This document shows, piece after piece, positions 1-64,000 of a DNA stretch of 64,000 nt (the first letter of the stretch is position 1; the number at the start of each line of letters is the position of its first letter). Position numbers and translations under genes: made by a program. The notes below the pieces were generated by a model. It was not told where the DNA came from and made no database searches. It was given only the letters and a program-made list of their open reading frames with translations. The stretch covers positions 186,001-250,000 of the forward strand of contig SNVD02009077.1 of NCBI GenBank assembly GCA_013180625.2, written 5' to 3'. Source of the DNA: Boswellia sacra. Its lineage: Eukaryota > Streptophyta > Magnoliopsida > Sapindales > Burseraceae.

Positions 1-2678
1 AATATCCAGCAGCTTACCAAGAGAGTTTGATCACTTTTCCATGATAATATACCTGTGGCTTTCAAATAAACATTTACTTATTTCGCAATTTACCAATGGA
101 AGGAACAGAAAAACAAAAAAGGGCATAATGGATTAATGCCTTTGCTGCAAATAGTATAACCAACAAGTTCAAACCATTCTCACCTTCAATTTTGTTTGGG
201 CAGAGGACAATATCTCAAGCAACCTCTTAAAAAGATCTGATCTGAATGTTGAAAAAACTGTTGTAGTGCTCAACCATTCTCACCTTCAATTTTGTTTCGT
301 GAACTGTGAGAGAGTTTGATGTGGTTCTATAGTGATGATGTCTTCTTCTTTCTTAGCAATTTCCTTTCTATTCAATGGATGCTTGTGCAACTGTATTTGA
401 CATAATTACTGTCTTTTTAATAATTAAAGAATAGCAAAGAAAAATCTTTCAGATTTACGTATGTCCTATTTGCTGAAGCATTTTCTTTCTTTTTACTAAG
501 AAATGTAATTATACGTTTCAACAGCCACACAATAAAATAATCTGTGACTAGTTAGAGCCAGCTTTGCAATTGCCTCAAGTAGGCAAGTGCCAAAATCCAT
601 CACCCAGTAAATGCAGCAAAGAATTATAATAATCAAGCAATATTAGACTTACAACTTTTGTATAGAAAATGATATATCATCAAAGGAATAGAGAAGTGAA
701 AAGTATACTAAGAAGACTATCAAGCAATCTATCATTCAAATTAATTATACTCCGAATTTCTTTAAGAAATAATAAAAATTCAAGTAAAACATTTAGAATT
801 CACAAAAACCGGTTCTAGTATAGGGAAGTCCTCAAGGGAAGAGAAGAGAACTAGTGGAGAAGAATTCAACTGTCATATAAGCCGTTAACTAGTGGTTTAC
901 GTTAGTGTTAATTAGTGGGAAAGGAATTTGAGAGCTGACTGTTTTAAACTTGTCTAATTAGAAGCATTTTTAACTATTGTATTTAATCTAGTATATCATT
1001 CTCCATATATTAATAATGAATCAGCTAGGTAGGTTAAATTAAATAACATGCTTACTAAATATGTTGAAGATTGAAGAGTGCAGGGTCTATACAATGTTTT
1101 TTTTGCGGTCTATACAATTTTTCTTTTGTAGTAAGCTAAATTATAGTTGGTTATTGTTCTAATTTAAAATGACATGCTGCAGTTAAAAAAAAAATTCTAG
1201 TTGGCCAGTAAAACTGTTTCTGTAAGGTGCCATAACAAAATCTCAGCAAAACTATATTACTTTTTTCCCTTAGCATCTGATTAGCAAAATAGAGAGTGAA
1301 GCCCACGTAAAGTTATTACCATTATATTTTTATTTTTTTATTTTTATTTTTTTTGTGGAGCAGACTAGAGATGATAACACAAGGCAAGGCATGATTAATA
1401 CGATTAATTGTTCAGTAAAGTTCAATTCCATGGCATATATGCATGATATTACAATCATATTTCCTTAATGATGTTTCTAATAACATTACAAGTCAACTGG
1501 AATCTAACAAATATTTCCGTAAATTGTAGTAGGTTTTTGTTTTATCTTAGGAAGGGAGGTTGACAGCTTATTTTAGAAAACCTAAATTAATGATGATCTC
1601 ACCTTGATAAATTATTTATGATGCTGACTTCCACCTCAAGTATGAAGCTTTTGAGAGTATCTCTAAACCAAATACATATTAAGCTCTCATTAATAGGCTG
1701 AAGCATCTAAACAATGGGTTTTCATCATCATATTCAGTTCTGTATCATCTAATGGATAATATAAAATAAGGATAAAACTATAAAAGATCAATACGACTTT
1801 CTATTTGTATTTGAAGAATTTAGACACGAATATTGCTATTAGGAATATGCAACAAGATAACCAAATTAACAATAATAAACGGAAGGATGAATTTGCAACT
1901 TTAAGTACCAACTATAACAGATTATGATTTAAATATTTTTAAATTCTATTTGTGAGATGAGTCAAAAATCAGAAAATAAAAGAAAATTCAATAACTGATA
2001 CAACAAATTAAGCGCAACATGACAAAAATTCAACAGCAAAAACAGAAATTAAAAGCAAGAAAATAACAATCGAACAAATAGACAAAAATTTCAAACACTT
2101 GCAAAGCATAAATACCACCCAAATTGATTATCCTGTAAATTGATTTAACGCCCAAATGTAAAGAAGAAAACAAACATAGCATGAGTTGAAAGGAAAAGTA
2201 AAAGATGTAGATTACCAAATAGCTCAGAAATCTGCGAAAAAGAGAGAGCAGAAAGTAGAGGAGCTACAGCAAACGCAAGAGTTCTAACTGATTGCTCAAA
2301 TCAGTAATGCTGATACACTACACTAGCTAGCACCTCCATGATGTTGTGGTTCTGCTACACTAGCACCTTCATGGTCTCTGCAAGAGAAACGCAACCTTTG
2401 TTACCAAAATCTCTGTTAGCGAAATGCGAATGAGATGAGATGCGATGATACAATGAGATGGAAGTGGAAGAGGAAGAAACGCGGATGAGATTGAAATTGC
2501 TTTCTAAGGTTAATCTGATTTGTAGGGTGAAATTGAAATGGCTTGATCCAAAACCCATTTGCGTTGGGAACGTGGCTAACTTATATGGGGGTGGAAGCGT
2601 CGTTGGCAGGAACTCATCTACAGCGAGTATTAACGCCGCCGCTAAAGGGCGACGTGGATGAAACTCTTTTTTGTAGTG
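1..2678. other. Non-coding AT-rich stretch
   Basis: I recognise no gene here. Reading frames are short and have no familiar motifs. The only structure seen is a perfect 26-bp direct repeat (AACCATTCTCACCTTCAATT plus six bases) at 172-197 and 272-297, exactly 100 bp apart. The last part (2440-2660) is less AT-rich and runs into the squalene epoxidase fragment, but its sequence does not look like the preceding exons of that gene. Confidence 0.6.
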
Positions 2679-2759
2679 ATATTGAGGGCTGAAGGAATCG
2701 GACAGATGTCCTTCACTGTTGCTGTGCCAGCATGCTACAGAGCTCCTCCTGTTAATTAA
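2679..2759 (+). pseudogene. Squalene epoxidase last-exon fragment
   Basis: These 27 codons, ending in TAA at 2757-2759, read as the C-terminus of plant squalene monooxygenase (ILRAEGIGQM...VPACYRAPPVN). The same segment, frameshifted, ends the minus-strand pseudogene at 20491-20594. Similarity continues past the stop for about 50 bp of 3' UTR and then through a T-rich tract to roughly 2880. No upstream exon or splice acceptor is recognisable, so this is an isolated 3' fragment. It lies in inverted orientation 17.8 kb from the larger pseudogene. The family enzyme makes 2,3-oxidosqualene in sterol synthesis; this fragment can make nothing. Confidence 0.8.
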
Positions 2760-5700
2760 CGTAGAAACCATGCCAGAACAAGAAATTTTGCAAATCATAG
2801 TGGACAAGTAATTAGTGCCGGAATCTAATGCTATGGCAGCATATTATTTGATTTTTTTTTTTTTTTGTTTATTTACTCTCAGCCATTTCTATTTGTGGAA
2901 TTCCTCTCTCCGCAAAAAGTTGAGGTCCCTAGCAAGCATAGTACTTATTGAAAAGAGCAAGCAAACAAATTCGTTTCCACTTGCATTCCACTTTGAAATG
3001 ATATTTTATGGGTCCAAAACGGACATTGCATGGGAAAATTATAACATCAGAAGCCCATAAGAAAGTAATGAAATTGAGAAGCCAGATTACAACTTTTCAG
3101 CATTTCAGCACATAATGACCTACATCAGTAAATGAGTCAATAAGTGAAGTGATTTGGTGATATTATTATGGTTATTCGTTGTAACTCTAAGATGTCAAAA
3201 TCAATGTTAAAGGAACTCTCAAGAATGTCAAAAAAAAAAAAAGGAGCCAATCCGAACTGGTGGTCTATAATGCTAGTTCGGTTGCAATAAACAAGAAATT
3301 AACACAAATTATCATACCTTCGCTATAATGCAAAGAGTAATTTCAGTGCGCGCAAGACTGTTGCCTGTTAAAAGCCAATGGCCTCGGAATAAAGTCTAAT
3401 AACAAATGCAATATTGGGAATTGAAGGGCATGAAATTTTGATAAATGAATTCTATAACTGCATGAACAACATGATGTTAAAAACACTTGGAGGACATTCA
3501 ACAAGCAAATGGTCTCAGGACTTATCACCATTTGCACATCAAAATGGTCCCTGTACCGCTTCACCGTACTGTTCACTCTTTCATGAATAGCCTCGCATTA
3601 TCGCATAGTAAACTAAGCTGTATATATACCAGTGATTTGGGATATCAACTGTTTCTTCAGTGATTGCTTTTTCCTGAGAATGTTCCAGAACATTAATCCA
3701 AAGAACCCATATGTTGCATAACTTAAATCTATTGGAATTTATGGCTTGTTTTCTGATACAGGTTGAGTTCTGCAAGCAATGAAGGGAACAGGAAAATAGA
3801 GTTATACAATAAATAGGATTCCTACTCTTATTAGGAATAGAACAACTCCACATAAACCTTTAAATAAAGAAGTTGTGAATAAAGAATTGTTTCATTCAGC
3901 TCCCACTTTTCATTGCTTTAACCCCCACTTTCTATTTTTATTTTTGTTTACAATTTTGCCCTAAACTAAAATTATTAAGTGAACAAAAAAATGGTAAAAT
4001 AGACACACCTAATTATTTAACATACAATAAACCCTAGTTTGCTTAAATAATTAGAAACAGTAATTTATATATGTAGATTACGCTGCCTGTGTGAATTGAA
4101 ACGAATTGACAAGTACACTCAGCTTTTTGCTTTCCTCTTTCACTTGAATATCCAAGCTATCTATGGGTGGATGTCTCTCCACCCGCCTGCATTAGCCTTA
4201 TTCAATTATTCAATCCAACAATGTTAACAACAATTGGAAGAACTGATGCACCAAACAATCCAATTAAAATAAGAATAGGCTGTGTTAAGCATGCTTCTTT
4301 TGAATGTAGTGTGGATCTCTGTTCACTTTGTTATAGAGAAAATAAAGCAACTCAAAATCGGTGGGGAGGTTTTCCTTGAGAAGACCGACTTCTGTTAAGC
4401 TGGTTTTCCACCTATTCGTGAATTTTAGCCATTTGAAGCAAAGTCTAAAGTAAAGGACACATTCTTTGCCGATTTGGGGTTCATCGATGGAAGATACTGC
4501 TGAAGTTATACACCAAGTACATAAGTGATTCAAAGTCAAGCTTTTGCCAAAGGCTGAGTCTTTCAAGGTAGCACTCACAACTAATCTGCCTAAGAGCTTC
4601 TTTTAAAGAGCCTTTTTGTGCACAATAAATGATAAGAAGCAAGAAAAACTAAAACTATCTCTTCTCTTCCTTTAGTGAATTACACATCCAGATGAGAAAC
4701 TATCTGTTGAGGAGTTGGTTGGGCTACACATTATAAATAGGGTCTAATGAAAAAGATATAGGGGTTTAATATTTTTTATTAGTTGTATTCAGAAGTGGGA
4801 GTTGAATAGAACAACTCTTGAATAAATTCTATGTATGAGAGAGGAATTAGACATAAAGGTAAACACTCTTATAGAGATGTAGGAAGAGTTGTAAAATAGA
4901 TGGTTAAACAACACTGAACAAGTGAAATAGGAACACTAAGCAAGTGAAAATAATAGTTTCAGTGCTCTATAGTATTAGGTATCGACTAAAATATCAAGTT
5001 TGGTTTGTTGTCTCTTGTAAATTTATAATCTGATGAATTTATCTGTTCATCCATAGATGTAGTCAATTGATACGGAACCATGTTAAGTATGTTAAATATG
5101 GTGTGTCTTTATATGTGTAAATTTATATGTTACGATTGTTACAAAAAGTGTTCCTGACCCAACAAAATTAAAATAAGCATTAAATGATGTAGAGCGGCTA
5201 GAATCCACGAGTGTCTCTAGATTAACAGTAGAAAATTAAGTCAAATCACAAGAAGATAAAATCCCTAAGGAAACTAAGGGTTTTTTGGGGATTATTGTGT
5301 TGTGGAAAATTGCTGTAGAAAAACGTTGTAGGAAAAATTTTTGCTAACTATGTTGTCTCAAAAAGTTGTAGGTGTTTGATAAAACAGCTTTTCAAAAATG
5401 TTGTGCTATCCAAAAGCTATGAATATGTGTTTGGTAAACTTGATTTTCAAAAGCTAATTCTTAATAAAAATACAAGACTATAAATGATTTTTTTAAAAAT
5501 GTTATTAAAATTTAATTTAAATTTAAAATTAACATATTAAAAATAAATTAGAAATTATTACAAAAATAAACTAAAAAAATTAATTTATTAATTTATTATT
5601 TAAAATAATAAAATTCAAAATGCATCACTGGACATCAGCCACTACTAGTCGCCGACTGTCATATAAGTGAGGCATTGATGACACCGTCCACTCCATTATG

Positions 5701-6949
5701 TTCATGGGTCAGCATTCTCATGTATCTGGTGACCTTTCCGACATTTAAGTAAGAAATAAAGGGGATCCGACCGTTGAATTTTTGGAAGCCAAAACTTTAA
5801 CATTCGTGTCCGGCTTATTTCCATCATAAATGACCAAATCATTAATGAATTCATGTAGAGCGGTTGTCACAGAGTCCTCTGATGGTAGTGGCGTCACTCC
5901 ATGCGCCATCCGATGGCGAAAGGCTATCAGGAATTGCGGACATGGTTGGGAACTGCAACTGCACTGGTGACTTTTTATTTTTTAAAACTATATTTTTCAA
6001 AATTATTTTTAAAAGTAATTTTTGCTTAATTTAATTTATAATTGAGTAATTTAAAATTTTAATATTCAAGGGTATTTTTGGATTTATATTATTTGGAAGG
6101 GACAATTTTGATCTATTCTAATTTTAGCTTTTTAAAATGAGATTTTCAAAAGTTGCCCCATACCTGCTTTTGCAATCTAATTAAAAAAAAAATTCTTAGA
6201 GCAGCAGATTCTTGGACAATTAGTTTTAGATGAGTTTACCAGACGTCTAAATAGTTGCAGCTAGTAACAGTATCCAAAAGATGTTATACAACAATAGCAC
6301 CAAAAGCACTATAAATTTTAGAAAATTAAGATAAGCACTAGATGGATTTTTAAAATCTTACACAATTAAGTGGGGAGATTCAAATCCTCCTGATGTTTTT
6401 AAACATGTACATTACATACATAGTATAATTTTGGTTTTTTTTTTTTTTTTGCAAAAGACCCTTAGCAAAGTATAAAAAATCAGTATTTCCAAGAATTTGA
6501 GCAATCAATTAAAATGGTTGAATAAATTTTCCTTTATAATTATTAAGAACTCATCAAATTTTGCTATTTTATATTTAGTCATAAACAAAGTACGATAATC
6601 CAGTATCATTTGTTTCAATTACATGATATATACTTAAAAATAAAAATTTATGTATTTTATTTCAATATTTATTGCAAAACTGTTATTAGTTGTTAACTTC
6701 TCTCGTGAAGCTCCTAAACATTCAAGAATAATATAATGGTAATTACTTAAGCATATAAAGTTTGATTTTCAAAATCATATTCTTATCATAACATTGAATG
6801 AAAAAATTAGTCGAGGGATGAGATGATAATTTATTTTATTCATATCTAAAAAGAGAAAAAAATTATAATATTAATAATGATGTCAGCAGGTACTACCTAA
6901 ATGTAAAAACATATTGTTGACATTTCACATGTAGAGGAATCATGCATGT
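2760..6949. other. Non-coding AT-rich stretch
   Basis: I see no supported gene. Short frames occur around 3343-3853 and 4167-4578, but none has a recognisable motif. From about 5275 to 6350 the sequence has the look of a decayed non-autonomous DNA element: AT-rich, with loosely inverted ends around 5395-5470 and 6120-6250 (AAAAGCTAA-type and TTGGTAAAC / GTTTACCAG pieces). No clean termini or target-site duplication could be fixed, so it is not listed as an element. Confidence 0.5.
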
Positions 6950-7450
6950 GGTTCGAACGTCGAAGGCTAGCTTAGCATAAATATTAGTAGAATCCATGAA
7001 ATATTTCATGTTTATTCATTTTAGTACAAATAATTGGGTTAATAAATATCTGAAATACTTAGCATAAGCAAATTATTTTTTTATTAAAAATGATAGCAAA
7101 AACTTTCATTATTTTTGTTGTAGCAATTTAGCATTTAATATCAAATCTCAAGTTCAAATCCTAACAATGAAAATTCCATTTCTTTTTCTTTCAGTTTGTT
7201 TGTTGTATCTTTTTTTCGTTTTCTTTTCTTTTCTTTTGTTTACTCTATTATTATTTGAAATAGATTGTAGAAATACGGTATTTAAGAAAAGTGGATGAGC
7301 AAACAAAAAATAAACTAAAAAGTACCTATACCTTAAGAAATACTTTTTATGAAACAAAAAGTAACGGAAGATAGCTAATATTAGAAGAATAGTATTCGAT
7401 GATAATAATATAAAGTACTTAATAGTTAAAAATAGATGTATTTTTTTATA
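6950..7450. repeat. Left copy of 500-bp flanking duplication
   Basis: This segment is repeated in direct orientation at 13529-14032, at high but imperfect identity by eye. It starts with GGTTCGAAC and ends with TTTTTTTATA directly against the left end of the Mutator-like element. The right copy continues past the same point as GGAATATGAG, so it looks like the unoccupied insertion site. See the related finding. Confidence 0.85.
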
Positions 7451-7600
7451 GGGATAATATTACTAACCTCCCATATGATTTGGCCTAATTTCAGGCGGAA
7501 AGCGTATTTGGGGTTTATATCAGTGTCACCCTAAAACTTTGCAATTTTTTTCATGAAAGTACAATAGACATATTCCGTTTAAATTTTAATTAACAACCAA
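7451..7600 (+). repeat. Left terminal inverted repeat of MULE
   Basis: About 82 bp (7469-7550) pair closely with the reverse complement of 13446-13532, sharing blocks such as TTTGGCCTAAT, TTTGGGGTTTATAT and CTAAAACTTTG. Weaker similarity continues (ATTCCGTTTAA, then AAGGCAT) to the region left of the nested hAT element, about 12690-12755. That gives an original TIR of at least 125 bp and perhaps 170 bp. The nine bases just outside, TTTTTTATA at 7442-7450, are a plausible 9-bp target-site duplication. Confidence 0.8.
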
Positions 7601-8719
7601 GGCATTTTAGTAAAATCATATTGTGCACGTGTGAAAGGGACAAACAGTAATTGAATTTGAAACTATAATATATAAAAGGACGCGAAGATTCTAGATTGCC
7701 CTAAAAAATTCACAAAACTACAAAACATACCTTTTATTATAACAAGTACATAGTTGCATTACTTGGTGGGGAAGACAAGCAATTGTAGTTCCATAAATTG
7801 ACATGAAGGAAACTATTGAAGGCTAGAGGAGGAATGTAAGAGTGGTAAAAGTGACTAGTGGCCTTTTTCTCTTCTACCGGGTGGTAGTGATTCGTGATTC
7901 ACGCTTTAGGTGGTGTTCAAAATCGTACTCAAATCAAGTGAGTCATTTAGTTGGTTTTGTTTAGTATTTTAAATGAAAGAACCGGTGCATGCATGTATTT
8001 TGATAGGGATGACCATGGAATGCTTAAAGTTTATTCTTCTTAAAATCATACAAAAACCCTAAATCCAATAGGTAGTATCTTGGTTGGGGTTTTTTCTATT
8101 GTACATCAATTGACTAATGTTTTTTGTACTAACTAACGATGCATGCATGTACATTGCTATTTTGATAGTGAAATGCTTCAAAGTTAATATTTATATTTGA
8201 ATCTTGTTTATCTTAACTTCAGAATGTTTGAAAATTTGGGGGGCTTTTCTGTTTTAACGTTTTTGGTTAAGATTGATTGGTTTTTGGCTTCAAATAGATG
8301 TTGCATGCATGTATCTTCCTTTGTTTCATGTAATAGCATGCCATTGTTAAAGGGTGTTGTTTTATGGGTTATAGTGCCCTTTTATGCCATGAATGTTAGT
8401 TTTGTAGGTTCTTTATTTGGGTTCGTTTTGATAGGTGTTCATGTATATTAATGCTGTTTCTAAATTTTGAGAATGTAAAATGTTAGTTTTATTTTCAAAT
8501 CAGTTACTGAGATTTGTTTGAAACCAATATATTATTGTTTTGCATTTGTCGTAGTTGCAAAATGGAGAAATAATGTATTTATGAGTTATTGATTTTACTA
8601 TGTGCAGTGGAAATGTTGCTTTTCAAGTGTAAGGTTCGTATGCAAAGTCAAGAAGTTGATTTTGGCCTTCAAGGCAGTGAAAAGTGCAATAGAGTTTTTG
8701 TTTAAAGGAAGTAAAAGAG

Positions 8720-9280
8720 ATGTTAGGCCTAGGTGAGTTGGACCCCAAAGAAATTTATAGAATGGAAGTTCCTATCCCTTGGAACAAGACCAAGCTGACT
8801 ATCTATAACGATGATAATCTTTTGCTCATGTTCAAAATGAATGAAACAAGGGGTTTAAATAAAATTACTTTCATCATCAACAAGTTGCCTCCAAATGGCC
8901 CAAATGTTAAATACCGGGAGTTTGACATACGTGAAGAATACTTTCATGAATGCCAACCAATGAATATAGGAGACAACAATGTGGTTGATGTTTCTGACTC
9001 AGATGATGTTGATTATAATGCTGTCAGTGACAATGACACCTCTGAGGGTGATAATGAACATGATAAAGAGGAGTTTGAGATGGAAGATTTTGACAATGGG
9101 ATTGCAATTGGAAGGAATACAAAGAGGAAGGGTGTAGCTGATGACGAAGTTGAAGTTGAAGTTAACGTTGACAAAACAGTTGATAAGAAAGAAGATGCAA
9201 TAGAAAATGTAGGTGGAGTTAGAATGATCATAGTGTCTCACTACATGAACAATTGTGATAGTGACAATGATGAATTCTAG
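8720..9280 (+). CDS. MULE transposase N-terminal exon (acidic)
   Basis: This open frame of 186 codons lies at the 5' side of the transposase gene. Residues 1-75 resemble the N-terminal region that precedes the DNA-binding domain in plant mudrA-type proteins. A very acidic stretch follows (runs of D and E around residues 85-120), then a basic patch NTKRKG near residue 133. An intron-acceptor-like sequence (ATGTGCAG at about 8605) suggests an upstream exon or a spliced leader. The frame ends at TAG 9278-9280, immediately before the decayed DNA-binding and catalytic region, so any product would be truncated. The role is inferred from position and general resemblance only. Confidence 0.55.
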   Translation: MLGLGELDPKEIYRMEVPIPWNKTKLTIYNDDNLLLMFKMNETRGLNKITFIINKLPPNGPNVKYREFDIREEYFHECQPMNIGDNNVVDVSDSDDVDYNAVSDNDTSEGDNEHDKEEFEMEDFDNGIAIGRNTKRKGVADDEVEVEVNVDKTVDKKEDAIENVGGVRMIIVSHYMNNCDSDNDEF

Positions 9281-9299
9281 CCATGGGCTAGCTCTAACA

Positions 9300-11180
9300 G
9301 GTTGCATGATCCTTTGCCAAAGCTAGATAGATTTTGTCTCCACTTGAGCGAGGGGCTAGTGTTTGATAAGGGTGGATAAGTTTAGAAAGGTTCTTAGGTA
9401 CTATTACATTGAGAAAGGCATCAAAATAAAACAGTTGAAAAATGAGAAAGCAAGATACACTGCTAAAGTGCCACTCTAAAGTGTCCTTGGTATATCTATG
9501 CATCTAAGGTTCTTAGCACAGACAACTTCTAGATCAAAAAAAAATCAAAGGGTGCATGATTAAGTTAAGGTGCATGACATAGAGGAGATGACATAGACAT
9601 ATATAGATAGCAAATTACTTCCTGGATCAAATTAGGAGTAACCCATTTATGAGTATTAAAGTCATGAAGACTAAATTGATCAAGAAGTTTACACTTAAAC
9701 CTATAGCAAGTTGAAGCTATACAGGGCAAAACAGAAGGCCTTTCAATTAATTTGTGAGGATTGCTTCCTAAGTTATGATCAGATATAGGTGTGCTAATGT
9801 CTTCAGTCAAACCTTGGTGCAAAGATAACTGTATGGGTTGATTCCTCACTTATTTTTGTAAATCCAAAGTTCAATGATATCTTCATTAGCTTTCCCCCTT
9901 AGAGGCAAGGTTTTAATGAGGGGTGCAACCCTCTTGCAAAGTTAGATGTGGCTGCCACTTGAAAGGCTAGTTTGGTGGTATGCTTTTAACAGCTGTTACT
10001 TTGGATTCCAATAATTGCGTATTTCCTCTTATTATGGTTGTATGTGAGGTAGAATGCATTAGTACAAGGAGATGGTTTTTGACATTGTTTGGGGAATATT
10101 TTAGGGGAGTAAATGCGGCTGGCATGCCATTCTGTTTCATGTTAGATAGGCAAAAGGTTATTCAGGTTACTTTGGTAGAAATTTAGTCATGCTACAAAGA
10201 GATTATGTGGCTTCCACATATACAACAACTTCAAAAGGAGATACCTTACTGCAAAAATGAGAAGACTTCTTTAAGGCTAGCAAATCATCAAACAAACCAA
10301 AATTCGATGGTACTATGGCAGAGATACACCAACAATATCCATCTACATATAACTACACCTCTGAGATTCCTCCAAATTATTGGCCAAGGCATGCATTTGA
10401 CCTAAGGATAAAAAATCATCACATCACTAATAGCATGTCAGAATCTTTCAATAGCTAGATTGATGAACATAGAGCACAACCTATTTTGACAATGCTAGAG
10501 GAGATAAGGAGGAAGATTATGATAAGAATGAAAGAGAAGTAAGTGATTTAACTTTACAAAATTTGGTTCACTTTAGATATTGTCATTTGTAGTAAAAAAT
10601 TGACAATTGATTTAACCTTTTTCAAATTTGTTAGGGCTGATGAATGCTGAAATTGGACAAATGACTTCCCACCAACATTCATGGAGAAATTAGAATGGAG
10701 ATTATACTAGGTATTGTCAAGTTGTGTAGGATGAGATGGAATATGAGGTTGTTGATAAGGGTAGGGCTTTTATGGTGAACTTTGGTCAACTAAACATGCT
10801 CTTGGTCATTACTAAGTTTTTTGGTACACCATGTAAACATACCATAGGATGCATTACTAATAAGAGATTAAACCCCATACTTATGTAGCAAAAATTTTAA
10901 ACCCTGAGCAATATGCCAAGAGTTATGCTCACATGATCAGACCAATGCCTGATAAGAGAGAGTGGCCTGAAGTTCATTGCAACAAGATGGACCCTCCTAA
11001 AATGATGATGAAAGCAAAGCAGGCCAAAACTTAGTATGAGGAAGCATGTCAATAAGAGTACTAGAAAGAAAAATTATTTTGGTGTCAAGTGCTCCATTTT
11101 TAGAGAATTTGGTCATAACAAGAGAAGGTGTCCAAAAAATAGGGATAGTTCTATTGCAACAGGGAGCTCCAAAAGGCAAA
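9300..11180 (+). pseudogene. Decayed mudrA-type transposase
   Basis: Pieces of a MULE transposase appear in order but in different frames. 9415-9530 has a WRKY/FAR1-like DNA-binding stretch with a K-N-E-K-x-R pattern followed by PWYIYASK. Near 9600-9790 is LDQIRSNPFMS followed by YRAKQKAF. 9980-10180 matches the core transposase (AVTLDSNNCVFPLIMVVCEV, then FMLDRQK). At 11090-11131 is a terminal CCHC knuckle whose second Cys is replaced (C..F...GHNKRRC). At least five stops or shifts separate these blocks. The family cuts and pastes DNA between TIRs; this copy cannot encode a working enzyme. Confidence 0.75.
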
Positions 11181-11959
11181 AAACAATAAGTTTAATTTGT
11201 TTATGCTAACTAGTTATCTTAACTAGTAATTTGTCCATGTTGAGTAATAATGTTTGATTTTGTTTTTTGTTCTCCTCTAAGGGTGGAAATGCACCTGTCC
11301 AGAAAGGGGTTTCAGTTGGAAGTTCACAACCAACTAATATTCCCTGATTAGATTTGTAGGTAAAATAAATTCCTCTATAAATATTCATCACTTTCATTCC
11401 AAAAATGTTAGCTCAGCCTTTTCTTTTCCTTTTTTGTTCTAAATGCAACAGTTCAAGACCTAAAATGGTGTTATTTTGGATGGAAAGTTATCAATGTTTT
11501 TAATGCTCTTTTTTGTTAGGATTTGTTTTGAAGCCTCTGGTTTTTTTTATTTTGGGTATGTTGTGAAGATCTTAACTCTGGGAAGTACATAGGTTATTAC
11601 TTTTGATTTCACTACCTTACAAGTTGGCAATTGAAACTTAGAATATCTATATACTATTTTTTTGGGGCCTTTAAACTTTACAGCAGGCCAAATAAGCTCT
11701 TTACATATGTATTAACGTGATATTGTTACTTGAATGCAATTGATCTCAGTATTTTAGCATAGTCACTTATACTTCATATTGCACGCAATTCATCCCAGGC
11801 TATTTATATATCACCATACCATGGTTTACAGTCTTACATAATAGTTTTACACAAGCTTTACTAGCTAGCAATCGAAATAGAATGAACATTAAAGAATAGA
11901 ATACAACTCTATTCACTATTAATTACATTTGTCTTTAGGAGCCGTCTAATATCTACAAC

Positions 11960-12482
11960 TACTATCTCAATGTGTCCATTTTATTAACATGTGTTTCAAC
12001 CTTTTCTTCATCTGCATCTACATGCATAAATCTATCATGAAACTCACATGTATCTAGTGTAAACTTATCACTGTCTAGAACACAAATTTGTAGTAGGTGC
12101 ATGTCCCATAAAGGCACTTGAAATATAGTTTCCCTAGGTTCTTCGACAATTCTGAAATCATTACCTTTGCCTTCCAACCACACCTGAACTTTCTATTTTT
12201 GAACCTGACTAATCCTTCATTAACAACTGCATTGTTGCCTTGTGCAAATGGCATTTGTGGGTTGTTTCTCGATGATGAATGGCCAACTGTAAATGTGGGT
12301 TGCATTGTTTGTTTGTAGTTAAGTGAATGGATGTCAACAGCATGGACTTCGCTGGATTTTTTTTTTTTTTTGCCCCAACAGAATAGAGGTTGATAGGATT
12401 GGGGTTTGATGGAGTTTTTTAGTTCACAATGGAATTTGCTTTGTTTCATGTGTGTTGCATGTTCTTTATATAGATGTCTCAT
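11960..12482 (-). pseudogene. GRF-type zinc-finger gene, MULE second gene
   Basis: On the minus strand, convergent with the transposase, the frame 12482-12075 carries a basic region (WGKKKKKSS) and then NRKFRCGWKAKVMISELSKN followed by G-x-LYFKC...CTYYKF. This fits the C-x-C...C...C plan of GRF zinc fingers, which bind nucleic acid. The final part (SDKFTLDTCEFHDRF) continues in the next frame (12183-11962), so a frameshift near 12080 breaks it. The first Cys of the usual C-x-C pair also appears lost. A two-gene convergent MULE recalls the mudrA/mudrB layout of maize MuDR, but I see no sequence similarity to mudrB. The start is uncertain; the frame above 12482 runs into the TIR and is not claimed. 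Confidence 0.55.
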
Positions 12483-12755
12483 TTTTTGCCTACAACACCT
12501 ACCTTGTGACGGTCAAAACATATGGGTTTTTTAAGAATTTGAACTTGTCCTCGCAATAATGGCATTAAAGTGCAAGCCTCTTCGTCATTTTGCTTTTTAT
12601 TTTGTCTACTTTCTTGGGCATTTAAGTAATTTTTCTCGTTTAATATAAAAGGTGCTACCCAGTTGTCTGTTGCATGTGCAAGAAAAGGGTAATATGCCTT
12701 TTCACAATTTCTATTAGATTTTAAGTTAACGGAATCCATCTACTAGACTTAGATG

Positions 12756-13437
12756 GTGTTTGTTTAAATCACTTAATACTTTTTAGATCTAAACATTTTT
12801 TAGGACTTAATTTATACCACTTAATAATATATTTGTTTGCTTTTTTATATACTACTTAAAAAAAGTGATAAGAGAATATAGTAACTTTAATGTGATTTTT
12901 TTTACCCTTGTATAGGAAATGTAAAATATCTATATTATATTTTTTACAATTCTTTAAAAATTAAGTAATTAATAAAATTGAACTAAAAATCATTTTCTTT
13001 TAAACAGTTAATATTATGTTTGTTTATAATCTTTTAAAAATTAAATAATTGATATAATTAAATCAAAATTATCAATAATTATATATTTAATATTTATTAA
13101 TTATAATTTTAAATTATTAAATTTACTTATAATTTCTAATTAACTTTATTTTTATTTTTTTAACTTCCCCTCTCTCTTTCTCCCTCTCACTCTCTTCGCC
13201 TCACCCTCTCTCTCTTTGGCCCCACGCCAACAATCCCACCACACCCTCTAAAAAGTGGCATTTATGGTATTTTAATAATTCAAATGTTTTAAGAAAAAAA
13301 GTGACATTTTTTCACTTTTTTAATTCAGACATTTTTATCTGAAAATAAGTGATTAGAGATTCAAACAAACGAAAATAATTTTTTATACCACTTAATTCTA
13401 TTAAGATTCATATTTAAGTAGTTAAAACAAACAGCTT
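12756..13437. mobile_element. Non-autonomous hAT-like element in MULE TIR
   Basis: This 682-bp AT-rich element is flanked by the perfect 8-bp direct repeat CTTAGATG (12748-12755 and 13438-13445), the TSD length of hAT elements. Its ends are inverted: GTGTTTGTTTAAATCACTTAA on the left, and the right end in reverse complement reads CTGTTTGTTTTAACTACTTAA after two extra bases. There is no coding capacity. It interrupts the right TIR of the Mutator-like element, so it inserted later. Confidence 0.8.
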
Positions 13438-13445
13438 CTTAGATG

Positions 13446-13532
13446 AAAAAAATTACAAAGTTTTAGTGTGATGCTAATATAAACCCCAAACATGTTTTCC
13501 ACCTGATATTAGGCCAAACCATAAGGGAGGTT
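13446..13532 (-). repeat. Right terminal inverted repeat of MULE (truncated)
   Basis: This is the inverted partner of 7469-7550. It ends at GGGAGGTT and passes directly into the right 500-bp duplication. The terminal bases seen on the left (GGGATAATATTACT) are missing here. The inner part of the repeat continues on the far side of the nested hAT element, at about 12690-12755. Confidence 0.8.
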
Positions 13533-14032
13533 CGAACTTCAAAGGCTAGCTTTGCATAAATATAAGTAGAATCCATCAAATATTTCATGTTTATTCATTT
13601 TTTAATACAAATAATCTGGTTAATAAATATCTGAAATACTTAGCATAAGCAAATTATATTTTTTTTATTAAAAAAGATGGCAAAAACTTTCATTAGTTTT
13701 GTTGTAGCAGTTTGGCAATTCAATATCAAATTTCAAGTTCAAATCCTAACAATGAAAATTCCACTTTTTTTTTCTTTCAGTTTGTTTGCTGTACTTTTTC
13801 ATTTTCTTTTATTTTCTTTTGTTCACTCTTTTGTTCTTTGAAATAGATTGTAGAAATATGGTATTTAATAAAAGTGGATGAGCAAACATAAAGAAAACTA
13901 AAAAGTACCTATACTTTTAGAAATACTTTTTATGAACCAAAAGTAACGGAAGATAGCCAATATCATAGGAATAATATTCGGTGATAATAATATAAAGTCT
14001 TTAGTCATTTAAAAATAGATGTATTTTTTATA
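13529..14032. repeat. Right copy of 500-bp flanking duplication
   Basis: Direct repeat of 6950-7450. It begins with GGTTCGAAC overlapping the last four bases of the truncated TIR (GGTT) and ends TTTTTTATA, continuing into unrelated sequence as GGAATATG. Small indels and substitutions separate the two copies. Confidence 0.85.
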
Positions 14033-14165
14033 GGAATATGAGCCTGTGCCTGCTAATTTAATAATACAAACTCTTCAGTTCTCGATTTTTAAAAGCTAAG
14101 CACTTTCTCTGAGTTTAATTGACAATTCTAACTCTTTAAAATACATATTCAACTCCATCAGCGGA
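14033..14165. other. Short unique spacer with Copia TSD
   Basis: AT-rich sequence with no feature of its own. The last five bases, GCGGA (14161-14165), are the left target-site duplication of the Copia element and recur at 19379-19383. Confidence 0.8.
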
Positions 14166-14616
14166 TGTGAAGTGTAAGGTGTGAAGGCATTTTGCCTTTC
14201 ACACTGCCTTCACACAATCCCACATCGGTGAGATTCAAAATCAAAGTGGGGAGGCGAGGCTATATAATAAAGCCTCCTCCTCCCCTTACACTTGTACCAA
14301 GCTTATGTATTAAGCTTTTCTCTTTTTCCTCCATTTTAATTGTGAGAGAAATTGTAATATTTTTCTTCATAGTGAAATATTTTCGGTCTTGTCCCGTGGA
14401 GGTTTTCCTCAAATTGAGGGTCTTACAACGTTAAATATTTGTGTCTTTATTTTCTTTAATTGCCTTTAATTTATTTATTGTGCGAAGGCTGAGTCGCCCA
14501 AGTTATCTATTTTATTTATTGTGGAGGGCAGTGCCACCCAAATTGTTATTTCTAACATAACAATTTGTTTCTTGTCTTTTATTTGAGCTACGGTAGGAGT
14601 GTTCAATCTCTTAACA
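14166..14616 (+). repeat. 5' LTR of Copia element
   Basis: This 451-bp LTR begins TGTGAAGTGTAAGG and ends CTCTTAACA. A TATA-like TATATAATAA lies at 14261-14270 and is followed by the presumed R and U5. It lacks a 15-bp stretch present in the 3' LTR at about 19076-19096; the gap falls between short CCTCC repeats, which suggests a slippage deletion. Confidence 0.95.
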
Positions 14617-14617
14617 G

Positions 14618-14629
14618 TGGTATCAGAGC
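14618..14629 (+). promoter_or_regulatory. Primer binding site, initiator tRNA-Met
   Basis: TGGTATCAGAGC starts one base after the 5' LTR. It is the usual plant Copia primer site, complementary to the 3' end of initiator tRNA-Met, where minus-strand DNA synthesis begins. Confidence 0.95.
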
Positions 14630-14846
14630 AAGGTTGCGAAGGCAGAGCCAAGGGTTAGGACAGTGAGTGGTTACTTGTATGGTTATATACATGTCTAGGA
14701 AAACTTTGTCAAAAAGACGATAAGAGTCTAAGGAGACTGGATTTTAAGTGGGACCGCTTGTGACCCCTCCAGTGTTTCCTGGAAGCTTTCCTGGTGTATA
14801 TTAAATCGTACCGGCACTTACTACTATTCTTGGTTACTGTTTAGCA

Positions 14847-17800
14847 GTGGTGTACGTATACGGATACTGTTACTGTTCACGTATACGATATTATTCAAGG
14901 GTACTGTTTACATATATGGTACTGTTCACTGCAAGACAAATGGCAGCCAAATTCAAGATAGAGAAGTTCGATGGAAACAACTTTGGGTTATGGAAAATTA
15001 AAATAAAGGGTATCTTGAGAAAAGAAAATTGCCTTGAAGCAATTGATGGAAGACCGAAAAATATGCAAGATGAAAATAAATGGGAGAAGATAGATGGTGA
15101 TGCGATGGCAAGTCTACATCTAGCAGTTGCAGATGAAGTGCTGTCAAGTATTCAAGAATTAAACTCTGCAAAGGAGATTTGGGATACTTTGACAAGCTTG
15201 TATGAAGCCAAATCTCTACACAACAAAATTTTCTTGAAAAGGAAGCTGTACACTCTTCGTATGTCAGAAACCACTCCGGTGACTGAACATATCAACACTT
15301 TGAAGACGTTATTCTCTCAACTCTCAACCATGGAGCATAACATAGAAGAGAAGGAACGTGCTGAGCTTCTACTTCAGAGTCTACCTGATTCATATGATAA
15401 TCTCATCCTCAACTTGGCAAATGGTTCAATGAAGTCATCTCTAATCTTTAATGATGTTGCGGCTGCTGTCTTAGAAGAAGAAAGCAGACGTAAAAACAAG
15501 GAAGACAGAATAATGACTTCTCAACATGCAGAGGCTTTATCCGCCAACAGAGGGAGATCAAGGGAACATGGTTCCAGTGGGAGTCACAATCAGAACAGGG
15601 GAAAGTCTAAAGGAAGGAAGTTTATTAAATGCTACCATTGTGGAAAGCAAGGGCACGTGAAAAACGAGTGTTGGCATCTTAAGAAGAATGGAGAGGGAAA
15701 CAGCAAAGGAAAAGAATCTGAGTCGTCAGGATCTCAGGGTTGTGTAGCAAGTACTTCAGGGAATGGCGAAATCTTGTGCAGCGAGGCAACAACAGTTGTG
15801 GAAGGCAGAAAAAGGTTTGCTGATATATGGTTAATTGATTCAGCAGCAACATGGCATATGACTTCTAGAAGAGATTGGTTCTATCAATATAAACCTATCT
15901 CAGAAGGGTCTGTGTACATGGGTGATGATCATGCCTTAAAAATCGCTGGTATTGGAACCATCAAAGTAAAAATGTTTGATGGTACGATTCGCACTATCCA
16001 AGATGTACGACATGTGACTGGCTTGAAGAAAAATTTGCTATCGATGGGACAGTTGGATGACCTCGGATGTGAATTCCATACGAAAAATGGGATCATGAAG
16101 GTTGTCAGAGGCGCACTTGTGGTGATGAAGGCAGAAAAGATTGCTGCTAACCTATACATGCTCCATGGAGAAACGGTTCAGGAGGCAGAAACAGCGGTTG
16201 CTAGTTCTGGAGAAGAATTGTCTATGATATGGCATCAAAGACTTGGCCATATGTCCGAAAAGGGTTTGAAGATTCTCTCTGATCGAAAACTACTTCCTGG
16301 AATCAAAACTGTAAGTTTACCATTCTGTGAGCATTGTGTTATTAGCAAGCAGAGTAGACTGAGTTTTAGCAGATCTATTGCTAGGAGTAAAAACATTCTA
16401 GACTTGATTCATTCTGATGTTTGGGAATCACCAGTTACGTCCCTAGGAGGAGCAAACTACTTTGTATTGTTTGTGGATGATTATTCTAGAAGATGTTGGG
16501 TATATGTCATCAAGAAAAAGTCAGATGTATTTCCTGTATTCAAAGCCTTCAAAGCACAAGTGGAACTTGAATCCGAAAAAAGGATCAAGTGTTTGAGGAC
16601 AGATAATGGGAGAGAATTCTGCAACAAGGAGTTTGACACATTTTGTAGTAAAGAAGGTATGAAACGGCAGAAGACAGTTGCTTACACACCACAACAAAAT
16701 GGAGTGGCAGAGCGGACGAATAGAACTCTCGCAGAAAAAATGAGAGCATTACTAAGGACTGCGGGTCTACCCAAGACATTTTGGGCAGAAGCAGCCACTA
16801 CAGCCTGTTACTTGATAAATAGGTCTCCATCAACAGCAATTGAGATGAAAACACCTATGGAGATGTGGACCGGTAAGCCAACTGATTATTCCTCCCTTCA
16901 TATTTTCGGATGTCCTGCTTATGTAATGTATCATGACCAAGAAAGAACGAAGCTGGATCCAAAATCCAGGAAATGTATCTTCTTGGGATATGCTGATGGA
17001 GTAAAGGGGTATCGCTTATGGGATCCTACTGCCCATAAGATTGTCATCAGTAGGGATGTTGTCTTTAAAGAAGACATGTTTAAATGTGAAGAAAGTAATA
17101 GCACGAAGAAAAATGTTGAGACTGTATCAATACAGGAAGAAATAGTTTCTTCTGAAGCAATACCAGAACACGATGATCAAGAACCAGTCGAGTCTGAAGC
17201 ACCTGAAGTCTGTCGATCAACTCGAGAAAGAAGGGAACCTTCTTGGCACTCAGAATATGTGATGGCGAGCAATGTTGCATACTGTCTCCTAACAGAAGAT
17301 GGGGAGCCTTCCACCTTTCAGGAGGCTATAAAAAGTTCTGATGCATCTCTATGGATGACAGCAATGCATGAAGAGATGGAAGCTTTAGACAAAAACAAGA
17401 CATGGGATCTTGTGCCATTACCACATGGAAGAAAAGCCATCGGAAACAAATGGGTCTACAAGATCAAACGTGATGGGAATGATCAAGTGGAGCGGTATCA
17501 TGCTAGACTGGTGGTCAAAGGATATGCTCAGAAAGAAGGAGTTGATTTCAATGAGATATTCTCTCCTGTGGTAAGACTTACAACAATTCGAGCAGTCTTG
17601 GCTATGTGTGCTACTTTTGACTTACACTTAGTGCAGTTAGATGTAAAAACTGCATTTCTTCATGGAGAACTTGAAGAAGAAATTTATATGCTCCAACCGG
17701 AAGGTTTTGTTAAAGAAGGAAAAGAGAACTTGGTTTACAGGTTGACCAAATCTCTGTACGGCTTAAAACAGGCGCCAAGGTGTTGGTACAAGAGATTTGA

Positions 17801-18860
17801 TTCATTCATCATCAGCCTTGGGTACAACAGACTCAGTTCAGATCATTGTACTTATTACAAAAGGTTTGAGGAAGACTTTATAATTTTGCTGTTGTACGTG
17901 GACGATATGTTGGTAACAGGCACTAACAAAGATCAGGTCCAAGAATTAAAGGCACAATTGGCTAGGGGATTTGAAATGAAGGATTTAGGGCCGGCAAACA
18001 AGATTCTAGGGATGCAAATTCACCGAGACAGAAAAAACAGGAAGATTTGCCTATCTCAAAAGAAGTACTCGAAGAAAATCTTGCGCCGCTTCAACATGCA
18101 AGATTGTAAGCCAATTTCAACCCCATTTCCTGTTAATCATAAATTATCCTCAAGTATGAGTCCTAGCAATGAAGCGGAAAGGATGGAAATATCTCGAGTA
18201 CCGTATGCATCAGCAGTAGGGAGCCTAATGTATGCTATGATTTGTACAAGACCAGACATTGCACAAGCAGTGGGAGCGGTCAGTAGATTCATGGCTAATC
18301 CGGGGAGAGAGCATTGGAATTCTGTTAAGAGGATCCTTAGATACATCAAAGGAACCTCTGATGCTGCACTATGCTATGGGGGATCAGAGTTCATTGTCAA
18401 TGGCTATGTTGATTCAGATTTTGCAGGAGATATTGACAAAAGGAAGTCCACTACAGGCTATGTGTTTACACTTGCAGGAGGTGCTGTGAGCTGGGTATCT
18501 AAACTTCAAACTATTGTGGCTCTATCTACAACAGAAGCAGAGTATATGGCAACTACACAAGCTTGCAAGGAAACTGTTTGGATCAAAAGGTTATTGGAGG
18601 AACTCGGGCACAAACAAGAGAAGATTTCTTTGTTTTGTGACAGTCAGAGTGCCTTGCATATTGCAAGGAATCCAGCCTTTCATTCAAGAACGAAGCACAT
18701 GGGAGTTCAATATCATTATGTACGAGAAGTAGTGGAAGATGGAATAGTGGATATGCAGAAAATCCACACGAAGGACAATATAGCAGATGCATTAACCAAA
18801 CCAATCAATGCTGATAAGTTCATCTGGTGTAGAACGTCTTGTGGCCTGTTAGAGATGTGA
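14847..18860 (+). CDS. Copia gag-pol polyprotein
   Basis: An uninterrupted 1337-codon frame. The likely start is Met32 (ATG at 14940), since gag homology begins there (MAAKFKIEKFDGNNFGLWK). Residues from there to about 250 are the UBN2-type gag. A zinc knuckle CYHCGKQGHVKNEC is at 262-275. The protease site is DSAAT at 331, and the GAG-pre-integrase WHQRLGHMS lies near 460. The integrase triad is D524, D586 and E622 (35 residues between the last two). Reverse transcriptase carries SLYGLKQAPRCWY and YVDD at 1017-1020. RNase H carries DSDFAGD, STTEAEY and the CDSQSA motif. All catalytic residues are present, so the product could be active: gag forms particles and pol copies and integrates the RNA genome. 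No separate gag stop is seen, which is normal for plant Copia. Confidence 0.95.
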   Translation: MVYVYGYCYCSRIRYYSRVLFTYMVLFTARQMAAKFKIEKFDGNNFGLWKIKIKGILRKENCLEAIDGRPKNMQDENKWEKIDGDAMASLHLAVADEVLSSIQELNSAKEIWDTLTSLYEAKSLHNKIFLKRKLYTLRMSETTPVTEHINTLKTLFSQLSTMEHNIEEKERAELLLQSLPDSYDNLILNLANGSMKSSLIFNDVAAAVLEEESRRKNKEDRIMTSQHAEALSANRGRSREHGSSGSHNQNRGKSKGRKFIKCYHCGKQGHVKNECWHLKKNGEGNSKGKESESSGSQGCVASTSGNGEILCSEATTVVEGRKRFADIWLIDSAATWHMTSRRDWFYQYKPISEGSVYMGDDHALKIAGIGTIKVKMFDGTIRTIQDVRHVTGLKKNLLSMGQLDDLGCEFHTKNGIMKVVRGALVVMKAEKIAANLYMLHGETVQEAETAVASSGEELSMIWHQRLGHMSEKGLKILSDRKLLPGIKTVSLPFCEHCVISKQSRLSFSRSIARSKNILDLIHSDVWESPVTSLGGANYFVLFVDDYSRRCWVYVIKKKSDVFPVFKAFKAQVELESEKRIKCLRTDNGREFCNKEFDTFCSKEGMKRQKTVAYTPQQNGVAERTNRTLAEKMRALLRTAGLPKTFWAEAATTACYLINRSPSTAIEMKTPMEMWTGKPTDYSSLHIFGCPAYVMYHDQERTKLDPKSRKCIFLGYADGVKGYRLWDPTAHKIVISRDVVFKEDMFKCEESNSTKKNVETVSIQEEIVSSEAIPEHDDQEPVESEAPEVCRSTRERREPSWHSEYVMASNVAYCLLTEDGEPSTFQEAIKSSDASLWMTAMHEEMEALDKNKTWDLVPLPHGRKAIGNKWVYKIKRDGNDQVERYHARLVVKGYAQKEGVDFNEIFSPVVRLTTIRAVLAMCATFDLHLVQLDVKTAFLHGELEEEIYMLQPEGFVKEGKENLVYRLTKSLYGLKQAPRCWYKRFDSFIISLGYNRLSSDHCTYYKRFEEDFIILLLYVDDMLVTGTNKDQVQELKAQLARGFEMKDLGPANKILGMQIHRDRKNRKICLSQKKYSKKILRRFNMQDCKPISTPFPVNHKLSSSMSPSNEAERMEISRVPYASAVGSLMYAMICTRPDIAQAVGAVSRFMANPGREHWNSVKRILRYIKGTSDAALCYGGSEFIVNGYVDSDFAGDIDKRKSTTGYVFTLAGGAVSWVSKLQTIVALSTTEAEYMATTQACKETVWIKRLLEELGHKQEKISLFCDSQSALHIARNPAFHSRTKHMGVQYHYVREVVEDGIVDMQKIHTKDNIADALTKPINADKFIWCRTSCGLLEM

Positions 18861-18901
18861 GCAGCATGTATAGAGACAAGACTGAAAGGAAAAATGCCTT
18901 C

Positions 18902-18912
18902 AAGTGGGAGAA
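18902..18912 (+). promoter_or_regulatory. Polypurine tract of Copia element
   Basis: AAGTGGGAGAA lies directly before the 3' LTR, at the position where plus-strand DNA synthesis is primed. Confidence 0.85.
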
Positions 18913-19378
18913 TGTGAAGTGTAAGGTGTGAAGGCATTTTGCCTTTCACACTGCCTTCACACAATCCCACATCGGTGGGATTCAAAATCAAAGTGGGGAG
19001 GCGAGGCTATATAATAAAGCCTCCTCCTCTCCTTACACTTGTACCAAGTTTATGTATTAAGCTTTTCTCTTCTTCCTCCCTTGTAATCTCCTCCATTTTA
19101 ATTGTGAGAGAGATTGTAATATTTTTCTTCATAGTGAAATATTTTCGGTCTTGTCCCGTGGAGGTTTCCCTCAAATTGAGGGTTTTACCACGTTAAATAT
19201 TTGTGTCTTTATTTTCTTTAATTGCCTTTAATTTATTTATTGTGCGAAGGCTGAGTCACCCAAGTTGTCTATTTTATTTATTGTGGAGGGCAGTGCCACC
19301 CAAATTGTTATTTCTAACATAACAATTTGTTTCTTGTCTTTTATTTGAGCTGCGGTAGGAGTGTTCAATCTCTTAACA
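18913..19378 (+). repeat. 3' LTR of Copia element
   Basis: This 466-bp LTR is nearly identical to 14166-14616 and is followed by the TSD GCGGA (19379-19383). It retains the 15-bp segment missing from the 5' LTR. TATA-like motif at 19008-19017. Confidence 0.95.
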
Positions 19379-19383
19379 GCGGA

Positions 19384-20490
19384 TACTTTCTTTCTTTCTT
19401 CTTATTCTTTTTCCCCCCTTTTTGACAAGAGTGTTTTTATTTGACATGCTATAAGTATTTTAATTCTTTCATGATAAAATTCTTGGTATATCTATTTAAA
19501 CATGTATTCTAGTATCATGCTTGCTGTGTGAAAACTTATTTGTACTACAAATAATTCTTTCATTTACTACAATACTAAAGTGCAGCCGTGAATAAGTTGA
19601 CCTACGACAGCCGTGAATGAGTTGATTTACGACACTTGTCCCTAAGGGAACAACCCCTCCGGACCCAAAAAATAATTAAACTGACTACCATTCTCTGTTA
19701 ATCTCTCTCCATTTATGTTTCCATTTTAACGCTTTTAAAGTTTTTTTAATCTTTTTTAACTTTTATATAATTTAATTTATCTATGCACCCCCTGAATCAT
19801 AGGCATTCCCATCTTTAGATGTTTTCACTTTCTGTTTTGTGGTCAAACAACATAATCGCTAGTTTGATTAAAATTAATTACTACGATAAATCCAAACGTT
19901 TAGGAACCAATATAATTAATGATTTGGTCTCTTAATTTAGTCACGCAATTAATCATTTCTTTATAATATATCAGTGAATTCCTGCAACAAAAAAACTTTA
20001 AAGGCAGTCGTTCTATCTGGAAATTAAAGCTGCTTTTGTTGCAATTATTCCTCCCTGCATGTGCTGCAAATACATATTTTCCATTACATCACAACAATTA
20101 TTATGCCAATTTCACTACTGGTAATAACAAAGTGAAAATTGTTGCCTTTTTCTTTGAAAGAAGATAATAAATATTCTAAAGTGAAAATTGTTGCCTTTTT
20201 CTTTGAAAGAAGATAATAAATATTCTAAGTTCAGAATCAAATATTGGTACCAAATCATAGAAACTATTTTACAATTAATGGAAGTCGAAACAAATTTGTT
20301 TGTTTGTTGTTCCGGGAAGGACTAGGCTTACTCACTCAGGTTTTAGTGAAAGAGACAAACTCTACATATACAAATTGGTTTCGCAGATAAAATAAACAAA
20401 TAAAAAAAAAAAAGCTGCTCCTGCAAATCCCCGCTAAATTTCTTGTCCATTATGATTTGCAAAATTTCTTGTCCTGGAATGGATTCTAAG
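19384..20490. other. Non-coding spacer
   Basis: I see no gene. It includes the perfect 49-bp tandem duplication at 20129-20228 (listed separately). The final ~150 bp correspond to the downstream flank of the squalene epoxidase pseudogene, partly shared with 2760-2880. Confidence 0.6.
20129..20228. repeat. 49-bp tandem duplication
   Basis: Two perfect copies with period 49 (unit begins AAAGTGAAAATTGTTGCC) lie back to back. The perfect identity indicates a recent local duplication. No function is apparent. Confidence 0.95.
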
Positions 20491-23485
<2,995 letters not shown>

Positions 23486-24629
23486 GTTAAAGATAATTGA
23501 TGAATTACATGAACAGCCAAGAAACTAAGTTAAGACTCTCAAAGATGTTATACTTGTGTGTATGCTGCTTGATTTCCAATTTATACGTTTGCTACACCAA
23601 CATATTACTAGAAAACACAGCTTGATCTCTGGTCACAAAACATGATTAATGGACCTATTTAATATTAATTTAACTTTCTCGATACATACCTATGCTAATG
23701 CCTACAATACTACACTACAGAAGGGTATTTTGAAAGCATTAACAAGACTCAAGGAATGAAAATTAGAAAGATAATAGAGAAACATAGATGAGAGCTTTCT
23801 ACAATGGTCAAAGAGAGTTTGCAAGTAAGAGAAGTACTTTAATTTGGTGATATGCTCATATATGGTGTTTGATTAGAAGTCTTAAGATGTTAAGAAAATG
23901 TTAAAGGAACCGGGGGTGATCAACTATTGCATTTAAAAAAATGCTTACCAAATCAAATAATATTTAGCCCAAAGTTGTTAAATTAAGTTACATACCCCAA
24001 GCATATATATTATTTAATGTTATTAAATACCTGAACCCAAAGTATGCACGACTTTACTTACACTAATATTTGTAAATGAAATGAGCATAACAATACATGT
24101 ACAATCTAATAAAATATAAAGAATTTTTTTAATCTATTTGTGTGCAAGATTACATTGAAATTTTGAATACTTTAGAAGTCAAAATGTTTTTACCATAATC
24201 CTAGCTTATTATTCTAACACTATTATTACTATGTTTAGCCTGACGAGGTCAAGGCATCCTTATAGGGATTAAATTTGGGTTAATTGCCTCGATTGCAATA
24301 AGCAAATAAAAACACAAATGGTTAAGATCCTTATTTAATATAATATATAATAATTGTTTAGGATAAAAATATCGATAGTTAAGATATGATTAAAATACTT
24401 TAAATATGTTAGTGAACCCTTGTCATTATGCTCATGTGATGCTCAAATCTGGCACTGACAAAGTAATCGGTTTTTAATACATTTGGTCATGCACTGAGTT
24501 AAGCTCGTGGTTTTGGTTGACTTGATGCCTTGTGTGATGGTATTGTTGTGTGTGGGCTTGGTAGCCTATTGGGCAACTTAAGCCTTGTAAGGACTAGGGT
24601 TTGTATTTAACATATTTCATTCTTTCTTA
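23486..24629. other. Non-coding spacer upstream of pseudogene
   Basis: AT-rich sequence that would contain the former promoter of the squalene epoxidase copy. No gene, element end or repeat could be supported. Confidence 0.55.
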
Positions 24630-24637
24630 CTGAAAAC

Positions 24638-25291
24638 TAAGGATGGGAATTTTTGACACGATCCCCGAATCTGACATGACATGATATACAAATTAGTAGG
24701 TTAGGGTTTGTCTTAATCGTGTTCTAGTCGTGTTTAGATTAAAATTTTCAACCCGTTTAATAATAGTGTCGTGTTCGAGTTGAGGGTCTAAACCCATTGG
24801 TGACATGAACCCCTTTAGAGACACGAACATGTTTAGTAACACAAAACCGGCTAGTGACATGAACCCGTTTAGTGACACGTTTAACACGAATAAAACACGA
24901 TACTGTATAAATCTGTAGTGTATAATCGTGTCATAATCGTGCTAATTATTTAAAAATGTCATAATTGTGTCTGTAAACATGTCATGGTTGTGTCAAACCA
25001 TTTAAATGTGTCATATTTGTATTAATTACTTAAACGTGTCATAATCGTGTTACTTATTTAAACATGTCTTAATCATGTTAAATAGGTCATATTCGTGTCT
25101 AACACAGAAATGATCTGTTTATTATTCGTGTTAGCGTGTCGGTCATGTAACCCGTTTAATAATTGTGTCGTGTTCGACTTGGGTTTTTTGACACAATAAT
25201 AAATGGGTCTTGTTCAGGTTGGGCCTTTTTGTGTCATGTCATAGCTCGACACGATGTGAACATAACCCACAAGCCCAAATTCCCACCCCTA
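24638..25291. mobile_element. Non-autonomous hAT-like element (654 bp)
   Basis: The ends TAAGGATGGGAATTT and, in reverse complement from the right, TAGGGGTGGGAATTT are inverted. They are flanked by CTGAAAAC (24630-24637) and CTCAAAAC (25292-25299), an 8-bp TSD with one mismatch. The interior is rich in GACACG/CGTGTC motifs in both orientations (subterminal repeats), a common feature of hAT MITEs. Short open frames inside are by-products of these repeats and not genes. Confidence 0.85.
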
Positions 25292-25299
25292 CTCAAAAC

Positions 25300-26537
25300 T
25301 CTTATAGAACCTGATCCTTCTTTTCCATTGGTTGTCACCTTTTGATATTCCTCATACACAAACTCGACAAAGGAAAAAAAAAAGTAATATTCTAATATAA
25401 TTTGTCTTCATATGTCATATGTTATTGAGGGGTTTTTTCCTAATCCTACTAAAAGTTATAATTTTAATTTAGACTAATAATCTTCTTCTTATAATTTATC
25501 GCATATTTTTCATTACAAAGTATGTAAATTTCATCAATGATTGATAAGTCAGCAAATGATGTTGTAGCTTTAAGTAAACGTCAAATCTTTGGAGTGCATG
25601 ATTTTCGTAAACAATTGGAATGTGTAACACTACTCTTTATTTTAACTTGGCCCATTCGTTTCTCATATTTTATTTCAAATCACAACTTTTCAACCATAAA
25701 TTCAATTTCAAAAATAGTATTATTTTTTTCAACTAAATATAATGTTAATAAATACTTGACCAAAAATTTAGAGGCATTACATCTTCCATGAGCTTTTACA
25801 TAGCCTTGTGAATCTCTTTATTAATATCTCGATTTCTTCAAAACCCAATTAAACTTTCATATATAAATTTAACTAAATCGATGAAATTTTCCCCATTATT
25901 TGCCTTGCTTGACTGCTGATTTTATATTTTGGACTTTTTTGAAGAATATCCAACATCCCTTCCATCTATATATATAAACTTTATATGAAGAGTTTGTATA
26001 TATAATTTTCATTTTTTTGTATTTAATTTCTATTTTTTCTTTATTGAACCCCTAGAGGAAGATTAGTTTATACAAAGAATTGTACAAATAGTGCCATTCT
26101 TCTATGATATTGATGGTGAATAATGCCATTATTAAATAATTGGCTAGTTCCAAGGAAATGTCTTCCTAAACTACCTTAGAGTTGTAGAAGGGCAAGCCAA
26201 AAAATAAAACAAAAGTCACTATATTGACTCTTTTTTTTTTTTTTTGTAACCGAGGTGCACTATATTGACTTGACCTAATGCCCTTTTCATTTCATAAAAA
26301 TTTTATCCTCCGAATGCTCATATCATTTGGTTAGTATTAGTAACATGAATGTACCTTATATATCAAAATTAGTTTATAAAATTATGAAGTAAAAATGTTA
26401 AACCTTTTGTGTTCTTAATTATGATTAACAAATATTTAAAAAAATTAGTACTTCCACTCACTCACTCACACACATTTATATGAAACCAAGGATAAAGCTA
26501 GCTCAGGCCTTGGGGGGCCAATTGCCCTTGCTGGACT
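25300..26537. other. Non-coding AT-rich spacer
   Basis: No gene recognised. The frame 25537-25791 has no motif. Poly-T tracts are present near 26230. Confidence 0.5.
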
Positions 26538-26545
26538 ATTAATAT

Positions 26546-27899
26546 TAGGGATGGCAATTTGACCCGCAGGGTCCAAGGTCCCAATCTACCCTTTAAAAAA
26601 AGGGCGGCTCTTGTGGTTGGACCCGTTGCCCAAGCTCGCCCCGCAAAATATTGTAGTGTCTTTGTAAAGTTTTAAAATTTTGGAACTGTTGGGTAATTCT
26701 TTAGGTTATATTTCTTAAACTCTTCTTATATGTGAATTCTTCACAATTTTACAAATAATACAAAACCTTTGACAAAAGACACATTTTAATTAATAATTAT
26801 GCATCTTTTCGTATATTAACATTAATTTAGTCATGTTTTAAAAACAAAATAAAATATTTGTATTTTATAATAATTAAATTTGTATAATATTAAAATCTTG
26901 ATATAGATTATTAAATACTAATTAAATTATTGCAATATTAATAGATCATTTTCAAAATGTATACTTTTAAAATAATCAATATATTATTTTCTAAATATGT
27001 AAATAGAAATATGTTAAAAATAATCTTATAACCTTAAATATATGATTTATCGCAATTTAAATTAATTAATTGACTTATTAATGTTTCATATATATATAAT
27101 GTTAATTAATTAGTATATGTCAACATATTATTATTATTATTATTATTAGATTGAAATTAAATCAACATACTATTGAAAAATTATTTAATTGTATTATCAA
27201 CTATTTGAAAAATTGTCAATTAACTAATTTACAAGTAATGATACACTTTTAACATTATTTCTAATAAAATCAAATGGTAATTAGTAGTTACTAATTTTTT
27301 AGATGATATAACTAATTTGTATAATTACAATTTAGCTTGCATAATACCAATGAAAATGAAAACTTACGTCGACTTTATGGGTAATATATTTGTTTATATA
27401 ATATAAATTAACTTTAGTTCTTTTAAGTTTTAGTACAATCACTATTTAGCTTGTGCAATACAAATATAAATGAAATTTTATACAAAGTTTTTTTATCTAA
27501 TATAAATAAACATTTTTCTTTTCTACTTCTAATGATTGTCGAATAATTAGATTTGTTATAATATATTTTAGAATATATATCATGCGTATTTGTATTTTAT
27601 TTTAGATTAAGAATAAATTATGTTAATGTTATTTTAAAAATTTATAGATGTATGTATTTTTTTTAAATGAAGTAGATTAAATATAAATTTTTTATAATTT
27701 TTAAATAATAGTTACAAATATATTTATATTTTAGATAAACTAATTTAATAAAATTTAAATTTGGCAGGGCGGGGTGGGACGAGTCTGGGTCATCTCTTTA
27801 AAATTTTGCCCGCCCTGCCCCATTCTGAAGTAACGAGGCGGGGCAGGGTGGTGCGGTGCGGGGATGGGTACATACCGCCTCGACTCATTGCCAACCCCA
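26546..27899. mobile_element. Non-autonomous hAT-like element (1354 bp)
   Basis: Left end TAGGGATGGCAATTTGACCCGC; right end in reverse complement TGGGGTTGGCAATGAGTCGAGG. The flanks are ATTAATAT (26538-26545) and GTTAATAT (27900-27907), an 8-bp TSD with one mismatch. GC-rich subterminal blocks (GGGCGG, GCCCCGC, GGGGCAGGG) sit at both ends and the core is very AT-rich without coding capacity. A (ATT)n microsatellite lies at about 27127-27148. TIR and TSD are typical of hAT MITEs. Confidence 0.8.
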
Positions 27900-29010
27900 G
27901 TTAATATATATATATATATATATATGTTTCCCTTGCTTGTAAAATTAAGTTAGTCACTCCTAGACAAATAGGTTAAAGGATTAAATTAAAAGATAGTTCT
28001 ATTCAACCACTCATTTTTATCTTATTAGACCCCATCTCAAAAGTAAACAAGGATAAGATTATAATAAATAAAATAAGTAATATTGAGTTAATGGACTTAA
28101 TAAAACTTATCATTCTCTCCTCAAATATATGTAATCTCTTTTTCCTAGTTTCTCTCTAACAACACCAACTCATCCTTCCTTCACTCCATCTTTGTCCTCT
28201 ATCTTTTTCTAGTTTATGTGTTTTTTTCTCATAAATTAATTAAAATCTATTTATCTTTCTTTCTCATTAAATTTTAACCAATCACACAACCTTAGATCTA
28301 GTCATAGCAAATCATCTGTTTCTCTTTCTCTTTCTCTCCCTTTCAAGTACAAAAACTAGGAAATATTTTATTAATTATTTTGTTGATAGGATTTTGTTTT
28401 CAACAATACGAGGAGGAAACCATTAAAAAGTTTTCTTTTTTATTTACCATTGATATTATTGTTTAAGAATGGTGCAACTAAGTAAAAAAAATGAATAAAA
28501 GAATCAGACACTATTAAGATCAAATAATACTATAATCAAAGGTTAAATTGAAGGAAAAAAGTCAAACACCATAAAAATAAATACATGATTTAATTAAGAT
28601 TATGATGAGAATACTTAAAATTGAATATTTAGTGTTAGCGAATTTTATTCACCAAATTATTAATCCTAAAAATTTAATTTTTGATTAGTTTTTAAGTAAA
28701 CTAAGGAGAAAATAATGTGCTATTTTTAGTTAAATGCAGCTTCTTTTGAAAGGAAATAGATTCTTAATAAAGCACATCAAATTTAGAAGACAACAACGTC
28801 AAGAGAGGAAAAATTCGAAGTGTCAAGTTAGAGATGTGGCGCTCCTATGTAAGACAACTAATGCTGCAACGCGAGAACTAGCAAAAATGTCTTATGACCA
28901 GAGAGTTGGCCCTGCTGTGCCACTATATATGCGCCCCTAAGCAGGCACAATTTTACAAATTTTCTGGATTCCTGTTTAAGTTCGAATTTGACTTCTGTTT
29001 TTATATTGAA

Positions 29011-29019
29011 TATAAATAG
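29011..29019 (+). promoter_or_regulatory. TATA box of element A LTR
   Basis: TATAAATAG lies 880 bp before the primer site. The same sequence stands about 960 bp before the primer site in the LTR of element B1. This supports the stretch around it being the 5' LTR of element A. Confidence 0.55.
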
Positions 29020-29899
29020 ACATATTTTAGGGTTTTAGGGGATTATCAGAGGCATCCCTAGAGGTATTCGAGAGGCAAGGAAACAATCTACAACCCTTGG
29101 AAGCATAATTTCGAGGAGAATCTTCAAGTTTTCTAATTTTTTCTTCTCCTTTATCTCTATGAATGCTATTCAATTTTACTGTGTTATTTCTCTTTTCATT
29201 ATGAACTAAATCCCTTTATCTAGGTTTAGGATGTAGCCAAGTTTGATACTTTATTATTTCAATTAAATATTTTGATGTCTATTCAATTTCTTGTTGAGTA
29301 AGTTATTCATGTGTTCAACGCTTGTGATGGTCTGGCCAACTATTGCATAAAGTGTGGTATAAATTAGACTGAAAAGTTAGTTTATATTAGTAATTGAATG
29401 ATTTACAATAACTCACACGAGATAAAAATATAATTGTGACTTGTGCAACTTCATATGATTTCTTATACTTAAAGGATAATTATAGGTTATTAGATGAGGT
29501 AAGAATGTGATTCTCACTATAGTTATACATTGTTATTGCTTGCAAAAGAATAACAAATACCTGAGAGAAATTGATTAATAACAAGGTTAATAAAATATCA
29601 ATTCAATTTAATTTAATAATAGAGTGGACAACTTAGGTTAAACCTGATACCCTAGAGTTCAATGCCACTGATTTTTCCTAGATTTATTTTAAAAGATTAT
29701 TTCTTTGTTTGATATTCAAAATTTAATTAGTTCATTAGTCAATTTCTTTAAATTTGATATTCATATCGATGATTCATATAAAATCATAGTTAGATTAAGT
29801 TTAGTAGTTAATAATCAATCCTCATGGGAATGATAACTCACTCATCTTATATTACTTGTTCGATTTCGTACACTTGCAAACTTTTGCATAACAAGTTTT

Positions 29900-29917
29900 T
29901 GGCGTCGGCGCCGAGGA
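29900..29917 (+). promoter_or_regulatory. Primer binding site of element A
   Basis: TGGCGTCGGCGCCGAGGA is preceded by AAGTTTT, as in element B1 (TGGCGCCGTTGCCGGGGA). Such sites are typical of the Athila/Tat group and are usually assigned to tRNA-Asp or tRNA-Arg. The exact tRNA was not checked. Confidence 0.7.
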
Positions 29918-30124
29918 TTTGCTTTTATTAATATTAAACTAAATAACTTGATTTTAGTTTGAATTTTATTTTTTGTTTTACTCAAAGTTTTGTTTCCTTT
30001 TGTTATTAGTAGTTGCAAGCGAAAGTTTGGAGATAAGAGCTTGCTGCCTTTGGATTCTGAGATAGAAAGAACATGTCAAAAGAATAGAAAGGAAAAGTGT
30101 GAAAGATCTAAACAAACAAGCACA

Positions 30125-31200
30125 ATGGCTGATCATACGAAAGGAAACAGAGAGAGAGCTATAGTTCCAGCTAATCCAAGACTCATGGATTACATGATCC
30201 CTATGGTAACAGGAGTTCATCAATCCATAAGGAAGCCGGTCATTCAAGCAAACAACTTTGAGATTAAGCCAGCTACTCTGCATATGATTCAATCATTTGC
30301 ATATTGTGGACTACCTAATGAAGATCCTAATGCTCATCTTGCAAATTTTGTTGAAATTTGTGAACCATTCAAGTTTAATGGAGTCTCGGATGATGCTATT
30401 AGACTACGGCTGTTGCCTTTTTCATTAAAAGATAAAGCAAAGGGCTAGTTAAATTCTTTGCCTGTAAATTCCATCACTACTTCGGAGGAGTTAACCCAAA
30501 AATTTCTTGCAAAATTTTTCCACCATCCAAGACAGTCAAGCTATGAATGGAGATCTCTAACTTTACGCAAAATGAGGAAGAATCTCTATATGATGCATGG
30601 GAAAGATTTAAGGAACTGCTTACAAAATGTCCTCATCATGGCTTACCCAAATGTATGCAAGTTCAGACATTCTACAAGGGTTTGGGACAATCAACACATA
30701 ATCTAATAGATACAGCTTCTGGAGGAGTCTTCCTGAAGAAAACACAAGACGAGGCATATGATTTGATTGAGGAAATGACCACGAACAACTTCCACAGGAA
30801 TGGTGAGAGAACTGCAGCCAAAAAACTGGCTAGACTTCATATTCTTGATGAAATCAGCTCTTTGAAAGCACAAATGGCTACAATGACTTAGAAGTTATAA
30901 AATCACACTATGGCAACCAATGACATCCATGTTCCAGTAGTTGTATGTGAGCATTTCCAAGGAAATTATTCAAGTGAAGACTGCAAAGAATGGAATCCAT
31001 TCCAAGGACAGGCTGAGGAAGCTAACTATGTTGAATACAACCGTCCTAAGAACAACCCTTATAGCAACACCTACAACCCAGGTTAGAGAAATCACCCAAA
31101 TTTCTCTTGGAACAACCAACATGCCATTAAACCACCTCAACAAGAAAAGAAACCATCCTTAGGAGAGGCAATTGACAACAACTACTACAAGCTTCATGAA
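30125..31200 (+). pseudogene. Element A gag
   Basis: It starts at ATG 30125 ([15 protein letters not shown]). The retrotransposon gag domain is visible ([20 protein letters not shown], then [11 protein letters not shown]). It continues through ESLYDAWERFKELLTKCPHH and QVQTFYKGLG in other frames up to about 30890. A degenerate knuckle (C-E-H-F...C) and RPKNNPYSNTYNPG follow. Stops at about 30446 and 30890 and at least one frameshift break it. Gag would form the particle that packages the RNA genome. Confidence 0.8.
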
Positions 31201-31779
31201 AAAAACTAATTAATTCATGGCTAAAACAAATAACAACTTTCAAAATCAATCAGCCTAAATTAGAAGATTGGAGACTCAAGTAAGTTGGTTGGCTAACATC
31301 ATCAGTGGGAGACTACAAGGTAACTTACCTAGCACTACCGAAGTGAATCTAAAAGAACATTGCAAAGTCATTATTTTAGGAGTGGAAAAGAGTTGGGTGA
31401 GCCAATGAAGGTTGAAAAGCAATAAGAGAAAGAAGATGAAGAATAGTGATTACCTTTACTCCAACAATGAAGGTTGAAGATGAAAAAGTTCAAAATGCAC
31501 CATCACGTACTGCAAAATCAGTCTTAAAAATCCCTTTTCCTCAAAGACTGTAGAAGAATAAGCTTGACAAGCAATTCTCTAGATTCTTGGAGGTCTTCAA
31601 GAAACTAAATATTAATATCTCTTTTACGGAGGCCTTGGAACAAATGCCAAGCTATGCTAAGTTTATAAAAGATAGATTGTCCAAGAAGAGGAAGTTAGAA
31701 AATTATGAGACAGTTGCTTTAACTAAAGAGTGCAGTGCTATATTGCAAAAGAAATTGCCATAAAAACTTAAAGATCCAG

Positions 31780-34700
31780 GGGGTTTTTCTATTCCTTGCT
31801 CTATTAGAGACGCATTCTTTACTAACGCATTATGTGATCTAGGTGCAAGCATAAATCTAATGCCTTTATCTATTTTAGGAAGCTTGGCCTAGGTGAACCA
31901 TGTCCCACTATGGTTTCTTTGTAGCTAGCCGATCGATCCATCAAGCATTCAAGAGGAGTGATTGAAGATGCGCTGGTCAAAGTGGATAAATTCATCTTCC
32001 CAACAGATTTCATTGTGTTTGATATGGAGGAAGACAAGGAGATATCAATTATCTTAAGCAAACCATTTTTAGCAACCAGTAGGGCATTGATTGATGTCCA
32101 AAAAGGTGAATTGAGACTGTGAGTACAAGAGAAAAATGTAATATTTAATGTTTTTAATGCCATAAAACATCCAAATGACATTGAAAATTGCTTTTGCATT
32201 GATGAGGTGAGTTCTAGGTTATTAAAACATAAAAATTTACCTTTGGATGCATTAGAAGCTAGCTTGACATGTTCTAAATTGCTGGAAATGTTTGATGATT
32301 GTAATGTGGTTAAATACCTGAATTGGATGGATTCTTTTATACCAAATAATAGGAAATATTATAAGCCTTTAGGATAGGGACCTAGTAGACCATTATCCTT
32401 TATTTAAAAGCCACCAGTCATCTTAAATATGCTTACATTAGGGAGTCATCCACACTTCTCCTCATTATATCATCAAGTTTGACTAGTGTAAAGAAAGAAA
32501 AACTATTACAGGTGTTAAGAGAACATAAAATGGCTATAGGGTGGTCTATCTCTGATTTGAGAGGTATTAGTCATTCAATGTGCATGCACAGAATTTTCAT
32601 GGAAGAGAATTGAAAACCTTCAATTGATGCAAAAAAAAGACTAAATCCAACCATGAAGGAGGTAGTTAGAGTTAAGGTTTTAAAGTGATTAGATGCAGGG
32701 GTAATTTACCCCATATCGGACAGCTCATGGGTGAGTCTGGTTCAGGTTGTGCCTTAAAAAAAAGAGATGACTGTTGTGAAGAATAAAAACAATGAGTTGA
32801 TTCCAACTTGCACGATTATCGGGTGGCCAATCTGCATAATTATAGGACATTAAATAAAGCCACTAGGAATGACCACTTCCCTTTACCTTTTGTGGACCAA
32901 ATGCTAGATAGGTTGGCTGGACATGAGTTTTATTGTTTCTTGGCTATTTTGAATATAATCAAATTGTCGTAACACCCGAAGACCAAGAGAAAACTACGTT
33001 CACTTGTCCCTATAGCACATTTGCTTTTAGGAGGATGCCCTTAGGATTATGTAATGCACCAGCTACATTCCAAAGGTGCATGATGCCATATTTTCAGACA
33101 TGATAGAAAAGAATATCAAAGTGTTCATGGATGATTTTTTTTGTTTTTAAAAAAACTTTTGACCAATGCTTAGACAATCTAAGGTTAGTTCTTAAACGAT
33201 GTGAGGAAACTAACTTGGTTTTAAACTGGGAAAAATGTCATTTCATGTTTAAGGAAGGGATCATCCTAGGTCACAAAATATCATCTATGGGAATTGAGGT
33301 AGATAAGGCAAAAATTGCAATAATTGAAAAACTACCACCACCAAGATCAGTAAAAGGAGTTAGAAGCTTTTTAGGATATGTGGGTTTCTATAGAAGGTTT
33401 ATTGAGGATTTCTCCAAGATTTCCAAACTACTCTCGAATTTACTTGTGCAAAATAACTTGTTTATGTTTGATAGCAACTATGTGCAGGCCTTTAAGACTC
33501 TTAAAACAAAGTTAGTGACAGCTCCTATTGTAGTAGTACCGGATTGGGAATTATTGTTCAAGTTGATATGTGATGCAAGCGACTATGTAGTAGGTGCAAT
33601 GCTTGGGTAGCGACGAAACAAAGTCTTTCATGCTATATACTATGCAAGTCATATACTTAATGATGCTCAACTCAATTACGCTACAACTGAAAAGGAATGA
33701 CTTGCCATAGTATTCACTTTTGATAAATTTTGGCCTTATTTAATTGGTAATAAGGTGATTGTGTACACTGATCATTCAGCCATCAAGTACCTTATGACCA
33801 AGAAAGATGCAAAGCCGAGGCTCATTCGATGAGCACTGTTACTACAAGAGTTTGATTTAGAGATTAGAGACAAGAAGGGCACAGAGAATTTGGTGGCTGA
33901 TCATCTTTCTCGATTAGAGCTACCAGAAGGATAAAAAGAGCATATGCAACCAATTAATAATCACTTTTCGGATGAACAGCTATTTATGGTGTCTTCTAAC
34001 AGAATTCTGCCATGGTTTGCAGATTTTGTAAACTATCTTGTAGCAGAAATCATTCCACCAAGCTTATCTCATCAACAAAAGAAGAAATTCTATGCTGATG
34101 TCAAACACTATTACTGGGATGATCCAACAGATCAAATGATAAGAAGATGTATACCGGAGGAGGAAACGTAAAACATTTTGAAATACTGCCATGCACTAAA
34201 ATACAGAGGGCACTTGGAAGACAAAAGACAGCGGCCAAAGTTCTCCAATCAGGGTTCTTCTAGCCCACTTTATTTAAAGATGCTTATAAGTTTGTTACAA
34301 ATTGTGATAGGTATCAATAAACAGGCAATATTTCTAAAAGGAATGAGATGCCATTGAAAACTATGCTAGAGGTAAAGTTATTCGACGTCTGGGGAATCGA
34401 CTTCATGGGACCATTTTCGTCCTTTTATAACAACAAATATATCCTCTTTGTAGTAGATTATGTATCAAAATGGATGGAAGCAGTGGCAACACCAACCAAT
34501 GATGTTAAAGTGGTGCTTAACATTTTAAGAAGACATATATTTGCACGGTTTGGTACACCAAAGGCCATAATAAGTGATGAAGGTACACACTTCTGTAACA
34601 AACAATTCACAACCCTCTTATCAAAATATTGTGTCAACCATATGAAAGCTTTAGCTTATCATCCTCAAACTAATGGCCAAGAGGAGATATGAAATAGGGA

Positions 34701-35235
34701 AATCAAGAGAATCCTTGAAAAAATGGTTGCAAGCTCACGTAAGGACTAGGCAAGAAAGTTGGATGATGCATTGTGAGCATAGCGAACTACATACAAGACA
34801 CCAATTGGAATGTCTAGCTAGTTTTTGAGAAAACATGTCATCTACCAGTTAAGCTGGAGCATAGAGCTTATTGGGCTATGAAAGAATTGAATATGGATTT
34901 GCAAAAAGCTGGTGAGAAAAGGTTGCTATAGATAAATGAAATTGAAGCGTTCCAAAAGGAAGCCTATGAAAATGTAGTCATCTATAAGGAGAAGACCAAG
35001 GCCTGGCATGATAAGCAAATTCTCTAGAAATCCTTCTTACCAGGCCAACAAGTCCTCCTATACAGCTCTCAACTTTGGCTATTTCTAGGAAAGCTCATGT
35101 TGCAATGGTCCAGACCTTTTACAATGATCAAAGTATTTCCATATGGTGCAATGGAGATTGGACAACCAAACAAGGCTTCATTTAAGTAAATGAACAAAGG
35201 CTCAAGCACTACATGAGTGGTGAAGCGGAACTACA
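31780..35235 (+). pseudogene. Element A pol (protease-RT-RNase H-integrase)
   Basis: The protease motif CDLGASINLMPLSI is at about 31830. Reverse transcriptase pieces include LNPTMKEVVRV, YPISDSSWVS, FRRMPLGLCNAPATFQRCM and a catalytic FMDD near 33125. The frame 33131-33610 runs NWEKCHFMF to SFLGYVGFYRRF and CDASDY. RNase H (YYASHILNDAQLNYATTEKE) and [18 protein letters not shown] follow. Integrase covers [30 protein letters not shown] and AYHPQTNGQEE (34348-34692). The region past 34790 is heavily mutated. More than ten stops or shifts are seen. The order RT-RNase H-integrase marks it as Gypsy. Confidence 0.85.
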
Positions 35236-35459
35236 GAAGAACACCACAGTCCTGGACAAAGTTTCATAAGAAAAGACACACCTGGCTGATGACTTAAAAG
35301 CAAGCACTTCTTGGCAGGCAAACCAAGCCAAATTAAGATTTGTTATCTTACTTAGTATTTAATTGTTTTCTTTGATTTCAAGTGTGTTTAACTACATTTT
35401 TTAATTTAGGTATGCATTAACGATGTGTGTTAGTGTTTTCAGGCAAATTTTTAGCTCAA

Positions 35460-36120
35460 AAGTCAAGTTTAGGCCAGTGTTGACAAGCCTCGCGCTCCTA
35501 CGCAACAAGATTCACGTAGCTGTGCTTGAGAAGATTTGGGATGTGTGCTACTGTGCAGGTAAGTCGTGCAACTATACGAAAAAATTTCATTGAATGGCTA
35601 AAAGTCTATAGGCTTGGTGCTCTTGCGCCAAACCTGTGGTGTTGCAGTGCCAATATAACCCAGATAGACAAGATCTTAACTGGCACTGCTGCACCTAAAA
35701 GTGTGCACCTGCGACATAAGGAACCCTAAAATTGGAAAACAACACCAGAAGGTTGGCATTCTTGCGCCATAGGCTTAGAAAATTTAAGACCAGAGCTTGC
35801 GCAATTGTGCCTGTTCTTGCGCCACTGCGCGAAGATCATTACATAAAGAGTTTTTTTCCCCAAAACTTGGCACTCTTGCACTATTTCTTGTGCACTACGG
35901 TGCCAAAATTATTTTAAAATTACAAAAAATTCTCGCTTCTTTGGTGCTATGGCACGCCGAGAGCGAATAATCGTCTTGCACTTACATTTTTGTCCAGTGA
36001 CTTGGCACTCCTACGCCGTGTACATGGCACACCTTCGCAAAAAAATTAGAGCAAAATTAAATTGGGGCTTTCTTTGCACTCCTGTGCCAAACGAATTGTG
36101 TAGCTACACAAGTTCGATTT
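35460..36120 (+). repeat. GC-rich interspersed motif region of element A
   Basis: Eight or more degenerate copies of a GGCACTCTTGCGCCA-like motif are scattered at irregular spacing (for example near 35487, 35618, 35755, 35815, 35868, 35945, 36003 and 36080). The region is richer in GC than its surroundings. The short open frames here (35526-35917) are by-products of the motif. It lies between the end of pol and the presumed leader exon of the 3' ORF. Confidence 0.6.
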
Positions 36121-37177
36121 TAAAGTAAAAAATTAACGATCTTGGCTGCCATTCTTTCTAAAACACTCAAGCTTCCTTCTCTCTATGCCGTTGCCATACA
36201 CGACGACTGAATCCACCACGCACTAACCCTCTAACACCTTCATCGACATCTCTAGGATCTACCACAAGCATTTTCTTCTTTGTTTTCCATTGATTTGCAC
36301 TGCTCTCATCTTCTCTCTTTCACATGTGACCAAGGTACGTTGATTGATAATCTTTCACGTATGATCAAACATTTGATTCTTAATGCTCTTTCAATTTATA
36401 ATATAATTATTGAAGTATTTATGGCAACTGTAATGGCACTACAAGAATTTTTTGCATACTTGTCACTTTACAATTTTTTTATTTGGCAGTTTTTAAAAAA
36501 GTGAGAAATTTAACCATGTTTTAAAAGTCAAACCTATTAATTCATCTTATTTGTCACTTTTTGTCTTTATTCATCACATATATATCACATTTGTATAAAA
36601 GTTTGACAAGTATATGAAAATGTAATTTTTTTTCTTTTCCCTCTCAAATTTCCCTATTTCTTTTCATTTTTTCTTTCAAATATGTGAATATAATATTTAA
36701 AATTTTAATAAATTTATTTAAATATAATTAAACAATATAATTTTGTTTTTAATATAAAATTAAAAATAATTTTTAAAAATCTTTAAATTAAAGATACATT
36801 ATTACATGTATGAAAAGAATAAATTTTTAAATATTAAATTTTATAAAAATGAATTTTTAAATGTAGAAATTTTATTAAATAAAAAAATTATTTTTTAATT
36901 TCAAAGTGATGAAAATCACATTATTTAATTGCTTTGATAAAAATTAAGTAATTAACAATATCAAAAAAATTATTTTGTAGTAATATAATATTTTAAATAT
37001 ACAAAAAATTATTATAATTTATTTTAAAAATTAAATTAAAACATTTAATGCTCTAAAAATTATAAAAAATTAGTTTAATGGTGTAAATGAAAGAGTTTGA
37101 AATATAGGGACTGAACTGAAATGGGTACTATTTTGATAAATTTTAATAGAGATGGATTTCCGTGAAATTCACAATCC

Positions 37178-37485
37178 TATATAAAGAAAATGAAAACCCT
37201 AGCCGTCCTAATTCGAAATCCCAAAATCTTACATTTCCTTCTCCACTCCAAAATCTTCGAAGAAGCCATGGAAAGGCTTCTCTACTCATCCTCTCCAACC
37301 CATCTCAACAATACACATCTCAGGTTTTCTCCTCTCCTCTCTCGCCTCCCCCGTTTTGACTCACCAAAAGTCGATTCCGTCTCCTGCAACTCTCCTCTTT
37401 CTCTGGAGATGACGCGCTGAATGAGTCAATACCCAATTCTCCTTCTCTCGAGCAGATTGGCGCAGAAGCTGTTCAGAAGAAGAAG
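37178..37485 (+). pseudogene. Captured promoter and first exon, gene uncertain
   Basis: A TATA box (TATATAAAG, 37178-37186) is followed by an AAACCCTAGCCG stretch, a telo-box-like element common in promoters of plant housekeeping genes. The frame from ATG 37268 (MERLLYSSSPTHLNN) looks like a Ser/Leu/Arg-rich organelle targeting peptide. A second frame ends ALNESIPNSPSLEQIGAEAV and reaches a good donor (AAGAAG/GTAACG, exon end 37485), so one shift separates the two halves. It may be the first exon of the arginyl-tRNA synthetase whose later exons lie downstream, because plant versions are dual-targeted, but I could not confirm homology. Confidence 0.45.
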
Positions 37486-38482
37486 GTAACGTTTTTCATT
37501 CAGATTAATGGAGAGTTCTTGTCTTTTATTTTATTTTTGGGTTGCTTTGATTTGGGGTTTACTGAATTATGTGGATATATGGTGAATCGGGAGTTATAAA
37601 CAAGTAGGTTCTGAGAAATGGGTTGTTTGATTGTTAGGAAAATAGAGAAAAGAGGAAAGAAAGTTACAGCCTTTTGGTTTTTGATTTTATTTTTTAATAT
37701 TTTGTATTACTGGCAGTTTGATACAGTAAAAAAAATGTTAATGAAATGGAAATGTATATAATTGGGCTCTCACTGTTGGCAGAATTAATTAGTGATTAGC
37801 TGGGAGAAATTGTAAATAATAACAATTTTCTGTTATTTCATGGCATCGAGTTCAAAAAATTTTCTATAGCAGAATGGGTTTTTTGGTATGCTTAAGAGTC
37901 TGTTTGATTCTTTCAATTAGATAACTTTATATGGTGTAGAATAAGTGTATTTATTACAATAATTGGACGAATATCTATCCCATTGGTTGGAATCAATTCC
38001 TTGCAGCCACTGCGAAGGTTTACTTGATCCCCATGGAGGTGTAGAGGGGGGCACCTTGCACTGTTCCCGTAGACTAGTTTGTATGAACACCAAGGTTATA
38101 AAAAATGTATATATATCGCCATTATGTATCCTATGCCTTCTTCCACACCACGAGTATCATATTCCTACTTAAAACTGCTGAATTCTTGTAAATAAATAAT
38201 TCACAATTAATTTAATCAGAATTTTAGTTCCCATTATTCATTGCTTGCTGAACTAAAAAAGTCTGCTAGGGGTATAATACTTGCTGAACTAAAAAAGTTG
38301 ATAGAGGCTAACCCCTTTTCCGTAATAAGCTTCAATTTCCTACCTTGAAGAATTCGAGGCTGCGAACACTAATTAATCAGAGGTCTTTGAGAAGTTCTAT
38401 GCTTTTTTGTGTGTTGGACTTTATTCTTTTGGTTATTGATTTTAAGCCAAGATATTCACATTTATTGGCATTTGAACTGCAG

Positions 38483-38865
38483 TTTAAACTGGCAGCATCA
38501 GCTTTGTAAAAATCCAAGGCCAAATCCTGACATAAAGACCTTGTTTGTGGACCACAGTTGTGTACAGCCAAATGGAGCTAGAGCCCCATCCCCTGTTACC
38601 AATCCCTTAATAGGTGCTGTTTCGAAGGCCGTCGGTTTTCCGCCATTGAGTGCTCATGGTGTAAGGGAAAATTTTTTAAAGATTTTATGTTATTAAGCTA
38701 ATTTGAATTTCTAGAACTTGAACTTAAATGTGTGTTTACAGCCATTTCAGCCTACTCCTGCTGCTTTTTCAACATCTCTTACTGGATGGATGGCTAATGC
38801 GTCTCCTGTGCCTCACCCTGCAGTTTCTGCAGGGCCTATAGATTTGACTGCTCCTAATAATGCAG
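38483..38865 (+). pseudogene. TPL-like: TOPLESS co-repressor gene fragment
   Basis: Two exons with a GT-AG intron. Exon 38483-38660 reads SLNWQHQLCKNPRPNPDIKT and on through LFVDHSC, PNGARAPSPVTNPL and SAHG. Exon 38742-38865 reads PFQPTPA, then LTGWMANASPVPHPAVS, ending APNNAG before a GTACC donor. This is the highly conserved linker between the N-terminal TPD/CTLH part and the WD40 repeats of TOPLESS/TOPLESS-related proteins, which are nuclear co-repressors recruited by EAR motifs. Only this linker is present, with no TPD and no WD40. It lies inside the CACTA element between exons of a different gene. The reading frame within both exons is open. Confidence 0.85.
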
Positions 38866-39061
38866 GTACCTATAGAAAAACTTATGTTAATGAGCAGTAT
38901 TTTAAATTCTAAAGCTATTTAGTTTCCTTTTTTTTCTTTTAAATGCCTTTTAAATTGCCTTAATACTAAGAATTACATATATATCATGTAAAAATGTGAT
39001 CTGAAGCCGTGCTAACCTATTTCTGTTTTGTAAACATTAAATCACAAATAAAGGGATAATG

Positions 39062-39773
39062 ACCAGTGCCTAATGAACCAGACGTGGAGCCATCGGTTGC
39101 TGCCTACCTTGAGAAGTTAGCAAAATTTGGTGATTACCAATGGTATATTGTACTACTGTGCTTTTAGAATATGTGGGAGATATATTTAATGAGTTAATTA
39201 GTTTTGTTTAGAAGTGGTATATCTCTGATATTTAGTGTTAAACTGGAGCCATATTCATGCTTTATATGCTTTTGTTATGAATGTTAATTAGGATTATTTC
39301 TCTCGTGCAGTAATAATGCCATGGGGCTTTGGTCTAAAATTAAGGGAAATGGTACTGAATATAAGAATCCCGCATCAGTTGGACAGGTATTCTTATTGAC
39401 ATTCTTTATGATTCTGCATTCTTGGATCTCGAATTTTGCTTTGTGCTCACTTAATACGTCCATTGATTGTTAATGCCCTTTTGTACTTTTGGTTGTGTAG
39501 GCCATCTTGAAAAATCTTCCTCCATCTGAAATGATAGATTCCTGCCCTGTAGCATGTGCTGGATTCATTAATGTTGTGTTATTGAAAAAGTGGATAGCAA
39601 AGGTGTTTGCATGTTCTTGTATTTTTATGCTTGATCTATAGCTTCTTCTTTTTTTTTCTCCCTCAATACGTGGAATATGTTAGAGTTTATTGTACTGATG
39701 TCATTTTGTAAGGCCAGTTGTTTGCTTATTGCATCTGTAGAGCATTCAGAAGATGCTTGTTGATGTTATTGAA
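39062..39773 (+). pseudogene. Arginyl-tRNA synthetase gene fragment
   Basis: Four successive exons of the N-terminal part of plant arginyl-tRNA synthetase keep their splice signals. They are about 39062-39142 (VPNEPDVEPSVAA...KFGDYQ), 39311-39386 (CNNAMGLWSKIKGNGTEYKN), 39501-39602 (ILKNLPPSEMIDSCPVA...KWIAK) and 39741 to about 39773 (SIQKMLVD). The Cys codon spanning the first junction is restored by splicing, which supports the intron call. The enzyme charges tRNA-Arg. The HIGH-like and KMSKS-type catalytic regions are absent, so the fragment is not functional. It lies downstream of the TOPLESS fragment in the same CACTA element. Confidence 0.8.
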
Positions 39774-40124
39774 ACTATTAGTAGTGCTGGTAGTAGACTT
39801 ATGGCTTATTTGAATTATTCTCAACTTAGTGCAAGCTTAATCATGAGCTGCAGCATAATTTAATCCAACTTCTTTAATTTTATTATGGTTCTTTATTTTA
39901 TTGTGTTGGTTTCCTTGAATGATCCAAATTATAATTATTATTTTTAGATTAGGCAGTGAGATTTTTTCTCCCTTCCTAATTGAAAAAGCATATTGTTTCT
40001 TTGTAGTTTACTCTATATATTATGAATTTATGAAAATTTTTAAAATACTTATTATATATATATATATTATGAATTTATTAAATTTTTAAAATATTTATTA
40101 TATATATTAATTTTTTAAAATACT

Positions 40125-40409
40125 TGGCGGTTAAAAACTGACAAGTATTTTTTTTTTAATTTCTAAAACTATTATACTTGGCGGTCAAAAGACCGCCAAG
40201 TATATTTTTTTTTAATTTTTTAATCTATCATACTTGGTGGTCTTTGACCGCCAAGTATGGTTAGATGCATATTTGGTACTTTGACCGACCACCAAATATT
40301 GTCAAATTGACTATATTTGGCGGTGCCATTGGTGGCGTTTTGAAGACCGCCAAATATATACATATTTGACGGTCAAAGACCGCCAAATATGGTCATTTTT
40401 CTTGTAGTG
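40125..40409. repeat. CACTA subterminal repeats
   Basis: At least eight copies of a TTTGGCGGTC / CTTGGCGGTC-type motif occur in both orientations, several forming short hairpins (GGCGGTCAAAAGACCGCC at about 40181). This is the usual arrangement of transposase-binding subterminal repeats in CACTA elements. The left end has only a few degenerate copies. Confidence 0.8.
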
Positions 40410-41405
40410 TGGGTGGATTGTTTTTGTGGAGTAAGGGTGAAACGAATGGCATGTTAGGAGTGTCTTTGTTTACTCTGTGAAATTGAAATGTGATACATTG
40501 ATTTAGAACGGATGATTATGGGTGAAATGGTAGTATAGTCCCTTTGCATGATTTTTTAGTCGGTATGTGAATGAAGGTTATAATTTGTGAAGTTGAGATT
40601 GAATTGAATACACAAAATTCTGCATCAATGAATTTTTGTGTTATAGACTAAGAATGAAAATTGGTTTAAGCATGAATACATGACATGGTGCATAAGATAT
40701 TATTGGTTAGATAATAAGTGGGCTAGGAAAACTAATTGTTGTTCAGGAGGAATTTTGAGTTGCTATTTGATATGGGATAGTTGCATATTACATATTAGGA
40801 ATCATGATAATGTGCTATTAGCCAATCCGGATATTTGAAATTTCATTACTTTTACTGCCCGATTGCTACTTTGGATAAGTTAATTTGCTAATGAAATTTC
40901 GAATATCCACAATGCTCAGGTCCACATTGCTCAGAAAATTGATAGACATCATTCACATACCATGTCTATGTTTTTAGGAAATCTGAAAGCTCACCTTGCT
41001 TGTTTGTTACGTACTTAACAGAAATTGATAAAACATGTGAAGTATCTCTAGGTTATGCTTCCTTTTGAGATCTTTATGTCATTTCATCATTTGGGTGATC
41101 TTGTTGAAATCTTAGAATTGACTTGCTTCGATCATTTGATTTACAGATTAAATTAACACATCAGTTTCACATACTCAATTTGATTTTAAAATTGAGAATT
41201 GCATTTACCAATGACAACAGAGTCTTTCTCTTTACCAGTAACCTGCATTCAATATGGATTGTTGCCATGCATTTACATATGTACATTGTTGACAAAATGC
41301 ATAAATATGGAATTGACATTAGTACTTAATGACCATATAGATCATGTATGACCATTAACAATACTAGATTGTTTGTTTCTATATGCTTTATTTGTGTGTA
41401 GGAAC

Positions 41406-42635
41406 ATGGCACCAAAGAAAAGGAAGACATCCACTGTTGAAGCATCATCCTCTGTTGTCTCTGTGTTTGACCGGCGCACCTTCAAAAGTGTCGAAACTAC
41501 AACCCGCTGTCATAATATTATACTCAATAAAAGTTACCTTAGAGAGTGCGGCATTGACACATTTCATGAGTGTTTATGGTCATTATTAGGTCAAGATACA
41601 TGGCAAACTTTCATAAGCCAACCAGAGCACGCCATTGTACCCGTGTTTCAAGAATTTTATGCGAATGCCAAAGAAAAGACCGATTACAATGTATTTGTCT
41701 GAGGAAAACAAGTTTTCTTTAGTCTCATTGTTATTAATCGATTCTATAGGCTATATGACATTGGAGAATACAAATATTCCTAGAACAAGATCAATCCCAA
41801 TTTTGATGAAATCCTAGCTTACCTCACTCCAGCGGATACCCAGTGGGGGTCTTCTCGAGCTCATCGAGGGGATGCCAATATATTTATGACATCTTTGATG
41901 TGTGTGGAGCTACGGACGTTGAATTCACTTGTTTGTGGAAAAGTGTTGTCAAACACTAATATTGTTGAGGTTTCCAAGGAACGGGCTACACTTCTCTATG
42001 CATTTAAGCGAGGAATGACGATCGATGGGGGGCAGTTGATTGCAGCCAATATCATTCATTGTATCCAGTCTCGTACCAATGGAGGCTTGTCACATCCATC
42101 ATTGATTATAGCTCTCTATCGAGCTGCTAGAGTAATGGTTGATACAGATGAGGAGCGCACACTGCCACTGCCTATTATAGATATGCACTTCCTTCAGACT
42201 CTTAAGAGAGCCCGTGTGAGGCCACCACCTGCCCAGCCGCCACAGCAGCCGAAGCCCCCACCTGCGGCTTGCACCTTGATCGCTACACAATGGATGGATA
42301 GACTCAAGTAAGAGCTTACTGCAATACGCCACGAGGTCACTCATATTAAATAGATGGTAACATACATCATAGAGACTAAGAATGCGTTCAAGTAGTTCTT
42401 CATTAGCTACGGGGTGCCTTCGAACTTATTTCCTCCTCAGCCACTCTTTGTTGAAGATGAGCGACAACTTACTGAGGGGTTTCCTCTGGAGACAACCGCC
42501 GATGAGGAGGAGGATGTTACACAGCAGGGTGATGACTATGTCTTTACTGGCACGTCGGTCGCTTACCTTGGTGCCGATCTTGGAGGTATTTTGGGTGATG
42601 ATTTAAAGGATGATCAGAACTGCACCGATTCTTGA
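41406..42635 (+). pseudogene. Env-position ORF of element A (plant transposon protein)
   Basis: The ORF starts MAPKKRKTSTVEASSS, a basic nuclear-type N-terminus. It then carries EFYANA and NVFVRGKQVFFS-like text around a stop at 41700, a proline-rich stretch (RPPPAQPPQQPKPPP) near 42220 and an acidic C-terminus ending at TGA 42633-42635. This layout fits the putative plant transposon protein family (Pfam Transposase_32), found downstream of pol in Athila-like elements; its function is unknown. Stops at 41700 and about 42309 and at least one frameshift break it. The acceptor GTGTGTAG lies five bases before the ATG and pairs with a good donor at 36335 (CAAG/GTACGT), so it was probably translated from a spliced mRNA. 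Confidence 0.6.
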
Positions 42636-42705
42636 GTTGTCAAAGAAGTTTCTATTGCATTTAGTTTCTTTTTCTTGTGTGCATATTGAGGGCATTGTGC
42701 TTCTC

Positions 42706-42716
42706 AAGTTGGGGGT
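42706..42716 (+). promoter_or_regulatory. Polypurine-like tract of element A
   Basis: AAGTTGGGGGTG is preceded by TTGAGGGCATTGTGC. The equivalent place in B1 and B2 has CATTGAGGACAATGTTTC and GGTTGGGGG (51714-51750 and 59487-59521). This paired motif after the last ORF recurs in Athila/Tat-like elements. It marks the 3' end of the coding part of element A, whose 3' LTR is not recoverable here. Confidence 0.5.
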
Positions 42717-42914
42717 GTTGTTGCCTTTCTTTTGTTTTGTGAATATTGTTTGTTTTACATATTTTGCGTGTGTAGCAACTGTTTTATCTGTTAAAAAACA
42801 AATTCTTGCTTGCACTATGATGGCCAATGATAAGATGATGATTGTTTAGCCATGATAATTCTTAGAAATTGAAAATTTTTGCATGCTATCTATGGATTTG
42901 AATCAATAGATAGT

Positions 42915-44442
42915 TGATGAACACTTAAATATACATGTTTAATAAGAGTTTAGTTCATCATATTGCATTAATAGTGTCATTAAATTCCTCAACTTAAGCA
43001 TATTTGTAGCATTTGCATCTTTGGAATTAATTTCTCTTAATTTTGGTTTTGTTACAGGTTCGGTAAAATGGGCATAACTCTCTATTTATAGATTAGAATG
43101 GTGCAATTCTTAATGTTTTGGAAAGCTGATTTAATTGTCTACAAGATTGCATTTCACAAGCATCATCAAATTCGGGCTCTTAGTGGACCAAAATTGGGCT
43201 TGAAATGAACCCATCTACAGTCTCGGCCTAGTCTGACCAGGCCTCAGTATTTGGACTGTATCTCTCAAAATACTTATCCAAATTGTGCAAATCAATATGT
43301 TCTAGAAAGCTGAGAGAAATATCTACAACTTTCATGAAGACATGTGATTAAAATTCACAACATTTCGATGTCAAAATTGATGGTCAAAGTCGGTGCCTAA
43401 TGATCCCAATTGTCAAAGATATTTACAACTAATATTTGACATTTATGCACTTGTAATTTGACAAGTTTGCCCCTGGATGTATCTATAAATAGAGGTGCCT
43501 TGTGACCCATTATGGCATCTTGGCCTTGGCTGGAACATTTTGGCTTTGGCTAGGATCTTGTATTGTGTTTTGTGTGTTTATGTTATTAATGAATTTCCTT
43601 TTTCTTGCATTTTATTTTCTTTCTATTATAATGTTCTTCTAATTTCTCTTTTGCTAATGTGAAAGGGTGAAACCCTTGATATGAGAATAAGGATTCTCTA
43701 ACCCTTAATATGTGCTAAATAATCTTAATCTTATAATGTTTATTCAATATGATTTATATTTAATTTCTTAATCAATCTTGACACCACTCGTAAAGTGGAG
43801 GTCTTGATCCATTGTTGACAATCCTTGGCACATCAAATGCTTGGATCCTTTCTAGATGATGTATGGTTCTTCCTTACCAACACGAATCTAGTTAGGAACC
43901 TTGATTTGTTGTAGACATATGATGATTGGCACATTGGATGCTTGAACCCATTTACAAGAAGTGGTATAAATATTGGTAATGAAACAAATATAATTCATAT
44001 ACTAAAATGGGTTAATTATCCTTATTTGAAATATCAAGGGCGGATCCCCTAACCTTAGCCTTCATTGTTATTGTTTTAATTCCTCTTGTATTCTAATTAT
44101 TCTATTGTGTATGAACTTTTTATTTTATTTACTATGGTAGGTTCTACCACCTTATGAAATTGTTCTTTAATTTACTATGGTTGGTTATACCACCTATCTC
44201 CATGGATGGTTTTACCTCCTCTTGCTTTTTGTTTTATATTTGAATGGTCGGTAATACCACCTACCATCTTACATACTTATTGATATTCTCTTGTTATTTC
44301 TTTGAACCATCCATATCACATTTGCTTATCTTATAATTTGTAACGCTTAAATTCCCTTCCTTGTGGATCGACCCCGGTCTTACCGGGTTTATTACTTCGA
44401 CACTCCTATACTTGGGAGTCAATTCCTTTTTCGGATGTGTCA
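42915..44442 (+). repeat. LTR1 of Gypsy family B
   Basis: This 1528-bp LTR begins TGATGAACACTTAAAT and ends GGATGTGTCA. TATAAATAG is at 43484-43492. A run of imperfect ATGGTNGGTTNTACCACC repeats lies at about 44140-44270; it is missing from LTR2 and largely retained in LTR3. Confidence 0.9.
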
Positions 44443-44448
44443 AGTTTT

Positions 44449-44466
44449 TGGCGCCGTTGCCGGGGA
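44449..44466 (+). promoter_or_regulatory. Primer binding site of element B1
   Basis: TGGCGCCGTTGCCGGGGA starts seven bases after LTR1. It is the standard Athila/Tat-type primer site, usually attributed to tRNA-Asp. The B2 copy has no counterpart. Confidence 0.85.
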
Positions 44467-44581
44467 AGGTAAAAATTGGCGTGCAAAATTGTAAGTGTTC
44501 TCTTTTCTCATCTTAGATCTAAATTTTTATTTTTGTGTTTTCATCTTTTGCTCTCTTTTCTTCTTCCTTTCTTGCATGAAA

Positions 44582-46315
44582 ATTTGGTCACGAACATCTA
44601 GTGGTAGACTTGTTAGAAAAACATCATCTTCCTTAGAAAACATGGCCGACAATCATGTGGAAATATTCACGGATGAAGGGGACAACCGTTCGCAACAAAA
44701 TGATCAAAACCAACGAAGAACCCTCAGAGACTACATGAATCCGGTAAGGACTATTGCACCATCTTGTGTAGTTTCTCCTCCAGATTCAATCCATTTCAAT
44801 TTCAAACCAAGTTTTGTTCGACTTCTACCCACTTTTCATGGCCTTGACAGAGAGAACCCATATTCGCACTTGAAACTCTTTGAAGAGGTATGTAGCTCCT
44901 ACACTGACCCAAATTGTAGCATAAACACCATTAGATTAAAGCTTTTTCCTTTTTCTTTAAAAGATAAAGCTAGAATATGGCTACAAAATTTGAGGTCGAA
45001 TTCCATCAGTTCATGGGATGAGATGAAACAACAATTTTTGAAAAATTTTTTTCCTACCCCTAGAACAAATTCTCTTAAAAGACAAATTTCTGATTTCTCT
45101 CAAAAACAATGGGAAACCCTTTACCAATGTTGGGATAGGTATAAGGAACTACTTAATACCTGTCCTCACCATGGGTTTGAAACTTGGAGAATAGTTGTAC
45201 ACTTCTATGAAGGGTTAACACCTCAAGATAGGCAACTAGTAGAATTAATGTGTAATGGAGAATTTAAGAGACAGCCCTGAGGAAGCACTTGACTTCCTAG
45301 ATTCCTTGGCAGAAAAGGCACAAAATTGGGACACTGCTGGCACCTAGGAGGTACCAAGCAAGGCCCAAACCTCGACATCCAATAGAGGTATTTACAACCT
45401 TAGGGAAGACCCTGACCTTCAAGCCAAATATGCATCCCTAGCTAGAAAAGTCGAGGCTTTAGAAATGAAAAAGAGTGGTCAATTGAATTCTATTTAAGAA
45501 AATGTCTGTAACATTTGTGATGACAATGACCATTCTACTGATGATTGCCCAACTTTGCCTGCCTTTAGGGAATGTCTCCATGAAGAAGCCAATGCCTTGA
45601 ACACTTTCAAAAGGCCAAATCACAATCCATATTCACAAACCTACAATCCTGGTTGGAGAAATCATCCAAATTTTAGTTGGAAAAATGACAATCATGCACA
45701 ATCTTCACAAGTCCCTTTTCAAACACAACAAAATTTTCAAAATTCTCATGATCATGCATATGCTCCTCCTCCTAGGAATGACCTTGAAGAAACATTGCAT
45801 TCATTCATTATAAAGCAAGAGACTTTCAATAGTCAAACTGCTCAAACATTAGCAAATTTGTCAGAAACTCTTGCAAAATTTGCATCTACATTTAGCATCC
45901 AAGAGAAGGGAAAATTTTCTTCTCAAACATTGCAAAACCCCAAAGATCAATCTAACTCAAATGCAGGGAGTTCAAATAACCATTATTTTGACCAAGCCAA
46001 GTCAGTCATGACCCCTCGCAATGGTAAGGTTGTTGAAAAACATATTCCTAACCATTGTGAGAAAGAAGAAGAATCGATCTCTAAAGGGCAGGAAAAGGTT
46101 GCCAAACCAACACCTAGCGAAGAGGAAACCAAATCCTCATCTGTGCCTCCATTTCCTCAAGCATTAGCTACACAAAAGAAGCCAACTCACAATTCTGAAT
46201 TCTTTGAAATTTTCAAACAGGTAAAGGTCAACATTCCCTTGCTTGATGTGATCAAACAGTACCCTTCTTACCCAAAATTTTTTGAAAGACTTGTTCACTG
46301 TGAAAAGAACTGAAT
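44582..46315 (+). pseudogene. Element B1 gag
   Basis: The gag frame from about 44582 (or Met at 44642, MADNHVEIFTDEG) has the retrotransposon gag domain: [35 protein letters not shown] and QWETLYQCWDRYKELL. A frameshift near 45262 ends it at TGA 45278-45280. The true frame continues with stops at about 45345 and 45495 to a CCHC knuckle CNICDDNDHSTDDC (about 45511-45552) and NPYSQTYNPGWRNHPNFSW, and stays open to 46313. The product would be the capsid/nucleocapsid protein; this copy needs at least three repairs. Confidence 0.85.
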
Positions 46316-49300
46316 GTGAAAAAGAAGGCCTTTCTAGCTGGCAAGTAAGTTCTGATTCTTTAAAATAATAATACAGTGAAGGTAGATCCAGGTTGATCCC
46401 TACAATTTCTGTGTTAGTGGAGACCATAAAAATGGAACAAGCTTTATCTGTGTGTCTTGTGCGAGGTGAAATTTGCTTTCCATACTCGGATTTTTTTCAA
46501 AAACTCAAATCTAGGTGGTTAAGTGTCACCGACTTCTGTAAAACTCTTTTGGGGCTTGCTGATAAGATCAATTAAAGTACAAGGAGGGAGTAGTAGAAGA
46601 TGTATTATTCAGTCGATAATTCATTTACCCAGTGGATTTTATCATCTTGGACACACAACCAGTGGAAGTAAGCAATTCAATTCCTGTTATTTTAGGGCGT
46701 CCATTTCTAGCTACTTCTAATGCTTTGATTAATTGCAGGAATGGAGTCATTAAGCTATCCTTTGGGAACATGACATTAGAACTTAATGTTTTTAATATGT
46801 GCAAACAACCAAATGAAGAAGAAGATGAAATTGACGAAGCCAATGTAATTGAATCTATTGTAGAAGATCACATCCAAAAAGGAAGTTCTTCTGACCCTTT
46901 GGAAACTTATCTAGTGAATCCATTAGAATCAAGTATGGAACTAGAGTCTGATCTTTCTAATATATGTTCTTTATTGGATTGTGCACAGGTGACGGAAAAA
47001 GGCTCAAAATCAAGATTTGAAGAATTGGGGTAAATGAATGAAAGCAAGGAAGAGGAAGCTCCCAAGTTAGAATTGAAGCCCTTACCTGAAGGACTGAAAT
47101 ATGCATATCTTGGGAAGAATCAGACATATCCGGTGGTAATTTCTTCATCTCTCACATGCGAGCAACAAGGTAAGTTGATAGAAGTGCTTAAAAGGCATAA
47201 AAATGCAATCGGGTGGACTTTAAAAGATATAAAAGGCATTAACCCTTTAATTTGCACACATCGAATACATTTAGAGAAAAATGCCAAAACATCCCAACAA
47301 CCTCAAAGAAGATTAAATCCACATATGAAAGAGGTCATTAGGGCTGAAGTTCTCAAACTACTTGATGTGGGAATTATCTATCATATTTCTGATAGTAAGT
47401 GGGTAAGCCCTACACAAGTAGTACCTAAAAAATCTGGCATTACAGTAGTTAAAAATGAAAAAGGGGAATCATTGCCAACTTGTGCCTCATCTAGTTAGAG
47501 GATGTGCATTGATTATAGAAAATTAAATGCTGTCACTAGAAAAGACCATTTTCCCTTACTTTTTCTTGACCAAATTCTTGAAAGAGTAGCAGGAAACCCC
47601 TACTACTGCTTTCTTGATGGATACTCAGCCTACTATCAAATCCCCATTGCACTTGAAGACCAAGAAAAGACCACATTCACGTGCCCCTTTGGCACTTTTG
47701 CATTTAGGAGAATGCCTTTTGGACTTTGTAATGCCCAGCCACTTTTCAAAGATGCATGTTAAGCATTTTCAGTGACATGGTTGAGCATTGTTTAGAAGTT
47801 TTCATGGATGATTTAACTGTCTTTGGAAACTCTTTTGATAATTGTCTTGAAAATTTAGAAAAAGTCCTAAAAAGGTGTGTGGAAAAAGGTCTTATTTTGA
47901 ATTGGGAAAAATACCATTATATGGTCACTTCGGGAATTGTCTTAGGTCATGTGGTGTCTTCTAAGGGAATTGAAGTGGACAAAGCAAAAGTGGAATTAAT
48001 TTCCCATTTGCCTCCACCAAAAACAGTAAAAGAGGTTCGTTCATTCTTAGGGCATGCTGGATTTTATAGGAGGTTCATAAGAAATTTTAGTGCTATATCT
48101 TAACCTCTTTGTAACCTCTTAATAAAAGACACTTCTTTTGAATGGACTCAAGAATGTCAAAATGCCTTTGATAAATTAATTGGACTTTTAACAACTGCTC
48201 CAACTATGCAATCTCCTGATTGGTCCTTGCCTTTTGAATTGATGTGTGATGCAAGTGACTATGCCGTTGGTGCTATCTTTGGATAAAGAAAAGAAGGTAA
48301 GCCTTACGTAATATACTATGCAAGTAGGACTTTAAATGATGCACAAATGAATTACACAACAACTGAAAAAGAACTACTTGCAGTAGTATTTGCATTGGAC
48401 AAATTTCGATCCTATTTAATTGGTTCTCTAACAATTGTTTACACTGACCATGCAGTTGTGAGATAATTAATGTCTAAACAGGATGCAAAACCTAGATTGA
48501 TACGGTGGATCTTATTGCTCCAAGAATTCAACATCACAATAAAGGATAAGAAAGGAGCCGAAAATGTCGTTGCTGATCATCTTTCAAGACTAACGACAGA
48601 GACATTAATTGAAACTTCACCTATCAATGATTCCTTTCCTGATGAATTTTTATTTTCTGTTGCTACTGTACCTTGGTTTGCTAACATTGTAAATTTTCTT
48701 GCGACAGGGAAAATGCCACCTCATTGGAATGCTCAAGACAAAAGAAACTTTTTAACCGAGGTGAAAAATTTTTACTGGGATGACCCATATCTGTTCAAAT
48801 ATTGTCCAGACCAAATAATGAGAAGATGCATACCCGACAATGAGGTAAGTAGTGTCATTAACTTTTGTCATTCTGAAGCATGTGGAGGACATTTTTCATC
48901 TAGAAAAACAGCTGCTAAGATCTTACAATGTGGATTTTATTGCCCACCTTATTTAAAGATGCACATGCATTTTGCAAAACGTGTGAAAATTGTCAAAAAT
49001 TGGGATCTATTTCAAAAAGAAACATGATGCCGTTGAATCCCATTCTTGTCGTTGAAATCTTTGACTGTTGGGTATTGATTTTATGGGACCCTTTCCACCG
49101 TCATTTGGTTTTGTGTACATCCTTGTTGCAGTAGACTATGTTTCAAAATGGGTCGAGGCAATTCCATGTCGAAACAATGATCACAAAACAGTTGTCAAAT
49201 TCTTGAAGGAGAATATCTGGAGTAGATTTGGAATTCCTCGAGCCATTATTAGTGATGGGGGTACACATTTTTGTAACAAACCATTTGAAACTTTAATGAA

Positions 49301-49955
49301 GAAATATGGAATAACCCATAAAATGTCTACACCTTATCACCCACAAACAAGTGGACAAGTTGAATTAGCTAATAGGGAGATAAAACAGATCTTACAAAAA
49401 ACGGTTAACCCAAATCGTAAAGACTGGTCTTTAAGACTTAATGATGCACTTTGGACTTACCGAACTGCTTTCAAAACATCATTGGGAATGTCTCCTTATA
49501 GATTAGTTTATAGAAAACCTTGTCACTTGCCTATGGAAATTGAGCATAAAGCTTATTGGGCCATTAAAACATTTAACACAAACTTGAATGATGCTTGCAA
49601 GTTACGTAAACTCTAACTGAGTGAACTTGAAGAAATCAGGAATGAGGCTTATGAAAATTCTAAAATCTCCAAAGAAAAAATGAAGGTTTTTCATGACAAA
49701 TCCATTGTTAGAAAATCTTTTGAACCTTCACAAAAAGTTCTTTTGTATGATTCAAGATTGCATTTGTTTCCTGGTAAACTTCGGTCTCGTTGGATTGGGC
49801 CTTTCATTGTTAAAAATGTTTTCCTTCATGGAGCAGTTGAAATCGAGAACCCAAAAAATGGTAATATGTTTAAAGTTAATGGACAACGGTTAAAACCATT
49901 CTTTAAAAATTTTGACCAAAATGAAGAGTCCATTGCTTTAGTCGATCCTTTTTAA
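46316..49955 (+). pseudogene. Element B1 pol
   Basis: The protease region is badly damaged: the DLGAS active site expected at about 46440 is scrambled, while VILGRPFLATSNALI (46700) survives. Reverse transcriptase runs from about 47034 (LNPHMKEVIRAEVLKLLDVG; YRKLNAV; FRRMPFGLCNAQ; FMDD near 47800). RNase H has CDASDYAVGA and YYASRTLNDAQMNYTTTEKE. Integrase has an HHCC-type start (H-SEACGGHFS), [18 protein letters not shown] and [18 protein letters not shown]. Lesions seen: TAG 47496, a shift near 47745, TAA 48101, 48284 and 48464, two shifts between 48946 and 49068, and TAA 49614. The final segment 49680-49955 ([20 protein letters not shown]) is the usual integrase C-terminus. Confidence 0.88.
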
Positions 49956-50079
49956 GGATTGATATTTCCCGGTCAAGTGGCGGATACGGTACTCCGTGAC
50001 TTTTAAAGTCGGTTTTTCAATTCCCTAAAAACTGTTGCTCACCTTGCATTCATTTTTCTTTCTTTTCTTGCATTTTCAT

Positions 50080-50628
50080 ATGGACACCATTCTCTCAAAT
50101 CTACACAAACATTTTCCCTCTCTTCCTCCAAATGATTTGCTTAAAATTTACAAAGCTCGCGCAGAAAGAGTAAGGATGTTGATGCGTAAGGGTATGCCTG
50201 TCGAAGTAAGATGGTTAAATGAAGCCAAGGTTCGATTTTCTTATGAATTTTCAGATAATCTTGTTTCTCACATTCCAGGTATGGGAAAAAGCTCTTATGA
50301 CAAAAAGCGAAGAGCGAAAAGGTTACAAGTTTGTCCCAAATGTGCAAGATGGACTTGTAACCAGCGTTGCCGCTCCTTGGGATATTTGTCTAATAATCGA
50401 GAGGATAAAATACAGTTCATCAAGAATGGACTGAGTAAGGAGTCTTTGGATGATATCGGAGTGACTCTTGAGACGCATTCTTGTGGACTAGTACAGCGTG
50501 AAATTTTTAACTTATGGACACAATTCCGAGATGAGCAGGAACGCTATAGCTTTGTGAATCTGACTCAAAACGACCCTGTTTGCCAGTTTATAAGAAAACT
50601 GGATGGGAAGCATATCCCCAACTCATAG
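50080..50628 (+). CDS. Basic Cys-knuckle protein, viral NABP-like accessory ORF
   Basis: This intact 182-codon frame starts 125 bp after pol. I choose ATG 50080 (MDTILSNLHKHFPSLPP) over the upstream in-frame ATG at 50035 because the B2 copy keeps this ATG at 57843. Residues 21-50 are rich in R/K (KIYKARAERVRMLMRKGMP). Residues 70-85, GKSSYDKKRRAKRLQVC, form a strong basic, nuclear-localisation-like stretch running into C85-x2-C88-x4-C93-x3-C97, a likely zinc knuckle, then EDKIQFIKNG. A basic run abutting a Cys cluster and followed by such a tail resembles the nucleic-acid-binding and silencing-suppressor proteins (NABP families) of plant flexiviruses. That is a pattern-level resemblance, not a search result. 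No standard Gypsy gene looks like this. A role in RNA binding or silencing defence is inference. Confidence 0.6.
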   Translation: MDTILSNLHKHFPSLPPNDLLKIYKARAERVRMLMRKGMPVEVRWLNEAKVRFSYEFSDNLVSHIPGMGKSSYDKKRRAKRLQVCPKCARWTCNQRCRSLGYLSNNREDKIQFIKNGLSKESLDDIGVTLETHSCGLVQREIFNLWTQFRDEQERYSFVNLTQNDPVCQFIRKLDGKHIPNS

Positions 50629-50869
50629 AAGGTGTTTAAGCCGTTTTTGGACGTAAAACCAGAGGAAGATGTGAGCCACAGTCACAACTACCTGTACATA
50701 TGCATGCGTGCCATCATTTTTTAATTTTAATGCCTCATAGCTGTCATTTTTGAATTTTTATCTTTTGTTTGACTTATGGTGTCTCATTTCATCATCTTTT
50801 TTTTTTGAGTTTTTATGCATTATTGTCAACTTTTTCAACAAACAACCGAGCTACCTATATAGATGTAAT

Positions 50870-50949
50870 CATTAGCATAACTTTTTGCACTCCATAAATA
50901 CCACATCTCGTGTTCTCTTCTTCACACATAGTTAGAGAGTTGCATAAAC
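50870..50949 (+). promoter_or_regulatory. Possible internal promoter before LOG gene
   Basis: CTATATAGATG (about 50857-50867) and CCATAAATACC (50893-50903) lie 40-90 bp before the LOG start. B2 has CTATATAAATG and CCATAAATATG at the same places (about 58624 and 58662). Two TATA-like sites followed by a CT-rich stretch (TCTCTTCTTCACACA) fit a plant core promoter, which would let the gene be expressed separately from the LTR transcript. The preservation could simply reflect shared ancestry. Confidence 0.35.
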
Positions 50950-51600
50950 ATGGAGGGAACTTCAAAACGTCGAATCCAAAAGATATGTGTATTCTGTGGA
51001 TCTCGACCGGGTAAAAGTGAAGAGTTTGTCAAGGCAGCAAATTATCTTGGTAGACTACTGGCTGAAAGAAAGATTCATGTGGTTTATGGGGGAGGTGGCC
51101 TCGGGTTAATGGGTTATGTGTCAAGAGCTGCACGTGTAGGAGGTAGTCAAGTTTTAGGAATTATTCCTAAAGCTTTGGCTATAGAAAGCATTGTTGGAAA
51201 AACGGTTGGGCATGAGTTACAAGTCTCCTCTATGCATGAACGCATGGCACATATGCTCATCAATTCATATGCCTTTATTGCTTTACCAGGTGGCTTTGGT
51301 ACTCTCGAAGAAATTTTTCAAATTGTCTCTTGGGCCCAACTGAATCTCCATCAAAAACCTATAGGTTTGTTGAATGTTAACAATTTCTTTGATCCTTTAA
51401 TAAGTTTTGTTGATGCAGCTGTGGAACAAAATTTTATCCCTCATTCGACGAGACAGATCCTTGTTTCTGCCACTTCTGCTGGTGAGTTACTTGACAAATT
51501 ACAAGCAGTTGAGTATGAACTTGACCCTGCTAGTACTCAAATTAATTGGTCAGGAGGGCAAAACAAAAAGTGCAAATTGGATCTGAATCTCTGTTTGTAA
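50950..51600 (+). CDS. LOG-like: LOG-type cytokinin phosphoribohydrolase, retrotransposon-borne
   Basis: This intact, intronless 216-codon gene lies 321 bp after the Cys-knuckle ORF. It spans the whole LOG family length (about 210-220 aa). The fold starts KICVFCGSRPGKSEEF. The nucleotide-binding loop VVYGGGGLGLMG is at 44-55 and IPKALA at 72-77. The MHER motif with the family's active-site Arg is at R98, and PGGFGTLEE is at 113-121 with the catalytic Glu. WAQLNLHQKPIGLLNV is at 128-143. LOG enzymes release ribose 5-phosphate from cytokinin nucleotides to give free active cytokinin. Host plant LOG genes have several introns; their absence fits capture of a spliced transcript. The tail adds NKKCK and LDLNLCL (210-216), an EAR-type repression motif that is not part of the LOG fold as I know it. 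The B2 copy is dead. Activity is inferred from intact motifs. Confidence 0.88.
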   Translation: MEGTSKRRIQKICVFCGSRPGKSEEFVKAANYLGRLLAERKIHVVYGGGGLGLMGYVSRAARVGGSQVLGIIPKALAIESIVGKTVGHELQVSSMHERMAHMLINSYAFIALPGGFGTLEEIFQIVSWAQLNLHQKPIGLLNVNNFFDPLISFVDAAVEQNFIPHSTRQILVSATSAGELLDKLQAVEYELDPASTQINWSGGQNKKCKLDLNLCL

Positions 51601-52902
51601 TTTTTTCTTTTCTTGTCTTTTATTTTTAGCATTTTATAAGTCTTTCAGGTCATCTTTCTTGAATAACAGAAGCTTCTGGTAATGTCTCCTATACATTATC
51701 TCTCTACATTTAAACATTGAGGACAATGTTTCATTTGGTTGGGGGGGAAGGATAGTAGAAATAAGTATGTTTTGAATTTTCTTTTTCTTGAAAAAAAAAA
51801 GCGAGTTAGTAATTAGATTCAGAGTGCGGCGTAAGGAGTTCAAATCCTCTTGAGACGCATTCTGGGTCAGGAATGGCAGAGTAAGGAGAACCAGTTTGAA
51901 CTCTTGAAACCCATTCTAACCAATTTGTCATTTTATTTTGATTTTGTGAACTCATTTTAGCTAACTTGATATTATTTAGTCTTGATTTTTGAATTTTATA
52001 ACAAGGAGGTCTTATTCATTTCACTTTGAATTATTCAAATCTATGAACTCTCATAACATTATCATTTAATAAACTGTGTGCTTACTTACTCGTTAAGCAA
52101 GTATTAATGAACCTTTCTTCACACACACACATACCTTGATGCATTATTGTGGGTGGCAAAATGAAATGTTGTAATATTTGAGTTCTTTTATTTTGTTTAG
52201 GATAACAACAAAAGGAAGGGGAAAGTAAAAAAAAAAAAAAGAAAAGTGAAAAAAAAGGTAAAAAAAAGGAGCAATTATGGATAAGTTTGGTCTTGTAGCC
52301 TCCTTAATTTGAGCAATTAAGCCCGAGGGGTGCCTCAACACCTAATATCCTAAGATCAACTGGTTTGGGAGCTATTGGCCCAAAGCTCGCTACATGGATT
52401 AAGGAGAAAGCTTAATGGGATTGAACATTGCACTATCCACAAGTTTCTAAGCAAAAATAAAGCATCGGCAACCCGAGTTGTTAAGCTCGTAGGGGTGTCT
52501 TAACACCTAATGCCCTAAGGCCAACTGGTCTGGGAGTCATTAGCCTAAGGCTCGTTACATGGGTTAAAGATGCATTCTGTCAAAAAAAAAAACATATATA
52601 TATAAAATAAATGAATGACCCCTACCTACAGTTGTTAGCCTTAACAAATATTAGAACCGATATGGCTTCTTTCTAATAAGCCCCATAGTCATGTGTCGAC
52701 TGAGCACAAAAAGAAGGTTTATTGATATCTTGACTGAAGGGAACATGAGTCATTAAAAAAAAAAATCGGTTGAGAGTTTGTTTATTTGGATAAAATCAAG
52801 GAGAGTGCAATAATGATCACCTTGGACGTAAAATTCTATAAATCACTTCTAAACAATAACGCTTTAATTGCTAGGGACTAGCAATAAGCTAGTTGGGGGG
52901 TG
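51601..52902 (+). other. 3' untranslated region of element B1
   Basis: No coding frame is supported. CATTGAGGACAATGTTTC and GGTTGGGGGGG (51714-51750) mark the end of the coding part. Two copies of a ~93-bp unit (52309-52402 and 52478-52569, GGGGTG then CACCTAATGCCCTAAGGCC) stand about 169 bp apart. A-rich simple tracts occur at 52225-52270. GTTGGGGGGTG at 52892-52902 is the polypurine tract abutting LTR2. Confidence 0.75.
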
Positions 52903-54284
52903 TGATGAACACTTAAATATGTTGCTTAATGAGAGCTTAATTCATCATATTGCATTAATAGTGTCATTAAATTCCTCAACTTAAGCATATTTGTAGTCTT
53001 TACATCATTTGAATTAACGTTCTCTTAATTTTGATTTTGGTGTAGGTTTGGTAAAATGAGCATAACTTTCTATTTATAAATCAGAATGGTACAAATCTTA
53101 ATGTTTTGAAAAGCTGATTCAATTATCTACAAGATTCCATTTCACAAGTATCATCAAATTCGGGCTCTTAGTGGACCAAAATTGGGCTTGAAATGAACAT
53201 ATCTACAGTCTCGGCCCAGCCTGACCATGCCTCAGTATTTTAACCATATCTCTCAGAATACGTATCCAAATCATATGAATCAAGATGTTCTAGAAGGTTG
53301 AGAGAAATATCTATGACTTTCATGAAGACATGGGATTAAAATTCTCAAAAATTCAATGTCAAAATTGGTGGTCAAAGTCGGTTCACCTAATTACCCCAAT
53401 TGTCAAAGTTGGTGCATCTAATATTTGACAATTATTCCTTTGTAATTTGACAAGTTTGCCCCTAAATATATCTATAAATAGAGGTGCCTTGTGACCCATT
53501 AGGGCATCTTGGCCTTAGCTGGGATCTTGTATTGTGTATCTCTTGTTATTGTGTTTTTCTCTCTAGTGTGTTATTAATGAATTTATTTTTTCTTGCAATT
53601 TGTTTTCTTTCTCTTATAATGTTCTTCTAATTTCTCTCTTGCTAAGGTGAAAGGGTGAAACCCTTGATATGAGAATAAGGATTTTCTAACCCTTTGATTT
53701 GTGCTTAATAATCATAATCTTTGTTATTTATTTTATATGATTTATATTTATTTTCCTAATCAATCTTGACATCACTTGTAAAGTGGAGGTCTTGATCCAT
53801 TGTAGACAATCCTTGGCACATCAAATACTTGGATCCTTTATAAATGTCGCATGGTTCTTCCTTACCGACACAAGTCTAGTTAGGAACCTTGATTTGTTGT
53901 AGACATATGGTGATTGGCACATTGGATGCTTGAACCCATTTATAAGAAGTGGTATAAATATTGGTAACGAAACAAATATAATTCATATAACTAAAATGGG
54001 TTGTTTATCCTTATTCGAATTATCAAGGCGGATCCCCTAACCTTAGCTCTCATTATTATTGTGTTAATTTCTCTTGTGTTTTAGTTATTCTCATTTATTA
54101 ACTTGTTCTTTACTTATACATGTTGATATTATCTTGTCACCTCTTCGAATCATCCATATCACATTTGCTTAGCTTATAATTTGTAGCGCTAAAACCTCCT
54201 TCCTCGTGGATCGACCCCGGTCTTATCGGGTTTATTACTTCGACACTCCTATACTTGGGAGGCAATCTTTTTTTGGATGTGTCA
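52903..54284 (+). repeat. LTR2 of Gypsy family B (shared)
   Basis: This 1382-bp LTR begins TGATGAACACTTAAAT and ends GGATGTGTCA, with TATAAATAG at 53473-53481. It serves as the 3' LTR of B1 and stands where the 5' LTR of B2 would be. It lacks the TACCACC-repeat segment of LTR1. The next base starts truncated pol sequence with no primer site. Confidence 0.9.
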
Positions 54285-57200
54285 CTTTACTTGATCTTAG
54301 TGCTAGTGTGAATTTGCTTCCATACTCAGTTTTTTAGAAACTCAATCTAGATGAGTTAAAACCCATTTCTGTGACTCTTTTGCTTGCTGATAGATCAATT
54401 AAAGTGCCAAGAGGAGTAGTAGAAGATGTGTTAGTTCAAGTCGATAAATTCATTTATCCAGTGGATTTTATCGTCTTGGATACACAACCAATGGCAATAT
54501 GTAATTCAATTCCTACCATTTTGGGGCATCCATTTCTAGCTACTTCTAATGCTTTGATTAATTTCAAGAATGGAGTCATGAAGCTATCATTCAAGAACAT
54601 GACATTGGAACTTAATGTTTTTAATATGTGCTAACAACCGCATGAAGAAGATGATGAAATCGAGGAGGCTAATATGATTGAAACTATTATGGAAGACCAC
54701 ATCCAAAAGGGAGTTCTTTTGACCATTTGGAAACCTGTTTAGTCAATTCATTAGAATCAAGTATGGAACTAGAACCTGATCGTTCTGACATATGTTCATT
54801 ACTGGATTGTGCATAGGAGATGGAAAAAGGCTCAAAACCACGATTTAAAGAATCTGGCAAATCAATGAAAGCAAGAAAGAGGAAGCTCCTAAGTTAGAGC
54901 TGAAGCCCTTAACTGAATGACTAAAATACACATATCTTGAGAAGAATTAGACATATCCGGTAGTAATTGCTTCATCCCTCATAAGTGAGCAACAAGGTAA
55001 ATTGATAGAAGTACTTAAAAGGCATAAAAATGCAATCGGGTGGGCTTTAAAAGACATAAAAGACATTAACCCCTTGATTTGTACACATAGAATACATTTA
55101 GAAGAAAATGCCAAAACATCGCAACAACCTCAAATGAGATTAAATCCCCACATGAAAGCGGTCGTTAGGGCTCTCAAAATATTTGATGTGGGAATTATCT
55201 ACCCTATTTCTGATAGTAAGTGGGTAAGCCCTACACAAGTAGTACCTAAGAAATCTAGCATTATAATAGTCAAAAATGAAAAGGGTGAATCATTACCAAC
55301 TCGTGTCTCATCTAGTTAGAGGATGTGCGTTGATTATAGAAAATTAAATGCTGTCACCAGAAAAGACCATTTTCCCTTACAATTCCTTGAACAAATTCTA
55401 GAAAGAGTAGTAGGGCACTCCTATCTCCTACTACTACTTTCTCGATGGATATCCAAGATATTATCAAATTCCCATTACACTTGAAGACCAAGAAAAAACC
55501 ACATTCACGTGCCCCTTCGGCACTTTTGCATTTAGAAGGATGCCTTTTGGACTTTGTAATGCTCCAGCTACTTTTCAATGATGCATGTTGAGCATTTTTA
55601 GTGACATGGTTGAGCATTGTTTAGAAGTTTTCATGGATGATTCAACTGTCTTTGGTAACTCTTTTGATAATTATCTTAAAAACTTAAGAAAAGCCCTTAA
55701 AAGGTGTCAAGAAAAAGCTCTTATTTTGAATTGGGAAAAATGTCATTATATGGTTACTTCGGGAATTGTCTTAGGTCATGTGGTGTCTTCCAAGGGAATT
55801 AAAGTGGACAAAGCAAAAGTGGAATTAATTTCCCATTTGGCTCCAGTAGAAACAGTTAAAGAGGTCCATTCATTCTTAGGGCATGCCGGATTTTGTAAGA
55901 GGTTACTCAAGAATGTCAAAATGCCTTTGATAAGTTAATTGGACTTTTAACAACTGCTCCAATTATCCAATCTCCTAAGTGGTCCATGCCTTTTGAATTG
56001 ATGTGCGATGCGAGTGACTATGCTGTTGGTGTTGTCTTGGGACAAAGAAGAGAAGGTAAGCCTTATGTAATATACTATGCAAGTAGAACTTTAAATGATG
56101 CACAAATGAATTACACAACACCTAAAAAAGAACTACTTGCAATAGTATTTGCATTGGACAAATTTTGATCTTATTTAATTGGTTCTCCAACAATTGTTTA
56201 CACTAACCATGCAGCTGTAAGATATTTAATGACTAAATAGGATGTAAAACCTAGATTGATACGGTGGATCTTATTGCTCCAAGAATTCAACATCACGATA
56301 AAGTATAAGAAAGGAGCCGAAAATGTCGTTACAGATCATCTGTCAAGATTAACGACACAGACATCAATTAAAACTTCACCTAGCAATTATTCTTTTTCTG
56401 ATGAATTTTTATTCTCTATTGCTGTAGTACCTTAGTTTGCTAACATTGTAAATTTTCTTGCAAGAGGAGAAATGCCACCTCATTGGAATGCTCAAGACAA
56501 AAGAAAGTTTTTGATCGAGGTGAAAAATTTTTATTGGGATGACCCATATCTATTCAAATATTGTCCGGACCAAATAATTGGAAGATGCATACCTGACAAT
56601 GAGGTGAGTAGTGTCATTAATTTTTTTCATTTTGAAGCATGTGGAGGACACTTTTCGTAAAAAAAACAGCTGCTAAAATCTTGCAATATGGATTTTATTG
56701 GCTCACCTTATTTAAAGATGTACATGCATTTTGTAAAACTTGTGAAAATTGTCAAAATTTGGGATCCATTTCAAAACGAAACATGATGCCTTTGAATCCC
56801 ATTCTTGTTGTTGAAATCTTTGACTGTTAAGTTATTGATTTTATAGGACCTTTTCCACCATCATTTGGTTTTTGTACATTCTTGTTGCAATAGACTATGT
56901 TTCATAATAGGTCGAGGCAATTTCATGTCGAAACAATGATCATAAAATAGTTATCAAATTCTTGAAAGAGAATATCTTGTATAGATTTGGAATTCCTCAA
57001 GCCATTATTAGTGATGGGGGTATAGATTTTTGTAACAAACCATTTGAAACTCTAATGAAGAAATATGGAATAACCTATAAAGTTTCTACACCTTATCACC
57101 CGCAAACAAGTGGACAAGTTGAATTAGCTAATAAGGAGATAAAATAGATCTTAGAAAAAAGGGTTAACCCAAATCGAAAAGATTGGTCTTTAAGACTTAA

Positions 57201-57717
57201 TGATGCAATTTGGGCTTACCAAACTGCTTTCAAAACGTCGTTAGGAATGTCTCCTCATAGATTAATTTATGGAAAACCTTGTCACTTGCCTATGGAAATT
57301 GAGCATAAAGCTTATTAGGCCATTAAAACATTTAACACAAATTTGGATGATGCTTGCAAGTTACGTAAACTCCAACTGAGTGAACTTGAAGAAATTAGGA
57401 ATGAAGCTTATGAAAATTCTAAAATCTACAAAGAAAAAACTAAGATTTTTTATGATAAATTCATTGTTAGAAAATCTTTTGAACCTTCACAAAAAGTTCT
57501 TTTGTATGATTCAAGATTGCATTTGTTTCCTAGTAAACTTCAGTCTCGTTGGACTAGACCTTTCATTGTTAAAAATGTTTTCTCTCATGAAGCTGTTGAA
57601 ATTGAGAACCCAAAGAATAGTAATGTTTTTAAAGTTAATGGACAATGGTTAAAACCATTCTTTGAAAATTATGATCAAAATGAAGAGTCCATTGCTTTAA
57701 TCAATCCTTTTTAAGGA
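54285..57717 (+). pseudogene. Element B2 protease-RT-RNase H-integrase
   Basis: It opens with LLDLSASVNLLPYSVF (54287 onward), where the usual active-site DLGAS reads DLSAS. The frame 54371-54634 follows (ADRSIKVPRGVVEDVLVQV). RT pieces lie at 55002-55319 and 55585-55938 (FMDD near 55635), and RNase H at 55986-56168 (CDASDYAVGVVLGQRREGKP). Integrase pieces lie at 56472-57147 ([28 protein letters not shown]), with the C-terminal part at 57343-57714. The conserved TH of the ISDGGTH motif is changed to ID. Many stops and shifts occur, more than in B1. Confidence 0.88.
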
Positions 57718-57842
57718 TTGATTTTTTCCTGATCAAGTGGCAAATACGGTACTCAATGACTTTTAAAGTCGGTTTTTCAGTTCCCTAAAAGCTATTGCTC
57801 ACCTTGCACTCATTTTCTTTTCTTCTTTCTCATTTTCTTCAC

Positions 57843-58387
57843 ATGGATACCATTCTTTCAAATCTGCACATGTTTTCCGTCTCTTCCTCAAAATGATTTG
57901 CTTAAAATTTACAAAGCTCACGCAGAAAGACTAAGGATGTTGATGTGCAAGGGTATTCCTGCTGATTTAAGATGGTTAATTGAAGCCAAGGTTCGATTTT
58001 CTCGTAAATTTTCAGATAATCTAGTTTCTCACATGCCAAGTTTGGAAAAAAGCTCTTATGCCAAAAAGCGAAGAGCAAAAAGGTTACAAGTTTGTTGCAA
58101 ATGTGCAAGATGGATTGGTAACTAGTGTTGCCGCTCCTTGGGATATTTGTCTAACAATCGAGAGGATAAGCTACAATTCATCAAGAATGGACTGAGTAGG
58201 GAGTTTTTTGATAATAGCCAATTGACTCTTGAGACACATTCTTGCGGAATTTTGCAGCGTGAAATTTTGAAATTATAGACACAATTTCAAGAAGAGTAGA
58301 GCGTTATAGTCTCGGGATTCTGACTCAAAATGACCATGTTTGCCAGTTTATAAGAAAACTGATGGGAAGCATATCCCCAACTCATAG
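57843..58387 (+). pseudogene. Cys-knuckle ORF, B2 copy
   Basis: Homologue of 50080-50628. ATG and MDTILSNLH are kept, then a 2-nt deletion (about 57868) shifts the frame. The frame resumes in 57898-58125 (KSSYAKKRRAKRLQVCCKCA). The knuckle reads CCKCARWIGN*: the second half is lost to a stop at 58123-58125, and further shifts follow. The basic stretch and first Cys pair are still clear. Only this segment shows that the ORF belonged to the family ancestor and is not a private gain of B1. Confidence 0.8.
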
Positions 58388-58720
58388 AAGGTGTTTAAGT
58401 TATTTCTGGACGTAAAACCAGAGGAAGATGTGAGCCACAGTCACAACTACCTGTACATATGCATGCGTGCTATCATTTTTGAATTGTTATGTCTTACAAC
58501 TGTCATTTTTGAATTTATATCTCTATCTTTCGATTGACTTATGCATTTATGGTGTCTTATTTTTGTCTTTTTTTTAATTTCTATGCTTTATTGTCAAACT
58601 TTTTCAACAAACAACCGAGCTACCTATATAAATGTCATCATTAGAATACCTTTTTGCACTCCATAAATATGACATCTCTTGTTCTTCACTTCACACATAT
58701 AGTTAGAGAGTTGCATACAC

Positions 58721-59372
58721 ATGAAGGGAACCTCAAAATGTCGTATCCAAAAGATATGTGTATTATGTGGATCTCGACCTTAAAAAAGTGATGAATTTGT
58801 AGCAGTAGTAAATTATCTTGGTAGGCTATTAGCTAAAAGAAAGATTCATGTGGTTTATGGGGGAGGTAGCCTCGAGTTAATGAGGTGTGTGTCAATAACT
58901 GCACTCGTAGGAGTCAGTCAAGTTTTAGGTGTTTTTCCTAAAGCTTTGGCTGTAGAAAGCATCATTGAAAAAATGGTTGGGAAGGAGTTACATGTCTCCT
59001 CTATGCATAAATGCATGGCATATATGCTTATCAATTCTTTGATGCCTTTATTGCTTTACCAGGTGGCTTTGGTACTCTTGAAGGAATTTTTCAAATTGCC
59101 TCTTGGGCCTAACTGAATCTCCATAAAAAACCCATAGATTTGTTGGATGTTAAAAACTTTTTTGATCCTTTGATACGTTTTGTTGATGCAGCTACAGAAC
59201 AGAATTTTATCCCTCATTCGGTGCGACAGATCTTGTTTCTGCCACTACTGCTAGTGAATTATTTGACAAATTACAAGCAGTCGAGTATGAACTTGACCCA
59301 GCTATAACTCAAATTAATTTGTCAGAGGGACAAAACAAAAAGTCCAAATTGGATCTAAATCTCCGTTTGTAA
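58721..59372 (+). pseudogene. LOG-like pseudogene: LOG-type gene, B2 copy
   Basis: Homologue of 50950-51600 at the same place. It has a stop soon after the start (CCTTAAAAAAG, about 58779) and several shifts (near 59040 and 59225). Key residues are lost: the nucleotide loop reads GGGSLELMR, and the active-site Arg of MHER is Cys (MHKC). ALPGGFGTLE is split by a shift. The final LDLNLRL tail is still readable before TAA 59370-59372, so the EAR-like end was present in the common ancestor. Confidence 0.88.
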
Positions 59373-60719
59373 TCTTTCTTGTCTTTTATTTACTTGTGGC
59401 ATTTTATTTTACGTGTATTTCAGGTCGTCTCTTTTGAATAAGGAAGCTTCAGATAATATCTCCGATACTTTATCTCTCTACATTTAAACATTGAGGACAA
59501 TGTTTCATTTGGTTGGGGGCGAAGGACAGTAGAGATAAGTGTGTCTTATATTTTCTTTTTCTTGCAAAAAAAAAACGAGTTAGTAATTAGATTCAGAGTG
59601 TGGTGTAAGGAGCTCAAATCCTCTTGAGACGCATTCTGAGTCAGGAATGGCAGAGTAAAGAGAGTCATTTTGAATGCTTGAAACCCATTCTAACCAATTT
59701 GTCATTTTGTTTTGATTTTGTACTTTTGAAGACTTATTTTAGCTAACTTGATATTATTTAGTTTTGATTTTTGAATTTTATAACAAGGATGTCTTATTCA
59801 CTTCACTTTGAATTATTCAAATCTATGAACTCTCACAACCTTATCATTTAACAAATTGTTTGCTCACGTACTCATTAAGCAAGTATTCATGAACCTTTCT
59901 TCACACACACACATACTTTGATGCATCATTGTGGGTTGCAAAATGAAATGTTGTAATATTTGAGTTCTTTTGTTTTGTTTAGGATAACAACAAAAGAAAG
60001 GGGAAAGTACAAAAAAAAAAGAGAGAGAGAGAAAAAAGTGAAAGGTAAAAAAAAAAAAAAGCAATTGTAGATAAGTTTGGTCTCGTAGCCTCCTTAGTTC
60101 AAGCAATTAAGTTCGAGGGGTGCCTTAGTTCAAGCAATTAAGTTCGAGGGGTGCCTCAACACCTAATACCCTAAGAACAACTAGTTTGGGAGCTATTGGC
60201 CTAAAGCTCGTTACATGGGTTAAAGAGAAAGCTTAAGGGGATTGAACATTGTACTATCCACAAGTTTCTAAGAAAAAATAAAGCATCAATAATCTGAGTC
60301 ATTAAGCTCGTTGAGGCGTCTTAACACCTAATGCCCTAAGGCCAACTGGTCTAGGAGTCATTAGCCTAAGGCTCGCTACATGAGTTAAAGATGTATTATT
60401 TCAAAAAAAAGAAAATATATATATATTGATGAATGAATGCCCCCTGCCTAAGGATGTTAGCCTTGACAAATATTAGAACCGATATGCCTTCTTTCTAAAA
60501 AGCCCTATCGTCATGTGTTGACTGAGCACAAAAAGAAGGTTTGTTAATATCTTGACTGAAGGGTATGTGCTTTTAAAAAAAATCTGTTGAGAGTTTGTTT
60601 ATTTAGATAGAATCAAGGAGAGTGTAATAATGACCACCTTGGATACAAAATTCTATAAATCACTACTAAATAATAACGCTTTAATTGTTAGGGACTAGCA
60701 ATAAGCTGGTTGGGGGGTG
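59373..60719 (+). other. 3' untranslated region of element B2
   Basis: Counterpart of 51601-52902 with the same order of landmarks: CATTGAGGACAATG at about 59487, GGTTGGGGGC, A-rich tracts near 60010-60060, two ~93-bp units (about 60105-60230 and 60297-60390) and GGTTGGGGGGTG before LTR3. A 36-bp tandem duplication at about 60086-60157 is private to this copy. Confidence 0.75.
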
Positions 60720-62267
60720 TGATGAACACTTAAATGTGTATGATTAATAAGAGCTTAATCCATTTTTTACACTAATAGTGTCATTAAATCCCTCAATTTA
60801 AGCATATTTGTAGTCTTTGTATCTTTTGAATTAACTTCATCTTAATTTTGATTTTTGTTACAAGTTCGATAAAATGGGTATAACTTTCTATTTATAGATC
60901 AGAATGGTGCAAATCTTGGTTTGTTGGAAAGCTGATTAAATTATCTACAAGATCGTATTTCACAAGTATCATGAAATTCGAGCTCTTAATGAACTAAAAA
61001 ATGGGCTTGAAATAAACCGATCTGCAGTTTTAGGCCAGCCTGACCATGCCTCTGTATTTTGACATATCTCTCGATATACGTATCTAAAGCATATGAATCA
61101 GGATGTTCTAGAATGCTAAGAGAAATATCTACAACTTTCATGGAGACATGTGATCAAAAGTCTAAATAATTGGATGTCGAAATCGGTGATCAAAGTCAAT
61201 GCACATGATGATCCAAATTGTCAACAAGATATTTTACAATTATTCCTTTATGATTTGACAAGTTTGGCCCTGAATATATCTATAAATAGAGGTGCATTGT
61301 GACCCATTAGGGCATCTTGGCTTTGGTTGGGATCTCTTATTATTGTGTTTTCTCTTTTGTGTTTTGTTCTCTTAATAAATCATTTTCTTTTTGCAATTTT
61401 TTTTTTCTTTCATTCATAATGTCTTGCTAAATTCTCTTTTGCTAAGGTAAAAGAGTGAAACCCTTGATATGAGAATAAGGATTTTCTAACCCTTTAATAT
61501 GTGCTTAATAATCATAATCTTTTGTTATTTATTTTATATGATTTATATTTATTTCCCTAATCAATCTTGGCACCAGTCGTAAAGTGGAAGTCTTGATCCA
61601 TTGTAGACAATCCTTGGTACATCAAATGCTTGGATCATTTCTAGATGTCGTATGGTTCTTCCTTGCCGACACAAGTCTGGTTAAGAACCTTGATTTGTTG
61701 TAGACATATGGTGATTGGCACATTGGATGCTTGAACCCATTTACAACAAGTGGTGTAAATATTGGTAATTAAACAAATGTAATTCATATAACTAAAATGG
61801 GCTTAAATGACATACCTTCTGATTGGAACCTCCTTGATATGTGGATCCCAATTAAGTTATAATTGGATTTTTTATCCTTATTTGATATATCAACGGCGGA
61901 TCCCATAACCTTAGCCTTCATTGTCATTGTGGTAATTTATCTTACTTTTGTACTTTAATTATTCTTATTTATTGCTTATGAAATTGTTCTTTCATTTGCT
62001 ATGGTAGATTTTACCTCCTATTTCTATGGATGTTCTTACTACTTTTTATTTTTGTTTTACATTTGAATGGTCGGTAGTACCCCCTACCATCTTTACTTTT
62101 ATTTGTTAATATCTTTTTGTTATTCATTTAAATTATTCATATCATATTTGCTTACCTTTTAGTTTGTAGCGCTAAATCCCCTTTCTCATGGATCGACTCC
62201 GGTCTTGTCAGGTTTATTACTTCGACACTCCTATACTTGGGAGATAATCCTATTTTTGGATGTGTCA
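60720..62267 (+). repeat. LTR3 of Gypsy family B
   Basis: This 1548-bp LTR begins TGATGAACACTTAAAT and ends GGATGTGTCA, with TATAAATAG at 61281-61289. It is more diverged than LTR1 and LTR2 by eye, and it carries an extra segment near 61800-61870. The following bases (CAAAG) do not match the ATAGT before LTR1. Confidence 0.9.
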
Positions 62268-64000
62268 CAAAGACACGTTTGAGATAGTATGCAACTGTCA
62301 TGACCACTACTTCTTTGTCGAAGGAGTAGATCATGAAGTACTTCATGTTGTCCTTAGAAGATGATACGGTAGTGTGGTATCATAATCTTCCAAAAAAGTC
62401 TGAGAAGATTGGGAAGAGCTATCCGAACAATTCGTAGAATAGTATTGCCACAACACCCAACTGGGGTAACTTTGTGTAATTTGGAGACAATGTGCTAAAG
62501 GCCCAAATAGATCATTGAAAGGGTGGAAGATGAGCCTATTCCTTTGGCAGCCAAGATTTTTATCAAGAAGGGTAGATGGACCACCGTTGTAGTAAAGGGA
62601 CCTAAACGAAGCCTGAAACCTGAATTTGTGTACCTCAATAACCGTGAGGAGGAGGAGTAGCAAAAAGTAGATAAAGAAGTTAAGGTGGAAGAAGAAGAGA
62701 CAACCTCCGCTAAGAAGAAGTCCACGCCATCAAGTGCCTTTACCAAGAAGCAAATGGCTAGAAAAAGGGCTACAAGAGGCCCACCACCTAGAAGACTTAA
62801 AGTAAAGAAGGGTAGCAAAGCTAGGAAAGGGAAGCAAGTTGAGAACCTTGTGAGGAGAGAGAGTTTACCTATAAGGTGTAAAGAAGTGAGAGTTATGGGA
62901 GTATGAGATGACATCCCTAAAGTAAAGACCCTTCCAAACTTTTAGGCTAACTTTAACAGTAATGAAGAGGAAGTAAGAGTTGAAAGAGAAACACTTAAGG
63001 GCGAGAGTGAGAATGTACAAGGAGTGACAAGGAGTAGTAGATTTTACCATAAGAATGAGAAGGAAACATCAATTGAGAAAGAGAAGACTATTGAGAAAGG
63101 CAAAGAAGTTGTTAAGGAAGAAACTAAAGAAGAATAGGATCAAGTGATCAAGCAGTTGAAGAAAACTCAAGCGAATGCTGGCATTTGGGACTTGTTTATC
63201 TCATCCCAAAAGCATAGAGAAGCCATGGCAAAGGCTTTGGTAGAGGTGGATATATTAATGGCTGCTATTCCAAATGAGATGTTAGCTGCCATGACCAGAA
63301 GAGAATCCAAGGGGGTAAATGAGAAGGTTGTAATCACCTTCACTGATGATGACCTACCTTTCAAGGGAAAGAATCACAAGAAGCCATTATTTATCAGCGC
63401 TGAGATTAGTGAAAAGAGGTCTCCTTGTATCATGGTGGATGATGGATTCGTAATCAATATTGTGCCTATAAAGATATTACACAAATATGGGGTTAATGAA
63501 GATGAATTTAAGCCTTGTGAGATGGTGATCAGGGCCTATGATTACTCGAAGAGGAGTGCCATTGGAATATTCAAGACGTTAGTGAAGACTGAGCCTATTG
63601 AAGTAATGACAAAGTTTATAGTTCTTGGCATTCCAGTTACCTTTGCTGCTTTGTTGGGCTGAGCATGGTTTCATCTGCTTGATGGAGTTCCTTCCACTTT
63701 GCATCAGAAGATCCGATTCAACATAGATAGGGAGATTGTGATCATTCATTAGCCTCAACAATTGCACCTACTGCTTTGAGTATGAAGGTTGGAGAAATGC
63801 CTTACATGGGAGGCTTCCATGTGGCCATGATTGATGAAGTCAGTCCAATTGTAACTAAGATAATGAAGAAACAAGGACACTTGCCAGGAACTGGGCTTGG
63901 GAGGAATGGATGTGGTTTACCATCCCTTCCAGATTTCAAAGGTCAAACTTCTAGAAGAGGTTTGGTTTATGTGTTTGATAGAGAAGAAGAAGACTTTGAG
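62268..64000 (+). pseudogene. Gag-protease part of another Gypsy element
   Basis: Decayed coding sequence of a different Gypsy lineage that continues past the window. A Lys/Arg-rich region (62650-62900) is followed by the frame 63144-63662. This reads DDDLPFKGKNHKKPLFI, then a retropepsin-like IMVDDGFVINIVPIKIL in which the usual D-x-G-x active site has become D-D-G-F, then EPIEVMTKFIVLGIPV. After the TGA at 63660, pieces continue as PSTLHQKIRFNIDREIV and a G-patch-like LPGTGLGRNG at about 63875. Protease followed by a G-patch-type tail is seen in some plant Gypsy polyproteins. It abuts LTR3 of B2 without a recognisable LTR or TSD. Confidence 0.7.

What the first reader, a model, noticed from the sequence alone, without database searches (positions are those of the whole stretch)
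50950..51600. Cytokinin-activating LOG enzyme carried by a Gypsy retrotransposon
An intact, intronless LOG-type gene with loop GGGGLGLMG, R98 in MHER and PGGFGTLEE sits between integrase and the 3' LTR. A second copy occupies the same place in B2, so the gene belongs to the element family. LOG enzymes make free cytokinin, which drives cell division and meristem activity. A retroelement that raises cytokinin in its host cell could increase its chance of entering the germ line. I know of no established plant retrotransposon with this cargo, but I could not search.
Basis: partly seen in the sequence, partly recalled or inferred. Interest (0 to 1): 0.93.

Follow-up and report, generated by a model that had tools for sequence, protein, structure and literature searches.

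The report
Retrotransposon family carrying cytokinin-activating LOG gene
A large family of plant retrotransposons carries, beside its own genes, an intact-looking enzyme gene of the kind that switches on the growth hormone cytokinin, found next to a gene resembling a plant-virus zinc-finger protein; such enzyme cargo was already known from a few plants, but the pairing, the enzyme's odd tail and its long conservation look new.

Summary
In detail: window 50950-51600 is an intact, intronless 216-aa LOG-type ORF between integrase and the 3' LTR of a Ty3/gypsy (probably Athila-like) element. The second window copy is in the same place but is a pseudogene. LOG is true family cargo: in the host genome 150 copies were scored (the cap), 122 without internal stops. 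Four of six copies checked have LTR pairs with 5-bp target-site duplications. Of 20 elements chosen by non-coding DNA, 18 carry LOG, 6 of them lesion-free.

The claim that no such element is established is wrong: LOG (YgdH) domains in Gypsy elements of Citrus and Populus are in print (PMC9289625).

Not seen in my searches: (1) all 38 fetched LOG loci have, upstream, whole or partial sequence related to carlavirus nucleic-acid-binding proteins; (2) these LOGs and their closest database relatives form one clade apart from host LOGs, most with a basic + LxLxL (EAR-like) tail; (3) both genes show purifying selection (dN/dS about 0.2 between subfamilies); (4) a pol-truncated subfamily keeps both. 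Cytokinin release for the element's benefit is plausible but untested.

The parts
42915..44442 (+). 5' LTR of element 1 (TGATGAACAC...GTGTCA)
   Evidence: self-comparison; ends, lengths and K2P distances
44449..44466 (+). primer-binding-site-like TGGCGCCGTTGCCGGGGA just after the LTR
   Evidence: sequence; a match to tRNA-Asp is recalled, not tested
44495..45280 (+). gag
   Evidence: PF03732 3.2e-22
47034..48103 (+). reverse transcriptase region, broken into several frames
   Evidence: PF00078 in two pieces; frames
48467..49955 (+). RNase H / integrase region, with two one-base deletions and a stop relative to L001
   Evidence: PF00665 2.9e-19; comparison
50080..50628 (+). NABP-like ORF, 182 aa: basic KKRRAK stretch plus C-x2-C-x4-C-x3-C finger
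   Evidence: Carla_C4 25.3 bits against cut-off 20.9; 58 of 62 aligned relatives match Viral_NABP and 58 of 62 Carla_C4 at E <= 0.01; dN/dS 0.21/0.91 against L001
50893..50900 (+). CATAAATA, TATA-like box 57 bp upstream of the LOG ATG; also in element 2 (59 bp)
   Evidence: function inferred only
50950..51600 (+). LOG-type ORF, 216 aa
   Evidence: model pLDDT 85.6, best PDB match At2g37210 with TM 0.95 normalised to the target
51565..51597 (+). C-terminal tail KKCKLDLNLCL (basic + LxLxL, EAR-like)
   Evidence: pLDDT mostly under 50 there
51739..51747 (+). first TTGGGGGGG motif; its neighbourhood matches the LOG-less relative L001
52893..52900 (+). polypurine tract TTGGGGGG before the 3' LTR
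   Evidence: same context in the 4 genomic elements with paired LTRs
52903..54284 (+). LTR shared by elements 1 and 2
57841..58386 (+). NABP remnant of element 2 (stops, frameshifts)
58721..59369 (+). LOG pseudogene of element 2
60720..62267 (+). 3' LTR of element 2

Best explanation
This is a Ty3/gypsy (probably Athila-like) retrotransposon family whose 3' region, the usual place of env-like genes, carries a two-gene accessory module: an NABP/cysteine-rich-protein-like zinc-finger gene and an intronless LOG gene, most simply captured once, long ago. Shown: the gene lies in mobile elements with LTRs and target-site duplications; all 38 LOG loci tested for it have NABP sequence upstream; active-site residues and fold are kept; both genes carry the mark of purifying selection. 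Inferred: the protein is an active cytokinin nucleotide phosphoribohydrolase made where the element is transcribed; locally freed cytokinin, with the zinc-finger partner acting as transcription factor or silencing suppressor as its viral relatives do, pushes the cell towards division or a less silenced, meristem-like state and so favours inheritance of new copies. The basic + LxLxL tail probably sends the enzyme to the nucleus and/or to TOPLESS-type corepressors.
For: Cargo status: 150 scored genomic copies, 122 without stops; of six copies other than the window's examined for LTRs, four have LTR pairs 95.2-97.8% identical with 5-bp duplications TCCCC, ATAAC, TTGAT, GACAT by my reading of the printed flanks; 18 of 20 elements picked by non-coding DNA carry LOG. 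Module: 38 of 38 LOG loci (window included) have whole or partial NABP upstream in the same orientation; database gene models fuse INT+NABP (P0181, Rhamnella), NABP+LOG (P0201 Rhamnella; P0235 Orobanche) and LOG+gag (P0001, Xanthoceras). One origin: one clade, 99/99. Function kept: in 114 aligned sequences R98 in 108, G114 in 112, E121 in 111; model matches plant LOG structures. Selection: median dN/dS A vs B 0.17 for LOG, 0.21 for NABP; NABP vs L001 0.21/0.91, Fisher p 1e-12. Tail: LxLxL at the end in 100 of the 120 best hits of the window LOG against 0 of 120 host hits, and in 26 of 30 subfamily B loci, which were found with a tail-less host LOG. Viral relatives of NABP: silencing suppressor, or transcription factor causing hyperplasia (passages of PMC12172455 and PMC9650830).
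Against: No expression, enzyme or phenotype data. Only 6 of 18 LOG copies not chosen by LOG are lesion-free, and pooled pN/pS there is 0.55, so most such copies decay as dead transposons. NABP is lesion-free in only 10 of the 38 loci. A relative with NABP but no LOG exists (L001), so LOG is dispensable in at least one lineage; 2 of the 20 unbiased elements also gave no LOG match in the stretch read. The H of MHER is kept in only 63 of 114 (S in Populus, Q in Paulownia examples); substrate choice is unknown. The NABP link to viral proteins is local and of modest score: the window protein is below the PF05515 cut-off and the structure search was not significant. Tail function rests on a short motif. 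dS between subfamilies (1.34, 1.16) is near saturation, and those copies were picked by LOG score.
Confidence: 0.5

Rival explanations
1. Neutral passenger: LOG was transduced by chance and rides along; intact copies only reflect recent amplification.
For: 12 of 18 unbiased LOG copies have a lesion and pooled pN/pS among the 18 is 0.55; L001 shows the element family can do without LOG.
Against: A vs B LOG dN/dS 0.17 at dS 1.34; substitutions shared by three or more copies are more constrained than singletons (0.40 vs 0.66); catalytic residues are nearly all kept among relatives only 59-71% identical, from Reevesia, Diplodiscus, Populus and Paulownia among others; pol-truncated subfamily B still has both genes.
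Confidence: 0.12
2. Repurposed LOG: the fold is kept, but the selected role is the tailed nuclear protein (corepressor recruitment or a partner of NABP), with cytokinin release minor or absent.
For: A basic + LxLxL tail is conserved to the last residue after a variable linker and absent from 120 of 120 database host LOGs; it is still readable in 17 of the 18 unbiased LOG copies, broken ones included (my reading of the printed tails).
Against: Active-site residues would not need to be kept, yet R98, G114, T118 and E121 are nearly invariant.
Confidence: 0.23
3. The enzyme acts on other nucleoside monophosphates (nucleotide pools or element RNA metabolism) rather than on cytokinin.
For: PDB titles include bacterial LOGs bound to AMP; H96 of MHER varies in the clade.
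Against: Fold and motifs match plant LOGs best.
Confidence: 0.12
4. Single chance insertion of a host LOG cDNA duplicated once by the tandem element.
For: Two tandem copies share an LTR in the window.
Against: 150 copies scored genome-wide, different target-site duplications, related fused gene models in other plants.
Confidence: 0.01

Closest known systems
Gypsy elements with YgdH/LOG-like extra ORFs (Steinbauerova 2011; Alvarado-Marchena 2022, PMC9289625)
   Same: LOG domain in Gypsy consensuses of Citrus sinensis, C. clementina and, with its filter off, P. trichocarpa (PMC9289625 section 12). That the 2011 elements were Athila-like and LOGL4-like is recalled from its abstract; the paper is not held.
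   Different: The NABP partner, the tail, selection on LOG and a pol-truncated subfamily are not mentioned in what I saw of PMC9289625 (abstract, section 12, discussion, term searches).
Orchid Gypsy elements with AlkB/2-ODD RNA demethylase (PMC9289625)
   Same: Gypsy element with a retained enzyme ORF; enzyme shown active in vitro in that paper (abstract, discussion).
   Different: Different enzyme, 25-kb elements, found in Phalaenopsis.
Carlavirus/betaflexivirus cysteine-rich proteins (NABP; CVB p12)
   Same: Basic stretch next to a zinc finger; Pfam PF01623/PF05515 matched.
   Different: The element protein is 182 aa and similar only locally; no silencing or transcription test.
Host plant LOG genes (LOG1/3/4-, LOG5-like and LOG8-type; type names partly recalled)
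   Same: Fold, PGGxGTxxE, R98.
   Different: Host genes in the same genome are intron-split with other C-termini; separate clade.
Agrobacterium T-DNA ipt (recalled)
   Same: Cytokinin-raising gene on DNA that benefits from host cell division.
   Different: ipt makes cytokinin nucleotides, LOG activates them; no tumour effect is known here.

Membership tests
LONELY GUY cytokinin phosphoribohydrolase | PF03641 domain and LOG fold | tested here: met
LONELY GUY cytokinin phosphoribohydrolase | PGGxGTxxE motif and conserved Arg | tested here: met
   window has both; R98 in 108 and E121 in 111 of 114 aligned
LONELY GUY cytokinin phosphoribohydrolase | hydrolysis of cytokinin riboside monophosphates | not testable with these tools
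   needs an enzyme assay
Ty3/gypsy LTR retrotransposon | LTRs, target-site duplication, polypurine tract, gag, RT, then integrase | tested here: met
   in the window; duplications in 4 of 6 genomic copies examined. The window's own array shows no matching duplication
Athila lineage of Ty3/gypsy | placement by RT/INT tree, or Athila ORF-1 (PF03078) | tested here: inconclusive
   no reference set for a lineage tree; no PF03078 hit in the proteins scanned; INT 56% identical to another window element at 34393-34815; lineage call rests on recall of Athila gag and layout
Carlavirus-type NABP/CRP | PF01623 or PF05515 above gathering score | tested here: met
   window passes PF01623 (25.3 vs 20.9), not PF05515 (20.3 vs 23); 5 of 6 relatives scanned one by one pass at least one, P0153 passes neither
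Carlavirus-type NABP/CRP | structural match to viral NABP | tested here: inconclusive
   weak model (pLDDT 66); no match at E <= 0.001; six of the 26 listed are betaflexivirus NABP-type or 15-kDa proteins
EAR-motif proteins | LxLxL motif that binds TOPLESS | not testable with these tools
   motif present; binding untested; EAR definition recalled

The most novel reading that the evidence does not exclude
An ancient lineage of plant retrotransposons carries a ready-made growth module: a virus-type zinc-finger protein plus a nucleus- or corepressor-directed, EAR-tailed cytokinin-activating enzyme. The module is kept by selection even in a subfamily that lost its integrase and most of its reverse transcriptase, and it reprograms the host cell to favour transmission, a transposon counterpart of T-DNA hormone genes.
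Probability: 0.3. Interest if true: 0.92.

Novelty: new variant of a known kind. Interest (0 to 1): 0.74.

Why it matters
Transposons are usually thought to survive by hiding or by copying fast. A family that has kept a plant growth-hormone enzyme, with a virus-type regulator, over long times would show transposons acting on host physiology, and this can be tested with ordinary enzyme, localisation and silencing assays. It also warns annotators: some plant gene models named LOG (for example Populus 'LOGL10', P0043 and P0075) look like element genes rather than host genes.

Tried and rejected
Looked for element relatives in IMG/VR with LOG, NABP, the NABP alignment and L001 integrase: none confirmed. 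NABP structure search in BFVD: not significant. PDB search with the NABP profile: one hit at E 0.58. Within-subfamily-B LOG dN/dS (0.11) is not used as evidence because those copies were picked by protein score; one search was made to correct for that. The equal longest-contig length (8,723) of P0004 and P0124 is a hint only; the LOG+ label of P0124 rests on it. The bacterial promoter scan (none found) has no meaning for a plant. The host species was not identified. A genome-wide NABP count was asked for five times and never answered.

Rows dropped before counts: one search used 113 of the 120 LOG hits and 99 of the 120 host hits (length limits; P0001 and P0002 left out); a thinned set of 81 rows; 70 rows with 11 of 15 own host loci; 62 rows, a thinned set. 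One search sampled 150 pairs where there were more and dropped pairs with under 120 codons. For one search I took 20 of the 40 elements by rank, leaving out the window, two already fetched and one with a split match. For LTRs, of the 7 A loci other than the window's, L008 was left out (contig end).

Full report
What is there. Window 50950-51600 encodes a 216-aa LOG-type protein in one open frame, with the Pfam Lysine_decarbox domain and closest solved relatives At2g37210 and At5g11950. An AlphaFold model (pLDDT 85.6) matches these at TM 0.93-0.95 normalised to the target. Upstream lie gag, RT and integrase; 1.3 kb downstream the 3' LTR starts after a TTGGGGGG tract. The window holds two elements in tandem sharing the middle LTR: K2P LTR1-LTR2 0.130, LTR1-LTR3 0.191, LTR2-LTR3 0.166, internal 0.123. 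Element 2 lacks gag by BLAST, and its LOG and NABP are broken. Element 1's pol is broken too, so neither window copy looks autonomous.

It is family cargo. The host genome (638.6 Mb, 7,431 contigs) could be searched. The window LOG scored 150 copies, the cap, out of 14,385 first-look candidates: itself and 149 at 88-94% identity, 28 of the 150 with a stop (my count). A grapevine host LOG as query scored 150 places at 52-55% identity to that query, 6 with a stop (my count); the 30 of these that were fetched are 64-69% identical to the window LOG and are here called subfamily B. The other 120 were not checked. Of six subfamily A copies examined for LTRs, four have both, 95.2-97.8% identical, each with a perfect 5-bp duplication by my reading of the flanks; in two no LTR pair was found. 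One of three B copies examined shows a pair (97.7%), with duplication AAGAT by my reading. To avoid choosing copies by LOG itself, 40 elements were found by 3' non-coding DNA and short stretches of 20 of them were read: 18 have LOG, 2 gave no match; 6 of 18 have neither a stop nor a frameshift (one of these has a 12-base in-frame gap); pooled pN/pS is 0.55 (0.48 among the 6), with 0.40 for changes shared by three or more copies and 0.66 for singletons. NABP was not tested in these 20, whose stretches are too short.

The partner gene. Between integrase and LOG, 50080-50628 encodes 182 aa with a basic KKRRAK stretch and a C-x2-C-x4-C-x3-C finger, conserved at 90% or more in 62 aligned relatives. 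It passes the Carla_C4 cut-off; 58 of 62 relatives match Viral_NABP and 58 of 62 Carla_C4 at E <= 0.01. 268 of 285 candidates match it at E <= 0.001; named ones among the 120 listed come from Xanthoceras, Acer, Populus, Rhamnella and Orobanche. All 38 own-genome LOG loci (window included) have it, whole or in part, upstream in the same orientation; integrase was seen in 6 of 8 A loci and the LTR start downstream in 7 of 8. Only 10 of the 38 NABP copies are free of stops and frameshifts. Gene models from other plants join the same neighbours: INT+NABP (P0181), NABP+LOG (P0201, P0235), LOG+gag (P0001). L001, a plant-like contig filed in a bacterial genome bin, has integrase and NABP but no LOG, with matching sequence on both sides of the gap. 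The NABP tree does not decide between loss and later gain of LOG.

One origin, and a tail. The 120 best database hits of the window LOG are treated as element LOGs; only a few are tied to an element directly (above). In trees of 215, 81 and 70 rows they form one group against host LOGs: SH-aLRT 99, 96/99 without the tail, and 99/99 with 11 of the 15 host LOG loci of the same genome (the other 4 had too few exon residues in the stretch). The host set holds LOG1/3/4- and LOG8-type proteins; LOG5-like ones (type recalled) come from the own genome. The host loci are split into exons. The last 16 residues hold LxLxL in 100 of 120 hits of the window LOG and 0 of 120 host hits; of the 20 without it several are truncated and some differ by one residue. 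Hits were ranked by likeness to a tailed query, which favours the tail; but subfamily B, found with a tail-less host LOG, has it in 26 of 30 loci. Of the 15 own host loci 12 gave a readable end, none with a terminal LxLxL; three LOG5-like copies read LSLSLS inside a longer, perhaps shifted end. Such tails resemble EAR motifs (recalled); the 8 titles and abstracts listed by one search showed no LOG with such a tail.

Selection. Subfamily A against B, medians of sampled pairs: LOG dN 0.23, dS 1.34, ratio 0.17 (150 pairs); NABP 0.22, 1.16, ratio 0.21 (144 pairs). Copies were picked by LOG score, so the LOG figure may lean low, while NABP was not selected on; dS is near saturation. Window NABP against L001: 0.21/0.91. 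LOG of elements 1 and 2: 0.107/0.244 (Fisher p 0.0008). Catalytic residues across 114 sequences. The three B copies read keep a stretch similar to the window's second gag-region ORF (25-43% identity), a protease-like DLGASINVMP motif (recalled; whole frame in one copy, broken in two) and the start of RT, with no match to the rest of RT or to integrase; none of the 30 B loci shows the integrase C-terminus within 1.5 kb of LOG. So the module seems to outlive the element's own enzymes; that B spreads with proteins from other elements is inference.

How it may work. Viral cysteine-rich proteins can suppress silencing, and CVB p12 acts as a transcription factor causing hyperplasia (passages in PMC12172455; PMC9650830). 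LOG frees active cytokinin (established knowledge). Together they would favour cell division and weaker silencing where the element is expressed. This step is inference. A TATA-like box lies 57 bp before the LOG start in element 1 and 59 bp in element 2, which may allow separate expression.

What is known. PMC9289625 (abstract, section 12 and discussion read, term searches) reports the YgdH/LOG domain in Gypsy consensuses of two Citrus species and, with its filter off, Populus trichocarpa, in line with Steinbauerova 2011, which is not held; I recall that abstract as naming two Athila-like elements similar to LOGL4. Searches for a carlavirus-type protein in LTR elements, for YgdH with retrotransposon, for LOG with LTR elements and for lysine decarboxylase with Athila (15 of 92 papers listed) showed no report of the NABP-LOG pair in their listings; the library is open-access only. 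Term searches in PMC7264820 and PMC6317226 found no LOG.

Noticed in passing
window 14165-19382: An apparently intact Ty1/copia element: 1,351-aa open polyprotein at 14805-18860 and LTR pieces 97% identical.
   Followed up: no
window about 29900-42311: Parts of another Gypsy element (integrase-like sequence at 34393-34928, 56% identical over its first piece) and, at 41784-42311, a Transposase_32 (putative plant transposon protein) ORF that may belong to it.
   Followed up: partly
L001: Plant-like retroelement DNA (integrase plus NABP) sits in a Candidatus Nomurabacteria genome bin: probable contamination.
   Followed up: partly
L067, L069, L071: Subfamily B copies lack most of RT and integrase yet keep a protease-like stretch, NABP and LOG: a pol-truncated subfamily.
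   Followed up: partly
P0043, P0075: Populus proteins annotated 'LOGL10' fall in the element LOG clade and carry its tail, so they are probably transposon genes annotated as host LOGs.
   Followed up: partly
window 51739-51747 and 52893-52900: Two TTGGGGGG tracts in element 1; the first, with CATTGAGGACAATG upstream, is shared with L001 and could be an internal polypurine tract.
   Followed up: no
L042, L047, L053: Three LOG5-like host copies share the same odd last exon end, perhaps a small host pseudogene family.
   Followed up: no
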